Part shown: piece after piece, positions 1 through 64,000 of the stretch
Layout: each line of letters opens with the position of its first letter
Numbering within the stretch: position 1 is the stretch's first letter
Assembly (NCBI RefSeq): GCF_964275005.1
Contig: NC_092689.1
Span: 2,511,001 to 2,575,000 of the forward strand
Length of the DNA stretch: 64,000 nt
From: Diadema setosum
Lineage: Eukaryota; Echinodermata; Echinoidea; Diadematoida; Diadematidae
Direction: 5' to 3'
The notes under the pieces: generated by a model
What the model was told of the DNA's origin: nothing
What the model saw: only the letters and a program-made list of their open reading frames with translations
Databases searched by the model: none
Translations under genes and position numbers: made by a program

Positions 1-107
1 AATTGAGGAATACAATTAACAATGATAGCTTGGGAAATATTCCTTTCCACTCATATATCAAACTGAAGGTGCAGAAACATTGACATATTTCTTCATCTTT
101 ATCATCA

Positions 108-260
108 TCATCACCATCATCACCACCACCACCATTATCACCTTCATCATATCCATCACCATCACTATCATTATCATCATTGGCACTGTACACACAACTG
201 ATGAGGATTTACCATAACTCTGGATGAAGCACCTCTGCTGTAAAATGGTACACGCACACA

Positions 261-300
<40 letters not shown>
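108..300. repeat. (TCA)n-rich tract and (CA)n microsatellite
   Basis: ATCATCACC-type repeats (about 108-180) and a CA array (255-300). They lie in the TTC19 intron after exon 7; the long minus-strand frame here is a repeat artefact. Confidence 0.9.
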
Positions 301-302
<2 letters not shown>

Positions 303-369
303 TTAATAATTAAAAACACAGTTTAATATGATGTGATTTCATCTCATACTTAGTACCACATGACCACAC

Positions 370-3300
370 CTTTATGCATGTTGACCGATGCTAAATTGCA
401 CAGGATGGTTGGCACCATGGATGGCGAGTCTTTCTCAGCAAGCAGCAATGCTCTCTGCATGTAGCCCTCTGCTTCATCAAAGTGACCCCTCATATCACAG
501 ACTGTCCCTAGGTCATTCAGTAGAACCAAAGTCTACAGAAAATTATTGGAGAGAAAATATTTCAATTTTTTTTTTTTTTTTTTTTCATGTTTAGCTTGAA
601 AAAACAAAAATGGCATTACAATATCGTCTGGTACAACAGGACACTGCTAACAATTTGAGGTTTGTAATCCATGACCTCCAAAATTGTTTCATGACACTTG
701 CTCCTGCATCAATTGCACCCATGAAATTTCTACACACTATAAAACCACAAATATAACCCTAACCCTATTCCTAATCCTCACATCAAACTAAACCTGAAAA
801 ATCCTATCACAACACTGACCCAAACTCTAAGTCCCTGGAGAAAATAAGACGAGAGCAGTTGTCGCAGGAGCAAATATGGTGTCACCTCAAAAATACATCC
901 ATTCCATTTCCCTGTCACAATTGCAATCAGCGACTGCTCTACAACACTCTCTTCACATAAAGTGTGGTGGCTACATGCCCACACATTTCTTAAATTACTA
1001 CACATACAATGACATTTTAGTGGGTGATTGAGCTTAACAGTCATTTCCCCTACCATATTTTATACTAATATGACATCAACCTGTCATAAAACATGCACAT
1101 TATCAAGTTTAGCTGCTTAATGTCACATATTTACATATTCAATGAAACTGAACAAGTCAGTTGCAAATTTGACTATGACCAGTGATTCCTGCTCATTGCA
1201 AGCATTTGGTATATATTTCTGTTATCTCAGTATCAAATTTCTCCAACCATACCATTCCTTACATTAGCCCTTAGAAGGCAACAAGTTTGTATAACATTTT
1301 CTTTCATTTGTGCATATGGGTTTTGTTGTTTTTGTTATTTCTTTTTTGAATTCCAGGAGCTGTAAGGGAAGACAATTGAATCCATTCATTACCTGCGGGT
1401 GCGACACGTCATCTTCTTGTAAATCCTCTTCACATATCTTTAGGGCCTTCTTGTAGTACTGCTCTGCCTCGGCGAGTCTGTTTCTTGTGGTGAGGAATCT
1501 CGCAAAGTTTTCCATACACATCCCGAGGAGTGCTTTGATGTTTGTTATCGCATCACGGCTAGATATTATGGAGACAGGAAGTAATAATCCAATCACAACA
1601 TCAGTTGATTATCTGATATAGTTTCAATCCATAGCCTTGATACATAAAACCACAAATTAATGTAGCACTTGATGTAATAATAAATGCCAGATTGAATCAT
1701 CACGGTCAACCTGAAGCTCTTAACCTCTTCAGACAGTAAATCTTACATACCTGCTCTATGGATCATATGGTCATGTCCGCTGTAGGCAAGAAATGTCCGA
1801 ATATAAGTTTGATATTCTTGATCAAGACATTGGGTCAGCAATCTGAAGGATGGGGAGTTTGGGGTGGACCCAGAAAAAGTAAATGTTCTGAGCAAAGTAT
1901 TGATTTCACATGGAGCTGGGAGCACATCTAAAATGGACCAGTGAATACTCGTTCCGGGGACACTTATGCACACAGCTGGTATTTCTGCTTCTCTCAACCA
2001 CCCTGTCTGGCACCAATAAGAAGTAGTGTGAATGCAAATCATGATATACAGAACATATGAATCATCTTTTCGTCAGCTTAGATAAGAAATTGCCGTCCAT
2101 TTAGCGACTCCAACTTTCTAGTTTTCAGGCAACTTTCTGTAATATCTCCCACTCTCTGGCTTGTGTTTGAATTTTTCCTGCTCCAATTGTATGATGTATT
2201 TCCTCCTCCAATTGTATGATGTATTTCCTCTGGCTTGAAATCTAGCCTTCTCCCACCAAATTCAAGTTTTGTCATATATGTTAAAAAAAAAAAAAAACCC
2301 CAAGGCTAAAATAGAACCAGAGAGCATCTTTATTCCTAGAGCTTCAAGGGCCTTGAAGCAGGCAGACCCTGGCCACAAGGGATATACCTTGGTAGCACTT
2401 TGTGCACATAATGTTGTGTGTGCACGTTCACGAAATCTGAGTGTCCAGTTTGCTAGGGCCCAGGCCAGGGGGTGGGAGAATTAGAATCACCCATTTAAGA
2501 GACGCTAGGGGTTGGAATATCTGTCTATTCCACACTGCATTTTTGGTACGAGAGATATACCATTTACATTTGTAAAAATTAAACTTTGTTATCATCCTTT
2601 TGGGAGTGAAATAGTTAATATACTGTAACATACCTTTCATCCGTTGGGTCCTTTGGTGTGTCTTTAAGTAGCTTCTCAGACATTTCGATGCACCATGAAT
2701 AGCCTAGCTCTGCATCCTCATTCCTGTTGGCAGTGAGATAGGTGAAAGGAATAGTTACTCATGTGATTGTGGTTGTCTTTTTGTTTCACTTTTACTTTTT
2801 TGCAGGGGAGGGGGTGGTCACAAACCATGAATGCAGAAAATTTGCAAAAAAACTTGAAAGTATAAATAAACAATGATTATGCACAAATTATTTGGAAAAG
2901 CCCAACAGTTTACCAGTAGATAAAAGTCAGAGCAACCTTGTGTGCTATTGGCATATGTGAGTGGCTACATGTTATTGCCTGTTTGTGTTTATTAGATTTT
3001 AAGAATTGTAACAGATTAGAAGTGAGAGAAAAAAAAAAAATATCCAGGAAACATGGACAATTTGAGAGACAGGAACATCCGGTAGAATCTCATAAAAGGA
3101 AGATACAGAAGTTACACCACTATTAAAGCAGTTGTACAGTTTTCTATGATAATGCCCAACATCCTACACGTAGAAGTCATTGTGGAAACATGACACTGAT
3201 TTACTGGAACCAAAAGGACAGAAAATATTTGCATAATTTCCTCTACATTTATTATATCACAAAAACAAGAGGTAGACAGATGTATATGCGAAACAGTAAG

Positions 3301-6094
3301 ATGTACATCTTCATGCAGAGCTACCATAAGAGATAGAATGCTATGCTGAACGTATGCTCTGTGCTTGAACAACTGGGGGGGGGGGGGGAATTTTACCTGC
3401 CCATGCGTTCAAAAATTGTTGCTAGCTTTAGTGAGATCTCCACCACAGCTGGGTCTCCCTGAGGTAGCCCAGTCTCCAGCAGGACCTGTAGGGTATCCTT
3501 GAAGAGGCTCTCTGCTTTGATGAGACGGCCATGGCGCAGGTTGAAATCAGCCATCTTCACTCAAGAAAACCAAACAGAAGCAAATTTCATCACCCACTTT
3601 CATATTACCATGCTTGGATTAATGAATAGATTGAGGCTTGAAGAATGCCAAAGACCAGGTCGATGTCAATAAAGGGGGCCCCGAGAATTCACCATTTTCT
3701 TTTTTTTCTCTCTCTCTTTTTTTTTTTTTTTTTTTGTGTAAATTAGCCCTTGATAAATGAAGCTACATTAAAATACATGCCAAACAAGGAGGATCCCACA
3801 CTATTTTCATGTACTGGTACTTTTCTAGTCTTCCTATTTCCAATGGTCTTGTTTACACACTTCACTTTGACATAATTTAGGCTAGGAAGGCATGCTAGTA
3901 CTACAGTACTGTCTTTAAGAACTCAATGGACTATGGCTCATCGGATATCAACAAATTTCCTAAGTGACAATGTGTAACACATGTTCAGTTTTCCAAACTC
4001 TGACCTGATCGTAAGTATAAGCCAGTGCCTGCTTGTTGTTCTCTTGCCGACACATGGTGATGGCACGATGAAAGAATTTCTCCGCGTCTCCAAGTCGGTT
4101 CTCTCTTTCAGCAATCTGAGTTCAGAAGAAGAAAGTACCGCGTATTCAAAATGACTCACAAATATCCTATTACAGACTGGATGTATGAGACAATTGTAGA
4201 TAGTTGGTGGGAATTATTTGAAGATTTATACCACCAAATGACTGATATCATGTGTACCCTCCAAAATGGGGAAGGAGGGAAGGGGTGGCCAAGGGACAGA
4301 GGAAAATGGGCTTTTATCTTCTGATATATCATTAACTAGTTATTTTTTTCATGGAAAACATGTTTGCATTATGAGTGTTCTGTAACTGCAAGAAATACAA
4401 ATAATTCACATGGATGACAGTCTTTTTTATTTCCTGAGATATGTGGAAACTGAATATACATATTCCTACACATTTTTATTACAATTTGACTGGAATTTGA
4501 CAATGATTAAACTCAGGAGCAAGAATGCCAGATTTAGTGAAAAAACAAAAACATCCAACCCAAACAGGCAAGTCACATAAATTTATAAAGCATTTAGTTC
4601 CAGCAAAAGTGAAATTAAATGTTCTGTTGAAAGTGCATGCAGTTTATAAAAAGTTACAATTGCAGATCAACAGATTTCAGTGCAGTGCTCAAAACAGACA
4701 GAAGTGATTCCCTCCAAACAATAAATATAATGAAACAAGAAAATTCTTAATCCATTACTCTTTAACGTGCACATTATTAGAATACTACCTCTTTTTGCTA
4801 TAAAATTTGTCACTTTTGTATTTAAGCTTCTCTGCTAATCAGAGAATTTCATTCATCTTTTGAAACCACAATCTATATACTTACCAAAGCCCGAGCAATC
4901 ATCTTTTCTATTGTTTCTTTCTTGTCCTCAGACCAGAAGGTGAATGCTAAGCCTGCAGAACAGAGTGCTAAACCTGCAGTCAATACCGGTATCAGGCAAA
5001 AGGGTAAATTAATGTCAATGGCAGTACTGATGACAGTCCGATATATGCAGGAAAACTTCCTTAAGTCCCCCCACACCTACTTAACCACTCGCAAAACATA
5101 AATGTGTGTGAGACTGTAGATCTGCGTGCATCCATGCGCGCGTAAGCTAGCGAGGACAGGATACTGTCCCTGCCTGGAGTGTGGTATGGAAAAATGGGGG
5201 GGGGGGGGGACATTGTATTGATAAGGAAGTCTTTCCCTAGATGCCTTCCCTGCACTTTTGTATTGTGTATTTAAATGGTCCTCATGTTGTTATTCCTTCC
5301 CATTTCCTCCCTAAAACTCTTTTGAATTATGAAAAGTGTTCTAACTAAATTTACATGCAAGTTCATGTAGAATACTGGACAATTTTTTTTCTTTTTTTTA
5401 ACAAGTAACCATATCGAAATTTAAAGATGTTCTGTTACGCTAGTGTTAAACCCTCTCTTTGCTAAGATGACAACATATTGCATTGCCAAAGAATATGACA
5501 AATTTTCAGCTTCAAATTATAAAGAGGGTCATTTTCAACTAAACTACCAGTGATGGCTGATAAAGCACATCAGATATTCCACACATTTACACAATTGTAC
5601 AACATATAGAAACATTCTGTTCTTACATGCAGTTAGATTTTAAACACAAAATTCCGGGAAATTTTCTAGTTTTCTAGACCGTGAAATATTCATCATCTAC
5701 CCTTAATGTTCTCGGAAGATTGTTCACTGCCTCTGCTTCCTTTTGATTCTTGATGGTAATTATTGCTAGTGCTACCACGACTGCGACTTTGCACAACACG
5801 AGCCACCCGAATTGGTAGAGCTTGGGCGAGAATTCGTGACCGACAACCGTGGGGATAGACCGGCGTGTGGATGCCGCGACGTTCCGGTGCTGAGTCCACG
5901 GGTGCGGGCTGTGACGGGAACATTGTTCTTCCCACAAATCTTGCTTGAAATTTTCTCATGTCATCTTTTGTCGTTGAGCACAGGTTGTTAGGCCCGTTAT
6001 TTAGCTGTCTTTCTAATCCCTTGAAGGCACGGCACGTGCCTAATTGTCGAAAACGGTCTGCTCGTAGCAGCAGACGAGTCTGAAGAGTTGCCAT
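370..6094 (-). CDS. TTC19: TTC19-like mitochondrial tetratricopeptide protein (partial, 7 exons)
   Basis: Exons read on the minus strand: 6094-5701, 4973-4885, 4115-4005, 3554-3397, 2723-2634, 1558-1393, 532-370. All have GT/AG borders and phases that join without a stop, giving about 390 residues. The family is TPR protein 19 of the inner mitochondrial membrane, which supports complex III by clearing Rieske-protein fragments. The chosen start at 6094 gives an Arg-rich presequence (MATLQTRLLLRADRF). An in-frame Met at 6211 is possible but less like a targeting peptide. Exon 2 gives a short hydrophobic stretch ending in SEDKKETIEK. Later exons carry TPR helices that match my memory of human TTC19: KQALAYTYDQ, VEISLKLATIFERMGR, LLGMCMENFARFL, AEQYYKKALKICEE, RGHFDEAEGYMQRA. 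The last visible exon ends in NMHKG in phase 1, so the final TPR and C-terminus lie off the left edge. It is head-to-head with BBS12. Confidence 0.9.
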
Positions 6095-6578
6095 ATTGCC
6101 ATCTTTTTGTATACAATCATGTACACAATGCACGTGTGTGTAGGTAGGGCAAAACAAACCCCGGGTCATCTCGACCTCAGAACAAATTTTGGCAAACTTT
6201 GCACTCTGCAAAAGTTGAGGCCGAGTCTACTTGCAGAAAATATATTTTATTGTACATTAGTATCATTATTGTTATGTATTTAGCTTAAGACTGTTGAAAT
6301 TTTCAAGTGGAAAATACTCTGTGACACATTCAAATTTTAGCGGTATTTGATTCTACTTAGGTTGTTTATTTTAAACGTCTTTTATTATTTTTTTCTGTGT
6401 GTTAGGCCGAGTTGGTAGGCACCTTCGCGACGTGATGCTTTGTGTCACTGCAACTCAGCTGTTGTAGACGTGCATGTGTGTGTGTACCGCTGCGCTGTCC
6501 AGTTCGTGTTACTGTTAGTGGTTCAAATGCTGTTTTAGAGCGTCAGGTGGATCCCGTATAATGCTCTAGAATCCAATG
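6095..6578. promoter_or_regulatory. Putative bidirectional promoter between TTC19 and BBS12, with probable non-coding BBS12 first exon
   Basis: The TTC19 start codon (6094, minus) and a strong GTGAGT donor at 6579 (plus) are about 485 bp apart. No open coding exon runs into that donor, so 6578 is proposed as the end of a 5' untranslated BBS12 exon spliced to the coding exon that begins at about 9506. No TATA box stands out. Divergent sharing of a promoter is inferred from geometry only. Confidence 0.45.
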
Positions 6579-6978
6579 GTGAGTGGGTGAAGATTGTATC
6601 TAAATTATGTGTCATTTGTGTGGCTAGTAGAAGATCCAAGCTCGAGTACCACCAGTACACGTGTAGGCCTACAGTATGTAGAGTAGCGGGGTCACCACCG
6701 CCACTGCACTGCCACTGGTAGTCAATGTACTGTATGGTCCAACCTTCCCCTGTCCTGCCCCTAGCGCACCCCTGGAGCTCGGGCTACATTTCTGCGTGGT
6801 TGGCACCAGCTGAAGCAAGGTTTAACTTGTTATGTGAATTTGGCTGTGCCGGGATTTACCGGTCGCCATAAAGCTTAGTTGATTTTTAGCATCATTGCCC
6901 AAATCCATACCAAAGTCCAAGGCAAATTGCTTCCAAGAATCGCCAGCATTCTTACTTTAGTAATACAGTGTAGTAATA

Positions 6979-7544
6979 TTAAAGGGAAGGTAAACCCAAA
7001 AAGCAATGTGGATTGAGTGAAAGCAGCAACATTAGTAGAACACATCAGTGAAAGTTTGAGGAAAATCGGACAATCGATGCAAAAGTTATGAATTTTTAAA
7101 GTTTTGGTGTTGAAACCGCTGGATGAGGAGACTACTAGAGGATATGACGTATGAGTGGACAACAATACAAAGAAAATATAAAGGAAATTCAACAAAAATT
7201 CACTTTTCTAGAATTATGAAAGAGCAATGGACCAACCTCTTTCAGAAAGCAGGGGGAATAATTGCTACCCCTAACATATGTCAATATCAAGTTGATGGAA
7301 TTTGTAATTTTCATGAAAAATGGATTTTTGTAGAATTTTCTTTATATTTTCTTGGTATTGTTGTCCACTCATACGTCATAACCTCTAGTAGTCTCCTCGT
7401 CCAGCGGTTCCAACACCAAAACTTTAAAAATTCATAACTTTTGCATCGATTGTCCGATTTTCTTCAAACTTTCACTGGTGTGTTCTACTAATGTTGCTGC
7501 TTTCACTCAATCCACATTGCTCTTGGGGTTTATCTTCCCTTTAA
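6979..7544. mobile_element. Foldback (MITE-like) element, family A, TTAA-flanked
   Basis: The segment begins TTAAAGGGAAGGTAAACCC and ends with the imperfect reverse complement (TTATCTTCCCTTTAA). The arms are inverted for more than 200 bp each: the block around GAAAGTTTGAGGAAAATCGG returns as CCGATTTTCTTCAAACTTTC. No transposase is visible, so this is non-autonomous. The TTAA at both outer edges fits a TTAA-targeting superfamily (piggyBac or Kolobok type). It lies in the proposed 5' UTR intron of BBS12. A second, interrupted copy is at 26168-26941. Confidence 0.8.
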
Positions 7545-7854
7545 TAACAATGTCATGAACGATCGCAGATTAGAGGCCACAATGTTGCATGGAGTCTGTT
7601 GTCATTGTCACACATGCTACAAGTTAACTATACACAGCCAGTCGCTGTAAATAGCGATACAGTGTCTGGTCGGGCTAGCTACAAGTCTGTAATGCATGTG
7701 GTTACATACATACACACACATAGTGGGTCCGATCCTATAGATCCTTGCACTTGTAGTGTGGGTTATGTGCATCGGTTTGGCAGGGCATGGCAGGGGGCTT
7801 GGGAACATTTTTCTGGGTGGGGGACGGGGACGGGGGACGGGGACGTCGAATTCA

Positions 7855-8447
7855 CAAATATCTGGACCAGAGATCATTACTCACCATCATTCATGCCTTC
7901 ATCACCAGCCGCCTCGACTACTGTAATGGCCTGCTCTACGGTGCCACTGCTACCCAGATTGAGAAATTACAGCGGGTTCAGAATGCAGCTGCCAGACTTG
8001 CCACAGGCACATCCAAATTTTCCCACATGCAACCTGTCCTCCGTCAACTGAACTGGCTTCCCATCAGGTCCAGGATCCACTACAAGATACTTCTGCTCAC
8101 TTTCAAATGTATCCATGGTCTTGCCCCTCCTTACTTATCTGATCTCATAACCATCCGTCACCCATCCCGGTACACCCTCCGCTCCTCACAAGGTATCACA
8201 CTGAATCACCCAACTTCCAAGATGCTGGCCACACTTGGTGATAAAGCATTTTCATCTGCTGCTCCCAAACTGTGGAATCAACTTCCCAAAACTCTCCGCA
8301 GCCAGCAATCTCTCGTCACCTTCAAAAAACATCTAAAAACCCACTTGTTCCGTTAATATCAATAATCCACTGGTAAAGCGCATTTGAACATGTATGTCTA
8401 TGGAAAATGCGCTATATAAATGTATTATTATTATTATTATTATTATT
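7855..8447 (+). mobile_element. 5'-truncated L2/CR1-like LINE fragment (RT C-terminal part and 3' tail)
   Basis: An open frame to 8356 encodes the thumb and C-terminal segment of a non-LTR reverse transcriptase: HAFITSRLDYCNGLLYG, LQRVQNAAARL, LNWLPIRSRIHYKILLLTF and a C-terminal KTHLFR. After the stop comes a GCGCTATATAAATG block and an ATT-repeat tail, the usual 3' end of this LINE group. The palm with its YADD motif is missing, so this is a dead-on-arrival copy. The same protein segment occurs in the longer element at 55176-58260. It sits in the proposed first intron of BBS12. Confidence 0.88.
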
Positions 8448-8554
8448 GTCAATGTTACCCCTCCCCCTATTAAAATGGGGAAAAAATATCTAAAGTTGGA
8501 TCCTTTAAAAATTCATGGGTGTTCTGATGTTAGTTTTTTTTTCCCATTTTTTTT

Positions 8555-8611
8555 TGCCCCCCCCCTTTTATTTTACTTTTATTTTATTTTTTTTTTTTTT
8601 TTTGGGGGGGG
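8555..8611 (+). repeat. Poly-C / poly-T / poly-G homopolymer cluster
   Basis: Consecutive runs of C, T and G with almost no complexity. They create a long open frame that is not a gene. The rest of 8450-9500 is intronic, with A-rich runs at 9240-9275; nothing coding was recognised there. Confidence 0.7.
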
Positions 8612-9508
8612 GGTCTTTTTAATGAGCCAAAAAGGTGGCATAATCATTACGAAATCTTATACATATGTCTTTGCCTGTACGTCTTTCTCTCTCGGTCTCG
8701 TACATGCATTTGTTTTTCTTTATTGGTTGGAATACTTTTGCTCTACACTCTTCCTCTCACTTTCCCCTTCTATTGTAGAATTGTATCCTATATCAAAAGT
8801 GATTACCCGTACACCACTTAATTGCTGGTATTTCATATGTTTTGAATTGCAAATTTTGTTTATTACTTACAATTGTCATGACTGTTGTATCTTCTTATTT
8901 GGTTCACTGACAATTATGATTCATCTATTGATCTCTAATCTTTATTATGTGCTAGGAAGTGACACTCTCTTTCCACCTCCCTGAGAGAATTTGAAAAGAA
9001 TTGTACTTTTGTGAGCCCTGGCCCACATATCACTCCTTTACATCTCCATCATATGTTTGTTATATTGCAATCATATGGCCAAATAGATTTAGATAGATGA
9101 TCATAATAATGATAATGATGATATTGTTTGTCCCGTGTGGTGCACCAATATGATATCAGGAATAATTTTCCAACTCAAATTTGATAGGCATTTTCAGCTT
9201 ATGAACAATATTTCAAATAGTATCCTGTACACCTGTAAGGAAAAAAAAAAAAAAAAAACGAAAAAAAAAAAAAACTGCTACACAAAAGTTAGTACCTATG
9301 TGTAGCAGTGGTGTAAAAATGTATAGCAAATTGTGATGCCATACCAGGAAAATTATTCCCTGTGTAAGCAAGGAGTGTAACTCCTTGGTGTAAGTATGAC
9401 CGTTATGCTTTACAGATTATTGCAATATTTGAAAAGTTTTTGCTACCATATTTGTAATTCATGTTTTGTTTTCTATAGTCTCTCTTTTGTATCATTTCAA
9501 CACAGAAA

Positions 9509-12500
9509 ATGACTGTAAATGCTTTGCATGCATGTAACTCCACTACAGGACATTCTGGTCTTCAAGCATTGCAGGTCATAGGTAATACCCGGTATTACTA
9601 AAACAATTACTGAAATTTAGGTTACGATCCCCTAGTACCAGTACACACAGTTTGTTGTCATTTACAATTATTCTGAATCAAAGCCCACACATAGTACTGG
9701 ATTTGTCACTCTGAAATATGCTGGGAAAACTTATTCTAATCTAAGCCGGCTAATGAGTATTTAAAGGGACTGTACAGTACTGGTTGCAGTGGGGATTCAT
9801 GTTTTGAACATTCCTAAGTGAGATAATGAGAAACCGCTTATGAAATATGAAAGAACATATAATTTAAGGATTCAACATTTATTTGATGAAAATTGGTTTT
9901 CAAATGGCTGAGATATCCAAAAAAGTGATAATGATAAAAGGCAACAGGCCACACCTTTTATTAGGATCTCTTTGTTTCACCTTGTTTTTGGGTATTTCAG
10001 CCATTTCAAAACCGATTTTCATCAAATAAACTTTTGATTTTGTACCCCTTAGAATTGCATGCTCTTTGACATCTCATAGAGTGGTTTCTGAATATCTTGC
10101 AAAACGTTAAAAGCTAAATCCTCACCTCAACCAGAACTGTAGGCCCTACACACCCTTTAAGCCATATGAAATATTGAAACTTTGTTATCAAACAGTTTTG
10201 GATGTTTTCATTACATATACTGATCAGATGAAATGCTGTCCAAGAGTCACATGAAACAAAGTTATTGTCATACTATGTAAATGAAAATATGTTTCTGACA
10301 TTTACAGATTATAAGTGTAAAAAGGGTGGACAGCTAGATAAATAGATTTAAGTAAACCATTACATCATACCAGACTCTGCTCCATAATCTTCACTTGATA
10401 TCGATAGATATGAATTGTATTGTTCATTTAGGATGGATTTGAATCTAATCATATAATTTTTACCTCCCATGCAGGTTCTTCAGTAAGGTCCTTCCTTGGG
10501 CCCGCCAAGAGGTATGAATACATGAATTCTTTGTGACAGTATTGACCTCATAGATAACTACGTTCTTCTGCAAATTGTGCAGCAGGAAGAAAAAAAAATA
10601 TAGTAATTTGAGGTTTTATTGTCACGTGAAAGGAAAATTGATAGGGTGATGTATGCTCTTAAAACAGTGAAAAAAAAGAATAGTAGGTCAGAAATGTGTG
10701 TTGTTTGTTTGTTTTTTTTTTCATTTTATTTCATTTCCAATAACAAAAAACTCTTTTGGCAAAAATCAGTACAATGTTGTAACAAAAAAAAAAAGAATTT
10801 TAGTGAAGTAGGACAAACAGCAAGAATATCAATGCAATTTCAGTGACAAGCTAAGCGTGAAAGCATGGAGATATAATGTCCATGCCAATTACAGCATGAC
10901 TGTAATCTTCCAGAAGGTGATTGATGTTCTACACCCATCCTGAGATTCATCAAATTTGGCCTACATTGCTTTTAGTCCACTCTGTGACTTGCCGTGTCGT
11001 AAAACATGTTTCACTGGCAGGTACAGTATACCATTGTTTGGTTGTTCGCTGTTTAGTGCAAGTAGAGAATGTACAAAATGTATTTGTCATTTTCTCTTCA
11101 TTATGCAAATAAAGGTGTTAGTTTCATCGTTTATTTGTTATTGTTGTTGGGGTTTTTTTCCCAGTATCAAATGTGTGCTTGATGGGGACAGGAATGAAGG
11201 CAACCTCATCAGTACTACAAATGAACTGCTGCAAACTCTGGATATTGAAGTAAGTCATGTTGCAGTTATTCTGTAGACAGAATGTATGGAGATTCCAGTA
11301 AAAATAAATAAATGATACCAATACCATCAGTATATTATGTTTATTTGTTATGAAAGTATAATCCATCACAAATTTTTATGTTATACCCTTTACAGATCTT
11401 CCTAAATTACTAGTATTACATTTAAAGCAATCAGCAGTCAATAGGATGTGAAGAATATAGGACCCCCACCTTTCTTGCTTTTTGTAATTTTTTACTATTG
11501 AATTAAGTCATTGTTACTTCCTTTCTGTTTTTGCTATTCAAACTTTGACAAAATGTCATTACTTCACTGATATACTAATTGAATTTTCATTGCCCCATCT
11601 CTTGTCTTCACATTTGTGCTATCATGTTTGTCTCTTATATTTCCCCTCCATATTTTGTTGAAGCACCCTGTTGGTCAGTTGGTCAGAGAGACCTGCTTAT
11701 CTCAATACAAGGTCCATGGATCTGGCTGCTCTACATTGGTCACTCTTGTTGGCCTGTGGGCTGGACAAGTGCAGATTCTGCTTGACAAGGTAATTTTATT
11801 TTTTTTTTTTTTTTTTGGTGCCTTTGCTTCCTTGGCCCTAGTAGCACTTTGTGTCCTCACACAAAAATATTAACTGTTAGATGAAGGTGACAAGATTTAA
11901 ATTTAGGTATGTTGTCAAATATTTTGGTGACCCAAAATATTACAGTCTAGCTCCAGAAATTTATCAAACATTCCTTTCTCATTCCTCATAACTCTGCTCA
12001 CCTATCCCCCCCCCAAAAAAAAAAAAAAAAAAAATGGTACTTCACAACCCAAGTACAACAGAAGATGAAGAAAGGGTTGATGTTATTTGAGATAGATTTG
12101 CAGATTGATCATGCAGTTTGTGTTCCTAGAGCAGGATTATTTAAATGCATGACTTTGTTTCTCATTACCACAGGGAGTACCGATTGATGAAATCATCAAG
12201 TACGGAGATGTTTTCATCGCAGAATGCTTGAAGATTGCAGACAAGAATGCCATTCCTTTGCACTTTTCCTCTCGTCAACCCAACGCAGAGTTTTTTCGGA
12301 AAAGCAGAAGGACCACTCATACCAGTTTTACTCATTCTGTAGGCAGAAGTGAGCATCTAATACAGAGGAAAGTTGGCGGTGAGGAAGGAACCAGTAATTT
12401 CAGTGTACCCAGGAGACAATGTGATGTCAACTTTAACCCAGGCAACCCCAATTACAATAGCAACAATTGCAATCCTGATCATTTGTCAAACTCCATGGCA

Positions 12501-15500
12501 TTGAATGCCATCAATGCGCCAGAAGGCGATCCGTCAGGATGGAGAGAGGCGCCAGTGACCTTACATTCATCGAGAGATGACGATGCAGTGGAGAAGAGTA
12601 TTGATGAGGATCTCAGCTGGTTCTTTGAGACCGGTGATGATGACAACTCTCATAGAGAAAAGTCTTTGTCAGGAGGGTACCAGCACTCGCAAGAGGATGA
12701 ATTGCTGTGCATCAAAGCTCAGGGATCCTCAAACAGTAGCACTACCAGACATGAGGGCGACGATGTTGATGGTATGCAGTCCAAGTGTAAGGAGCATGCA
12801 GGCAGAGCGCAATCGAGTTCAGTTGTTGCTGCAGCCACAAATCCCTCAAGAATGCAAAGTAGTGGTGAAAGTGGTACTGAGTTGCACCACACTACCGATA
12901 AGGACCTCAGTGGAGTAGCACCCCTGTCCCTCAAGCCCAGGCAGGGCCACAAGGAACCAAACCAAGAAGGTGTAACTGTCAATTTCCTGTCAAGAGATGG
13001 AAACCCTGGACTGCCAGTCCTAGGAGGAGATGACACTTGTGCTGCAGGTAACTATGGTAGCAGCACTGATAAAGGGGAGTGCCTGCACGATGGAAAACCA
13101 GGCTGTGTGAGTGTAAATGGTTTAGCCACATCCCAGAGTGGGACAGCCTCTGGAAAACCGAAGAGCCAGCTCCAGCAGTTATCTGCCATGCTCCATGAAG
13201 TACATTCCATCGCTAAAAGGCCCACAAGAGATTCCTGTATATCGTCACTTCACTCTTCTCCAGCAGCGGGGCGAGTGGTGAATGAAAATACAAAAAGTAG
13301 CCATGTTGTCACCAGTGATATGGATGGTGTGTTTCTGTCTCTTGGCACAAAGATGCCCTCTCTAAGCAAACCTCAAGACTCTCCGAAAGTCCCAGCCTCC
13401 AGAAGCCATGGGCGGATCCTCAGTAGACACCTCCTGGCCAATGACAATAGTTCAAGTTCTGTGACAAGTAAGCAGGTGATGGCAGAGAGGAGACTGGGTG
13501 CTCAATCTCTACACAAGTTGCAGACAGGAGGTGGAGGAGGAGTGAAAGGACGCAGAACAGACCATGACATGGATGGCAGACTTGGAAGCATGGGGAGCAT
13601 GGAGAAAGTGGGACAGAGTGGTGTATCCTCTTTGGAAGAACTCAGGTACTGATAAATAAATCATGCTACTACTTTGTAAAGGACCGTGGAGAGGAGAGCA
13701 TAGGACTTCTGATAAAGCTCCATTCAATGATTTATGTCTTATTCATGGGTAGTTGTTGTTGTGCTCATAGATTTTCGTAAGATAAAAGTTACTTACAGTT
13801 TCAATTATATTGGAAATGGCCTTTTTACTTACAGATAGTGCCAGAAATCTAGAGACTGGTCATTATCCAGTCCAATCAAAACTATTCTGAATCTTGATAC
13901 TTGATTCTTTCACGCCTCTCTTTCTGTTTCACGCCTCTCTTTCTGAGAGATAGTGCCAGAAATCTAGAGACTGGTCATTATCCAGTCTCATCAAAACTAT
14001 CCTGAATCTTGCAAAAATGGCATCGATACTTGATTCTTTCACGCCTCTCTTTCTGAGAGTTTTGAATGATTAGATGTATTTGACCACACTCTGTGCAATG
14101 CAATTCACTCTATATGTTTTACTTTACTTTCATGACGTACAGTACCTGTGAGCATCAACACCTATCACTTCAGCCTACAAAACTATAATATATCTGCAGC
14201 TTTGTATTACTGTTTTCTAATAATTACATCATGCAGTAGACTTCCACTGGCATAGTATTCAGCAGAGTACTTTGCACATCTCATAAATGTATTTATATGT
14301 ATATATTATTTATATATGTATTTATATATGTATATATCATTTATATATGTATTAATATATACACTGTATGTATTATATGGACTGAAAACAAGACCATCAT
14401 GACCATAAATAACCCAGCTTCTTAAACAAGGTGTATGACCGGTTCATCCATCTTGCGGAACTCTCCTTTATTTCAATCTTCCTTCACAGAACAATGAATT
14501 GGCAATACGATATGTATCCATAACAAATGCCTTACAGAAGAAGTACACTGATACACTTAAAGGGGAAGGCTAGTAACTGATCAGTGGGAATCAGTGGAAA
14601 TGCTGGGAGATGATTGTTCCAATCCTTATGGGATTCATTCAAGAGTTCATTGTGTATCTATTGTTGTGTGAAAATGATTTGCTTCAGAATGGTCTCATAT
14701 TCAAGTAATGTGCAGATTAATGCTCCGTCACTGACCAGGGACGCTAACCTGGAAGCATTAAACTGCACATTACTTGAATATGAGACCATTCTGAAGCAAA
14801 TCATTTTCACACAATAATAGATATACAATGAACTCTTGAATGAATCCCATAAGGATTGGAACAATCATCTCCCAGCATTTCCACTGATTCCCACTGATCA
14901 GTTACTAGCCTTCCCCTTTAATCATTTCACCTTCCTCATTTCAGCTTATAGTTGCTTACTGGTGTTTCTCATGGCATAGTGGTGTCATTGATGCAAATTA
15001 ACAATATTTCACCTTTCCCACCTATTTGCACTACAGATATTACCTGACATCTTTGAATGTATGTTTATATTTTGTAAAAAATGTATGTATTTTGACATTT
15101 TCTTGCAGTTATGGTCTATCACATGGTGCTGAAGTAGAGATGAAGCTAGCCTTGGAGGTTTACCACAAGCAATTGTCAGTAGATCCTCAGTTTTTCAGGT
15201 AAGTTTGTCAGTGTAGATGCACTTAATATACAAGTCACTACAACCAGCAAATTATTTGACTTCGAGTGAATCCTGGGTATTTCATTTCTTTATCATGAAT
15301 TTTTACAGTTGGCTATCAGGTTGCAATGAATACTAATCTTCTTACAATCACTAGCAAATCTTTTGGGCTTATTTAGTGGCTTGATATAATGTGATGGGCT
15401 CTTGTTATAAAGAACACTGATATGTCAAAATCTTATTAAACAACAAACTAATTTTAGAATGCAAGAGAATATTAATCCAAGGGGGTGAAGATTGAGGTGT

Positions 15501-18500
15501 GAAAATTTCTTCAAATGTTAAATTACAGATCAGCAGTTGCGATCTTTGAATTTTCATTTGTAGAGGGAGAGAGATTGAAGAAAATTCACACCTCAAACTA
15601 ATTTTTCTTTCCCCAAAGTTTCTCTGTATTTCATAATTTTGCAAACCTAATATTATGCAAGTTTGATTTAATAAACAAAGTGACTTGACATGTCCTTACC
15701 ATACTCACCATACTTGTAAATAAGACATTTGGCTAGATGAAGAGAGGACACATTAATGTCTTGGACCCTAAAGTGACTTCATGATCCTCCAAAGAACTAA
15801 TCTTACTTGATAAAACCCTGGATTCTATATAGGCCAAGACATATTGCATAGACTGCAAACATCTTATGCACCCTGTAGGTGTTCATCAAAATGCAGCATC
15901 ATTACAGAGGAATCTATATTTTTTGACACAACACATTTCATAGTAACATTACCATTTCAAAAGAAAAAAAAATCGTTGAGGATGGTTGTGGACTTTGAGT
16001 GTTACACTATGTATCAAAAATACCACTGATGCACTGTTGTTTCCACATGTTGAACAGAGGTGAGTTTGATGGTGACAGGGTGCACATTCAGACGCTGGTT
16101 GGTCCCCCATCCTCGGCTTCTGGCATTGTGGAAGGCCTGATCCTGCCGCTATGTGAAGACCAGATACAAAACTTGCAGTCCCTGACAGGAAAGAACCTAC
16201 AGGCTTTGGTAAGGCTTTGAGTTATGGTAGATCTTTATCTCTGCTCCATCGATGCACCACTGATGGACCTAAACTTCAACCGCAACGTAACAGATGTTGT
16301 AGGGGGTAGGGGGCAGTTGGTATCTATGATGTAACATTGATGGTAATACATATCTGTGCTTGGGGGATTATCACCTTCAAGTTCTGATTGTTGCCAGATA
16401 AATTAACTGTGGATGATTTGCTTGTAAATATGGAAATCAATGTCCACTGAAAGGTTAATGTATTGAGTCAGTGCTATCCTGTCAGCCAAGAGTTGTCTTT
16501 TACGTAGGTAAAATTAATAGAAGTCAACCTCCAATCTTTCCAGTAACTCCAATCTTTCCAGTAACTGTTGGCTTGAACAACTTTGTCATGCTGCATGTCA
16601 GTGCTTTCATGAAATAATCACTCTTCTTCATGTAAACTATGAACATTTTGTCAAAAGTGAGCAACATGCACACCAAGAATGATGGTCGTCTTTGCAGATT
16701 TGTGTGAGAAGGCATGATTGGTGTTTGATGATGTATGTTTGACTGTTTTTCTGTTTTTTCTCCAGCTTGTCAATGGTGATATTTCGGCCACCTATCGACA
16801 CCGTGGATTCAAGAAGAGTCTCAAGACTACAACTGTCTCGACAAACGCACATTTGAGAAATGACTCGAAAGAATTGCTGTGGGCAGAAAATATCTTCAGT
16901 TGTCTTGACAAGGTGCAGTAATACTCTCAGTTTTCTTCCAGTAGCTGCAATAACTGCCCAAAGTAATCAAAAGCAAATGACCAATTTAGTCACCCAGGTT
17001 ATGTCCTGTTTAGTGCAGAATAAACAGGCTTAACAAGTTACTTTTAATGTGTTAAATGTGTGTGTTTTCACAGACTTCTCTTCATGGAGTAATTCATCTA
17101 GGACAGTGCAAATTATCTTGTTTTCTGCTATATTTATATCACAATTGGGATGGTTTTCTCTCTGATGGTAAGTGAAGTAGTACAGCCATGAATATTTTCT
17201 TTTAGGATGGCACATGCATGCTAGAAAATTTCCTATAGTTTGACATATTTTGGCAACTTTGATAGCACTTTATAATTATTATTTATTTGCAGGAGTCGAT
17301 GGGGGAGGGAGTTTACACATTACGTAACACAGATACTCTCAGTTTATCAGATAATATATTCTTTCCAAATGACTTAGAAATGCAATCATGTAATTGTGCA
17401 AACCAAGCTTTTGGTGTGTTTTGTGGGGGTGGGGGCAACAGAAAAGATATCTTGATATGTGAAAGACTGATTTTCGTGCTGATGTATTTGTGGAAAATTT
17501 GATGACTATTCATTGCAGCTTGGTGTGGACGTGCTCATTGTACGAGGATCTGTGGATGCTTTGTTTCTTGATGATGGTCGTCTCCAGCAAAGGCTTGTTT
17601 TACACCACGTTCCCTACACAGTCCTACAGATGCTTGCTGCTGTCTGCAAGTCCACCGTTCTCACCTATGTCACTGATGCTTTACAGGTAATGAGTGCACC
17701 CCACCTCCATCCCTTCACCCCACCCCACCCACAGACTTTTCGATAAACATCATACAAAATTATATTGATATGATCAGTCAGTCTATGAAAAGAACTCTCT
17801 GCCTGTATGTATATACAGCTGTACTTAAATTTTATCTAGCCCTTATTTTGAAATACAAGAAGTTTGGAATGTTATGTGAAAACAAGATTGATGCAGGTAA
17901 ACTGGTAGTCCATGTAGCATATGAAATCAGAAAATAGACTTTAAGGTTGACACATCACAAACTTCTTGAATTTGTCCTGCCATTTTTTCTGATGTTGGAT
18001 ATCCTTGATATTCTTTGTGCATACATGTTTCTAAGCTCCCTTGAAGATTTCATAGATTGACAAACTATGTCAGGAGGTCATGACTGACCAGACTTTGAGA
18101 ACTTATGAGAACTTCAAGAAGTTTTGTCAGTGTGGCCACAGCTTGCAATAGAAACATCTGCGCATCCACCTCAAAGTTATAGTAGACTCCATAGTTGTAG
18201 TGTGATCTTGACATTATCTTTTTCCCAGGATGATGTCTGTAGATCTCTGAAGGTGTCTTACTGGATGCCAGGGTATAATGGCAGACAGATCTGGAGATCA
18301 AGTGATCCAGGGATCAAACACCACATCAAATTGACAACTCTCGGTGGAATGATGGTGAGAATAAGTAGATAAACCTATAGTACGGGAGATGTTCACATCA
18401 TCGTAGTAACTGAAAGAATTGAAGCTAATCTTCTGTCTCACGAAGCGAGGTAAGCACAAAAAATGATTTGCATGTTTGCCTTGCTTCGTGAGACAGAAGA

Positions 18501-21500
18501 TTAACTTTAATTCTTCTTTAAATAAACCTACTGAAGTGAAAATGAGGAAGGATAACCATTTTTCTGGAAAGAGCTTTATCATATAGTGGAGGTTAGATAT
18601 ATCATCTGCATGATTTCTGATTCTGGATACAATCTATGCCTGCTCCATGAACTCTATTGTATTTGACGTGACAAGAAAAACCTGTGCAACTTTCAAAAAG
18701 ACCAATAAAATGCATTTGACCTTTAACAATGAAATGCATGACTGCAGTTTCAAGTGAATTACGAAATATGATTTTATTGATGCCATTTTTAATACAAAAA
18801 TATACAAGGACTTCAGAGGAGGGATATATGATATTAAGAAGCTTAGCTCACACAGTGTACTGATTGGTTGGCCAGTTACCGGTGGAATGCACATCATTCT
18901 ACTTGGTTTGATTTAGCTGGTGATGAGTGCCCTATGACTCTCTTACTCCCTCTGTAATCAGACTGCTGTTGTGTGTGGACCATCAGAACCACTCCTGATT
19001 GGTGTAAAAGAGAGATTCACAGCATGCATGGCAAGACTACGTGGGGCGTTGCATGATGGGAAGGTACTTCCTGGCAGAGGTGACGTCGAGGAAATAATCG
19101 CTGGGCATTTTTGTGGTGAGTTTGGAATTCATTCAATGACCAAACCAGAGTATTATCACTTCATTCATCAGACAAACTTTTTCTGTATCATAAGGGTATT
19201 GAATGTTATTTATTTATTTATTTATTTATTTATTCATGGTTTAAAAGATAACTACCATGGCAGCCTAACAAGGCCGAATTGAGGTAGTTTACACAGTGAT
19301 ACAACATATCAAAACAATATCACATACATATTACATATTAAAAAAAACCACAACTTACATTACAGAACATATATAGTCATATAATAACATAACATTGCTT
19401 ATTCATTTCATAACTCAATTTCCGAAGCACAGATATAACATTAAAAAACCGTCAGACATTAAAACATTCATGTAATACAAATAAAAACAGATACAATTAC
19501 ACTTTTGAACACACTCGACATTTTTACACCTCACATAGACCGTACATCTCCCTTTGGCAAAAACTTTGGCACATGCATCACATATTTTCATACTCCCACA
19601 GAAGCATACACATCTATATACTCCGCATTGCATATCGCAACCCATATTATATTGCGTTTGGGTATTATGTAATCGATTCGTAAACGAATACCGGCGTTAT
19701 GGATACACTTACTTCTACACCCAAGCTGACAATGCATGTTTGCACCTTCCCCTTTTTAGCTCATTTGTGTTTATAATCACATGATGTGGACTAGTGCACA
19801 TGGTATGCATTCACAGGGTTGTACCTTTAAAGATGAACAAACACATTCAAATAAGCGACCATAAACCTGGCCAGTATAATGAGAGGAAGAAAAAATAGTA
19901 AACTTGAAGAGAGAGAGAAGAAAAAAAAAAGGTGACATTGACATCTTACATTACTGAACAGGTATAGTGATATGATAACGTTGTACTATTGCTTATTCGT
20001 TTCACAACTCTTGTTTCCAAAACACAAAAAACATGTTAACCTTATCTACTGGATATTTCTGTGTAGCTCCACATATCAAGTACTTTAAAGGATCGGATAG
20101 TTTTGGTTGAGATCAAACTTCAGTTTTCTAACATTATTTGGTGAGATAATGAGAGACCTCTTATGGAATATGAAAGAGCACATAATTCCATGAGGAATTC
20201 AATGTTTATGTGATGAAAATCAGTTTTGAAATGGCTGAGATATCCAAAACAGAGTGATCCTAATAAAAGGTGGGACCCACCTTTTATTAGGATTGCTTTG
20301 TTTCACTTTGTTTTTGGATGTCTCAGCCATTCCAAAACCGATTTTCACTTGATAAACTTTGAATTCCTCTTAGATTGGTATGCTCTGTAGTATTTCATAA
20401 GTGGTTTCTTGGTATCTCACAAAATGTTAGAAGCCCAATCCTCATATCTACCAATAGTATACCATCCCTAAATGCATATGTTACAGGCAGCTGAATTGAT
20501 TTCTTCTAATGATGATGAGCAAAAATCTGTCAGACAGCCCTGCTCCCCCCCCCCCCCCACACACACACACACATAATTTATCTCTCTTTTGCAAATCAGT
20601 TCTGTTAATAGTGTTCTTGGCTGGAAATGAAGTGATGTCATCTGCAAAGCAAGTGTATGCCTTAAAATCATGCACACTTGCTGGATATCTTTACATTTTA
20701 GGTGCCGGAACAACTGCAAATTCTCATGTGATATAACACACAAATGCACCAATTAAACAACATTAAAGACCTAATAAAATGGTTTAGGCATTTTTTTCTC
20801 AATGATGTAATAATATTAAATGTTAAATTCTAAGTAATTCTATGGTTGTGCGGGTTTTTTTACTGTTCTGAATTTTGTTCTATATTTGTTAACATAATGG
20901 ATGCAATTTCCTCGGTTTTGGAAAACTTGCTATACTTTCACCGCATGCGGCGCACTATCACTTCTAAATTGTGATGACGTCTAAGAACGGAGTCGTTCAC
21001 GACCAGTCTAGCCGTAGCCAGCGAGCACGGCTGGCAAGGCTATGCTAGCGCAGCGCAGCGCGCGACAGCCGGCGCGCGGCCGGCAGCGGCGGCTGCACTG
21101 GCTAGCGCTGGCGGGGGAGCGAGCTAGCGAGCGCATAGCAGGTGCTGCGCTGCACTATTGTCATTGGCTAAGCCTTTAGACAAAAGAATATTTAATGAAC
21201 TGTATCGGATTTAATACTGCCAATAATACAGATTACAACTGTGGTACGCTTGGATATCCACTGCGTGCCTGTACTAATAGTAATACGGCGACTCGCCTGT
21301 TTCAGCCCCACCGTGTGGCGTTCATCTCGGTAGGTAAGCACGGCGGTGGGGCTGCCTTCCACAGTGAATACTCGTGAATGCGGCGAAAATGACTTCATAA
21401 TATGGCCCTCGGCTCGACTAATTTAACGGCCAATTTAACCATAAATACAACCCTACCTAACCCTAAACCCTAGGAGGACCTACCCTTGTTTGCTATAAAA

Positions 21501-24466
21501 CGCACGGGTACGGTGCACGCGTGACTGCGGTGGGGCCTATTTCACGATAGCCCCACCACCACTGCGTGTCTGTACTAATACTACGGCGACTTGCCGGCCT
21601 AGACCTACTCGTGAATCCAGCCCCACCGTGGCATTCATCGGTCACGGCGTTTGGGCTTCCTTCCACAGTATGATTTTTAGCATAAAACAAAAACTACTCG
21701 ACCGAAATTGACGATCATTCTTGGTATCGTTTTTCTTAGATTAAATTACTGATCATATTGCAGAAACCGACTATGGGAAACTGGTTAACGTGTTAGGCTT
21801 TTTTTCTTAATTTTTTTTTTTAGCCACGACCCACCCTGGTAACAACATATCCCCCTAACCGTTAATCGTTAGAGTGTAGCCTCTGTACTACGTATTACTA
21901 CCAAAAATTCTGCTAATTACTAGTCTACTAGACCTAGTGCCGTAGTGGTAATAGTACACTACTAGTAGTAGTACTAGTAGACTACTACTAGTAGACTATT
22001 ATAACTACTAGTAGACTGCTACTAGATCTACTACTAGACTACTACTGGTAGTTTAACTTGTAAGCGCCGGCCGACGGGCCAGGCCACGGCCGGGACGCTC
22101 CCGCTTGCTTGCTGCCGCGGCCGGAGTAGCCGCTCACTTTGTGAGCGAGCTGGGCCTGTTCTTCTAATCTACTTACTAGACAGTTACAACTTACAATGTC
22201 AGTCATGTAGAATACAGTGTATCCTTTCTAACGTTAAACTACATGGGGGCATACCAGACATACCACTCTGTATTTCCCAGGCGATCGTTTCCGTGAGGTC
22301 TATTCTCGGGCTTGGTGCCATGTTCATACGCTCTTGCACTGGCAGCGGGGGAGATGCAGCTGGTTCATATCGGTATAAGGTGCAGCCCCACGATAACGTT
22401 CTGGTTCATCGGCTGCCTCTCCCTCCCCATCTTCCCCTTCAACTTCATGTGCCTCCTCTTCCTCTCCGCTGTCGTCAGAGCTGCAGTCTTCATCATCATC
22501 ATCAATGTCGAAGTTTACCCATATAGGGGAAGACATTATGCTCGAGGTACCAGGTATCTGTGCAAGCTAACTTAGTGATAATGTACGTGGTAATGCGTAC
22601 ATGTCGACAGTCAGTGTGTCGACCGGGAGCGCACATCCCGCGGGGCCCGGGCCTGGCCGGGCTAGCTATCGTGTACGCGCGTGTACCAAGCTAGTAATCT
22701 GAGTGCTTGTGCTGAGCGGCGTCTGCTAACTGAGCACAACTCCGTGCTTATACGTCATCAATCGGTTCAGGGGTGTTGGTCACGTGACTATCTTTTTCGC
22801 AAAAGCTGCAACGGGGTCCTCCAAAAATGTGATATTTGGGGGAGTTTCTAGAAGCGATGAAAACCGGAACGACACTGACAACATATTTACATTGATAATC
22901 ATGACATATATTTTACATTTCTTTTGCATATTAAAAAATTTTGCAAGCATTTTATTAGGTCTTTAACAACACCGGAGGATGAAGCATATGTAGTGTTGAT
23001 GTTCCTTGTCCTTGTGTGCTAGGTTGTCACAATATTTTTGATACCTCACTCCTACCGGTTGTAGTAAGCCTTGGTCTTAGTCACCTTTCAGATAAACAAT
23101 AGCATACCTGAAGAGTGATTGTTATCTCATCCTAGGCCATTTCCTTGAGAAAACAAATTAGCTGCAAGCTTTAAACTTTGCCTTGACACATGTGGTACTT
23201 CTCATTGCAGCCTATTAATTTGGTAAGCTGTCACAAGTACACAGTGTGGAGCACAATATAATTAAAGAAATGAACCTTTGAAGATATCTGTAAACATCCT
23301 CAGTCTCTTGCTTCATCTTTGTTTTGTTGTTTCCTGTAAGGTAGGAAATGGCTTCTTACTGACAAGGCATCATCATTCTCACACAGTTTTAGCCAAGAAT
23401 AGGATCTGTATTCTTTACAAGTAATTGTTTTGCCGAGTTTCAGTGTCATCTGTAAACTACCACATCCTCGTATTGTTATTTGTGAAAGACACTTCTGATC
23501 TTGTCAAAAACATGAACATTTAAAATTTTGTTGATGCATCCATCCTGGTAGTACTTAGCTCTTATATTATACAAATAGTAAATGGTCATGTGTGCAATGG
23601 TTCAAGATTTTGCATGAGGTAAAATATGAGATGCATTAGTCAGCATAGCATTTCATATCTCACCACATGGGAAATCTTGTTCCATTGCTCATGTAAAGAC
23701 TATATGCTATTTGTTTTTTACATCGCCTCAGACAGCAATGAATGTGATCTACACCAATTCTTGGATATAGTGCAGAAATTACAACCATTTTTCATACAAG
23801 ATGAATATACTTGCACAATGATTCAATAGTATGAGAAAGCAATGACATGAAATTGTCGACGTAAATAAGGTCATTGAGCCTCCACTTGTAACTTGCTTAG
23901 TGCATGCTGCAAAAGTATCTTTATCGTGACATCAGAGGAATGTGATAATGTAAAACTCTGAGTTCATTAAGAGTTTGTCATTGGAGCATATGTTGAGGGA
24001 TGATGGCAGAATGGAATATCCAAAATTAATACAACAACACGATTGAAATGAGGTAGCATGTCACAAAGACAAGGAGACCTCTTGCAGTACCTCTTGCAGT
24101 AAATTCTCTGTGTGTCTTCACCTCTGACCTCTCCTTGAATTGCTAGGTGAGGATACGAGAAGTGAATTTCACTCAAGCCAGCCACTCGTCTGCAGCATCC
24201 TGTCTGAGGGTCTATCACAGTTTACAGCCCAGATCAGGATAAATCAAGGGCTGCAGCCAGGAACATGCTCTCCTGCTCACCAGCAGGATGATAGTGATGT
24301 TGAGAAATTAGGAGAAGCAAGCGAGCATCCTGTCTATGACTGCATGGCAGCCAAGACGGGGGCGTGGAAACGGTCGTGGCATCTGCTGGGGCGGGTCCTC
24401 TGGTCGGATGCCCTCATTATCACAGGTGTTGGTAAGGGGGACAGACATCTAGCTGCAGAATTATGA
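9509..24466 (+). CDS. BBS12: BBS12-like chaperonin-related protein (12 coding exons, about 982 aa)
   Basis: Coding exons: 9509-9581, 10475-10511, 11165-11249, 11664-11789, 12174-13645, 15109-15198, 16058-16208, 16766-16912, 17519-17686, 18229-18354, 18962-19115, 24147-24466. Every junction is GT/AG and phase-consistent; the sum is 2949 nt. BBS12 is a group II chaperonin relative that, with BBS6 and BBS10, helps CCT assemble the BBSome at the ciliary base. Segments that match my memory of human BBS12 include HSGLQALQ, SFLGPAKR, YGLSHGAE, VNGDISATYRHRGFKKS, SKELLWAENIF, LIVRGSV, RGALHDGKVLPGRGDVEEI and the C-terminal DCMAAKTGAWKRSW ... DALIITGVGKGD. Exon 5 holds a low-complexity Ser/Asn/Gly-rich expansion at about residues 150-590, making the protein roughly 270 residues longer than the human one. 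The start is the in-frame ATG after an acceptor-like CACAG at 9505. The stop is at 24464-24466. Confidence 0.9.
9761..10160. mobile_element. Foldback (MITE-like) element, family B, copy 1
   Basis: Bounded by TTAAAGGGAC and CACCCTTTAA. The two halves are inverted copies: ATGGCTGAGATATCCAAAA answers TTTTGGGTATTTCAGCCAT, and GATGAAAATTGGTTTT answers AAAACCGATTTTCATC. Copies of the same family occur at about 20085-20470, 27794-28028, 34044-34449 and 43836-44243. No coding capacity. Confidence 0.82.
12002..12033 (+). repeat. C/A homopolymer tract
   Basis: A run of C followed by a run of A in the intron before BBS12 exon 5. No function inferred. Confidence 0.6.
13833..14060 (+). repeat. Direct tandem duplication (115-bp period, two copies)
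   Basis: AGATAGTGCCAGAAATCTAG starts at 13833 and again at 13948. Both copies continue through TTCTTTCACGCCTCTCTTTC with few differences. The second copy has a short insertion (GCAAAAATGGCATC). It is intronic in BBS12, just after exon 5. Confidence 0.85.
14290..14372. repeat. AT-rich TATATGTATTTA-type minisatellite
   Basis: Imperfect repeats of TATTTATATATGTAT-like units in the intron after BBS12 exon 5. Confidence 0.65.
14557..14922. mobile_element. Near-perfect foldback element, family C, TTAA-flanked
   Basis: This 366-bp segment is almost a perfect inverted repeat around about 14740. The left end TTAAAGGGGAAGGCTAG is answered by CTAGCCTTCCCCTTTAA, and the match continues through the arms (for example ATGAGACCATTCTGAAGC against GCTTCAGAATGGTCTCAT). 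Both strands therefore carry a nearly identical 67-68 codon frame, which is an artefact of symmetry and not a gene. The low divergence of the arms suggests recent origin. It is intronic in BBS12. Confidence 0.88.
18416..18513. repeat. Short inverted repeat (hairpin) in BBS12 intron
   Basis: The arm at 18416-18454, containing TCTTCTGTCTCACGAAGCGA, is mirrored at about 18477-18513 (TTGCTTCGTGAGACAGAAGA) around a loop of some 22 bases. It lies about 60 bp after exon 10, so the pre-mRNA would fold there. Confidence 0.7.
19207..20080 (-). mobile_element. Unclassified retroelement remnant with (ATTT)n tail and internal direct repeat
   Basis: The plus strand starts with an (ATTT)n array, as expected for the 3' tail of a minus-oriented retroposon. 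It continues into AT-rich sequence in which a roughly 110-bp block (around ACATTACAGAACATATATAG, 19360-19440) recurs as a diverged copy at about 19950-20040. On the minus strand 19645-19415 there is a cysteine-rich open frame (CVCFCGSMKICDAC ...) of unknown nature. The family was not recognised. The element lies in the large last intron of BBS12. Confidence 0.4.
20085..20470. mobile_element. Foldback (MITE-like) element, family B, copy 2
   Basis: Same structure as the element at 9761: TTAAAGGATCGGATAG at the left, an inverted core (GGTGGGACC / ACCTTTTATTAGGAT; GGCTGAGATATCCAAAA against its inverse) and ATACCATCCCTAAA at the right. The terminal TTAA on the right has decayed. Intronic in BBS12. 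Confidence 0.78.
20548..20573. repeat. Poly-C / (AC)n tract
   Basis: A C-run passing into a short AC microsatellite. The open frames across it on both strands are artefacts. Confidence 0.65.
20935..22770. other. GC- and CpG-rich island inside the last BBS12 intron
   Basis: In contrast to the AT-rich surroundings, this 1.8 kb is full of CG dinucleotides (GCGCGCGACAGCCGGCGCGC near 21057-21076; GCGCCGGCCGACGGGCC near 22064; CCCGCGGGGCCCGGGCC near 22636). It also contains a diverged direct repeat (about 21260-21390 against 21560-21680, sharing CAGCCCCACCGTG and CTTCCTTCCACAGT) and a CTAGTAG-rich stretch (about 21955-22055). It looks like a CpG island promoter or a recently inserted GC-rich segment. 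No transcript is proven. Confidence 0.55.
22324..22536 (-). other. Antisense acidic ORF in the CpG-rich island, possible first exon of a nested gene
   Basis: Reading minus from 22536, a Met-initiated frame of 70 codons starts MSSPIWVNFDIDDDDEDC. It continues with a strongly acidic Glu/Asp/Ser stretch and ends QLHLPRCQCKSV. Acidic N-termini of this kind occur in real proteins, and an AGC|GTATGA donor lies at its end, so this could be the first exon of a gene antisense to BBS12. It may equally be a fragment of a domesticated element. No downstream exon was recognised. Confidence 0.25.
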
Positions 24467-24696
24467 CATGCAATACTGATAACTAAAGAAGCAACTGACC
24501 TGTCTTTCATTAACCTTCTCGTTATGAAGCACTATTTAATGTAAAGCTTACTCATGAATATGATGAAGAAAACATCATACTTTGTCTTTTGTGGAGAACA
24601 GAGAGAGAGCAGCAGTTAAATGTTTTTAAGATGATTGCCCAAAAAATGCAAAAGAGAGGTGACAGGTAAAATGTGCAAATGGTTGTTCATGAAGGT

Positions 24697-24702
24697 AATA
24701 AA
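24697..24702 (+). terminator. Candidate polyadenylation signal for BBS12
   Basis: AATAAA lies about 230 bp after the BBS12 stop codon. It is the first canonical hexamer I see downstream. Confidence 0.5.
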
Positions 24703-25470
24703 ATTCTAACTGAAATATGGACAGTTATTTGCAGATATTATGGAAGACTAATGCACAGAAAATTGATATTTTTTCAAGTAAAGTATCAGGAGGATATAGA
24801 CACTCATAATATCTTCTCTTTTAGGTAAATTGATAGTAAGGTGAATGTTTCCTTGAAAATTATGTGATTGAGGTCATTATACTGAAATAGCACAAGACCA
24901 CAACATCACTGCAATAATCATGATACAATGGTATATCAAGATTACCACTGTAATGCAAAAATCACCCTTTTTGTTTGCAAGAAGATTTACCCGGATTTGC
25001 AGTTTATTAGGCCAACAAAGTTTGATAATGCTGATCATCAGTGATTAACCCTTTATGTGCTTTGAGTACCATTTGGCACAGAAAACCTCAAAGCATTGCA
25101 CACATTCCAAAGTCCCCAGCACTCAAAGGGTTAGTATTTATTAGGGCTTCTGTCTTTGATTTCTCACAGATGTTTATATTTGAGGAAAGGGGAAAAAATG
25201 TACAATGTTGACATCAAAAGTATTGTGAAGCTCACTTGACTCACTGCCAGCTGCTGACTAATTTATAGAGTAGACCTACCAACATGTGATGGCAAAGTCA
25301 TTTATCACCATGGAAACTGGTTCTTTAACAACCTCACCTGGCCTGAATATCTGAATGCTATTGTTGCTAACCATGCTCACTTCTTGTTTCAACCCAAGCA
25401 CTCACAAAAGACTGTGACATCATAGCTTTGTTACTCTGTAGTGCCAGCCCACAAAGAGCGTGTAGAAGTA

Positions 25471-26300
25471 TATAAGATGTAACTTTAATGAAAAATTTTG
25501 CTTGGTGATCGCAGACTTAGCCTCCACACAACCAAACCTTGAAGGTAGCTAGATATGATTAACATAGATCAAAATGAGTGTGAAATATCACATTTGCTGA
25601 GTAGAATGTGTCTCACAGAGCAGTGGTACTGAAACTTCTTATTTGCCACAGAACTGAGATGAGCAACTTATTGCACTGATTATGATGGTGGTGCAGATAA
25701 AACATGGAGCAACTCATCAAAGGACGTGTACTGTGGTGCTGATGACGTTGGATTAAAGGGGGATAAAACCCAAAAATACATAGGCCTATGGATTGAGTGA
25801 ATGCAGCAATATTAGTAGAATACTGTAAAAGTGGATATTTTTGTGAGACTAATTTTTTGCGCTCTCCCACGTAAGACAAATTTTGTATAAGATGTAACTT
25901 TTATGAAAAATTTTGCTTGGTGATCGCAGACTTAACCTCCACACAACCAAACCTTGAAGGTAGCTAGATATGATTAACATAGATCAAAATGAGTGTGAAA
26001 TATCACATTTGCTGAGTAGAATGTGTCTCACAGAGCAGTGGTACTGAAACATCTTATTTGCCACAGAACTGAGATGAGCAACTTATTGCACTGATTATGA
26101 TGGTGGTGCAGATAAAACATGGAGCAACTCATCAAAGGACGTGTACTGTGGTGCTGATGACGTTGGATTAAAGGGGGATAAAACCCAAAAATACATAGGC
26201 CTATGGATTGAGTGAATGCAGCAATATTAGTAGAATACTGTAAAAGTGGATATTTTTGTGAGACTAATTTTTTGCGCTCTCCCACGTAAGACAAATTTTG
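25471..26300 (+). repeat. Tandem duplication of a 415-bp unit
   Basis: The unit 25471-25885 (starting TATAAGATGTAACTTTAATG) is repeated at 25886-26300 with only a few substitutions. Each copy includes the left end of a family A foldback element (TTAAAGGGGGATAAAACCC at 25753 and 26168) plus the beginning of a second inverted element (ACTGTAAAAGTGGAT). The identical 88-codon minus-strand frames in both units are by-products. Confidence 0.9.
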
Positions 26301-26941
26301 TGTGTTTTTAATTCTGCGGAATCAAGACATCAACTGCTGGAACATATGGCAAGCAAAAATATTCGCCTGCTTTTATTTTTGTGCCAGCTTCTGGTTGCGC
26401 GAAATGTACGAAAATTTCTACACTGCAAAAATGTCCACTTTTACAGTACAACAGTGAAAGTTTGAGAGAAATCGGACAATCTGTTCAGGAGTTATGAATT
26501 TTGTACATTTTTGGTGACGAGATTGCTAGATCAGAAGACTACTTCATATCGTGATGTCATATAATTATGCACTACGATATTAAGAAAATATAGAGAAAAT
26601 TCCACAAAATATTGTTTCATACGAAAAGTACAGAATCCCTGAACTTGTTACTGACGTATGTCCAGTGTCATATTAGTCCTCCTGCTTTCTGAAAGACATA
26701 AATCTGGTGCTCTTTCATTATGCTAGAAAGGTGAAAATATCTTGAATTTTCAAGATCGTGCACATGTGATGTCATGATCTGTAGTAATCTTCTGATCCAG
26801 TGTTCTCGTCACCAAAACTTCAAAAATTCATAACTTTTGGGCAGATTTTCCGATTTTCCTCAAACTTTCACAGTTGTATTCTGCTGATATTGCTGCATTC
26901 ACTCAATCAACATGTGTCAAGGGGTTTCATTCACCCTTTAA
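26168..26941. mobile_element. Foldback element, family A, copy 2, carrying a nested element
   Basis: The left end TTAAAGGGGGATAAAACCC and right end TTCACCCTTTAA match the element at 6979-7544, as do internal blocks (GTGAAAGTTTGAGAGAAATC; GATTTTCCTCAAACTTTCAC). The left arm is interrupted by another inverted-repeat element at about 26236-26452. Confidence 0.75.
26236..26452. mobile_element. Small TIR element nested in the family A foldback
   Basis: Starts TACTGTAAAAGTGGATATTTT and ends AAATGTCCACTTTTACAGTA, giving terminal inverted repeats of about 20 bp. It splits the family A arm between AATATTAGTAGAA and CAGTGAAAGTTTGAG, which are nearly contiguous in the uninterrupted copy near 7038-7060. 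No coding capacity. Confidence 0.7.
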
Positions 26942-27271
26942 GTTTTACTAGAAATCTCTGTCAGCATGCAACTGTCTTATGTTACAAGAAACATCATATA
27001 CTCAACCTGTGATCCTGGTCATCTTTCTTTTTCTTTCTCCTCTTTCTTATATTCTTGTTACCATCCATCTTATTCCTGTTCCTGTCTTGTTGTTCTTCAG
27101 ATGGTTCTTGTTTTTTACAGTACAGTCCACTTACTTTGTTTACCTTAGCAAAGAGGGGTAATCAGTTTGGATGTACTCCGACATTGACCTGTCCCCAAAT
27201 GCAATAAAACACACAATTTACCCACATTATGATCATGCAGCTTATCGTATCTTCTTTTATAGTCAACTGTT

Positions 27272-27341
27272 TTTTGTTTGTTTGTTTGTTTGTTTGTTTG
27301 TTGTTGTTTTTTTTTGTTGTTTTTTTTTTTGGGGGGGGGGG
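27272..27341 (+). repeat. (TTTG)n, poly-T and poly-G tract
   Basis: TTTG units followed by homopolymer T and G runs. Low complexity, intergenic. Confidence 0.7.
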
Positions 27342-27418
27342 TTGGCATGTGCTGTTCCATGATTAAATAATGTGCATGTATTTATCAATGAGAATTGTTT
27401 CTATTGCAAAGTTGGCTA

Positions 27419-27780
27419 CAGTTCGTTATTCTGAAGATTCATTATTCCAAAGGTTCAGTAGTATTTAAAATGAGATAAGGTTCGTTAAACCAAAGATTTG
27501 TTAGTCTAAATACATGTATGGGGGGGGGGGGGGAGATTAGTTCATCCAAATACGAAGTAAGGTTTGTTATTCCAAAGGTTTATTACTTTGAAAATTAAGC
27601 AAGTTTGGGAAGTCAAAATCTTCTTTCATTTTGGGACAAATGAACTTTTGGTATAAGACCACAAATATTCAGGTTATCAATCCCTTTTTCGTTTTTAGAG
27701 CAACAAACATCTACATACATAGAATTTGTGAGTTTTGGTACAATGAACCATGGAAATAATGAACCTTCAGAGTAATAACC
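27419..27780. repeat. Diverged copies of the TTCGTTATTCCGAAG-type repeat
   Basis: Repeated phrases such as GTTCGTTATTCTGAAG, TTCATTATTCCAAAGG and GTTTGTTATTCCAAAGG, plus the inverse sense near 27745-27780. They resemble the sharper arrays at 58604-58877 and 61459-61650. The sequence is more decayed and is interrupted by a G-run. Confidence 0.5.
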
Positions 27781-27793
27781 ATTACCCGCAAAG

Positions 27794-28028
27794 TTAAAGG
27801 GATGGTACTGTCTTGGTTGAGATGGGTCTTCAGGTTTCCAACTTCTTATAATGATGATTTTTTTTTTTTTTTTTAGATAATGAGCAAACCTCTTATGAAA
27901 TATTAAAAAAGAGCATATAATTCTAAGAGTAATTCCTCTTAGAATTGTATGCCCTTTAACATTTTGTAAAGTGGTTTTTAAGTATCTCTCAAAAAGTTGA
28001 AAGCTGAATCCTCACCTCACTAAGCCTT
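27794..28028. mobile_element. Foldback element, family B, copy 3 (internally deleted)
   Basis: It has the TTAAAGGGATGGTACTG left end and the AAGCTGAATCCTCACCTCA right portion of family B. The central inverted core found in the other copies is missing, and the arms meet near AATTCTAAGAGTAATTCCTC. Confidence 0.7.
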
Positions 28029-28838
28029 CATGAAGGTGATCTGTTATGTGTGCATTTCAGAGACTTGTGAAAGAATGGATTAGGATATAGTCATTTCTTT
28101 GATCGTAGAGAATAAACTACCACTCAGGAGAATAGAAACAAAAGGTTTTATTGCTCTTTTTAAACTGTGAATGTGATCATTTTCAAGTGCCGGGATGATA
28201 GAAGCTTTTTTTGTGTGAATTTTTGAATGTTGATGAAAATCATGGTGCAAGGCCTTCCGAAAGCCACATGTGGGTCAGTACGTCATGGAGCATGTTGTGG
28301 TCTGCATGTGTGAAATATAGTATGGGTTTTAACAGCGGGAATGGGTTTATTTTTACACATCCCTTCCACAACATCCCTGCCGATAGCAGTGTCCTGTATT
28401 GAGCATGACAACATGACGTTCAAATCATCGGTTCTGGTACACACACAAAATTGACAACAAAAGGATACCACTATTCAAGGCTTTGGAGTATAGTGATACT
28501 TTCAATAGCATTTTCTGCCAACACGTCATGTACGTATATGTCTTAGCAGTGGCAGAATCCAGTATTGTTCATTGACATGTTTGCCTTGGACCTAGGATTC
28601 TTGTAAACATTTTTGCAAACCTCAAAGTTACAATAATGGATGAGCAATACGTCCCACGGTAGACAATAACTCAATTTTAGATTCTGATTGTTGCATAGGT
28701 TCGAGAATTGTCTATAGTTCAGACAACAGGAAGGAACCTCAAGGCCTGTACAAACACCACTTCAAGGTCAGCTTTTGTTCTGCTGTGGAATTAAAAAGAA
28801 CGTCATGACACGTGTGCGTGTTAGGAAAAAACATATAC

Positions 28839-28847
28839 ACACAGACA

Positions 28848-28887
<40 letters not shown>
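28839..28887 (+). repeat. (CA)n microsatellite
   Basis: About 20 CA units; intergenic. Confidence 0.9.
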
Positions 28888-28889
<2 letters not shown>

Positions 28890-29988
28890 CAACCTTTCAC
28901 CCATTGATCTGTGGGTTACACCTTTGTTATTATTATTATTATTCTGTGTATCCTTCAGGGGTTTTTTCTGTTCCTCACACTCTGGACGACGCACGGAATA
29001 AAGTCACCCAAAGTGATTATACTGTACATGTATTGTTTCCCGTATTCCACTAGACATTATACAAAAATGATGTTTGACAAAGAATAAGAACATTACAACT
29101 GCACCCCCTGTAGAACGAAAGAAATGTCAGGTACTCTCATAATGCATTGACCAATATTTTCATGTCTTTGGCATTTTGTGTCTCCTCTCGATGCACATGA
29201 TATCTTTTCTGTTTATGTTATTTTGTGGTCATGTTTTCGTGGTCCACACAATCTAGAATTGATGGGCAACACGAAAAAACAAACAAACAAAAAATCGTCA
29301 GTTATGTCATCCAGAACGTTCATGTTTAAAGAGAAAGATGTAGGTTGGCAGAATGAGTGAAAATCTTCTTTATCATTGTAAAACCGTAAGCAGTTGGAAC
29401 AAGCATTGGTTCAGACAGCAAGTAATAATGAAAGCTGCTGATCAACGCAAACTTTACTCTGGTTGTCTTTTTGTTACAAGCACCCCCATTATGTGAATGA
29501 CCTTCTAATTAATTTGATATTCATAAGTGCAAAGCTTTGCAGGTCGAACTCCATTGAGCAATAATTACATTAATGGTGATCCATGCGAGGTTTTCAAAAT
29601 TTTCCTTTCAATTCATGTGAACATACATACAATCCTTCAAATGTTTGTATGTTTGTATTTGCACTCGATTATCTCATTGTAGCTGCCCAGTAGGTCTACA
29701 TGCAAGACTGAATAAAAGCGCACTAACAAACCACGTTATAAAGACTTATGATGAATAACCGCTATCTTAGTAAAAATGCACCATATGTGCATAATAACTT
29801 CTCTATATACATTTCCCGTTTTGTTGGATTTAGTAGCCTACGTGTACAAGGAGAAAATGGGAGCAACATATCGCTAACATATCTTGAATAATCACAGCAT
29901 AAACAAATGAAGAAAGACATGCAGTTGTATATCAATTTACTACAATGTATATCAAATCAAAGCATTGAATCAAGATAACAATTTATAG

Positions 29989-29989
<1 letters not shown>

Positions 29990-30020
<31 letters not shown>
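29990..30020 (+). repeat. (CA)n microsatellite
   Basis: About 15 CA units; intergenic. Confidence 0.9.
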
Positions 30021-30022
<2 letters not shown>

Positions 30023-31443
30023 TAAGAATTCGATTAAGTGCACAGTTCAGAACAATGATAATGAGACTTTGTGTTTGCACACAGCACATTTTTAATGTCC
30101 ATAACTTCGAAGACACATTCATATGAAGTCCTGAATGTATTACAGTGAAAGTATACAATTTGACTCGCCAGCCTCCATTTAGTGGCAGTGTGAATAGTTC
30201 TCAATAGAAAATACACCTTGTCTATTTTGCGAAAATAAATAGATGTGCATTTGCAACCCAAACGCCGAACATGTATTTCAATCTTGAAAAAAACAAACAA
30301 ACATATTTTACCATTTTTTGATACAATGTCGAATCAACTTCATTTTTAAGCTCTTAATTTTCTGAATGAATAGTGTTCATTTTGTATAAATTTCAATGTA
30401 CATTGTATTCAAATGCACATTCATCAGATTAGTGTTCACTTTTAAGAACATTGGACATCATCCACAATTATTGCTGCACATTTCTTTCTCTAATGTTTTG
30501 TTTTCAAGTTCATATAATTAATTTCTATCACTTTGACCTTAAAATTCACCAGAGAAAATCAGAAAAAAAAAGTCAACATATCGAGTCTCAATGGATGTCT
30601 TGGTGAGAACACACGGAGCTCATACATGTCATAAGTATAAGCTCAGGCGTAATCAAAGAGAACTACCCAGAAATAACCATATGTTGAAAATCCGAGTCAT
30701 AGGAACATTAAAAATAAAGATGGAAAACGCAATCAAACAGGAGTAGAGAATGAGACGTGAAGAGATGATGTGTATGGCAGACAGACCTGTATAAAGGTAC
30801 GAATATTAACCTTTCAGCAGAATATGTTATCTCATGATCCGATAAATTATGTTGTATTAGTCGTCCTTTTGAAGTGATAATTAAAACAGATGACTGGGAT
30901 ATCATTCGAGTTGAACATTTCTGATAAACATGATAACAAATCATAGATTGTATTACTGAGCTCTTCGCTATTCCTATACAATGCATTTCATATGCCTGTT
31001 TGACTTAGTAATCATGGTTTGTCAAATTAATGTAGAGTAGTTTTAGATGTGGAAAAAGTCAGTTGCATCTCATTTTGTTTTCACTTTTATTCTCAAGTTT
31101 AATTTTTGATGTGCTGAAAATTACTTTCCTCTTTGGTAATTTTTGTAAAACAGCTATAGATTCACGTATTTTTTGCTCGTTCTCAATGCAATACAGTGAG
31201 TTCTACATAAGTCGAAGTCGCATTTAGTGAAATTTTTAAACACAAAAAAGTATCAATTAATTACATCATGTAAGTCCAATAGTGTCCATTTCGAAAGTCA
31301 TTCTCTTGTCTAGTCTCGTATCTTAGAGTCGATTGTAAGTCCAGTTATCATAAGAGACATTTCTTCGTCAGGCGTTTCCACCTAGCTGTAAGGGCGGGGA
31401 GAGGACGGCGATGGGGAAGAGGGTAAATGCGTAAATGCATACT

Positions 31444-33417
31444 TCACATATCCTTGGCGATGTCGCTCAGGGTTTGTGGACCGCTGAACATCATGCAATG
31501 CCTACCAACGCTGACAGCCATTTTTGTTTTAGTCAACATGATCAGCTGCAGCTTGGTCGAGTCGTTGTTATTGTCGATGAATACACGTTCATCTTGGACG
31601 AGAGAGTCAACCAACTCCCCCTCGATCGTGTACCGATCTATCGTCAGCATCACCGCTTTCCTATCTTGCTCGTCGTCGTCGCCCTGTAGTTGAAGAGACG
31701 CGATTAAGACGTGGTCACTGGTGATGACTGGTCGAATGGAACTCGCCTGCTTCTCTTCTATACGCCAAATGACACTGCCTGACATGTCAACTGCAATGAT
31801 TTCCGCAGCATTTGCAGCAACGATTTTTTGTTTTTCGTTTCGCGTGACAACAAGATGCTGTGGGCAGAGGGTTCCCGTTGAATATGTGGTGAGCGGCTCG
31901 CCTCCTGATACCGAATAGGCGTAGCATGCTGGTACTCCGCTGAATGCAACCAGAATGTTCTCAGGAGTGTACCCTTCAGTGAGGCAGACCGGCACACTCT
32001 CGTCCGGTACGTCTTCTGGTCGACTGCACCGGAAGTCAAGATTCTCTTTGCCCTCGGAAGAAAAGGCACGAAGACGATTTTCATGGTCGATGATGACGAA
32101 CTGTCCATCCGCCAAAGCCGCAATGTGCTTCACATTTACCCCGTCGAGAACGCGCTCTTTAGAGCCGTTCGTCAGAACGACCACGAGTCCGTCGTCGTCT
32201 TCTGGTGCTATCGCCAGTCGTCCATCTGGGAAGACCGTCATTGCAGACACCGCTGATGGCAGGTCGTGTTGACGGGATAGCTCCCACTCGGAGAGCTGGA
32301 AGAATTCGCCTACGGATGTTGTCTGCTCAGAGATGGACATCGTTCGCCGAAAGCCCATGCGACGCGTGTACTCTTTTATCTCCTCCATTTGACCATCGCT
32401 TGGCTTTCGGGCCAAGATCTCGTCTACCCTTTGGAAGAAAAGATCCGCCTTAGCATGTTCCAGCGTTAGTCCTGGATTACCATCGTCGCCTCTTATGAGC
32501 CCCGTGGCGCTGTTTAATCTGTCGACAGCGATCTGGTTTGCGGCGTGAATGCTCTTTATCTTGCCCAGCAGAGTGCGCTTGACCGCATCGCATTCATCAA
32601 GAAGATTGCGGCGATCAGCATTTACAGCTTCGATGACGGCGTCGGCTGTGCTATTGATGATTTGCTCGAGAGTGTCGATCTCCATGTTCACTTCTCTCTG
32701 TTCGTTTTCAATGCGAGACAACTGCGCCGTCATTTCCTGAACTTTTGTTTCGCACTTTGTAACGAGACTCGTCATTTCATTCGCGAAATTCTTCTGGGCG
32801 ATGGTGATCTCGACGCAGTCGTGCTGACCTTTTTCGTGGTCGATGATGACGCATCTTGGACAAACAGAGACTCGACAAGTTCTACAGAAGAAGCTGAGCT
32901 TTTCTTCCGGATGCACCTTACACCGTCGGACTTTCTGTTTGAATTGTTCTTTCCCACTCACCAGATCGGCCAGAGGGATCACTTGATGTGTTTTCATTAA
33001 GCGACGAAGTTTCTTATGCGCGTCGACGCAGTCGTCGCATAGAAAACCGTCACATTCGTCACAGCACGCAATAGCCACGGCATCCTCGGAGTCGCAAGAA
33101 CTGCATCTCGTGTTGGTCAGATCTACAAGCAGGCAACTGTCTTCGTTCTCTTTCTGTCCGTTGCAAATATTTTCTCCTTCGGGAGAGAGGGGATCGGTAG
33201 CGGTCGTACACTTTGCCAAATCCAGGTTACTGGACTCGCAACCGTTCGGACACCGAACGTCGCAGTCATGTCCCAGCACCGTATTGTACTTGGCATAACA
33301 ATCCAAACAGAGTCTATGTGAACAACCTAGTGCTAGTTTGTCTTCAGGTCTTTTGCCACATATCGTACATCTAGAGCCTTCTCCAACAAAGTAGTCCAAA
33401 GCTGTTCTCCCATCCAT
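31444..33417 (-). CDS. Intronless TRIM-type protein: RING, two B-boxes, coiled coil, propeller-like C-terminus
   Basis: A single uninterrupted 657-codon frame. The RING finger (C3HC4) uses C17, C20, C32, H34, C37, C40, C56 and C60, with CTICGKR and CSHRLCLDC visible. The first B-box covers about residues 105-149 (CSSCDSEDA ... CDDCVDAH), the second about 166-204 (CKVHPEEKLSFFC ... CPRCVIIDHEKGQHDC). A heptad-rich coiled coil follows to about residue 305. The C-terminal 290 residues contain repeated segments such as AVSAMTVFPDGRLAIAPEDD and HIAALADGQFVIIDHENRLRAF, typical of beta-propeller or NHL-like blades in TRIM56/TRIM71-type proteins. It is predicted to be a cytosolic E3 ubiquitin ligase; substrate unknown. 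Single-exon TRIM genes are common in echinoderm and amphioxus expansions. A TATA box lies about 95 bp upstream of the start. Orthology to a named TRIM is not claimed. Confidence 0.93.
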   Translation of the reverse strand: MDGRTALDYFVGEGSRCTICGKRPEDKLALGCSHRLCLDCYAKYNTVLGHDCDVRCPNGCESSNLDLAKCTTATDPLSPEGENICNGQKENEDSCLLVDLTNTRCSSCDSEDAVAIACCDECDGFLCDDCVDAHKKLRRLMKTHQVIPLADLVSGKEQFKQKVRRCKVHPEEKLSFFCRTCRVSVCPRCVIIDHEKGQHDCVEITIAQKNFANEMTSLVTKCETKVQEMTAQLSRIENEQREVNMEIDTLEQIINSTADAVIEAVNADRRNLLDECDAVKRTLLGKIKSIHAANQIAVDRLNSATGLIRGDDGNPGLTLEHAKADLFFQRVDEILARKPSDGQMEEIKEYTRRMGFRRTMSISEQTTSVGEFFQLSEWELSRQHDLPSAVSAMTVFPDGRLAIAPEDDDGLVVVLTNGSKERVLDGVNVKHIAALADGQFVIIDHENRLRAFSSEGKENLDFRCSRPEDVPDESVPVCLTEGYTPENILVAFSGVPACYAYSVSGGEPLTTYSTGTLCPQHLVVTRNEKQKIVAANAAEIIAVDMSGSVIWRIEEKQASSIRPVITSDHVLIASLQLQGDDDEQDRKAVMLTIDRYTIEGELVDSLVQDERVFIDNNNDSTKLQLIMLTKTKMAVSVGRHCMMFSGPQTLSDIAKDM

Positions 33418-33508
33418 CGTAGAGCTGTTATCGTATCAGAGCGAGACGTAGAAATCCTTTTTCGTTTATCGATAGAGCCGCTAATTAGTCCTTCAAAGAG
33501 TCGAACAT

Positions 33509-33516
33509 TTTATATA
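33509..33516 (-). promoter_or_regulatory. TATA box of the TRIM-type gene
   Basis: On the minus strand TATATAAA lies about 95 bp upstream of the ATG at 33417, at a good distance for transcription start near 33480 with a short 5' leader. Confidence 0.6.
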
Positions 33517-33969
33517 CTTGATTTTTGATCGATAAACCATGGAAACGTGGAATGGAGTTGATTGGTTTAAAGCATGCCTACGTCATAGCTGTTGGGCGGG
33601 TTAACATGCTAGCAAAACAGGAAAAAGTGCGGATGTTGTGGGTTACTAGGGCAGGAGCTAAACGTGTTTTACCAGCTATACCACCAATTGCACCCTTGTG
33701 CTTTGTGTCACGAACAAAAGGGAATGTTGATGGGAGTTTTTAGAAAATGAAAACATTCTTGGATTACTATTAATCACAAAATTAGACATCAAATACTAAT
33801 GACATTACTATAGTCGGTGCTGGTATCATATAGAAGTGCATTCTCGTTAAGGTAGGAGGAAAATGTTTTGAAGGTAAAACAAGACTTTTTTTTTCAAACG
33901 TTGTGTACCTTCCGTCGTTCTCATGGCCTCTACTTCCGGTAGTCACAAGAACGTAAAAACAATGGCGGT

Positions 33970-34575
33970 AAACTCGAGGCGAGTGATCACGCAATATTTC
34001 TTGGCCTAAGGTAATACTGACAAGATCGTACCTACTATAAGTATTAAAGGAATGGTACAGTTTCCGCTGAGATGGGGTTTGAGGTTTCCATTGGATTTTG
34101 ATGATGATTTTTTTTAAAACAATAAGAAGCCTCTTTTGAAATATGAAAGAGTGCATAATTTTAAGAGGAATTCACAGTTTATTTGATGAAAATTGTTTTT
34201 GAAATGGCTGAGATATCCAAAACAAAGCAATCGTTATAAAAGGTGGGACCCTCATTTTATTAGGATCGCTGTGTTTTATTTTGTTTTGGATATCTCGGCC
34301 ATTTCAAAACCGCCGATTTTCCTCATATAAACTTTGAATTCCTTTCAGAATTGTATGTTTCTTGACATTTCATAAAGTGGTTTCTAAATATCTCACATAA
34401 AGTTAAAAGCTAAATTCTCGCCTCAACCAATACTATACCTTCCCTTTAACTTGAGGCGAGGTATCACTCAATATTTTTTGGCCTAAGTTAAAACTGACTG
34501 GATCGTACCTACTATGAATATCAACTCGAGGTAAGTGATCACGCAATATTCCTTGGTCTAAGGTAATATTCTACC
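33970..34575. repeat. Short tandem array (about 77-bp unit) interrupted by a foldback element
   Basis: ACTCGAGGCGAGTGATCACG (about 33972), CTTGAGGCGAGGTATCAC (about 34450) and ACTCGAGGTAAGTGATCACG (about 34527) each begin a unit containing CAATATT..TTGG.CTAAG. The first two units go on to GGATCGTACCTACTAT-type ends. Removing the family B element at 34044-34449 brings the units back next to each other. Confidence 0.65.
34044..34449. mobile_element. Foldback element, family B, copy 4
   Basis: TTAAAGGAATGGTACAG at the left, ACTATACCTTCCCTTTAA at the right, and an inverted core (GGCTGAGATATCCAAAAC against GTTTTGGATATCTCGGCC). It retains TTAA at both ends and is inserted in the tandem array around it. 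Confidence 0.83.
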
Positions 34576-35589
34576 GCCGCCTCTTTCCGTCTCAGACAGT
34601 TAACGCTGACAATTTGAAAATACGAAAAAACATTAAGACTTTTGTCTCTAAACCATCAACGTCTGGGTGAGTTCATCTCCTGCAGAAATTGTGTTGTCAT
34701 TTGTTGTCATTATCTCCAACATATGATTAGCACACTTTTGTCCATGCTGCCCGCAATGATGTTGCCTTTGAAGGATCGATCAAACAAACAACTGTAAAGT
34801 CACTTTAAAATCGGACAGAAGTGGCATTCTAGGATTTTGAAGTTTTACGTGTTTCCACGACAAGTTTTATTGGTAACAATCGCACACTCGACTTTACAAG
34901 TTGAGTGATGTCAAGATGTCATCACCTCAGCATTTTACAATTTGAAAAATATTACTGCGCATTTAATGGAGATATTATATACCGCAGTTTTGAAATGAAT
35001 GGCTGGTGCGAAAATTTTTCGCTACCAGTGGCAACGTATGTGTGATATGTGTTCACAAGTTGACTTAACAAGAGCTCGATGTGCCTGTAAAGTGTAACAA
35101 GTTTCATGAGATAAGATCTCTTAGTAGTGCCTTGTTTGTTGAAATACCTGGCCAATATCTTGTAAATGATGATTATTTCCGATGACCGCATCAGTAATAA
35201 TGGTTTGCTTTACGGCCATCGGATGTGGAGAAGGACATCTCAAGGTCACCTGCCAGTCCAGTCCATTGACCGTTGCTGACGGGATGCCTTGGCAGATATA
35301 CATGAGAACTTGACGTCTCTCGGGCACTGCTCGTTCCTTTACCATAAGGTTATTATACAATATTACATCATTGGGTCATTCTGTAAGGAAGGAAATTAGC
35401 AGAATTGTGACGTACTATTATGAACCATGTGAGTATTGTCCAGGGCACTGGTCAAGCGATCACGTGCCGCAGAACCTCCTAATGACAGCATTGGCTTTAT
35501 TAAGGCAATACCAGGATGTGGAAAGGATACTTCCTAAGATCCTGCGACAAGCTCATGCACAGTATGAAACGTCGAGCTTTTTATTTGAG

Positions 35590-35598
35590 ACACACACG

Positions 35599-35638
<40 letters not shown>

Positions 35639-35639
35639 T
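35590..35639 (+). repeat. (CA)n/(CG) microsatellite
   Basis: ACAC repeats with a central CGCGCG. The open frames through it on both strands are low-complexity artefacts. Confidence 0.9.
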
Positions 35640-37192
35640 CCAGAAATGTGAGAATTTTCCCATTTCCCAGCCAGATAAGCATAAATTGCGACAAATTCCC
35701 CTTTTAGTCATTTCTAATTTGAGATTGATTACAGCGAACAATCAGAAGTCCTTTCAGAAAGGAAAAGAAAAGATCTAGTGAGACGCATAAAACTAAAGAA
35801 AAATTAAAGAATGCTTTGCAGTAAGATGATGAAACAAACGCAAAATTCAGTGACTGGAAGTGGATCTAATAGATGGTGTACAATATTATCATAACACTGT
35901 TCACATGCCGTCCCTATGCATTCCTCATACTATGCTGTGTACATACACATACATCACGTACCTGTATTTGCATAAACACAATTGCAAACTATAATAGTAT
36001 ATGGCTTCTATAGCTAATTCATTTTTCAATTGATTTCTTTTTGAATATTTTGAAGAAACTAATCTGACCGTATCTACAACACCTGCAGTTTTGACATAGA
36101 AATTGTAGGCCTACAGGTTTGCTGTTAAGTGTCACCCATGAATCATGCACCCAATATAGAAAATGATTATCTTTTAATATCGATTATGACACTTTCTCAG
36201 AAATTGATGTCAACGGTTGACCTCCCGACTAACAGCTCGTCTTCTAGGGATCAAGCAAATTCATTAACTCTTATTGTTTTAAGCACTAAAGCTGTATTGT
36301 ATTATTGTATTTTTTAATAATAATTTATTGTACTGTATAAACGCGTATTTCTGATGACATGATTATTGAGAACGTTGGTTTAAGGCAGCGAATTTCGTGT
36401 ATCAATTTGTGCTTTTTTGTTTGTTTGTTTCTTTCTTTCTTTGCGTGTGTGTGTAAGTATCTTTAGTCTTGTTTTTGCTTCAGTTTGTTTGTTTGTTTGG
36501 TTTGTTTGGTTTTTTTACCCCCATTTGTGTTTTCGCTCCCTGTCGGGTATTATGTCATCAAAAAAAAAAAATCGTGGGCGTGACGCAGACGTAGTATTGT
36601 TTTTACCTGCAAAAATAATTGCGAATGGAGACACAAGAGGAAGTATCCCGTGAGTCACTATGATCATAGTGCTATGTATTATGCAACATTACCACTCTGA
36701 TTCAACGCTGCTCACTTCCTTTATCCTTGCTATGATAGCACGCGAGCAGGGGTGCCGGTGTTGTTGGCGGGATTTTGGATCTTCGCCGGGAACCGCGTGA
36801 TATCCACGCTGTCGGTGCCACTTCCTCAGTCAGCCTTTAGTTTCAAAACCCAGGATGCCATGGCAACTATAAAAATGGAAATAATCTGCCGCACATCGAT
36901 TTCAGATTTTGGGATCCCGTATATCATGGAAAGATTGTTGTTTAACTGCATGAGCTTTTACAGAGCAACTCCACTCAATAATAAAGGATATTATCAGATA
37001 TAAGATAAAATAAAACGAACGGAATTGCACGCGTCAATTAATATCTAATCGAAATTCGAAATATGTTACCATTCTGTCATGACGGCCTAGAAGAAACTGT
37101 GGTATTAGTTACAATATTACATAAGTTGAATGAGATGCTGAGGTAATTAAATAACGAGTCTTCCATTCAACTTGACGTAAATCTTCATCAAA

Positions 37193-37252
37193 TTTCTCTT
37201 TGAATATCGTGTGAAATTTCTTTATTTCATATATACGATATTCAAAGAGAAA
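37193..37252. repeat. Perfect 18-bp inverted repeat (hairpin)
   Basis: TTTCTCTTTGAATATCGT at 37193-37210 and its exact reverse complement at 37235-37252, with a 24-base spacer. Confidence 0.85.
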
Positions 37253-37542
37253 GTCTTTGACCTTCGCATAAGACATTCTATTGCGTTGTATGAAGTAACC
37301 TAACCATATAATTACGTCTTGAGCGTTCATGTCTTGCTTCGCATCAATAACGCTGTATTTAACATTTTATCATCTTTTTTTTTATACCAAACTTCTGTTT
37401 ACGTCACCACTGCTGTAATTTTGCCTAATACAAATAAATATTTCTATTGCAAATTTCTGGGGGTATACTGTAGATGGGTCTAGTGGAATGGATATAAGCT
37501 TTTATGTAATTCTTGTTTGGTGGGAATATTATTTGATTTTGA

Positions 37543-37601
37543 TATATATATATATATGTGTGTATATTATGTGTATGTGTGTGTGTGTGTGTGTGTGTGT
37601 C
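37543..37601 (+). repeat. (TA)n/(TG)n compound microsatellite
   Basis: TA units followed by GTGT units. Confidence 0.85.
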
Positions 37602-37617
37602 ACCCCTCGATGTAGAC

Positions 37618-38101
37618 TAATATCGACCTATGTAATGTGCAATGTAATGTAAATGTGATATTTAGGGTTAAAATGTATTTTATTCACAGGGTTTACCTGA
37701 ATATTACAGTCGCGTTGCTGATACAGCTGTACATATTTCGGGGTTAATACGGTGGCCCTTAATGTTATATTAACGATAAATGTAATATCGACCCTAAATG
37801 TGATACCTTTCAACCTTTATATTGTAACATCACCTTAAATTTAGTGGTACTGACTAAATAATTTCATTTGGAATTAATTTTGTTAAGTTTAGCGTTAACG
37901 TGTTTTATGGTCCATGTTACATTAAGGGTTGAAATGTTCTACATTTAGGGTTGTCTCCGTTTACTACATTTACGTTAGATGTTAGAAAATAAATAGGGTT
38001 CCCTTGATTATTTCATTTACAGTTTAAATGTATTACATTAGTTTTGGGGGGTCGATATAGCATTTAGATCTGAAAAGTACTGCATGTAGGGTCGATATTA
38101 T
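37618..38101. mobile_element. Candidate short TIR element with TAATATCGACC ends
   Basis: The left end CTAATATCGACCTATG is mirrored by CATGTAGGGTCGATATTA at the right. Inside, phrases like AATATCGACCCTAAATG and ATTTAGGGTTG recur in both senses. No ORF. It could also be a degenerate minisatellite. Confidence 0.35.
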
Positions 38102-38504
38102 ATCTAGCTTATACATACTTGCTCTATACTCGCGGTTTTCGAATGTATATAGCAGTAGACCGCGAATAAAGATTAAAGAACCATAATGTAGTATCTGTCA
38201 ATAGGTTCCCTTAGGAAACTCTTCCATTGTCATTTGCAATCACCTGTGAATAAGGGTATAGCTTCTGGGAGCAGTACTGTCTTAGCCCCATTTCGTTTTG
38301 GGCGGTGCTTCTTTTTTTCTCCAGATGACAATGTGGAATAGTTTGTTCGACAGCATGCTCTTTCTGTTGATCTATGCTAATACTTTTTTAGGAAAGCTTG
38401 TATTTCGGGGGAGTAATCTGATTAAACGTTCTCCATGATAATGCGCTTTTCACGAAGAGAATAGTGAGGCATCTTGCAATGTAAGCCTTAAGAAAAGGGT
38501 GTAT

Positions 38505-38523
38505 CACGAAAGCTAGACTGGCA
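38505..38523 (+). promoter_or_regulatory. Upstream block conserved between the two saposin genes
   Basis: CACGAAAGCTAGACTGGCA lies 45-65 bp before the start codon and recurs identically at about 44808-44826 before copy 2. It may hold promoter elements or simply reflect the duplication. Confidence 0.4.
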
Positions 38524-38567
38524 GGGTGGGTTACATGCGAATAACAGAACGCTTGAGAATCGACATT

Positions 38568-39926
38568 ATGGCTGGTGTCACTCCTACACTTTTGTTCGTC
38601 ATTGCTCTTGGCATTGGTACAGGTAAGACTGTCTTTGCTATCGTTTTCTGCAAGAAAGTAAGCCCGCTCTTCATGTGATCAAACCGTCTAATGAAGATTG
38701 ACAAAAAATTCATCCCCTTAAGTTTTGGTAAGGGACATGCATCCCCTTAAGTTTTGGTAAGGGACATGAGTGTGCAGACAATCTCGTTTGAACTCAGTGT
38801 CAGACTATAGTCATTTCAGCTGCAGACACCAGCCCGTTTCTACCAGACGAGGTGATTTTCAATCACGCAACTTCCTTTTCTTTTTGGTACGGAATATCAA
38901 TCAACGTTGGTTGCAGAGAGGTTTCGGAATAGTAATAAATAATATTCGGAATATGTGTACTTGAAATAATACTGTTTTTTTTATATATATATCTTTCATC
39001 AAAAGTGAATAAACGAATATTCAGCAATCAGCAGTGGCGGATCCAGAGGGGGCGCACCGGGCGCGCGCCCCCTGTTTATTTGCTGTTAAAACAAAACAAA
39101 AAAGAAAAGAAAAGAAAAAGAAAAAAATGAGATGAAACCCGGAAGTAGCACAAGAAATATTGTTTGCCCCCTCCCCTTTACGGAATTCATGGATCCGCCT
39201 CTGATCAGTAACAGTGTCATCTTACATGTATAACAGACAAATCTTTCGCATTTGATCACTTTCGGGCATGGCCTTCTTAAACCATTCTCATCAGACATGT
39301 CACAGACGATTTAAGTAGGCCTACTTGCAAAAATGCACGTAGGGCCTACATTCAAAATACATTATTATCGACATGCTGAAAGAGCTTTTGATTTCAGAAT
39401 AGTATAAGGGTGCCGTAGTGAGGAAGCTCTATGGTACCCTAACTTTAAAAAGAAGGTCATGAGTTCGAATGTTGCCTGGTGTTCCATCGAAAGACAAGAT
39501 GTTTCACTGTTTACCCAGCCTATCCTGAGGTACTGTTAGTAACAACGCTTTCTGGACATTGATCTTACAAATCTGCAGAATCCATGCCGTTAATACTCCC
39601 CTTTTGTGCTTTTGTATATGCGTCTATGCAATATTTCATTCAATATGCTTACTTACGTATGTACACAATTATGACATGTTTCTCTTTGTCTGTGGATGAT
39701 AGCCGTAGTACAGTGTTTACCCATTTCTGAGCATAATCCTGAAGACAACGAACTCTCGACCGTCTTCGAGGATGAGGTAGACTGGACGCTGGCGTGTCGC
39801 ACCTGCAAACAACTTGTCACCAACGCCGTGTATGCCTTGCTCGTCGAAAAGTCCGCAGTGAGTTCACACATTTGTCCATGCACAGAGTTAAGTTCGTGGT
39901 TGCAGGACCGTCGATATATATATGTA

Positions 39927-39985
<59 letters not shown>

Positions 39986-41279
39986 TTATATAATTGAGAG
40001 GGGTACTCTCAGTTCAAGATTATTCGCTAATGAAATACACATTGTAGTAAAGTCACAATTTAAGAACAGTAAAAGTTTCATCACGACCTGGAAAAGTAAA
40101 GTTGCGGAAATTTCATGCGTTTTCGAAAATATGTAATACCTGTAAAGATTACACTATGCCAAGTGTATATGCACGTGAGCTGAGGCGATGTCTCGGCTTA
40201 CGATTCTTCTATTGATTCAAACACCAAAATATAAGAGAATATATCAAATACAAATCAAAAAGATTATTAAAACATTTTACGTACTCAGGAAAAAAAAGAC
40301 AGTGATAACAAATATGTTGTCTGTTGTCGTAAATCCTTTGCTATTTCCCTTTTCATGAAGGAATTGCTTTACATCGACAACATTTCTTGCTACATTATCT
40401 AAGTCTATCATTATAGAGACTTATAATTTTCTCCATGCTTCATGGCATCCGAATGTGTCAAGCATAAATCTATCTTGCCTTTCCCTCTCTCCTTCCTTTT
40501 CACTTTCCTTTCTTTCTTCTCCATCCGTATTTACTTTTTAAATCTTACAGGTATCAAACTTCTTCATCGACCCGTGCAATGACTTCTTTACCGACCTAAC
40601 AGACATAAGCAACTGCAAGGTTGCGATCTCGATAGATGTAAACTTATTTTACACTATCGCGCTTCGTATTTTGGTGAGTATAAGTTTTGCTCATTCAGAA
40701 TTCTTCACTATAATGACAATGGCGGTTTACATCATACATCTATATAAAATCATCGAAAGTCAAAGTGATCATTTTGCGATATTTGTTGGGCCGAGTGAGT
40801 GAAATTTCACGAATGATTCATTATAGTTTATCAGCAGTACGAAAAATGTAATGTTCGTAACTATCTATCCATATTTTTAGTGTATGTAGGCTTAATTACA
40901 GAGAGATATATAGCGTAAGAGAGGGATACACAATATAGTATTTTTCAGTGACCTTTCAATGACATGGAGCATCATGGGACTAGCATTCTTTGCCATCAAT
41001 TTGGTGACATTGCTTACGATTTTGATATTGATACCTCTAGACATGCCGTTATTTTTATTGTGTAAGATTTTAGATCAATGTTCTCTATCACTTCTGCAAG
41101 TTGTGGCATCATTTATGTCATATCTCGATCATTCAATAACTCTATCAATTCTAAATCAATCTTTTCTCCCACTCTCTATATCATCTCAAAGTAACCTCTG
41201 CCATTTGCGTTGATTACATCAATCAATTGTCCATCATTATATTTTTGTCTCTCAATTATTGTGGTAATCTCAGACTATT

Positions 41280-41323
<44 letters not shown>

Positions 41324-41410
41324 GGGCAGAAACCAGACGAAATTTGTCACAAGCTTCTCGACGTCTGCACACCAAACGCCTACAATGGAACAGAACTTCG
41401 AAAGCCGTGA
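38568..41410 (+). CDS. Small secreted saposin-B-type protein, copy 1 (4 exons, 137 aa)
   Basis: Exons 38568-38622, 39703-39857, 40551-40673 and 41330-41410, all GT/AG and in phase. Exon 1 is a signal peptide (MAGVTPTLLFVIALGIG). An in-frame ATG at 38535 would add 11 residues, but the downstream Met is the one conserved with copy 2. The mature part shows the saposin-B cysteine pattern: CRTC (helix 1 start), then DPCNDFF ... NCKVA in the middle, and ICHKLLDVC at the end. These would form the three disulfides of a compact four- or five-helix lipid-interacting domain. The protein ends ELRKP. Members of this fold bind lipids or permeabilise membranes (saposins, amoebapores, surfactant protein B); which role applies here is not known. 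It is tandemly duplicated as 44871-48271. Confidence 0.85.
39032..39203. mobile_element. Non-autonomous hAT-like element
   Basis: The 5' end CAGTGGCGGATCC and 3' end GGATCCGCCTCTG form 13-bp inverted termini of the kind common in hAT MITEs. ATCAG directly flanks both sides. The inside is GC-rich at one end (GGGCGCACCGGGCGCGCGCC) and purine-rich in the middle. It lies in intron 1 of saposin copy 1. Confidence 0.7.
39405..39550 (+). mobile_element. tRNA-derived SINE-like sequence (copy in saposin gene 1)
   Basis: GCCGTAGTGAGGAAGCTCTA resembles an A-box region, and TCATGAGTTCGAATGTTGCC a B-box. The tail shares GAAAGACAAGATGTTTCAC. A homologous block at about 46150-46300 lies at the same place in the second gene, so the insertion is older than the duplication. 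Confidence 0.5.
39916..39990 (+). repeat. (TA)n microsatellite in saposin gene 1, intron 2
   Basis: Long TA array right after exon 2; it creates a false extension of the exon 2 frame. Confidence 0.92.
41279..41320 (+). repeat. (CT)n microsatellite acting as polypyrimidine tract before exon 4
   Basis: About 20 CT units end a few bases before the CCCGGGCAG acceptor of the last exon of saposin gene 1. Confidence 0.9.
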
Positions 41411-44400
41411 ACTAATTACTTAATTCTTCTATAAACTGTCTATACTATAAAGTTTTTCTTTGGGGTTTGTTTGTCTGTGTGTTTGTTTTAACTTTCGTAA
41501 GCGATGGCGCAGTTTGTATCAACAAGACGCCCTACAGTCATGAAATGGGAGGGCGCCACCTGTTTACTTCTGAAGGTCTTTTTCTTTTAATTTGTGGCCC
41601 TGCATCACAAACTAACAAAGAGTCGCCAGGCATGGATATTTAGTTAAAGCAAATTCTGAAAGAGCAGACTATAAACTTAAAAATCATATATAATTTAATC
41701 AAAATGGACCCACGTCACCCATATAGATATTGGGAATTCAGCACACACTCTGGAAAATTTGTACTGAGAAAAGAGAGTCTCTGAAGTTTAGGGGTCTATT
41801 CAATTGCTTAATCTTTACCAAGCAGTACGTGTTCTGTGCAATGAAAGGTATAAAAAAAAAAAAACAGGATGTAAAACATCATAGCAACAACAATGAATAG
41901 ATTATCAGAGTAAAGTGAAACTAAGTATGCTCATCAACACATTCTGTCCATGACTACTGCAGATTTTAGAGCAGTAGCATCATCGTTTCAAAAGTCATTT
42001 TAATGTGAGGAGTGTGTAAAAGATTTTGAAAGAATGAAAGGGGGCCTCATAGACGTACCTAATTACACTATTCTGCAAAAAGGTGCTAAAAACACAACTT
42101 TCCATTCGTTTTTGTGCTTCAAGAACTTTGAAATAATGTAAAAGAAGAGTTGGGAGAATATGAAAAACTAAAAATCAACTAGGTTGACAGGTTCACCTAT
42201 TTTGAATCCTCATGTAAAATCAGGGTGTACAAGTTTTTGTTGATTTTGTGATGCACGGTTACATTATAGGAGTAAATACGTTGCGTCTTGGACCTACATT
42301 TACTGTCACAAGAAATATAAACGAATGTCTTTCTTTTATCCAACATTACCGCCGCCACCTCATTCCGTGCTTTTAATGAGTACATTCAGATGTTTTGACA
42401 ATGCTCATTGAGTAATCATGCATCGTCACTGACAAAAGAATTTTTTCCTTCATAGCATTTCGGTCTTATTTGGCTGAGGTGCCTTTTCAGACTCAACTGT
42501 CCTTGAATAAACACCAATGATGGGGAGCAACAAACCTCAAAACATGACAGATTGTGTGTCATAAAAATAAGTAATTACTGAAGTGGTCAACTGTGGACAC
42601 CCATCGTCTACCGTTGCTGTCCATTTTTACAATGAAACAATGCGTGAAAAAAATTGGAATATTAGAATGCAAATCACAATCAATCTGCCAAAATGTCTGG
42701 TTTCTCTAGTGCACTTCGCAAAAGAAATTGGCTGAGCGATGATTTTCCAATATATACACTACAACAGCTTACTGTGCGTGCATTTTTCTTGATTTGAGAG
42801 TAATTGGAGAGGGGTACATTAAGTATAACGCAGTTCGCAGTTCCACTTTGCGCATGAGCAGAAAAAAAGGTCATTCGTACCAACAGGCCTGTTGGTCTTT
42901 GAATTCACTGGGTTAAGTATCTGTGATGTGATGATTATTCATGTAATCTTTATAAATGTTGCTCACCAGCACATCCTCCTGGCAGCAAGTGGTATTTGGT
43001 AATATCAACAGAAAGAGACTGTTAATACATTCAATGAAAAATAATGACATGGATGATTTCCCAATTGTTAATGAGGGATCATTCGGGTCTACGCAAGTTC
43101 ATTCTTTGTTTGAGCAAGATCGATCAATCCAATAAAGCTTATGCATTATTGCGCTCTAAAAACGAGTGAAGTGCTCTTAACCGGCTGAGAAAAAAAGAAA
43201 GGTGATTCGTATTCCAATGTGCCCATGAGCTAACTCCGATCTGGTTTGTTATCTTTTGTGTATGATGGTGATTTCTTAACGTGCCATGTTCTTGTTAACC
43301 AGGCTGGGCTGTTGGTAGTCATTATTATGAGATCAAAGCAGGACAACATGCTTAAAAATATGTTCGTGTTCGTATGTGACGCTTTTGACAGAAACAGGTG
43401 TTTTAATTAATTAAAGAGCGATATATGCCCATGTTTATATGTACATTTATCTCTTGATAATATGTGACAAATTAATAAACTTTCCTTTCTAAGCTTATAT
43501 TTACAGGCGTCTGATTCTCTCCTTCAATTGGAGCTATGGACATAATAACGATAGATTCCACTCACTATTTCGAATTGCACACATTGTTCCTCGACGGTTG
43601 TATAAAGGCTGCGTGGGAGCTAGATTTCGTATTTGTAACATGCTTGCTTGATGCCTGCTGTTCTCGCTTGCTGAGTTTAGGTATTTTATGTGTCTCTTTT
43701 TCTTCTTTTATGGACGATCGAGTCAGGTCCTTCATTGATTATGAAATTTTCTGGGGTCCTCCAACTGACACTACAGTTCAGATCTCTTGAAGTAGCCATT
43801 GATGAACTAGACATCCTGACAGACCGACACACAGAAGAAAGGGATGGTGCAGTTTCCATTGAGATGGTGCTACAGGTCTCCAATGTTTTTTTTTTATGAT
43901 TTTTTTTTCTTCAGATAATCAGAAACCTGTTATGAAAATGAACGAGCATATAATTCAAAGAGAAATTCAAGGTTTATTTGATTGAAATTGGTTTTGTAAT
44001 GGCTGAGATATCCAAAATAGAGCAATCTTATAAAAGGTGGGACCCATCTTTTATTTGGATCGCCTTGTTTTGCTATGTTTTTAGATATCTCAGCCATTTC
44101 AAAACCGATTTTTATCTTATGAACTTCGAATTTCTCTAAGAATAGTATGCTCTTTAATATCATTCATAAAGTGGTTTCTAAGTATCTTGCAAAAAGCCAA
44201 GGGCTGAATCATCACCTCAACCAATACTATGCCATCTCTTTAAATATCGGTGGCAGGAATAAGACTTGTTCAGGGCAGTGTAGGCGACTGAAGCCTTAGT
44301 TGAGAGGGACGGTATTGATATCATGAGAAAACAATATACAGGATACCCTGATCCTTGTTCGGGTAGAGATCAGTGGTCTACTCGTTCCACCATTGTATTG

Positions 44401-44807
44401 GGGAGGTGGGTAGAGATACGCTTCGGTGTCGTATTTGCCGATGGGTTTTCGAGTGCACCGCGGCGGGCAACGAATGAAGATCGATTCAACCGAAGAACCA
44501 TAACATCTGCAGATCGGTTCCCTCAACTCATCCATTACCTTTTGTAATCATCCGTGAAGGGTACGCTTCAAGGAGCTGCCTTAAAGCCTTGTTTTGTATC
44601 TTGGTCATTGTATTTTTGTTCAGCCGACAATGTGGAGCAACTTCTTTAAAGGACACGATCCATCCATAGAGCTATGCGAGTACTTTTAGGAAAGCTTGTA
44701 TTTCAGGGCAGCTATCAGATAAGACGTTCTCCTTGATAGTTCGCTTGTGCATGAATCGGCTAATGAGGTACCGTGAAGTCCTGGGCTCGATCAACGTAAC
44801 GTAATAT
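41411..44807. other. Spacer between the duplicated saposin genes
   Basis: No exon recognised. It contains the family B foldback at 43836-44243. A segment at about 43500-43600 (ACAGGCGTCTGATTCTCTCC ...) is repeated in diverged form at about 49672-49750, marking the right side of the duplication unit. Confidence 0.6.
43836..44243. mobile_element. Foldback element, family B, copy 5
   Basis: GGGATGGTGCAGTTTCC at the left and CTATGCCATCTCTTTAAA at the right, with the family B inverted core (GGCTGAGATATCCAAAA against TTTTAGATATCTCAGCC). Confidence 0.78.
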
Positions 44808-44870
44808 CACGAAAGCTAGACTGGCAAGTTAGGTGACCTGTGCTTCACAGGACATATGAGAATAGACATA

Positions 44871-45279
44871 ATGACTGGTGGCACTCGTCTAGCTTTGCTT
44901 GCTATTACTCTTGGCATTGGTACAGGTAAGACTGTCTTTGGCTGTTGTTTTCTGCAAGAAAGTAGGTACGCCGCGTTGCTAATCATCAATATAACTATCC
45001 AATAAAAAATGTCCGTTGAGTCTTAATCAAAATTCACATCTTTCTTTGTTGCTGAGAGCATATTATCACAATGAAACCTGACGATCTTTTATACCCTCAT
45101 CAGCACCGCCACTAAAGCTGTTTCTCAGCAGCACAGCTGCACATTCGAAGTAATCTACTGAATTTGTCATCAAATCCATCTTCCTTTTCTTTTGGCTATT
45201 TATGATCTTTTCAACGTTAGCTGAAAATAGGAATAGTCAACGTGCTGGCAACCGAAATCACATGTCTTGCCTGGTAGGG

Positions 45280-45330
<51 letters not shown>

Positions 45331-45899
45331 GAGACAATGTAGATAACAGAAGATGTCGCATGAAACCGGCAGTGTTGTGAAGCTTTCGACCGTGGTCTTC
45401 CTCAGCTTTAATATCTGTTTATGAAGCAAAATATATGTTTTTGAGCATAACAAATCTGAAGTCATAAACACAATATATTGAATATAAGTTGAGCATGAGT
45501 TAATAGTTACATGACATACTTGGTAATATTTTTTGGCACTTTGCAACACATTCAACAATGTATAACTGTAAATGAGTGTATAGTGAGTATATGTAGCATA
45601 CAAACATATCATCCAAAAAGATTATCAAACATATATCATAAATAAACTAAATAACATAATTACCTGCTAATTACATGCTTAACTTATATTCAGTATATTG
45701 TGTTTATGACTTCAGATTTGCTATGCTCAAAAACATATATTTCGTTTCACAAACAGATATTAAAGCTGAGGAAGACCACGGTCGAAAGCTTCACAACACT
45801 GCCGGTTTCATGCGACATCTTCTGTTATCTACATTGTCTCAACTATGATTTCACTTAAGATGACAGAGGCGTGCGGTAGGAATATCAGCATCATCACAC

Positions 45900-45933
<34 letters not shown>

Positions 45934-45934
45934 C

Positions 45935-45976
<42 letters not shown>

Positions 45977-48271
45977 CATGGCTTTCCTTTTGTGCCACTT
46001 CTGGACATTGTCTTTATAATCTACTAGGATGATTTAAGAGATCTAAAAAAATGGACGTAGATTAATTCGCCTAACATCGCAACATTATTGTCGGCATACT
46101 GAAAAAATAAGTGATTTCACTGAGATTTAGAGTGTATTTCTACGTTGAAATTCTATGTTGTCGTGAAGAACCTCAACGGCTCTCCGCCTTTAAAAAAAAA
46201 AAAAAAAAAGAAGCATACCATGTGTTCGAATCTTTCCCATGCTTATACCTGAAGACAAGATGTTTCACCAAGTCCATTCTGTGGTACGGTACTGTTGATT
46301 ATAGTGATCTATGGAAAAGCAGTGCGGACTATACACATGCTACAGTTTACAATTTCATACATTGAGTGAAACTGATTTTGTGTTTGTGTGTGTGAGTCCA
46401 TATGTAGGTATAAGTATGATTTACTCATTTGATTTTGTACATTATGACGTGCTTCTCATTGTCTGTGAATGATAGCAGTCGTTCAGTGTTTACCCATTTC
46501 TGAGCGAAATCCTGAAGACCCTGCTGAAGACAACGTACTCTCGCCCGTCTTTGAGAATGAGGTGGACTGGACGATGGCGTGTCGCACCTGCAAACAGCTT
46601 GTCACCAACGCCGTGTATGCCTTGCTCGTCGAAAAGTCCGCAGTGAGTTCACACATTTGTCCATGCACAGAGTTAAGTTCGTCGCTGTTACATACTTTAA
46701 AATGACATTTTAATAGGGAGGCTGTCAAGGGATCCAAAGGTAACTTCAGGGAAACAGTAAGCTCCCACTTAAAGAAAAGTTTCATCATAATCGGATAATA
46801 ATTACAATTGTAAATTATTTGTATAGAAGCCCTTTGTGTATTCGCAAATGAGTGATATCTGTCATGGTTATGTAATATGCACGTGAGATGAGATCATTAT
46901 TTGGTCATCGTCTCCCCGCTTTCCAATAGGTTTATACACCAAATAATGAAATAAAATGTCAAAAGTGCGACAATCATTCATTTTCAAATCCTTTGCTATA
47001 GGCTCCCCCACACACTATCTTAATTTTTCGATATGAATATGACATAATCTGTAGACTGATTTAAATCCATTCCGTATCATAATATCAATTCAAGTTCAGT
47101 CTGCATACACTAAATTTTCAATTATTTATTACTTTTCATTGATCTGTAGATTTGTTGTACAAATGTATATTGTGTGGAAAGCTGAATGAATGAATGAATG
47201 AATGAATGAATGAATTAATTAATTAATTAATTAATTAATTAATGAAATCAGGATGAGTGAATGAAAATGCCGATCAAACAAGACGTCAATGCTAGATTTA
47301 TAACAGCTTTTTACATATACGCAATTGCTATACTCTTTCAAAGGATATCAACTGTGTCGTGATACACTGATACAATATCTACATGTATTTCAAATCAAAT
47401 TCAAATTCGAATTCATTCAGACTTTTCTGCATTGAACATAGCACATATTGAATACAGTTGTTTGCTTGTTTGTTTGGTTTTTGAATGATCATAATGACGA
47501 TCTTGCCTAATTTGCCCTTCAATTTTTCTCTCCCTCTCTTTATCTCTCTCTCTCTCTCTCTCTACTCTCTCTCTCTCTCTCTCTCTCTCCCTCTCTCTCT
47601 CCTGGTATATACTACTTATATCTTACAGGTATCACAGTTCTTCATAGACCCGTGTCATGACTTCTTTACCGATCCCACAGACATTAAAAACTGCAAGCTT
47701 GCGATCTCGATAGACGTAAGGAAAGTGTATGCGTCCATACTTGGTATTTTGGTAAGCATTACAGTGTTCTGGTTCAGTAAGAATTCTTCAGCATGTCGTT
47801 TGCGTTTTACTTCATCGAAAGGCAAAGTAATTGTGTTTCAATATCAATGCTTTTTGGCTCAAGTGATAAAATTCAACGAATGATTTATCATCGTTCATAC
47901 TATGATCGTTCATGCTACTATACTACTTGACGTATGGATCCAAGATCGAGTACACAATGCCTTGCCGAAAATCACAATCCATATATTTGAATGCCGGTTA
48001 TTTTATGCTCCACATCTCGTACAATATGTCAAGACATCTTTTATATATATATTCTCTATCTCTTTCTGCTCGAAATTGGGCTTTTTTTGTCGAATTCATC
48101 TGTCAATTTTCCGTCATTTCTGTCTCTCAATTATTTTCATATTCTCAGACGATTGCTCTCTCTCTCTCTCCCTCTCTCTTTCCCGGGCAGAAACCAGACG
48201 AAATTTGTCAAAAGCTTCTCGACGTCTGCACACCAAATGCCTACAATGGAACAGAACTTCGAAAGCCGTGA
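44871..48271 (+). CDS. Small secreted saposin-B-type protein, copy 2 (4 exons, 141 aa)
   Basis: Exons 44871-44925, 46476-46642, 47629-47751 and 48191-48271, with the same phases as copy 1. Signal peptide MTGGTRLALLAITLGIG. Exon 2 is 12 nt longer than in copy 1, adding four residues (DPAE) before the CRTC motif. Exon 3 keeps DPCHDFF ... NCKLA but differs after AISIDV. Exon 4 (KPDEICQKLLDVC ... ELRKP) differs from copy 1 by only one residue. The six cysteines are retained, so the fold and secretion should be the same. Introns carry (TA)n, (CT)n and a foldback element not seen in copy 1. Function beyond saposin-type lipid or membrane interaction is unknown. Confidence 0.85.
45285..45328 (+). repeat. 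(TA)n microsatellite
   Basis: TA array abutting the left arm of the foldback at 45327-45844 in intron 1 of saposin gene 2. Confidence 0.92.
45327..45844. mobile_element. Foldback element with arms of about 170 bp in intron 1 of saposin gene 2
   Basis: The left arm GTTGAGACAATGTAGATAAC and right arm GTTATCTACATTGTCTCAAC are exact complements. The match continues inward through GAAGCTTTCGACCGTGGTCT and its inverse, and through ACTTCAGATTTG. There is no counterpart in intron 1 of copy 1, so it inserted after duplication. No ORF. Confidence 0.85.
45899..45975 (+). repeat. (TA)n microsatellite
   Basis: TA array with a few TG and CG variants. Confidence 0.92.
46150..46300 (+). mobile_element. tRNA-derived SINE-like sequence (copy in saposin gene 2)
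   Basis: Diverged counterpart of 39405-39550: a GTGTTCGAATCTTTCCC B-box-like stretch and the GAAGACAAGATGTTTCACC tail. An A-run has expanded inside it. Confidence 0.45.
47186..47243 (+). repeat. (TGAA)n/(TTAA)n tetranucleotide array
   Basis: GAATGAAT units pass into ATTAATTA units in intron 2 of saposin gene 2. Confidence 0.88.
47523..47602 (+). repeat. (CT)n microsatellite before exon 3 of saposin gene 2
   Basis: An extended CT array shortly upstream of the TCTTACAG acceptor at 47628. Confidence 0.88.
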
Positions 48272-48561
48272 ACTAATTGCTTCATAGTTCTTTAACTTGT
48301 CTATATATAAATGTATTTAGATTTTGTTTCTCTGCGTGTTTGTTCAATATTTGTTAGCGATGACACAGTTTGTATCAACAAAATTTAAAGCCCTATGAGT
48401 ATATTGAGAAAGATTGTATGTTGGGCGCAAACTGTATGTTCCTGAAGGTGTCATTCTTAATTTTGTATGGATAAGTACGTTGCATCAAGGAGATTCAAGA
48501 GATGGAATCACAACAGCATTATTCCTTTTGAGCCTACTTTGATGCCGCCACAAAAAGGAGA

Positions 48562-48594
<33 letters not shown>

Positions 48595-49842
48595 AAAACG
48601 ATAACATATACGTATATTAGATATGAATGTAGATATTTATAGATATGTATTATGTGCCAATATAAATCTACCTCACACATGTCACAGATAAACGGACAAG
48701 TGATTCACGACTTCATATTGCCCTAGATCTTTGAAAGATTGACAGAGACAAAGCGTGCTAATTGGTGACACATTATTATTCCATATATTTGGTATTTTAG
48801 GAGTTTAACAAAAAGAGCCTCTCTTGATCTTCATTTTTATGGTGGAATTTATAACCACGTCGTCTTTGTAAAAAACAAAAACAAACAAAAAATCATGACA
48901 AAAGTTGCCGTCACCATCTCTTTTTGTTTCGTTCTCCTCCTCTCTCAATCTATCTTTTCCCGTACATCTATCTTTACCAGTAATTCTCGCTCTGTTGCAA
49001 GATTAAAGTTTTGCAAGGGCAATAAATAAAGATTTTGACTTATTTGACTTCCAAATTCCAATTCTCCCACTTCTTACCTTTGAGTATCCTAAACATACAC
49101 AAGATAATGATCGCACAGGAAAGATTGGTTTGTTTGTTTGTTTTTTTTTTTCTTTGTTTTTAATCGGAACCGTGCACAGAGAAAGTTACAATCATGGAAA
49201 GATACAAAATCTGATGTTACTTCGATAAATTTAACCTGGTTTTCATTCCTTGTAAGATTGGTTATAGATGCCCTTCGTCTTGGTTGTGTTTGTTATAAAG
49301 ATTGTGCTAACACTAACGAATTCAACAGGATTCCACCCAAATGAAAATTTATAATTTGGCCAATATAACGTTAAGCAGCTTTCAATAGCCACAGGGCGAT
49401 TCCAAGAAAACAAGGTGAATGTAGAAACTGGTTTCGGGGAAAGGGGATTACCCAGTCAAAAGGGAAACAAAAGCAAGCATTTTTTGTTCAGCTTCGTCAG
49501 TGTGTATTACGTAGATAAAAGTAATTGACAATGCATCAGGTGTGACGATTGTATCTAAGCTGGTCCGTCGACCTTGCAGCGCAGAGTGCGCATAATTATA
49601 TTCATACGTTATCTCTTGAATATGTGATAAATGAATTAAGTATTCTTACTATTTAAACTGATATATTACAGCTGTCTCAGTCTCTTCTTCAACTCGGAGC
49701 TAGATATATTAATTCCACTCAGCATCTGGAACTGCACACATCAGATGGCGGCTGAACCGCTTGTAAACTTAGTGCATCGCACCTAATATTGTACAAAGGT
49801 CACAGCGTCGAATGGATAGAGATAGTTGCTTCGGGTGCATTT
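48272..49842. other. Convergent intergenic region between saposin gene 2 and the saposin polyprotein gene
   Basis: No exon is seen on either strand. It contains a (TA)n run at about 48561-48590, AATAAATAAA at about 49020 (possible polyA signal for gene 2) and the diverged end of the duplication unit (about 49672-49750). Confidence 0.5.
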
Positions 49843-51712
49843 CTAAGGTATTCTCTCGGCTGCATTGCTCCCACCAGGACAGATACTCAATCGCTGACAG
49901 GCAGTGAGGGGATCTACCTGCGCCAGCGGGTTGATCATAGTCGGTGTACTGGGGTTTATGACGCTTAGGCACTGTATAGGAAGAAAAAAAAAACACAAAG
50001 GGGGGGGGGGGGATTATTGAGTGAGGAGAGAAAACATGGCATGAGTATCGTAGTTGTATGAGAAAAGTGAACAGTGAATGTCATTTTTATACATCGCCAT
50101 GAATGTGGTATGTTGTGGAATATTGTTTGAAAAGAGGGTAATATGTGTACTAGCAGTGATCTTTCATGTTATCAGAGTCAATCGGAACATTAATGATACT
50201 GCAGTTGGAGGGAAAAAAACTAGACGATTTGAACGGAAGCGGAAAGTCAACAGGAATTGATATCAAGCGTGTTATATATCACACATTTCAGAAAAAAAGA
50301 AACATTGTACATGTACTGAAAAAATAGGTTGCATATAGCTTGTAAAACCGACAAATTTCACATTTTAACGCAGTCTCTGATGACTTTCTCGGAAAGGAAA
50401 TATGTTTACCCTACGAAATACGATTTTTTTTTTGTGGGGGGGGGGGGTCTTTCAGCTAAATTACCTCATCACGCAATTTTATTGGTTGTAGTGTTTTCGT
50501 CTCTTTATGATATGGCTGTTACCAAATGAGAAAGATCGAATTAACGATAACAACGACATTAATGTAGATATCAATCACAACTTTTCCTGTCGTCGAAGAA
50601 CGATTCTCACCTTTTCGCGAATTCTTCCGGCGGGAAGCAGACTGCAGGCTTGTCCCATCGTGTCACTGTGCTGTTGCTGGAGAAAGAAAGAAATTTCGGC
50701 TGAAATTAACGATTTGGGAAATTGGACATCAGAATTCTTCTTATTTTTTTTCATTAGAAATTTATATATTCATGAAGGTTATCAAATATTGTGAATATAG
50801 TGTGAAATATTTCAACATCATTTCACTCGTAAATTGGATGTAGTCAGTATAAATTAAAAAGAGCCAATGCTTCAACTGATGTGGCTTTCCCCCGCTTCAT
50901 ATCGCCAAGCTTTCGGCCCGCTCGGATTTGATCGTACCTTCATTTCTTGCAAAAAACGAAATCATAATAATCGGAATCGGAACATGAATTACTGATATAC
51001 AGATAGTCTGAATCATAAATAAATATACAGAGATAGATCATTCTTACGGAAATACAGATTATATGTGTACTTCGAAAGGTAAAAATCCACAAACGCTCGC
51101 TCTTTCTTAAGATATGTCAAAAAGAAGTAAACGGAGGAGGCTGTCATGGCGTGAAACTCACGAGGAACTAAGCCATACCATATAGAAAACAACAGAACAG
51201 AACCAGGTTTAGGTCCTTCTGCACTTTCCTTTAGTAGTTTAAAGGGGAAGTCCAGTCAGCTCATAAAGTTAAAATAGTAGAATAGCTACCATTTCAAAAA
51301 CTTGTTATATACATTGAACGTTAACACATCTCGAGTCGATAACCTGATGTCAGAAGGGGGTAACCCTTTCAGAACCACTACCACAATCTTGCACTTAACA
51401 TTGTACACAAACAAGATGATGTTGATAGTGAGGGAGTTAAACAAAATTAATGCAATTATTACCATCTGGTTGTTGATGAAGGTAGACATTCCAGTGATAC
51501 CCTTCTTGCACAGCTCACATCTCAGTGTACCCTAATAGATGAATGAAAGATGAAGAAACGTTATGATAAGGCTAGAAGAAAATCACGACAAATCATGGAT
51601 TTCATTTGGAAAGACACCAAGGCGTCGATCAAAACTGGAGCAGTTACTCCAGGGTGGTAGAGGACGCAGGATCTGTTTGGCCTTCACAGACTCTCTGAGA
51701 TGCTTTTGAGTT

Positions 51713-51770
<58 letters not shown>

Positions 51771-54700
51771 ATTGTGGCCCGGGCTACCGCGAATGTCGAG
51801 TCCTGGATCACAAGCAAAGTATATAAATAGTCACAAAAAGACATGAACTTCACCTTTTTGTTTATTGCAAATGGTTATTTTCAGATATCATAGCATTCTT
51901 TTCAGTTGTAAAAAAGTAACAAACAAAACACACGACTGAATGAATTACAGAGAGGACAAAACTTGTCAGTGAAGTACTATAGTAATACCCTTTTATCCAT
52001 GATATTCTCATTTGCCTCTCTTTTCACTCAGTTGCTTTTTTTTTCACTCATTATATCACATGTTCCAAATATATTCAGTGTATCAGAGTTTATCTCTTGC
52101 GATGTACGGTATGGACCATATTTACATATATGCTCAACACTATGGATCGTGAATGTTGATAAATCTCACATAATGAAAAATAAACATATACAGATAAACA
52201 GAGAGAGAGAAAGAGAGAGAGAGAGAGACACACACACACACAGTTGCCAACACATACGACGCGATAAAGATGATTGGTTACCTTCATGTAGTGCTATACA
52301 CTGATGTAGATTATCATTCAGTTATACAGTCGAAGTGTAACCGTCAAATTCTCATCATTCAAAATGCTGGACCTGAAGTTACGTCATGCGACGTTTCGCC
52401 GATTAATAATGAAGTGGTTTTTGTTTTTTGTTGGGTTTTTTTTTTTTGCATCCTTCTGGCAGGAATTTCACGCATTGATGCGCCTGCCGGCTTACTGCAC
52501 GTGGAAGACGGAAACATTGTCAATGGGTTCTGATGTCACCAGGAAAATTGCAAGGATTTTTATGTTGTAGAACTCAACAGTCTTTAAAAGCTTGTATGAG
52601 CCAACACAAAAGACCAAGCACGGCAGTGTGGACAACATCCCTGAATCACCAGTTTATACACACCTTACAGAGAACAAACGTTCCTTCAACACCAAGAACG
52701 TGGTTGCAGTTGACAGAGGAGGCACGTTGATTCAAACATGTAGGTCCATGGTTCGAACGATCGAGGGGTCAAAAGAATCCATACGGGAACGGGTGGCCGA
52801 ACCCAGTCTAAATGGGAAGGAGACCGCCTTCTTTTCAACCTATTACATGCCTGGTCTGGGATCGGGCGATCCGAGAGACTCAGAGCCTCTTTCAGCCATC
52901 AGTGTGTGAACTTCCTGCACAACTGCACTCAAGCAAGACCGTTCTTCCACTGCTATGGAAGGACACCAAAAGAAGCTGATTGTTAATTGGCGAAACTTTG
53001 CATGACCGTAAGTTCTGATCCAGTTTTCTGATTCATAAGAAATTTGAGGCTAGTGCTTTGAAATACATACATTAGCGGCTGCAGCATCGAGACACTGTCC
53101 GAGTGGTCCTTGATTGGCCAGCATTTGGATTGGTTGTTCGTTTACTGAAAACAAACAAAGGATTTGATAAATGGACAAGTCATATCCATAACGTTAGTCT
53201 TTGTTTCCAAATCTTGCAGAGAAATTAAAGAAGCCTCTTTGCTGATGCAAATTCGCATTCTGTCATTTTGAAGACACTTTATTCGCATCTATGTCGTTAC
53301 ATTCTTTACTGTAAGGCACGAGAATTTTCTTGTGAGTTCTCTACAACAGAAGTCTCATGATTTACAAAAATGTAAAACTGATTTTCACGTATTTAAGTGA
53401 TTTTGTAATCATTACAAAATTAGGCATTTTTCATACAGACATATTCATACATTCTGCGAAAAAAAAAATGGAGGTACCCACTCAAAAGACTGTGCTTGTA
53501 CAAGGTGGGCACCTCACAGGAGGAAAAAAAAAGTGAAAACTGAACTACAAGTGTGCGGGATGAAAAAAAGAAGTGGAAGAGGGGAAAGGGAAGAGGCAGA
53601 AATACAAATAAAGAGACGAGACAACTAAAAACAAAAGCCTAGATCAATCGATACATTCAAGATCAAACCAACAGAGACTATTAGCCATAATTAGAAGTGT
53701 AGAGCGTTGAAAGCGACGAGAAAGTGATATATACGATTGTATGGAATTGCTGATAGCAGAACATATTATCTGCTCTGTGAAGGCGCGTGTAATAATGTAC
53801 AAGTTTGCAACAAGAAAAACAGGGGATGCAATGTGGAATTCCGCGAAGGACGCGACCTTGTAACTTTTGTAAATTGTGTAAGTATAAACAGCATGCAATT
53901 CAACAACTGACGGGGTCAACATATCTACATAATAATGGACTCAAATGTGAAGAACAGCATCACTATTTGCCAGCGATACATTGTTGGTATCAAGAAAGAA
54001 GGCTTTGATGAGTCAATAATGTATTAATATTTTCCCTAGGACGAGTACTATGTGTTATGGCATAGGACCCTACATGCTACTGGGTGTCCTGATTGCCCTC
54101 TCGTTATCATTAACTGTTTTATGTTGCCATTGCAAGCTTCTCCATTGTTCATACAACGCCACTACTTTTGCTCATACATCCACCTTCACTGACAAATAAC
54201 TGGTAATTTTCATCAATATGGCAGTGATGAAATAGCACATGGTTCTTTTGAAATCATCCATTTCTACATTATTTGATAAATTTTCGTTAATACATCCACC
54301 ATGTAATTACGATTGTCAGCAGGAAACATGTGGTTTGGTGGATAAGACTCTAGACTCTCAAATGGGAGAGCGCAGGGTCGAATCCCACCCGGTACGTTCA
54401 TCCCGTGGATAACATATTTTACTCCCTATGTCCGTATGGACGCGTACTTGATAATGCTAGGCTAATGAAGGACAGCCATCTTGGAGAAGAGTGATAACAC
54501 TAAGAAGAATATCCCGAGTAGAGGGCCCCAATTATCATAAACATTATTATCATTACCATTTTCAATATTTTCATAAATACCGCAAATACAGTATTATTTC
54601 ATCATCAGTGTAATTACACATTGTCTGAGATTATTTCTTTAAGGTTTGATTTGATCGTGAAGTAATCAGGAGGATGCGATAATGTAGCAGTACTACTGCT

Positions 54701-57700
54701 ATGTAGTTTGAATCGCCGCTTTGATGATTAAATCAAGAGACTATCCATTGTCAAATCAATACTTCGTCTTACCGTTCAGTGGCTGCTCGCTGGAAACTTC
54801 TCGCTTGCGTCGTCCGGTCTGATATCCACCCATGCCCATATTTGGGTATCCACCCATGCCCATATTAGGGTATCCACCCATACCCATATTAGGGTATCCA
54901 CCCATGCCCATATTTGGGTATCCACCCATGCCCATGTTAGGATATCCGCCCATGCCCATACTAGTATATGGGTATCCCCGATTTCCCATGTTCGGCATTC
55001 CTGTGTAGAAAGCAAAGAATTTACATGAAGAAATTTAAAAACAAATGTCTTGATAAAACGGATTTCAGTGTATGAATATAAGATCATATAAAATATATCT
55101 AACATAGAATATCAACAACCATATGCACACACAAGCACACGCACTTGCGTATGACACATTCAAACCATGCCACATTAATAATAATAATAATAATAACTCA
55201 GTATTCATATAGCGCTTATCAATGAAATTCTCTAAGCGCTTTACATACTATATACCAAAACATAAACTACTGCATGATCCAAAATACTACAATTAACACA
55301 AATAATTAATCACTTCAATGATAATAATAATTGCATAAGTACACGGTGGTTTACACTACAATGAAAGCACAATACCCTCAACAGGCTGGTAACATTTACC
55401 TGAGCAACTAATTACGGAAAAGATAAGCCTTAAGTGCAGTTTTGAAACTGTTGAGGGATGGCTGATTTCTTAAGCTCAAGGGGAGTGAATTCCAGAGTGA
55501 AGGGGCGGCGACTGAAAAGGCTCTGTCACCATGGGTGTGGGAGACTACCTTAGGGACTTTTAGGAGATTCTGTTCAGCTGATCGTAGAGAGCGGGATGGT
55601 TGATATGGAGAAATCACGCTAGAGATATATGTGGGAGATTTTCCTTGAAGACTCTTAAATGTGATAACTAGGATCTTGAACAGAATGCGCTGATCGATGG
55701 GTAACCAGTGTAGTTGTTGAAGAGTATTAGATACATCATGTTTCCTAGGAACCCTCTGGACAATCCTGGCTGCAGTGTTCTGGATTCGCTGAAGTTGGCT
55801 GATCAGGGATTGTGGGAGTCCAAACAACAGGCTGTTATTGTTATCAAGTCTACTGGTTATAAATGCATGAACTAAAGCCGACGTCGCTGGAGTAGTGAGA
55901 TACTGTCTAATCTGTCCTATCCTTCGGATGGCTATCATGGCAGAACGGCAGATAGAGCTGACATGTTCTTTCATTGTGAGATGTTGATCCATGATGCAAC
56001 CAAGATTCCTTCCGAATGGGGATGCTTCCACCACCAGATCTCCAACTCCAACGGACAACTGTTCAGGCATATGCCGAAATCGCGATGAGAAATGAACGAT
56101 TTCAGTTTTTGCATCATTCAGTGTAAGCTTGTTCTCGTGAGACCAAGCTTTGACATCTGCAAGGCATTCACTGACAAGAGAGAGTGATTGAGCCCTGTCA
56201 CTTGATCGGAAAGTCAAATAAATTTGGGTGTCGTCAGCGTACATCATCACTTCCAATCCATGCGCTTTAACAATATCATATATCGGAGCACTATAGAGTG
56301 TGTAGGTAAGTGGACCCATTACAGATCCCTGTGCTACACCACACGTGTCGCTGTAAACGCTTGAAGATGAACCGTTGATCATCACGACATGGGATCTGTT
56401 AGCCAGGTATGACTGAAACCAGTTGAGGACTGTACCGCCAAATCCATAGCGTTCAGCCAACCTCCGGAGCAAGATTTGATGGTCGATAGTATCGAAAGCC
56501 GCACTATAGTCTAAGAGAACAAGCACAACTTCCTGGTGGCCGTCCAGCGCGCCAGAAGAATGTCATTTTGGACCCTTATCAGAGCTGTTTCCACGGAATG
56601 ATTGGCTCTGTATGCTGACTGTACATCTGGCAGAAGGTTATTGATAGCCAGATAGTCCTTGATCTGGCTTGCAGCTATTCTCTCAACCAACTTTGCGACA
56701 AAGCTCAAGATCGATATGGGACGGTAACTACTGAGTTCATTACGAGGAAGGTTGTCCTTCTTCAGCCTGGGTGTTACAATTGCCTGCTTCATGCTCTCTG
56801 GCACAACTCCTGCCTGGAGACTAACGTTGACCATATTTGTTAAGGTAGCAAGCAGGGCTGATGAACACCTTTTCAATAAAGACGTCGGGATAGGGTCCAG
56901 ATTACATGTAGAGTTTGATGTTAATTTGATAGTTTCCAGCACTGTGTCATCAGTGACAACATCAAATTCCCTCAAAGTAGCAGTACAATTCTCAGTAACT
57001 TGAACCGACATATCTTGAAGGGGGCAACTGTTTAACTCAGCCCTCAATTTCTGGATTTTCCCATCGAAGAAGTTTCCAAAAGAGGTGGCAAGTTGCAGGT
57101 CAGAGTCATGTTCTGGAAGAACTGTCTGTGACGTGGGTGCGGAGAGGCTGCTCGCCAAGCGAAAGAGGGCGCGGCTGTCAGCAACACGTACCTTTTCCAG
57201 AAAATAATTGGATTTTGCTTGCAGAAGTTCCTTGTTGTATGATTTACAACTATCCTTGTAGATTTCTTTGTCAACAGTTAGCTTCGTTTTTCTAGCACGA
57301 CGCTCCTTCTTTCGTCGCTCTTGCTTAGCACGGCGCAAGCTCTGAGTGTACCAAGGTGCATGTGGCCTCAAGATAACATCTTTCTCTTCTATTGGAGCAT
57401 GCTCATCAAGGATTCCTCGAAGCTCTCGATCATAGAGTTCCATCAGTTGTTCTGGAACAGTTGGTAGATCATCACTACATAAATCCGAGGAAGTGATGTC
57501 GTTACAGAACCTGTCCATGGCAAAGTCCTTCAGTTTCCTAGCAGTAATGTGTCGCTTAATTGGATCGGGTCTTCTCGTATTCAAGCGACACATAATTGCA
57601 GAATGGTCTGATGGTAGGCTCAGCGATGTTGTAACTGACGATACCAGGGAATCGTCGTCCCTAGAAATAATGAGATCAAGGGTATGGCCTGCCGTGTGCG

Positions 57701-60700
57701 TCGAGCATGCAATGTGATTCTTTAACTTAGACATTTGGAGGATGTCCAGAAAACTAGACGCATCAGCACTATCCGACTTCTCAATATGTATGTTAAAGTC
57801 ACCGGCAATGATCAGTCTCTGAGGTGATGCGAGAAGTATCTCCAGCAAGGACGAGAACTCCCTATAGAAGGTGGCACTTGAAAGCTTATTCTTTTTCGAA
57901 GCTGGTGGTCGATAAAGTGCAATAAGTCGGAAAGTACACGAGTTCGCTGAGGCTAAAGTCAGATCCAGGTATTCAAAGGACTTGAAGTCCTCAAGAGGAT
58001 TCCTGGTAACATGGTACCCTTTGAGAAGTAGGACGCCAACCCCACCACCTCTGCCACTATCACGAAAATGTGGTGGAAATCTAGATGAGGTAGTGTCTCT
58101 TTGAGAGTAGCAAGAGTATGACTATCCTTCTCATTACCAGTCAACCATGTCTCTGTGAGCACCATTATATCCAGTTTGGTAGTGATAACAAAGTCACAGA
58201 GAGCGTTACACTTACCACGGGACTTAATAGATCGGGCATTCCACAGCATATAATTCTTATATTAAGGGCAGCATTTGAACATGAGCCATCTTATGCGCAC
58301 GCATACAGGCAACACATTGAAATCGCGTTAAAGTTGGATGGCTAGAAAATATCGGGTATAAAGAAGACTGTTCTAAGGCCTACCACCAGTTCTTAAATTT
58401 GCATGTATTTACAATACATTACTGTATGATTTATTACAAATCGACTGTGTATATAACCTAGGCCTAGGCCTAATCATAGGCGACTTTTTGGGATGTCGAG
58501 TAGGAACCGAAAACAAAACGCCACTTCAATGTTAACATTTCTCTACTTGCAAACGCACACGAGTTAACAGAACGACAAACGAAGTAGCTATGGAAAGGGT
58601 TACAGCTCGTTATTCCGAAGGTTCGTTATTCCGAAGGCTCTTCAGTCCGAAGATTCGTTATTCCGAAGGTTCGTTTTTCCGAATTACATTTTCGGATGAA
58701 CAAATCTTCGGAATAACGAACCTTCGGAATAACGCCACAATTAATGTTCGGATTAACGAACCCTTATTCATTTTCGGATTAACGAACCTCTAGGTATAGG
58801 GAATTTGTGTGTTTCGGATTAACGAACCTTCGGAATAACGAACCTTCGGAATATCGAACCTTCGGAATAACGAACAGCACCCTATGGAAAGTACCTGGGT
58901 TTTGCTGGGGTAGTTGCGGTACCTGCGGCTGCTGGGGCAGTTGTGGCTGTTGGGGTTGTTGAGGCCGTTGGGGTTGCTGAGGCCTTTGGGGTTGCTGTGG
59001 TCGCTGGGGTTGCTGCGGTCTTTGGGGTTGTTGTGGGCGTTGTGGCAGTGGAGGTGATTGTGGCTGTTGTGGTCTAGGTCTCTGTTGGTGATGTTGTCTA
59101 CGACCACCTAAACCTGGAATTCGAATTCCAAGTCGACCTGTACAACGAAGAAGAAAGAATCAACAACATCTGCAACACCAGTCATCAACAACAGGGCGGT
59201 GAGTTAGCTCAGTCGGTAGTGCATCCGCCTCATGATCCGAAGGACCCGGGTTTGATTACCGAGTCGAACTGAGCAATGTTTTGTGTAATTATACCGTCCT
59301 CTCTAGCAAGAGGCAAAACACTCTCGGATAGGACATAAAATGGAGCTCCTGTGTGTGAGAGAGTCACAACTCATTCAGCATTATTTAACGCAAAGAGCAG
59401 GGTGTTTAACCCGGTAAAGTGGTTCCGCCTAACTTCAAACTAGACCCCATGGAAGACCATCTATTGCAGTTGAATATGGGCTATCCAGCCATCTTCTCAG
59501 ATGGAAATGAAACAAACACACAAACAAACAAACAATTTTCCTCGAAGCTGGTATTTGCAGTCAAACTGATATGTGTCAGATTGTTGCCCTATAGCTACTG
59601 ACAAGCATGGGGACAATGCAGTCTGAATTAATGTACACATGTAGGTTGTGATATTGCTGTCACTGAAGATGCCATTTTAGGATGCAGCGAACCCGTTCGG
59701 GAGAAGTCAATTCTAGCAAACGTTTGCTTGTCGTTCAGCAGACAATAGGCAGCCGATATGTGAATGTATTATTGTTGGGATGTTTTACTTACCGAAAACG
59801 CTGTTCAGAATTGCCGGAATGTTGATCCACGGCTCATGGTGGAAGTGTGGAAGTTGGGGCATCTGAGGTCTCTCGGGCACCTGGGGTGCCATAGGACGCG
59901 GGGGCGTTGTCGGCGTTTGCGGGGTCTGGGCCACTTGGGGCAACTGGGGCCTTTGGGGATTCTGGTTGTATGGGTAGAAAGGGTTCCCATTTTGTGGGAA
60001 CTGGTACGGATTATACTGGTTTGGTATTTGTGGCCACTGTGGCACTTGAGGCATAATGGGCTCCCTCGGTGCCTGGGGTACTCGCGGGGTCTGTGTCCCA
60101 TCGGGATTTGACCCTGGAACTTCAGGGGGTATGGGGTCTCCCGTCGCTTCCGTACCAGCGGACCCACACATTCGCAGATTTGTGCACATTTGACGGACCT
60201 CCTGTTAACAGAATTTATGACCAAAAAAAATGTTATAAGTTGTTATATGCCTTGGTAATCCCGGAAGAAACCACACGTTTCAATTACTTGATGGTAGTAG
60301 TACTATGTGTGAATCTACAGATGGGGGTAAATGGATAGAAGGAACAGCATCAATAGTATCAACTAGGGGTAGTCAACTGGGTAGTGTAGACGTTCTTGCA
60401 GTATAGGATAAGTAGCAACACAGAAGTAGCAGTCACAGCAACTTTTGTAGGATGTAATGATAATAGTATAAAGAGGTAGCGATAGTACAGTAGGAATAGT
60501 ATTGGAAGAGTTGTTGTTGCTTTATAAGCAAAAGGAGAAAGACAGAAAAAGAAGAAGAGATATGAGGGGTAATAGACAAAATTGGCTTTGAGAACATTCG
60601 AGTAAATGCATTCATCTCGTCGTTTTCTTGCATATTGGTCACCTGTTATATATAATGTCATCCGAGGCATCACGTGAGCAAAGGCACATATTCGTCAACA

Positions 60701-63700
60701 ATAAATGGACGTAGAGTGTCAAACACATATCACTCGTGACCACCAAAGAAATTTAATTTTAACGGCCATCCCTTTTACACACTCACAAATACATATAACT
60801 TTTATTTCGTTGTTTTGTTTTTATTTTTGTTTGTTTGTGTGTTTGTTTGTTTTTTTGAAAGCTTACCAACCTCGCGCTTTCGACGATAGTTGGTGCACTT
60901 TGGCGCCTAAGTGCAGAGCCGTTACGGCTCTCCCTAAGTGGTCTGTTTGAAACCTACTACAGTGTACTAGTACCTTTGTTTTACTCTACTGTCGTGACAC
61001 TAATAGAAAACAGCAATAGGTCATTGATTCGAGCTACCATTATTATCTTACCAACATTTCACCGGCGTAGTTCTTCAAAGCCTGGGGGAACTGTGCGGCG
61101 ATATCTGCGCAGCTGGTTCCATTCAGACAAGGCATAAGCTTGCAAGCTTTGTTGAGGAGAGCCGAGATTTGGGTCTGGAAAAGGAAACATGTCCACTCAT
61201 TTATAACTCTTGTGAAGTAAACAAAAATATAGACTTATTCCTTACTTAGCGTACCTTCTTTAGGATAAAGGCATTCGTTCCAGTGGATCCCGGCCTTATC
61301 AATACCTTTGCTGCATTGTGAAGTATGCATATATGATTATACAGAGCATATGAACGTGGGCTAAGTGAGACACATCTGATAAGGTATCCTTCACTAAAGG
61401 GTTTGTTCTCATGGTTTTTAGATTCACTTCTAGTATCCCATAGTACTTCAGATCGAGTGATATTCGTTATTCCGAAAGGTTAATCCGAAAATGAAGGAAA
61501 AAAAATGCGCACTAACGAAATTTTCCGAATTACGAACCATTTTTCCCTGTCGGATTAACGAACCTTCTGAATAACGAAATCTTATTTCATCTTTGGAACT
61601 ACCAACCTTCGGAATAACGAATCTTCGGATTCGAAATAACGAAATGTACTCCTCAGAATCAGCCGTGGACTGAGAGCAGTTTATTGATGGGAAGTTTGTA
61701 ACACTACCAAGTTCCGGAAGTTTCACCCTCTATAATGGATACTATCGTTTAACTATGTGAAGTACACAATAGATTCCGATGTTTTCCAATTTTTTGGACT
61801 TGTTCTGCGTTGATAAATCCAAAGAAGTGAGAATATCATTTCAAAAAGAAAAGAAGAAATGAAACAGTATAAAGACAATTAGCATCTCAGATTTCCTTCA
61901 ACTGTATAACTCATTCTTAATTCGGTTTGTTTTATACGAAATAGCTTGCTCGGGACAATTTCCTTGGTACATATTACTTGTTCTTTTGGTAAAACTTTGA
62001 ATTTAAAGAATGAATTTTAAGTCTCGTGCTAAATTACGATGCGTTTGAAATATTCATTCATTCTGAATGCATATTTCCGATTTCCAGCCATGTTCTATAG
62101 CTGTTGATATAATAATGAATGCGTTAATAGAGCAAGTGCCAGACTCATATATCGTAACATAAAGGAAAATGTGGAGAATGATCTGTTTTTATCATTCGTG
62201 TCATCAAGGGAAAACATAAACATTATTCCTCAGGATAAAGGAACCATTTTTTTTTTTCATGTGGTGTATCGGAATATCTATGAAACATGTAGTGTTTCTG
62301 TCAAGTTGGAACTTCAGTTTTTGTGCATCTGGAATTGGAAAATGATAGGTATATCCGCTAGTGGTGTCTATCTAAATAATGTATAAAATGAATCTGGAAA
62401 TCTGTTTTGATTTATTTCCACTTTTTCATGTGAAATTAAAAAATGATATATGAGTTTAAGAAATTCGCAAGACATAAAAGTCAACGTTGCGATGATGATG
62501 TCAACAGGTCTTTAAAGTTGGCTGCATGTGTAATAGTGTTTGTGTGTATGCATGTATGTATGTGTGTGTGTGTGTGTTTGCATGTCTTTATCTCTTCTTG
62601 GAGGTTCCTGCATGGGTGATGGTGGCTTACCGTCGACACGTCGCTGAGAATGTCCTGCCTCATCTGTCCCATCATCTCTACGCAGGTAGAACACATTTCA
62701 CCCTTGACCTTACCGAAAACTCCACCTGTGAATCACAGAATAGACAATGCACCGCCTTTTAATTGGGCTGTGACAAGAAGGAGTTCTTTGGCTTTAGTCT
62801 AAAGTTATTCTCCGATGGATTCAATGATCATTTTGTAAGTAGCGATATCATTCACAACGGATCCGATTCGGGATGCGACTTAACAAACGCAGTTAACGTT
62901 TATTTATTGTGTTCAGCCGTATTAAGAAAGATAGTCCGCTGTTTAACACAAACAGCAACAAAATATGTACGCAGTACATGTCATGTCCTCAGGAAAGTGA
63001 AAGTGAAGTGCTGATATATAATTATGTATCAATTAAATACCGTCTAATATCTGTAATTCCATGATCAAAATCTACGTGATGCTATATGCGTCATTTTGAT
63101 TCATTGACATGAACTTTTTAAGAAGTTATTGAGATCTCTTGCAGAGATGTATCACATTGAATCGGGATGATTTTAGATGTAGTGATTTTGAAACCCGTTT
63201 TCGTTCAAAATTATGAGAAAGAATGTTTTTATCTTCTAGTAAAAAAGACAAATCCCATAGAAGTAAGGTACGTGTGCAGTAATGGGAGTGGATCGACTAA
63301 ATTGGCAGAATAAGGGGAATAAGGGAGCATGGAAAGGATTTTGGAAACACGCAATTATTACGTACTTATCTCACTTCGGAATCTAGGGAAGGCATTTCTG
63401 ATCGACCTCCGGGATCGGCGCCCGTAGTTTGGTAGGAATGGCTGCTGTTGTCCTCTCCCCGGGAGACCAAGGGCGTTCCATGCATTGCTGTATAAGCTTG
63501 CCCAGGGGTTAACACCTTGGTTGGTTCCTTGCCCCCTTCCTGGATTCATGGGGTTTACACCCTGGTTGGTTCCTTGGCCCACTCCCGGATTCATGGGGTT
63601 CAGGCCCTGGTTGGTTCCTTGGCCCATTCCCGGATTCATGGGGTTTATACCCTGGTTTGTTCCTTGACCCATTCCCGGATTCATGGGGTTTATACCCTGG

Positions 63701-63903
63701 TTGGTTCCCATTCCCGGATTCATGGGGTTAATGCCCTGGTTGGTGCCTTGGCCGAGATTTGGATTAGACCACGGATTCATGCCGCCATTCATCCAAGGGT
63801 TCATGGGATTGAGCTGAGGCGTCTGTGGGAGGTTAGGAAGCGAAGGCTGCTGGGTTTGGCCCCGTCTGCATAGTTTCGCAATGCTACACAGCTTTTGTGG
63901 ATT
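49843..63903 (-). CDS. Saposin-B polyprotein precursor with repetitive linkers (C-terminal 654 aa, 10 exons; 5' end outside window)
   Basis: Minus-strand exons: 63903-63375 (or to 63366), 62725-62631, 61174-61052, 60201-59793, 59137-58895, 55000-54773, 53144-53071, 51531-51463, 50676-50611, 49971-49843. All are GT/AG and phase-continuous (1965 nt). Order: the end of one SapB domain (LCSIAKLC); linker 1 with six NPMNPG-type 13-15-mers ending in a polybasic site (RRSRRS); a complete SapB (MCSTCVEMM ... ACKLMPC ... MCTNLRMC); linker 2, which is Pro/Gln-rich, then PQQPQR repeats, then six MGMGGYPN units and GRRKRE; a last complete SapB (CELCKKG ... ACSLLPAGRIREKC ... ACQRLSIC); and a short tail ending ERIP. 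Prosaposin-like secreted precursors are cut into single lipid-binding SapB proteins; the RxxR sites before both complete domains suggest furin cleavage. The signal peptide and earlier domains should lie to the right of the window. Composition of the linkers is unlike prosaposin. Confidence 0.82.
51720..51769 (+). repeat. Poly-A tract (50 nt)
   Basis: Uninterrupted A-run; on the transcribed minus strand of the saposin polyprotein it is a U-run in the intron before the last SapB domain. Confidence 0.9.
52200..52243 (+). repeat. (GA)n/(CA)n compound microsatellite
   Basis: GAGA units followed by CACA units; intronic. Confidence 0.85.
52590..52910 (+). mobile_element. Decayed retroelement fragment with GIY-YIG/Penelope-like C-terminal similarity
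   Basis: Plus-strand frames show SPVYTHLTENKRSF and KESIRERVAEPSLN, which resemble the conserved end of GIY-YIG-carrying retroelement proteins as I remember them. It is a short, broken fragment in an intron of the saposin polyprotein gene. Family assignment is tentative. Confidence 0.35.
54318..54545 (+). mobile_element. tRNA-derived SINE
   Basis: GTTTGGTGGATAAGACTCTA resembles a tRNA A-box region, and GGGTCGAATCCCACCC a B-box. It is followed by an unrelated body ending in ATCATTATTAT-like sequence. It is not a tRNA gene because the arms do not pair throughout. Confidence 0.6.
54820..54980 (-). repeat. In-frame 24-bp coding repeat (MGMGGYPN) in saposin polyprotein linker 2
   Basis: Six consecutive 24-nt units with few synonymous changes, followed by the polybasic GRRKRE. 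The exon (55000-54773) is phase 1 at both ends. Confidence 0.88.
55176..58260 (-). mobile_element. L2/CR1-like LINE (endonuclease and reverse transcriptase), degraded
   Basis: Minus-strand frames give, in order, an apurinic endonuclease (WNARSIKSRGK, LTETWLTG, then AGDFNIHIEK, THTAGHTLDLIISRDDD, PSDHSAIMC) and a reverse transcriptase (YRPISILSFVAKLVERI, LDYSAAFDTIDHQILL, GVAQGSVMGPLTY, YADDTQIYL, HAFITSRLDNNNSLLFG, LHWLPIDQRILFKIL). The 3' end is a GCGCTATATG block and a (TTA)n tail. The frame changes near 57.9 kb and again near 56.5 kb, just before the RT core, so it cannot make an intact protein. No ORF1 is visible, so it is probably 5'-truncated. It lies in an intron of the saposin polyprotein gene, same strand. 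Confidence 0.9.
58604..58877. repeat. Palindromic TTCGGAATAACGAA repeat cluster
   Basis: The left half repeats GTTATTCCGAAGGTTC, the right half its reverse complement GAACCTTCGGAATAAC, about eight times in all with small variants (ATTAACGAACC). The whole can fold on itself. Related clusters: 61459-61650 and, decayed, 27419-27780. Confidence 0.85.
58895..59137 (-). repeat. In-frame 18-bp coding repeat (PQQPQR) in saposin polyprotein linker 2
   Basis: The exon consists largely of 6-residue Pro-Gln-Gln-Pro-Gln-Arg units with synonymous drift. It is flanked by phase-1 introns, so the exon can be skipped without shifting the frame. Confidence 0.8.
59195..59535 (+). mobile_element. tRNA-derived SINE with (CAAA)n tail
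   Basis: GTTAGCTCAGTCGGTAGTGC is a tRNA-like A-box region and CCCGGGTTTGATTACC a B-box, 30-40 bp apart. A non-tRNA body and an ACAAACAAACAA tail follow. It sits in an intron of the saposin polyprotein gene. Confidence 0.72.
61459..61650. repeat. TTCGGAATAACGAA repeat cluster, second copy
   Basis: ATTCGTTATTCCGAAAGG at the left, then several GAACCTTCTGAATAACG / CTTCGGAATAACGAA phrases. Same family as 58604-58877, slightly more diverged. Confidence 0.75.
62537..62580 (+). repeat. (TG)n/(ATGT)n microsatellite
   Basis: TG-rich short array just downstream of the 62725-62631 exon in the intron. Confidence 0.75.
63515..63760 (-). repeat. In-frame 45-bp coding repeat (GQGTNQGINPMNPGM) in saposin polyprotein linker 1
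   Basis: Six units; one lacks two codons and the last degenerates to NPWASLY. Substitutions are mostly at one position (I, L or V) and at the end of the unit (M, V or R). Confidence 0.88.
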
Positions 63904-64000
63904 CTGCAGTCAAAGAGCATTGATATAGCTGCTATGAGATGGAAAGAATGTTGTTATCAATATTCTCATTGGTAACTAACGTCTCAATATTAAGAGACCA

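Follow-up and report, generated by a model that had tools for sequence, protein, structure and literature searches.

What does a gene make when it joins saposin-type (SapB) domains through long tandem-repeat linkers, and where would such a product act? We addressed this question for a minus-strand gene of Diadema setosum, in a 64-kb stretch of NC_092689.1 (the window, that is, the whole stretch of DNA that was read).

Gene model and repeat linkers

A previous sequence-only reading had placed ten exons at 49843..63903 and described a SapB polyprotein with three kinds of repeat linker and furin-like sites. Our ten-exon minus-strand model, running from 63903 down to 49843, reproduced the borders given there; all nine introns among E1-E10 are GT-AG and their phases agree, an agreement that is partly built in, as splice sites were picked with phase in mind. 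The ten exons were thus upheld, but the gene starts outside the window. Three more exons were found in the same genome, upstream of E1 and beyond the window; they supply a signal peptide and the remainder of SapB1, which makes three complete domains. The full model comprises 13 exons and 12 GT-AG introns (phases agreeing at 12 of 12) and encodes a precursor of 776 aa with three six-cysteine SapB domains. At exon 1b the acceptor is an unusual AAG, and E5 has a weak donor, GTACTT. The N-terminus is hydrophobic (MRILVFVTLAALFSA; judged by eye, without a predictor), and the layout is signal peptide, SapB1, a 172-aa repeat linker, SapB2, a 308-aa repeat linker and SapB3. The features of the gene are as follows.

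C5:2581530-2581575, outside the window: signal exon
C5:2578841-2579043 and C5:2575981-2576097, outside the window: the other two 5′ exons
63375..63903, minus strand: E1, SapB1 tail (fifth and sixth cysteines), NPMNPG array and RRSRR furin-type site in one open frame
63505-63753: NPMNPG array in E1, 45-bp unit, 5.7 copies
62631..62725, minus strand: E2, SapB2 first part (first and second cysteines)
61052..61174, minus strand: E3, SapB2 middle (third and fourth cysteines)
59793..60201, minus strand: E4, SapB2 last part (fifth and sixth cysteines) and Pro/Gln-rich linker in one open frame
58895..59137, minus strand: E5, GGRR dibasic site and PQRPQQ repeats
58945-59042: PQRPQQ array in E5, 18-bp unit, 5.4 copies
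55411..58261, minus strand: non-LTR retrotransposon pieces (endonuclease, reverse transcriptase) in the E5-E6 intron, outside the protein
54773..55000, minus strand: E6, MGMGGYPN repeats and RRKR furin-type site
54823-54964: MGMGGYPN array in E6, 24-bp unit, 5.9 copies
53071..53144, minus strand: E7, stretch from the RRKR site to SapB3
51463..51531, minus strand: E8, SapB3 first part (first and second cysteines)
50611..50676, minus strand: E9, SapB3 middle (third cysteine)
49843..49971, minus strand: E10, SapB3 fourth to sixth cysteines and stop codon

The long NPMNPG, PQQPQR and MGMGGYPN linkers described earlier were recovered as three arrays within the 172- and 308-aa linkers. In E1 and E4, a SapB tail and linker sequence share one uninterrupted frame; the 24-bp (E6) and 18-bp (E5) arrays are tied to the SapB exons by splicing only. 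Units chosen inside perfect protein repeats bias a synonymous count, and the counts for the 18-, 36- and 24-bp units therefore use Tandem Repeats Finder borders instead. Changed codons were synonymous in 6 of 7 cases in the 24-bp array (p 4.7e-4), in 10 of 11 in the 18-bp array (p 1.4e-5) and in all seven for the 36-bp unit of the latter. The DNA of the 24-bp and 18-bp repeat copies thus varies while the protein stays, and because of this synonymous bias we regard E5 and E6 as coding. The bias is weaker in the 45-bp array (6/10 changed codons synonymous), where the protein varies too.

SapB domains and predicted processing

The correct cysteine spacing claimed for the SapB domains was confirmed. 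All three carry the six-cysteine order C-x2-C ... C-x10-11-C ... C-x5-C, with the cysteines of SapB1 and SapB3 at identical positions (3, 6, 32, 44, 68 and 74) and one extra cysteine in SapB2. Their matches to solved saposin folds are weak but nearly full length: the best for SapB1 was NK-lysin (E 2.4e-4), for SapB2 prosaposin chains (E 0.001, covering 77 of the 84 residues submitted) and for SapB3 a prosaposin chain (E 5.8e-4, over 77 of 113), with a structure named saposin C also matched by SapB3 (E 0.0011). Against three human saposins alone, SapB2 and SapB3 reached 20.6 and 25.6 bits and SapB1 10.9 bits (E 0.13 for 5392 sequences), each above 200/200 cysteine-keeping shuffles.

The Pfam check suggested for these domains gave weaker matches. 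Excised SapB2 passed SapB_1 (25.7 bits vs a cut-off of 25.2), but the full model fell below it (21.7), and SapB_1 and SapB_2 both missed SapB1 and SapB3 at their cut-offs; SapB1 reached 13.0 bits, and for SapB3 the top Pfam match, itself under the cut-off, was a zinc finger. Across the genome, SapB_2 gave 1 match and SapB_1 gave 11, none of them in an exon of this gene.

Polybasic motifs had been described before each complete domain. This holds for SapB2 and SapB3, as there are two RX(K/R)R furin-type sites, RRSRR before SapB2 and RRKR before SapB3, each standing between the repeats of one linker and the next SapB; it does not hold for SapB1, before which the 776-aa model has no polybasic site. 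Two or more RX(K/R)R sites occurred in 195 of 20000 shuffles of the 654-aa window protein. Release of every module is uncertain, because no polybasic site precedes SapB1 and no dibasic site follows SapB2 for about 136 residues. Glycine precedes three of the five dibasic clusters, and amidation was discounted since the protein is Gly-rich overall. A convertase-processed secretory precursor would be expected to have a signal peptide, as well as R-X-(K/R)-R sites that separate its modules; the predicted protein has two such sites and a signal-type N-terminus. At the level of sequence, the reading as a SapB polyprotein is supported, together with its repeat linkers, its furin-type sites and an N-terminus of secretory type.

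SapB-like genes in the window and genome

Two small SapB-like genes adjoin the locus.

38535..41410, plus strand: small SapB-like gene 1, exons 38535-38622, 39703-39857, 40551-40673 and 41330-41410, hydrophobic N-terminus
44856..48271, plus strand: small SapB-like gene 2, exons 44856-44925, 46476-46642, 47629-47751 and 48191-48271

Both have introns 8-10 residues before the third cysteine and five before the fifth, as do SapB1 and SapB2, whereas SapB3 has an intron at the fourth cysteine and none before the fifth. They end in C-x6-C, in contrast to the C-x5-C of SapB1-3. Neither had a Pfam match over cut-off; in the PDB, the gene at 38535..41410 was unmatched and the one at 44856..48271 had no saposin among its matches. 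A profile of SapB1-3 and human saposins gave them 12.1 and 11.6 bits (reached by 1/200 and 0/200 cysteine-keeping shuffles), and with human saposins as the only reference they scored 5.0 and 4.2 bits (4/200 and 11/200). A1 was dropped from further use because MAFFT placed its fourth cysteine out of register. Over 60 kb on the upstream side and 20 kb on the downstream side, a profile search gave no SapB exon below E 0.24 other than those described; this profile is non-exhaustive, as it missed both SapB1 exons found by eye, and its matches to SapB2, SapB3 and the small genes arise by construction, as it was built with them. The window contains no tRNA or Rfam families.

The gene is apparently single copy, meaning that no second copy was found in a genome search with the window protein in which 68 of 1271 candidates were scored and E8 and E9 were not reported. 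Seven of the 15 matches lay elsewhere (on C16, C8, C24 and C10) and were rejected as second copies: five are made of simple repeats, and the remaining two overlap with two of these five. The SapB_1 matches on C16 presumably resemble acid sphingomyelinase. The contig carries a separate prosaposin-like gene at a distance, at C5:34.935-34.946 Mb, and its exon pieces suggest intron places before the third and fifth cysteines, as in SapB1 and SapB2. Its presence fits a non-lysosomal role of the repeat-linker gene, short of showing it.

A putative secreted SapB precursor

We consider it probable, judging from the predicted protein, that the gene encodes a SapB precursor of the same general kind as proSP-B and prosaposin, which is secreted and processed by a convertase and whose linkers resemble spicule matrix repeats in composition. 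In our model, a furin-like convertase would cut at RRSRR and RRKR in the secretory pathway, perhaps also at plain dibasic sites, freeing three disulphide-bonded, lipid- or membrane-binding SapB modules together with several probably disordered peptides that are rich in Pro, Gln, Gly and Asn and carry a neutral to basic net charge. Most likely, secretory granules would deliver the product outside the cell; there the SapB modules would act on lipid or membranes, and the repeat peptides would make up or bind a matrix, either hydrated or mineral. The precursor would then work like proSP-B, with long matrix-type spacers added. According to PMC4933373, proSP-B is a secreted, cut precursor with three SapB modules and a SAPA module, and in prosaposin the numbers are four and two. 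Our gene shares the three SapB modules of proSP-B; the SAPA module is proSP-B's, with none detected here by Pfam, and the 172- and 308-aa repeat linkers and furin-type sites are this gene's.

A secreted defence precursor, whose SapB modules form pores or permeabilise membranes as in NK-lysin, amoebapores and naegleriapores, is possible but doubtful. The best solved-structure match of SapB1 is NK-lysin, two small SapB-like genes adjoin, and amoebae have multi-SapB precursors with antimicrobial products, PMC11542183 describing several SapB modules per signal-peptide precursor in Dictyostelium AplE/AplK and naegleriapores, an arrangement also seen here. That paper does not contain the word "furin", and its passages on these precursors name no repeat arrays. 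Against this reading, SapB1 resembles NK-lysin only weakly, and the small neighbours lack both a Pfam family over cut-off and a solved saposin match. The net charges of SapB1, SapB2 and SapB3 are +1, -1 and +3, and that of the small neighbour tested is -2; these near-neutral values do not point to a strongly cationic pore-former.

Could the linkers instead do the main work, in a biomineral matrix protein whose SapB domains replace the C-type lectin domain and tether matrix to membrane or vesicle lipid? The genome is echinoid, with a strong Bindin match (E 2.9e-54), and a SapB domain has been reported from a brachiopod shell proteome (PMC4536745). According to PMC2909932, many spicule matrix proteins combine a lectin-like domain with short Pro-X-Y repeats, X being mostly Asn, Gln, Gly or His, and titles in the reference list of PMC2614417 give PM27 a Pro,Gly,Met repeat and SM50 Pro,Asn-rich tandem repeats. 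Our gene resembles SM50, PM27 and SM37 in joining a folded secreted domain to short Pro/Asn/Gln/Gly repeats, a comparison by composition only, which is a weak test. Against this reading, Pfam found no C-type lectin-like domain in the gene, and a count of words gave 0 for "saposin" in the text of PMC2909932 and 0 each for "sapB" and "prosaposin" in that of PMC2614417. We regard it as unlikely. A matrix-forming polyprotein, in which SapB modules replace the spicule lectin domain and a convertase would release membrane-active modules plus separate Pro/Gln, Pro/Asn and Gly/Met peptides, seems quite unlikely.

We hold it decidedly improbable that the gene is a diverged second prosaposin, acting as a lysosomal sphingolipid activator precursor. 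Prosaposin chains are the best solved matches of SapB2 and SapB3, and the tandem SapB arrangement and the introns before the third and fifth cysteines recall prosaposin and the exon pieces of the prosaposin-like gene. Nevertheless, that other gene (known from exon pieces) is present, only three SapB domains and no SAPA module were found here, and prosaposin is not known to have furin-type sites or long linkers made of repeats. Finally, two or more genes, or an artefact in which the repeat exons come from other transcripts, would suit the splicing-only joins of E5 and E6 and the retrotransposon in the intron between them, but is very improbable given the single frames of E1 and E4, the phase agreement at all 12 introns and the synonymous bias in E5 and E6.

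No paper describing this gene was among the literature matches listed, which is no proof of absence. If the precursor is expressed and cut as our secreted, convertase-processed model predicts, saposin-type lipid binding and disordered repeat matrix proteins would be combined in one secreted product. Such a combination would widen the known uses of SapB precursors, and would make the gene a specific candidate for echinoderm mucus, adhesive, immune or skeletal secretions.

Gene model and domain order of the polyprotein

The sequence-only reading had proposed a ten-exon saposin polyprotein gene between 63903 and 49843 of the window (C5:2511001-2575000, in a 912.7-Mb assembly of 102 contigs). Using stop-to-stop frames and splice borders, we reproduced both borders and the ten exons on the minus strand (E1 to E10, numbered 5' to 3'). 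All nine introns between them are GT-AG with phases in agreement; splice sites were picked with phase in mind, and two phase-compatible donors were available for E1. The gene does not start inside the window: three 5' exons lie further upstream on the same strand, a signal exon, an exon with cysteines C1 and C2 of the first saposin-type (SapB) domain, and an exon with its C3 and C4. The two SapB1 exons were missed by the first SapB profile and were spotted by eye through their cysteine spacing. The combined model has 13 exons (C5:2560843-2581575) and 12 GT-AG introns, its weak points being two splice sites, the acceptor ahead of the second SapB1 exon (AAG) and the donor following E5 (GTACTT). 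Its 776-aa product is arranged as follows:

SapB1: precursor residues 61-134, after the signal peptide
Linker 1: 172 aa, from SapB1 to SapB2
SapB2: precursor residues 307-383
Linker 2: 308 aa, from SapB2 to SapB3
SapB3: precursor residues 692-765

The E5-E6 intron is partly filled by non-LTR retrotransposon pieces (window 55411-58261, minus strand), in which Pfam recognised an endonuclease and a reverse transcriptase.

SapB identity and related loci

The assignment of SapB domains to the polyprotein was borne out, with each domain matching solved saposin-fold proteins over nearly its whole length. Once its exons were joined, SapB1 matched NK-lysin (E 2.4e-4); SapB2 matched prosaposin chains (E 0.001), and SapB3 matched a prosaposin chain (E 5.8e-4) and, at E 0.0011, a chain that bears the name saposin C. 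Against a profile limited to three human saposins, the scores were 10.9 bits for SapB1, 20.6 for SapB2 and 25.6 for SapB3, and for each domain none of its 200 cysteine-keeping shuffles scored as high. When the profile was extended by SapB2 and SapB3, SapB1 scored 14.2 bits (1/200 shuffles equal). Cysteine positions are identical in SapB1 and SapB3, and SapB2 has one extra cysteine. The Pfam results are less clear. SapB2 alone, when excised, passed for SapB_1 with 25.7 bits against a cut-off of 25.2, and the full model stayed below that cut-off; SapB1 scored 13 bits, and the top match of SapB3 was a zinc finger, under its own cut-off. Genome-wide searches with SapB_2 (1 match) and SapB_1 (11 matches) reported no exon of the polyprotein gene.

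Two tandem SapB-like genes, encoding small secreted proteins, lie nearby:

38535-41410, plus strand, four exons
44856-48271, plus strand, four exons

They share four matching stretches that are 71-88% identical, and six of the seven genome matches listed for their sequence are the pair's own exons, the seventh having an E of 2.26. Neither gave a Pfam match over cut-off or matched a solved saposin. They scored 12.1 and 11.6 bits when SapB1-3 and human saposins were combined in one profile (shuffles equal in 1/200 and 0/200); against human saposins alone, 4/200 and 11/200 cysteine-keeping shuffles scored as well. The case for SapB identity is thus weaker for this pair than for the polyprotein, and depends mainly on the order of the cysteines and the positions of the introns.

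No second copy of the polyprotein was found among the 15 genome matches listed, eight of which are its own exons. Of the seven located elsewhere, five were read, and these five are simple repeats. A prosaposin-like exon series, seen as exon pieces, is present at about C5:34.935-34.946 Mb. Bindin is known from sea urchins and some other echinoderms; the family matched at two nearby places on contig C20 (E 2.9e-54 and 3.8e-12) and in 0 of 14 control genomes, a set that does not separate sea urchins from other animals. A sea urchin is therefore the most likely source of the genome.

The window also holds a TRIM-like open frame of 663 codons (31447-33435, minus strand) with a B-box zinc finger (Pfam E 1.3e-10), a 415-bp tandem duplication with 99% matches in Tandem Repeats Finder (25471-26301), and a 499-codon open frame (12153-13649, plus strand) with no Pfam match up to E 1.

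Repeat linkers and basic sites

Tandem Repeats Finder independently recovered the three repeat arrays that had been described in the linkers:

63505-63753, NPMNPG array, 45-bp unit, 5.7 copies
58945-59042, PQRPQQ array, 18-bp unit, 5.4 copies
54823-54964, MGMGGYPN array, 24-bp unit, 5.9 copies

We counted codons changed relative to the unit consensus, with units of the 24-bp and 18-bp arrays on Tandem Repeats Finder borders. Synonymous changes made up 6/7 in the 24-bp array (p 4.7e-4 against an expected 21%) and 10/11 in the 18-bp array (26% expected, p 1.4e-5; 7/7 when recounted with a 36-bp unit), compared with 6/10 in a plain count over five matched units of the 45-bp array. Constraint at the protein level is therefore clear in the 24-bp and 18-bp arrays and weaker in the 45-bp one. 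Another count of the first two gave 6/6 and 11/11, with units picked from perfect protein repeats, a choice that biases it. Linker 1 lacks cysteines and acidic residues; linker 2 contains 11 acidic residues and a single cysteine, shortly before SapB3.

A 16-bp unit, TTCGGAATAACGAACC, forms arrays in both orientations at window 58607-58875 (Tandem Repeats Finder). Sequence resembling it is also visible at about 61450-61640 and, when translated, further upstream at about 67.2-67.4 kb, counting window coordinates on past the window's end.

A polybasic motif had been read ahead of each complete SapB domain. This holds for SapB2 and SapB3, where the two RX(K/R)R motifs of the precursor stand at 285 and 652, each time between the repeats and the next domain, but not for SapB1, which has no basic cluster before it. 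When the 654-aa protein read from the window was shuffled 20,000 times, at least two such motifs arose in 195 of the shuffles. The remaining dibasic sites are plain ones: after SapB1 (LCRRGQ), in linker 2 (GGRRQH) and inside SapB3. Glycine immediately precedes three of the five dibasic clusters (precursor residues 284, 520 and 652; E1, E5 and E6). Precursors of amidated peptides carry glycine directly before a dibasic cluster; the pattern may be due to chance here, the protein being Gly-rich.

Known precursors and proposed role

As a precedent, the proSP-B precursor carries three SapB modules in a single chain, and a defence role has been reported for a released propeptide module (PMC4933373). 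Many spicule matrix proteins combine short Pro-X-Y repeats with a lectin-like domain (PMC2909932); the likeness to our linkers is compositional only, and the polyprotein has no such domain. Among the matches listed in open-licence literature, none described a repeat-linked SapB polyprotein, the closest being a brachiopod shell SapB protein (PMC4536745) and two-SapB precursors of Dictyostelium (PMC11542183).

The anatomy of the precursor gene is read in the DNA. Our model suggests that the precursor would enter the secretory pathway and that a convertase would cleave it, freeing SapB modules together with disordered peptides, and the released products would act outside the cell. The near-neutral charges of the SapB domains argue against a classical cationic pore-former. 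The gene model is well formed, and it describes an unusual form of an already known type of precursor.
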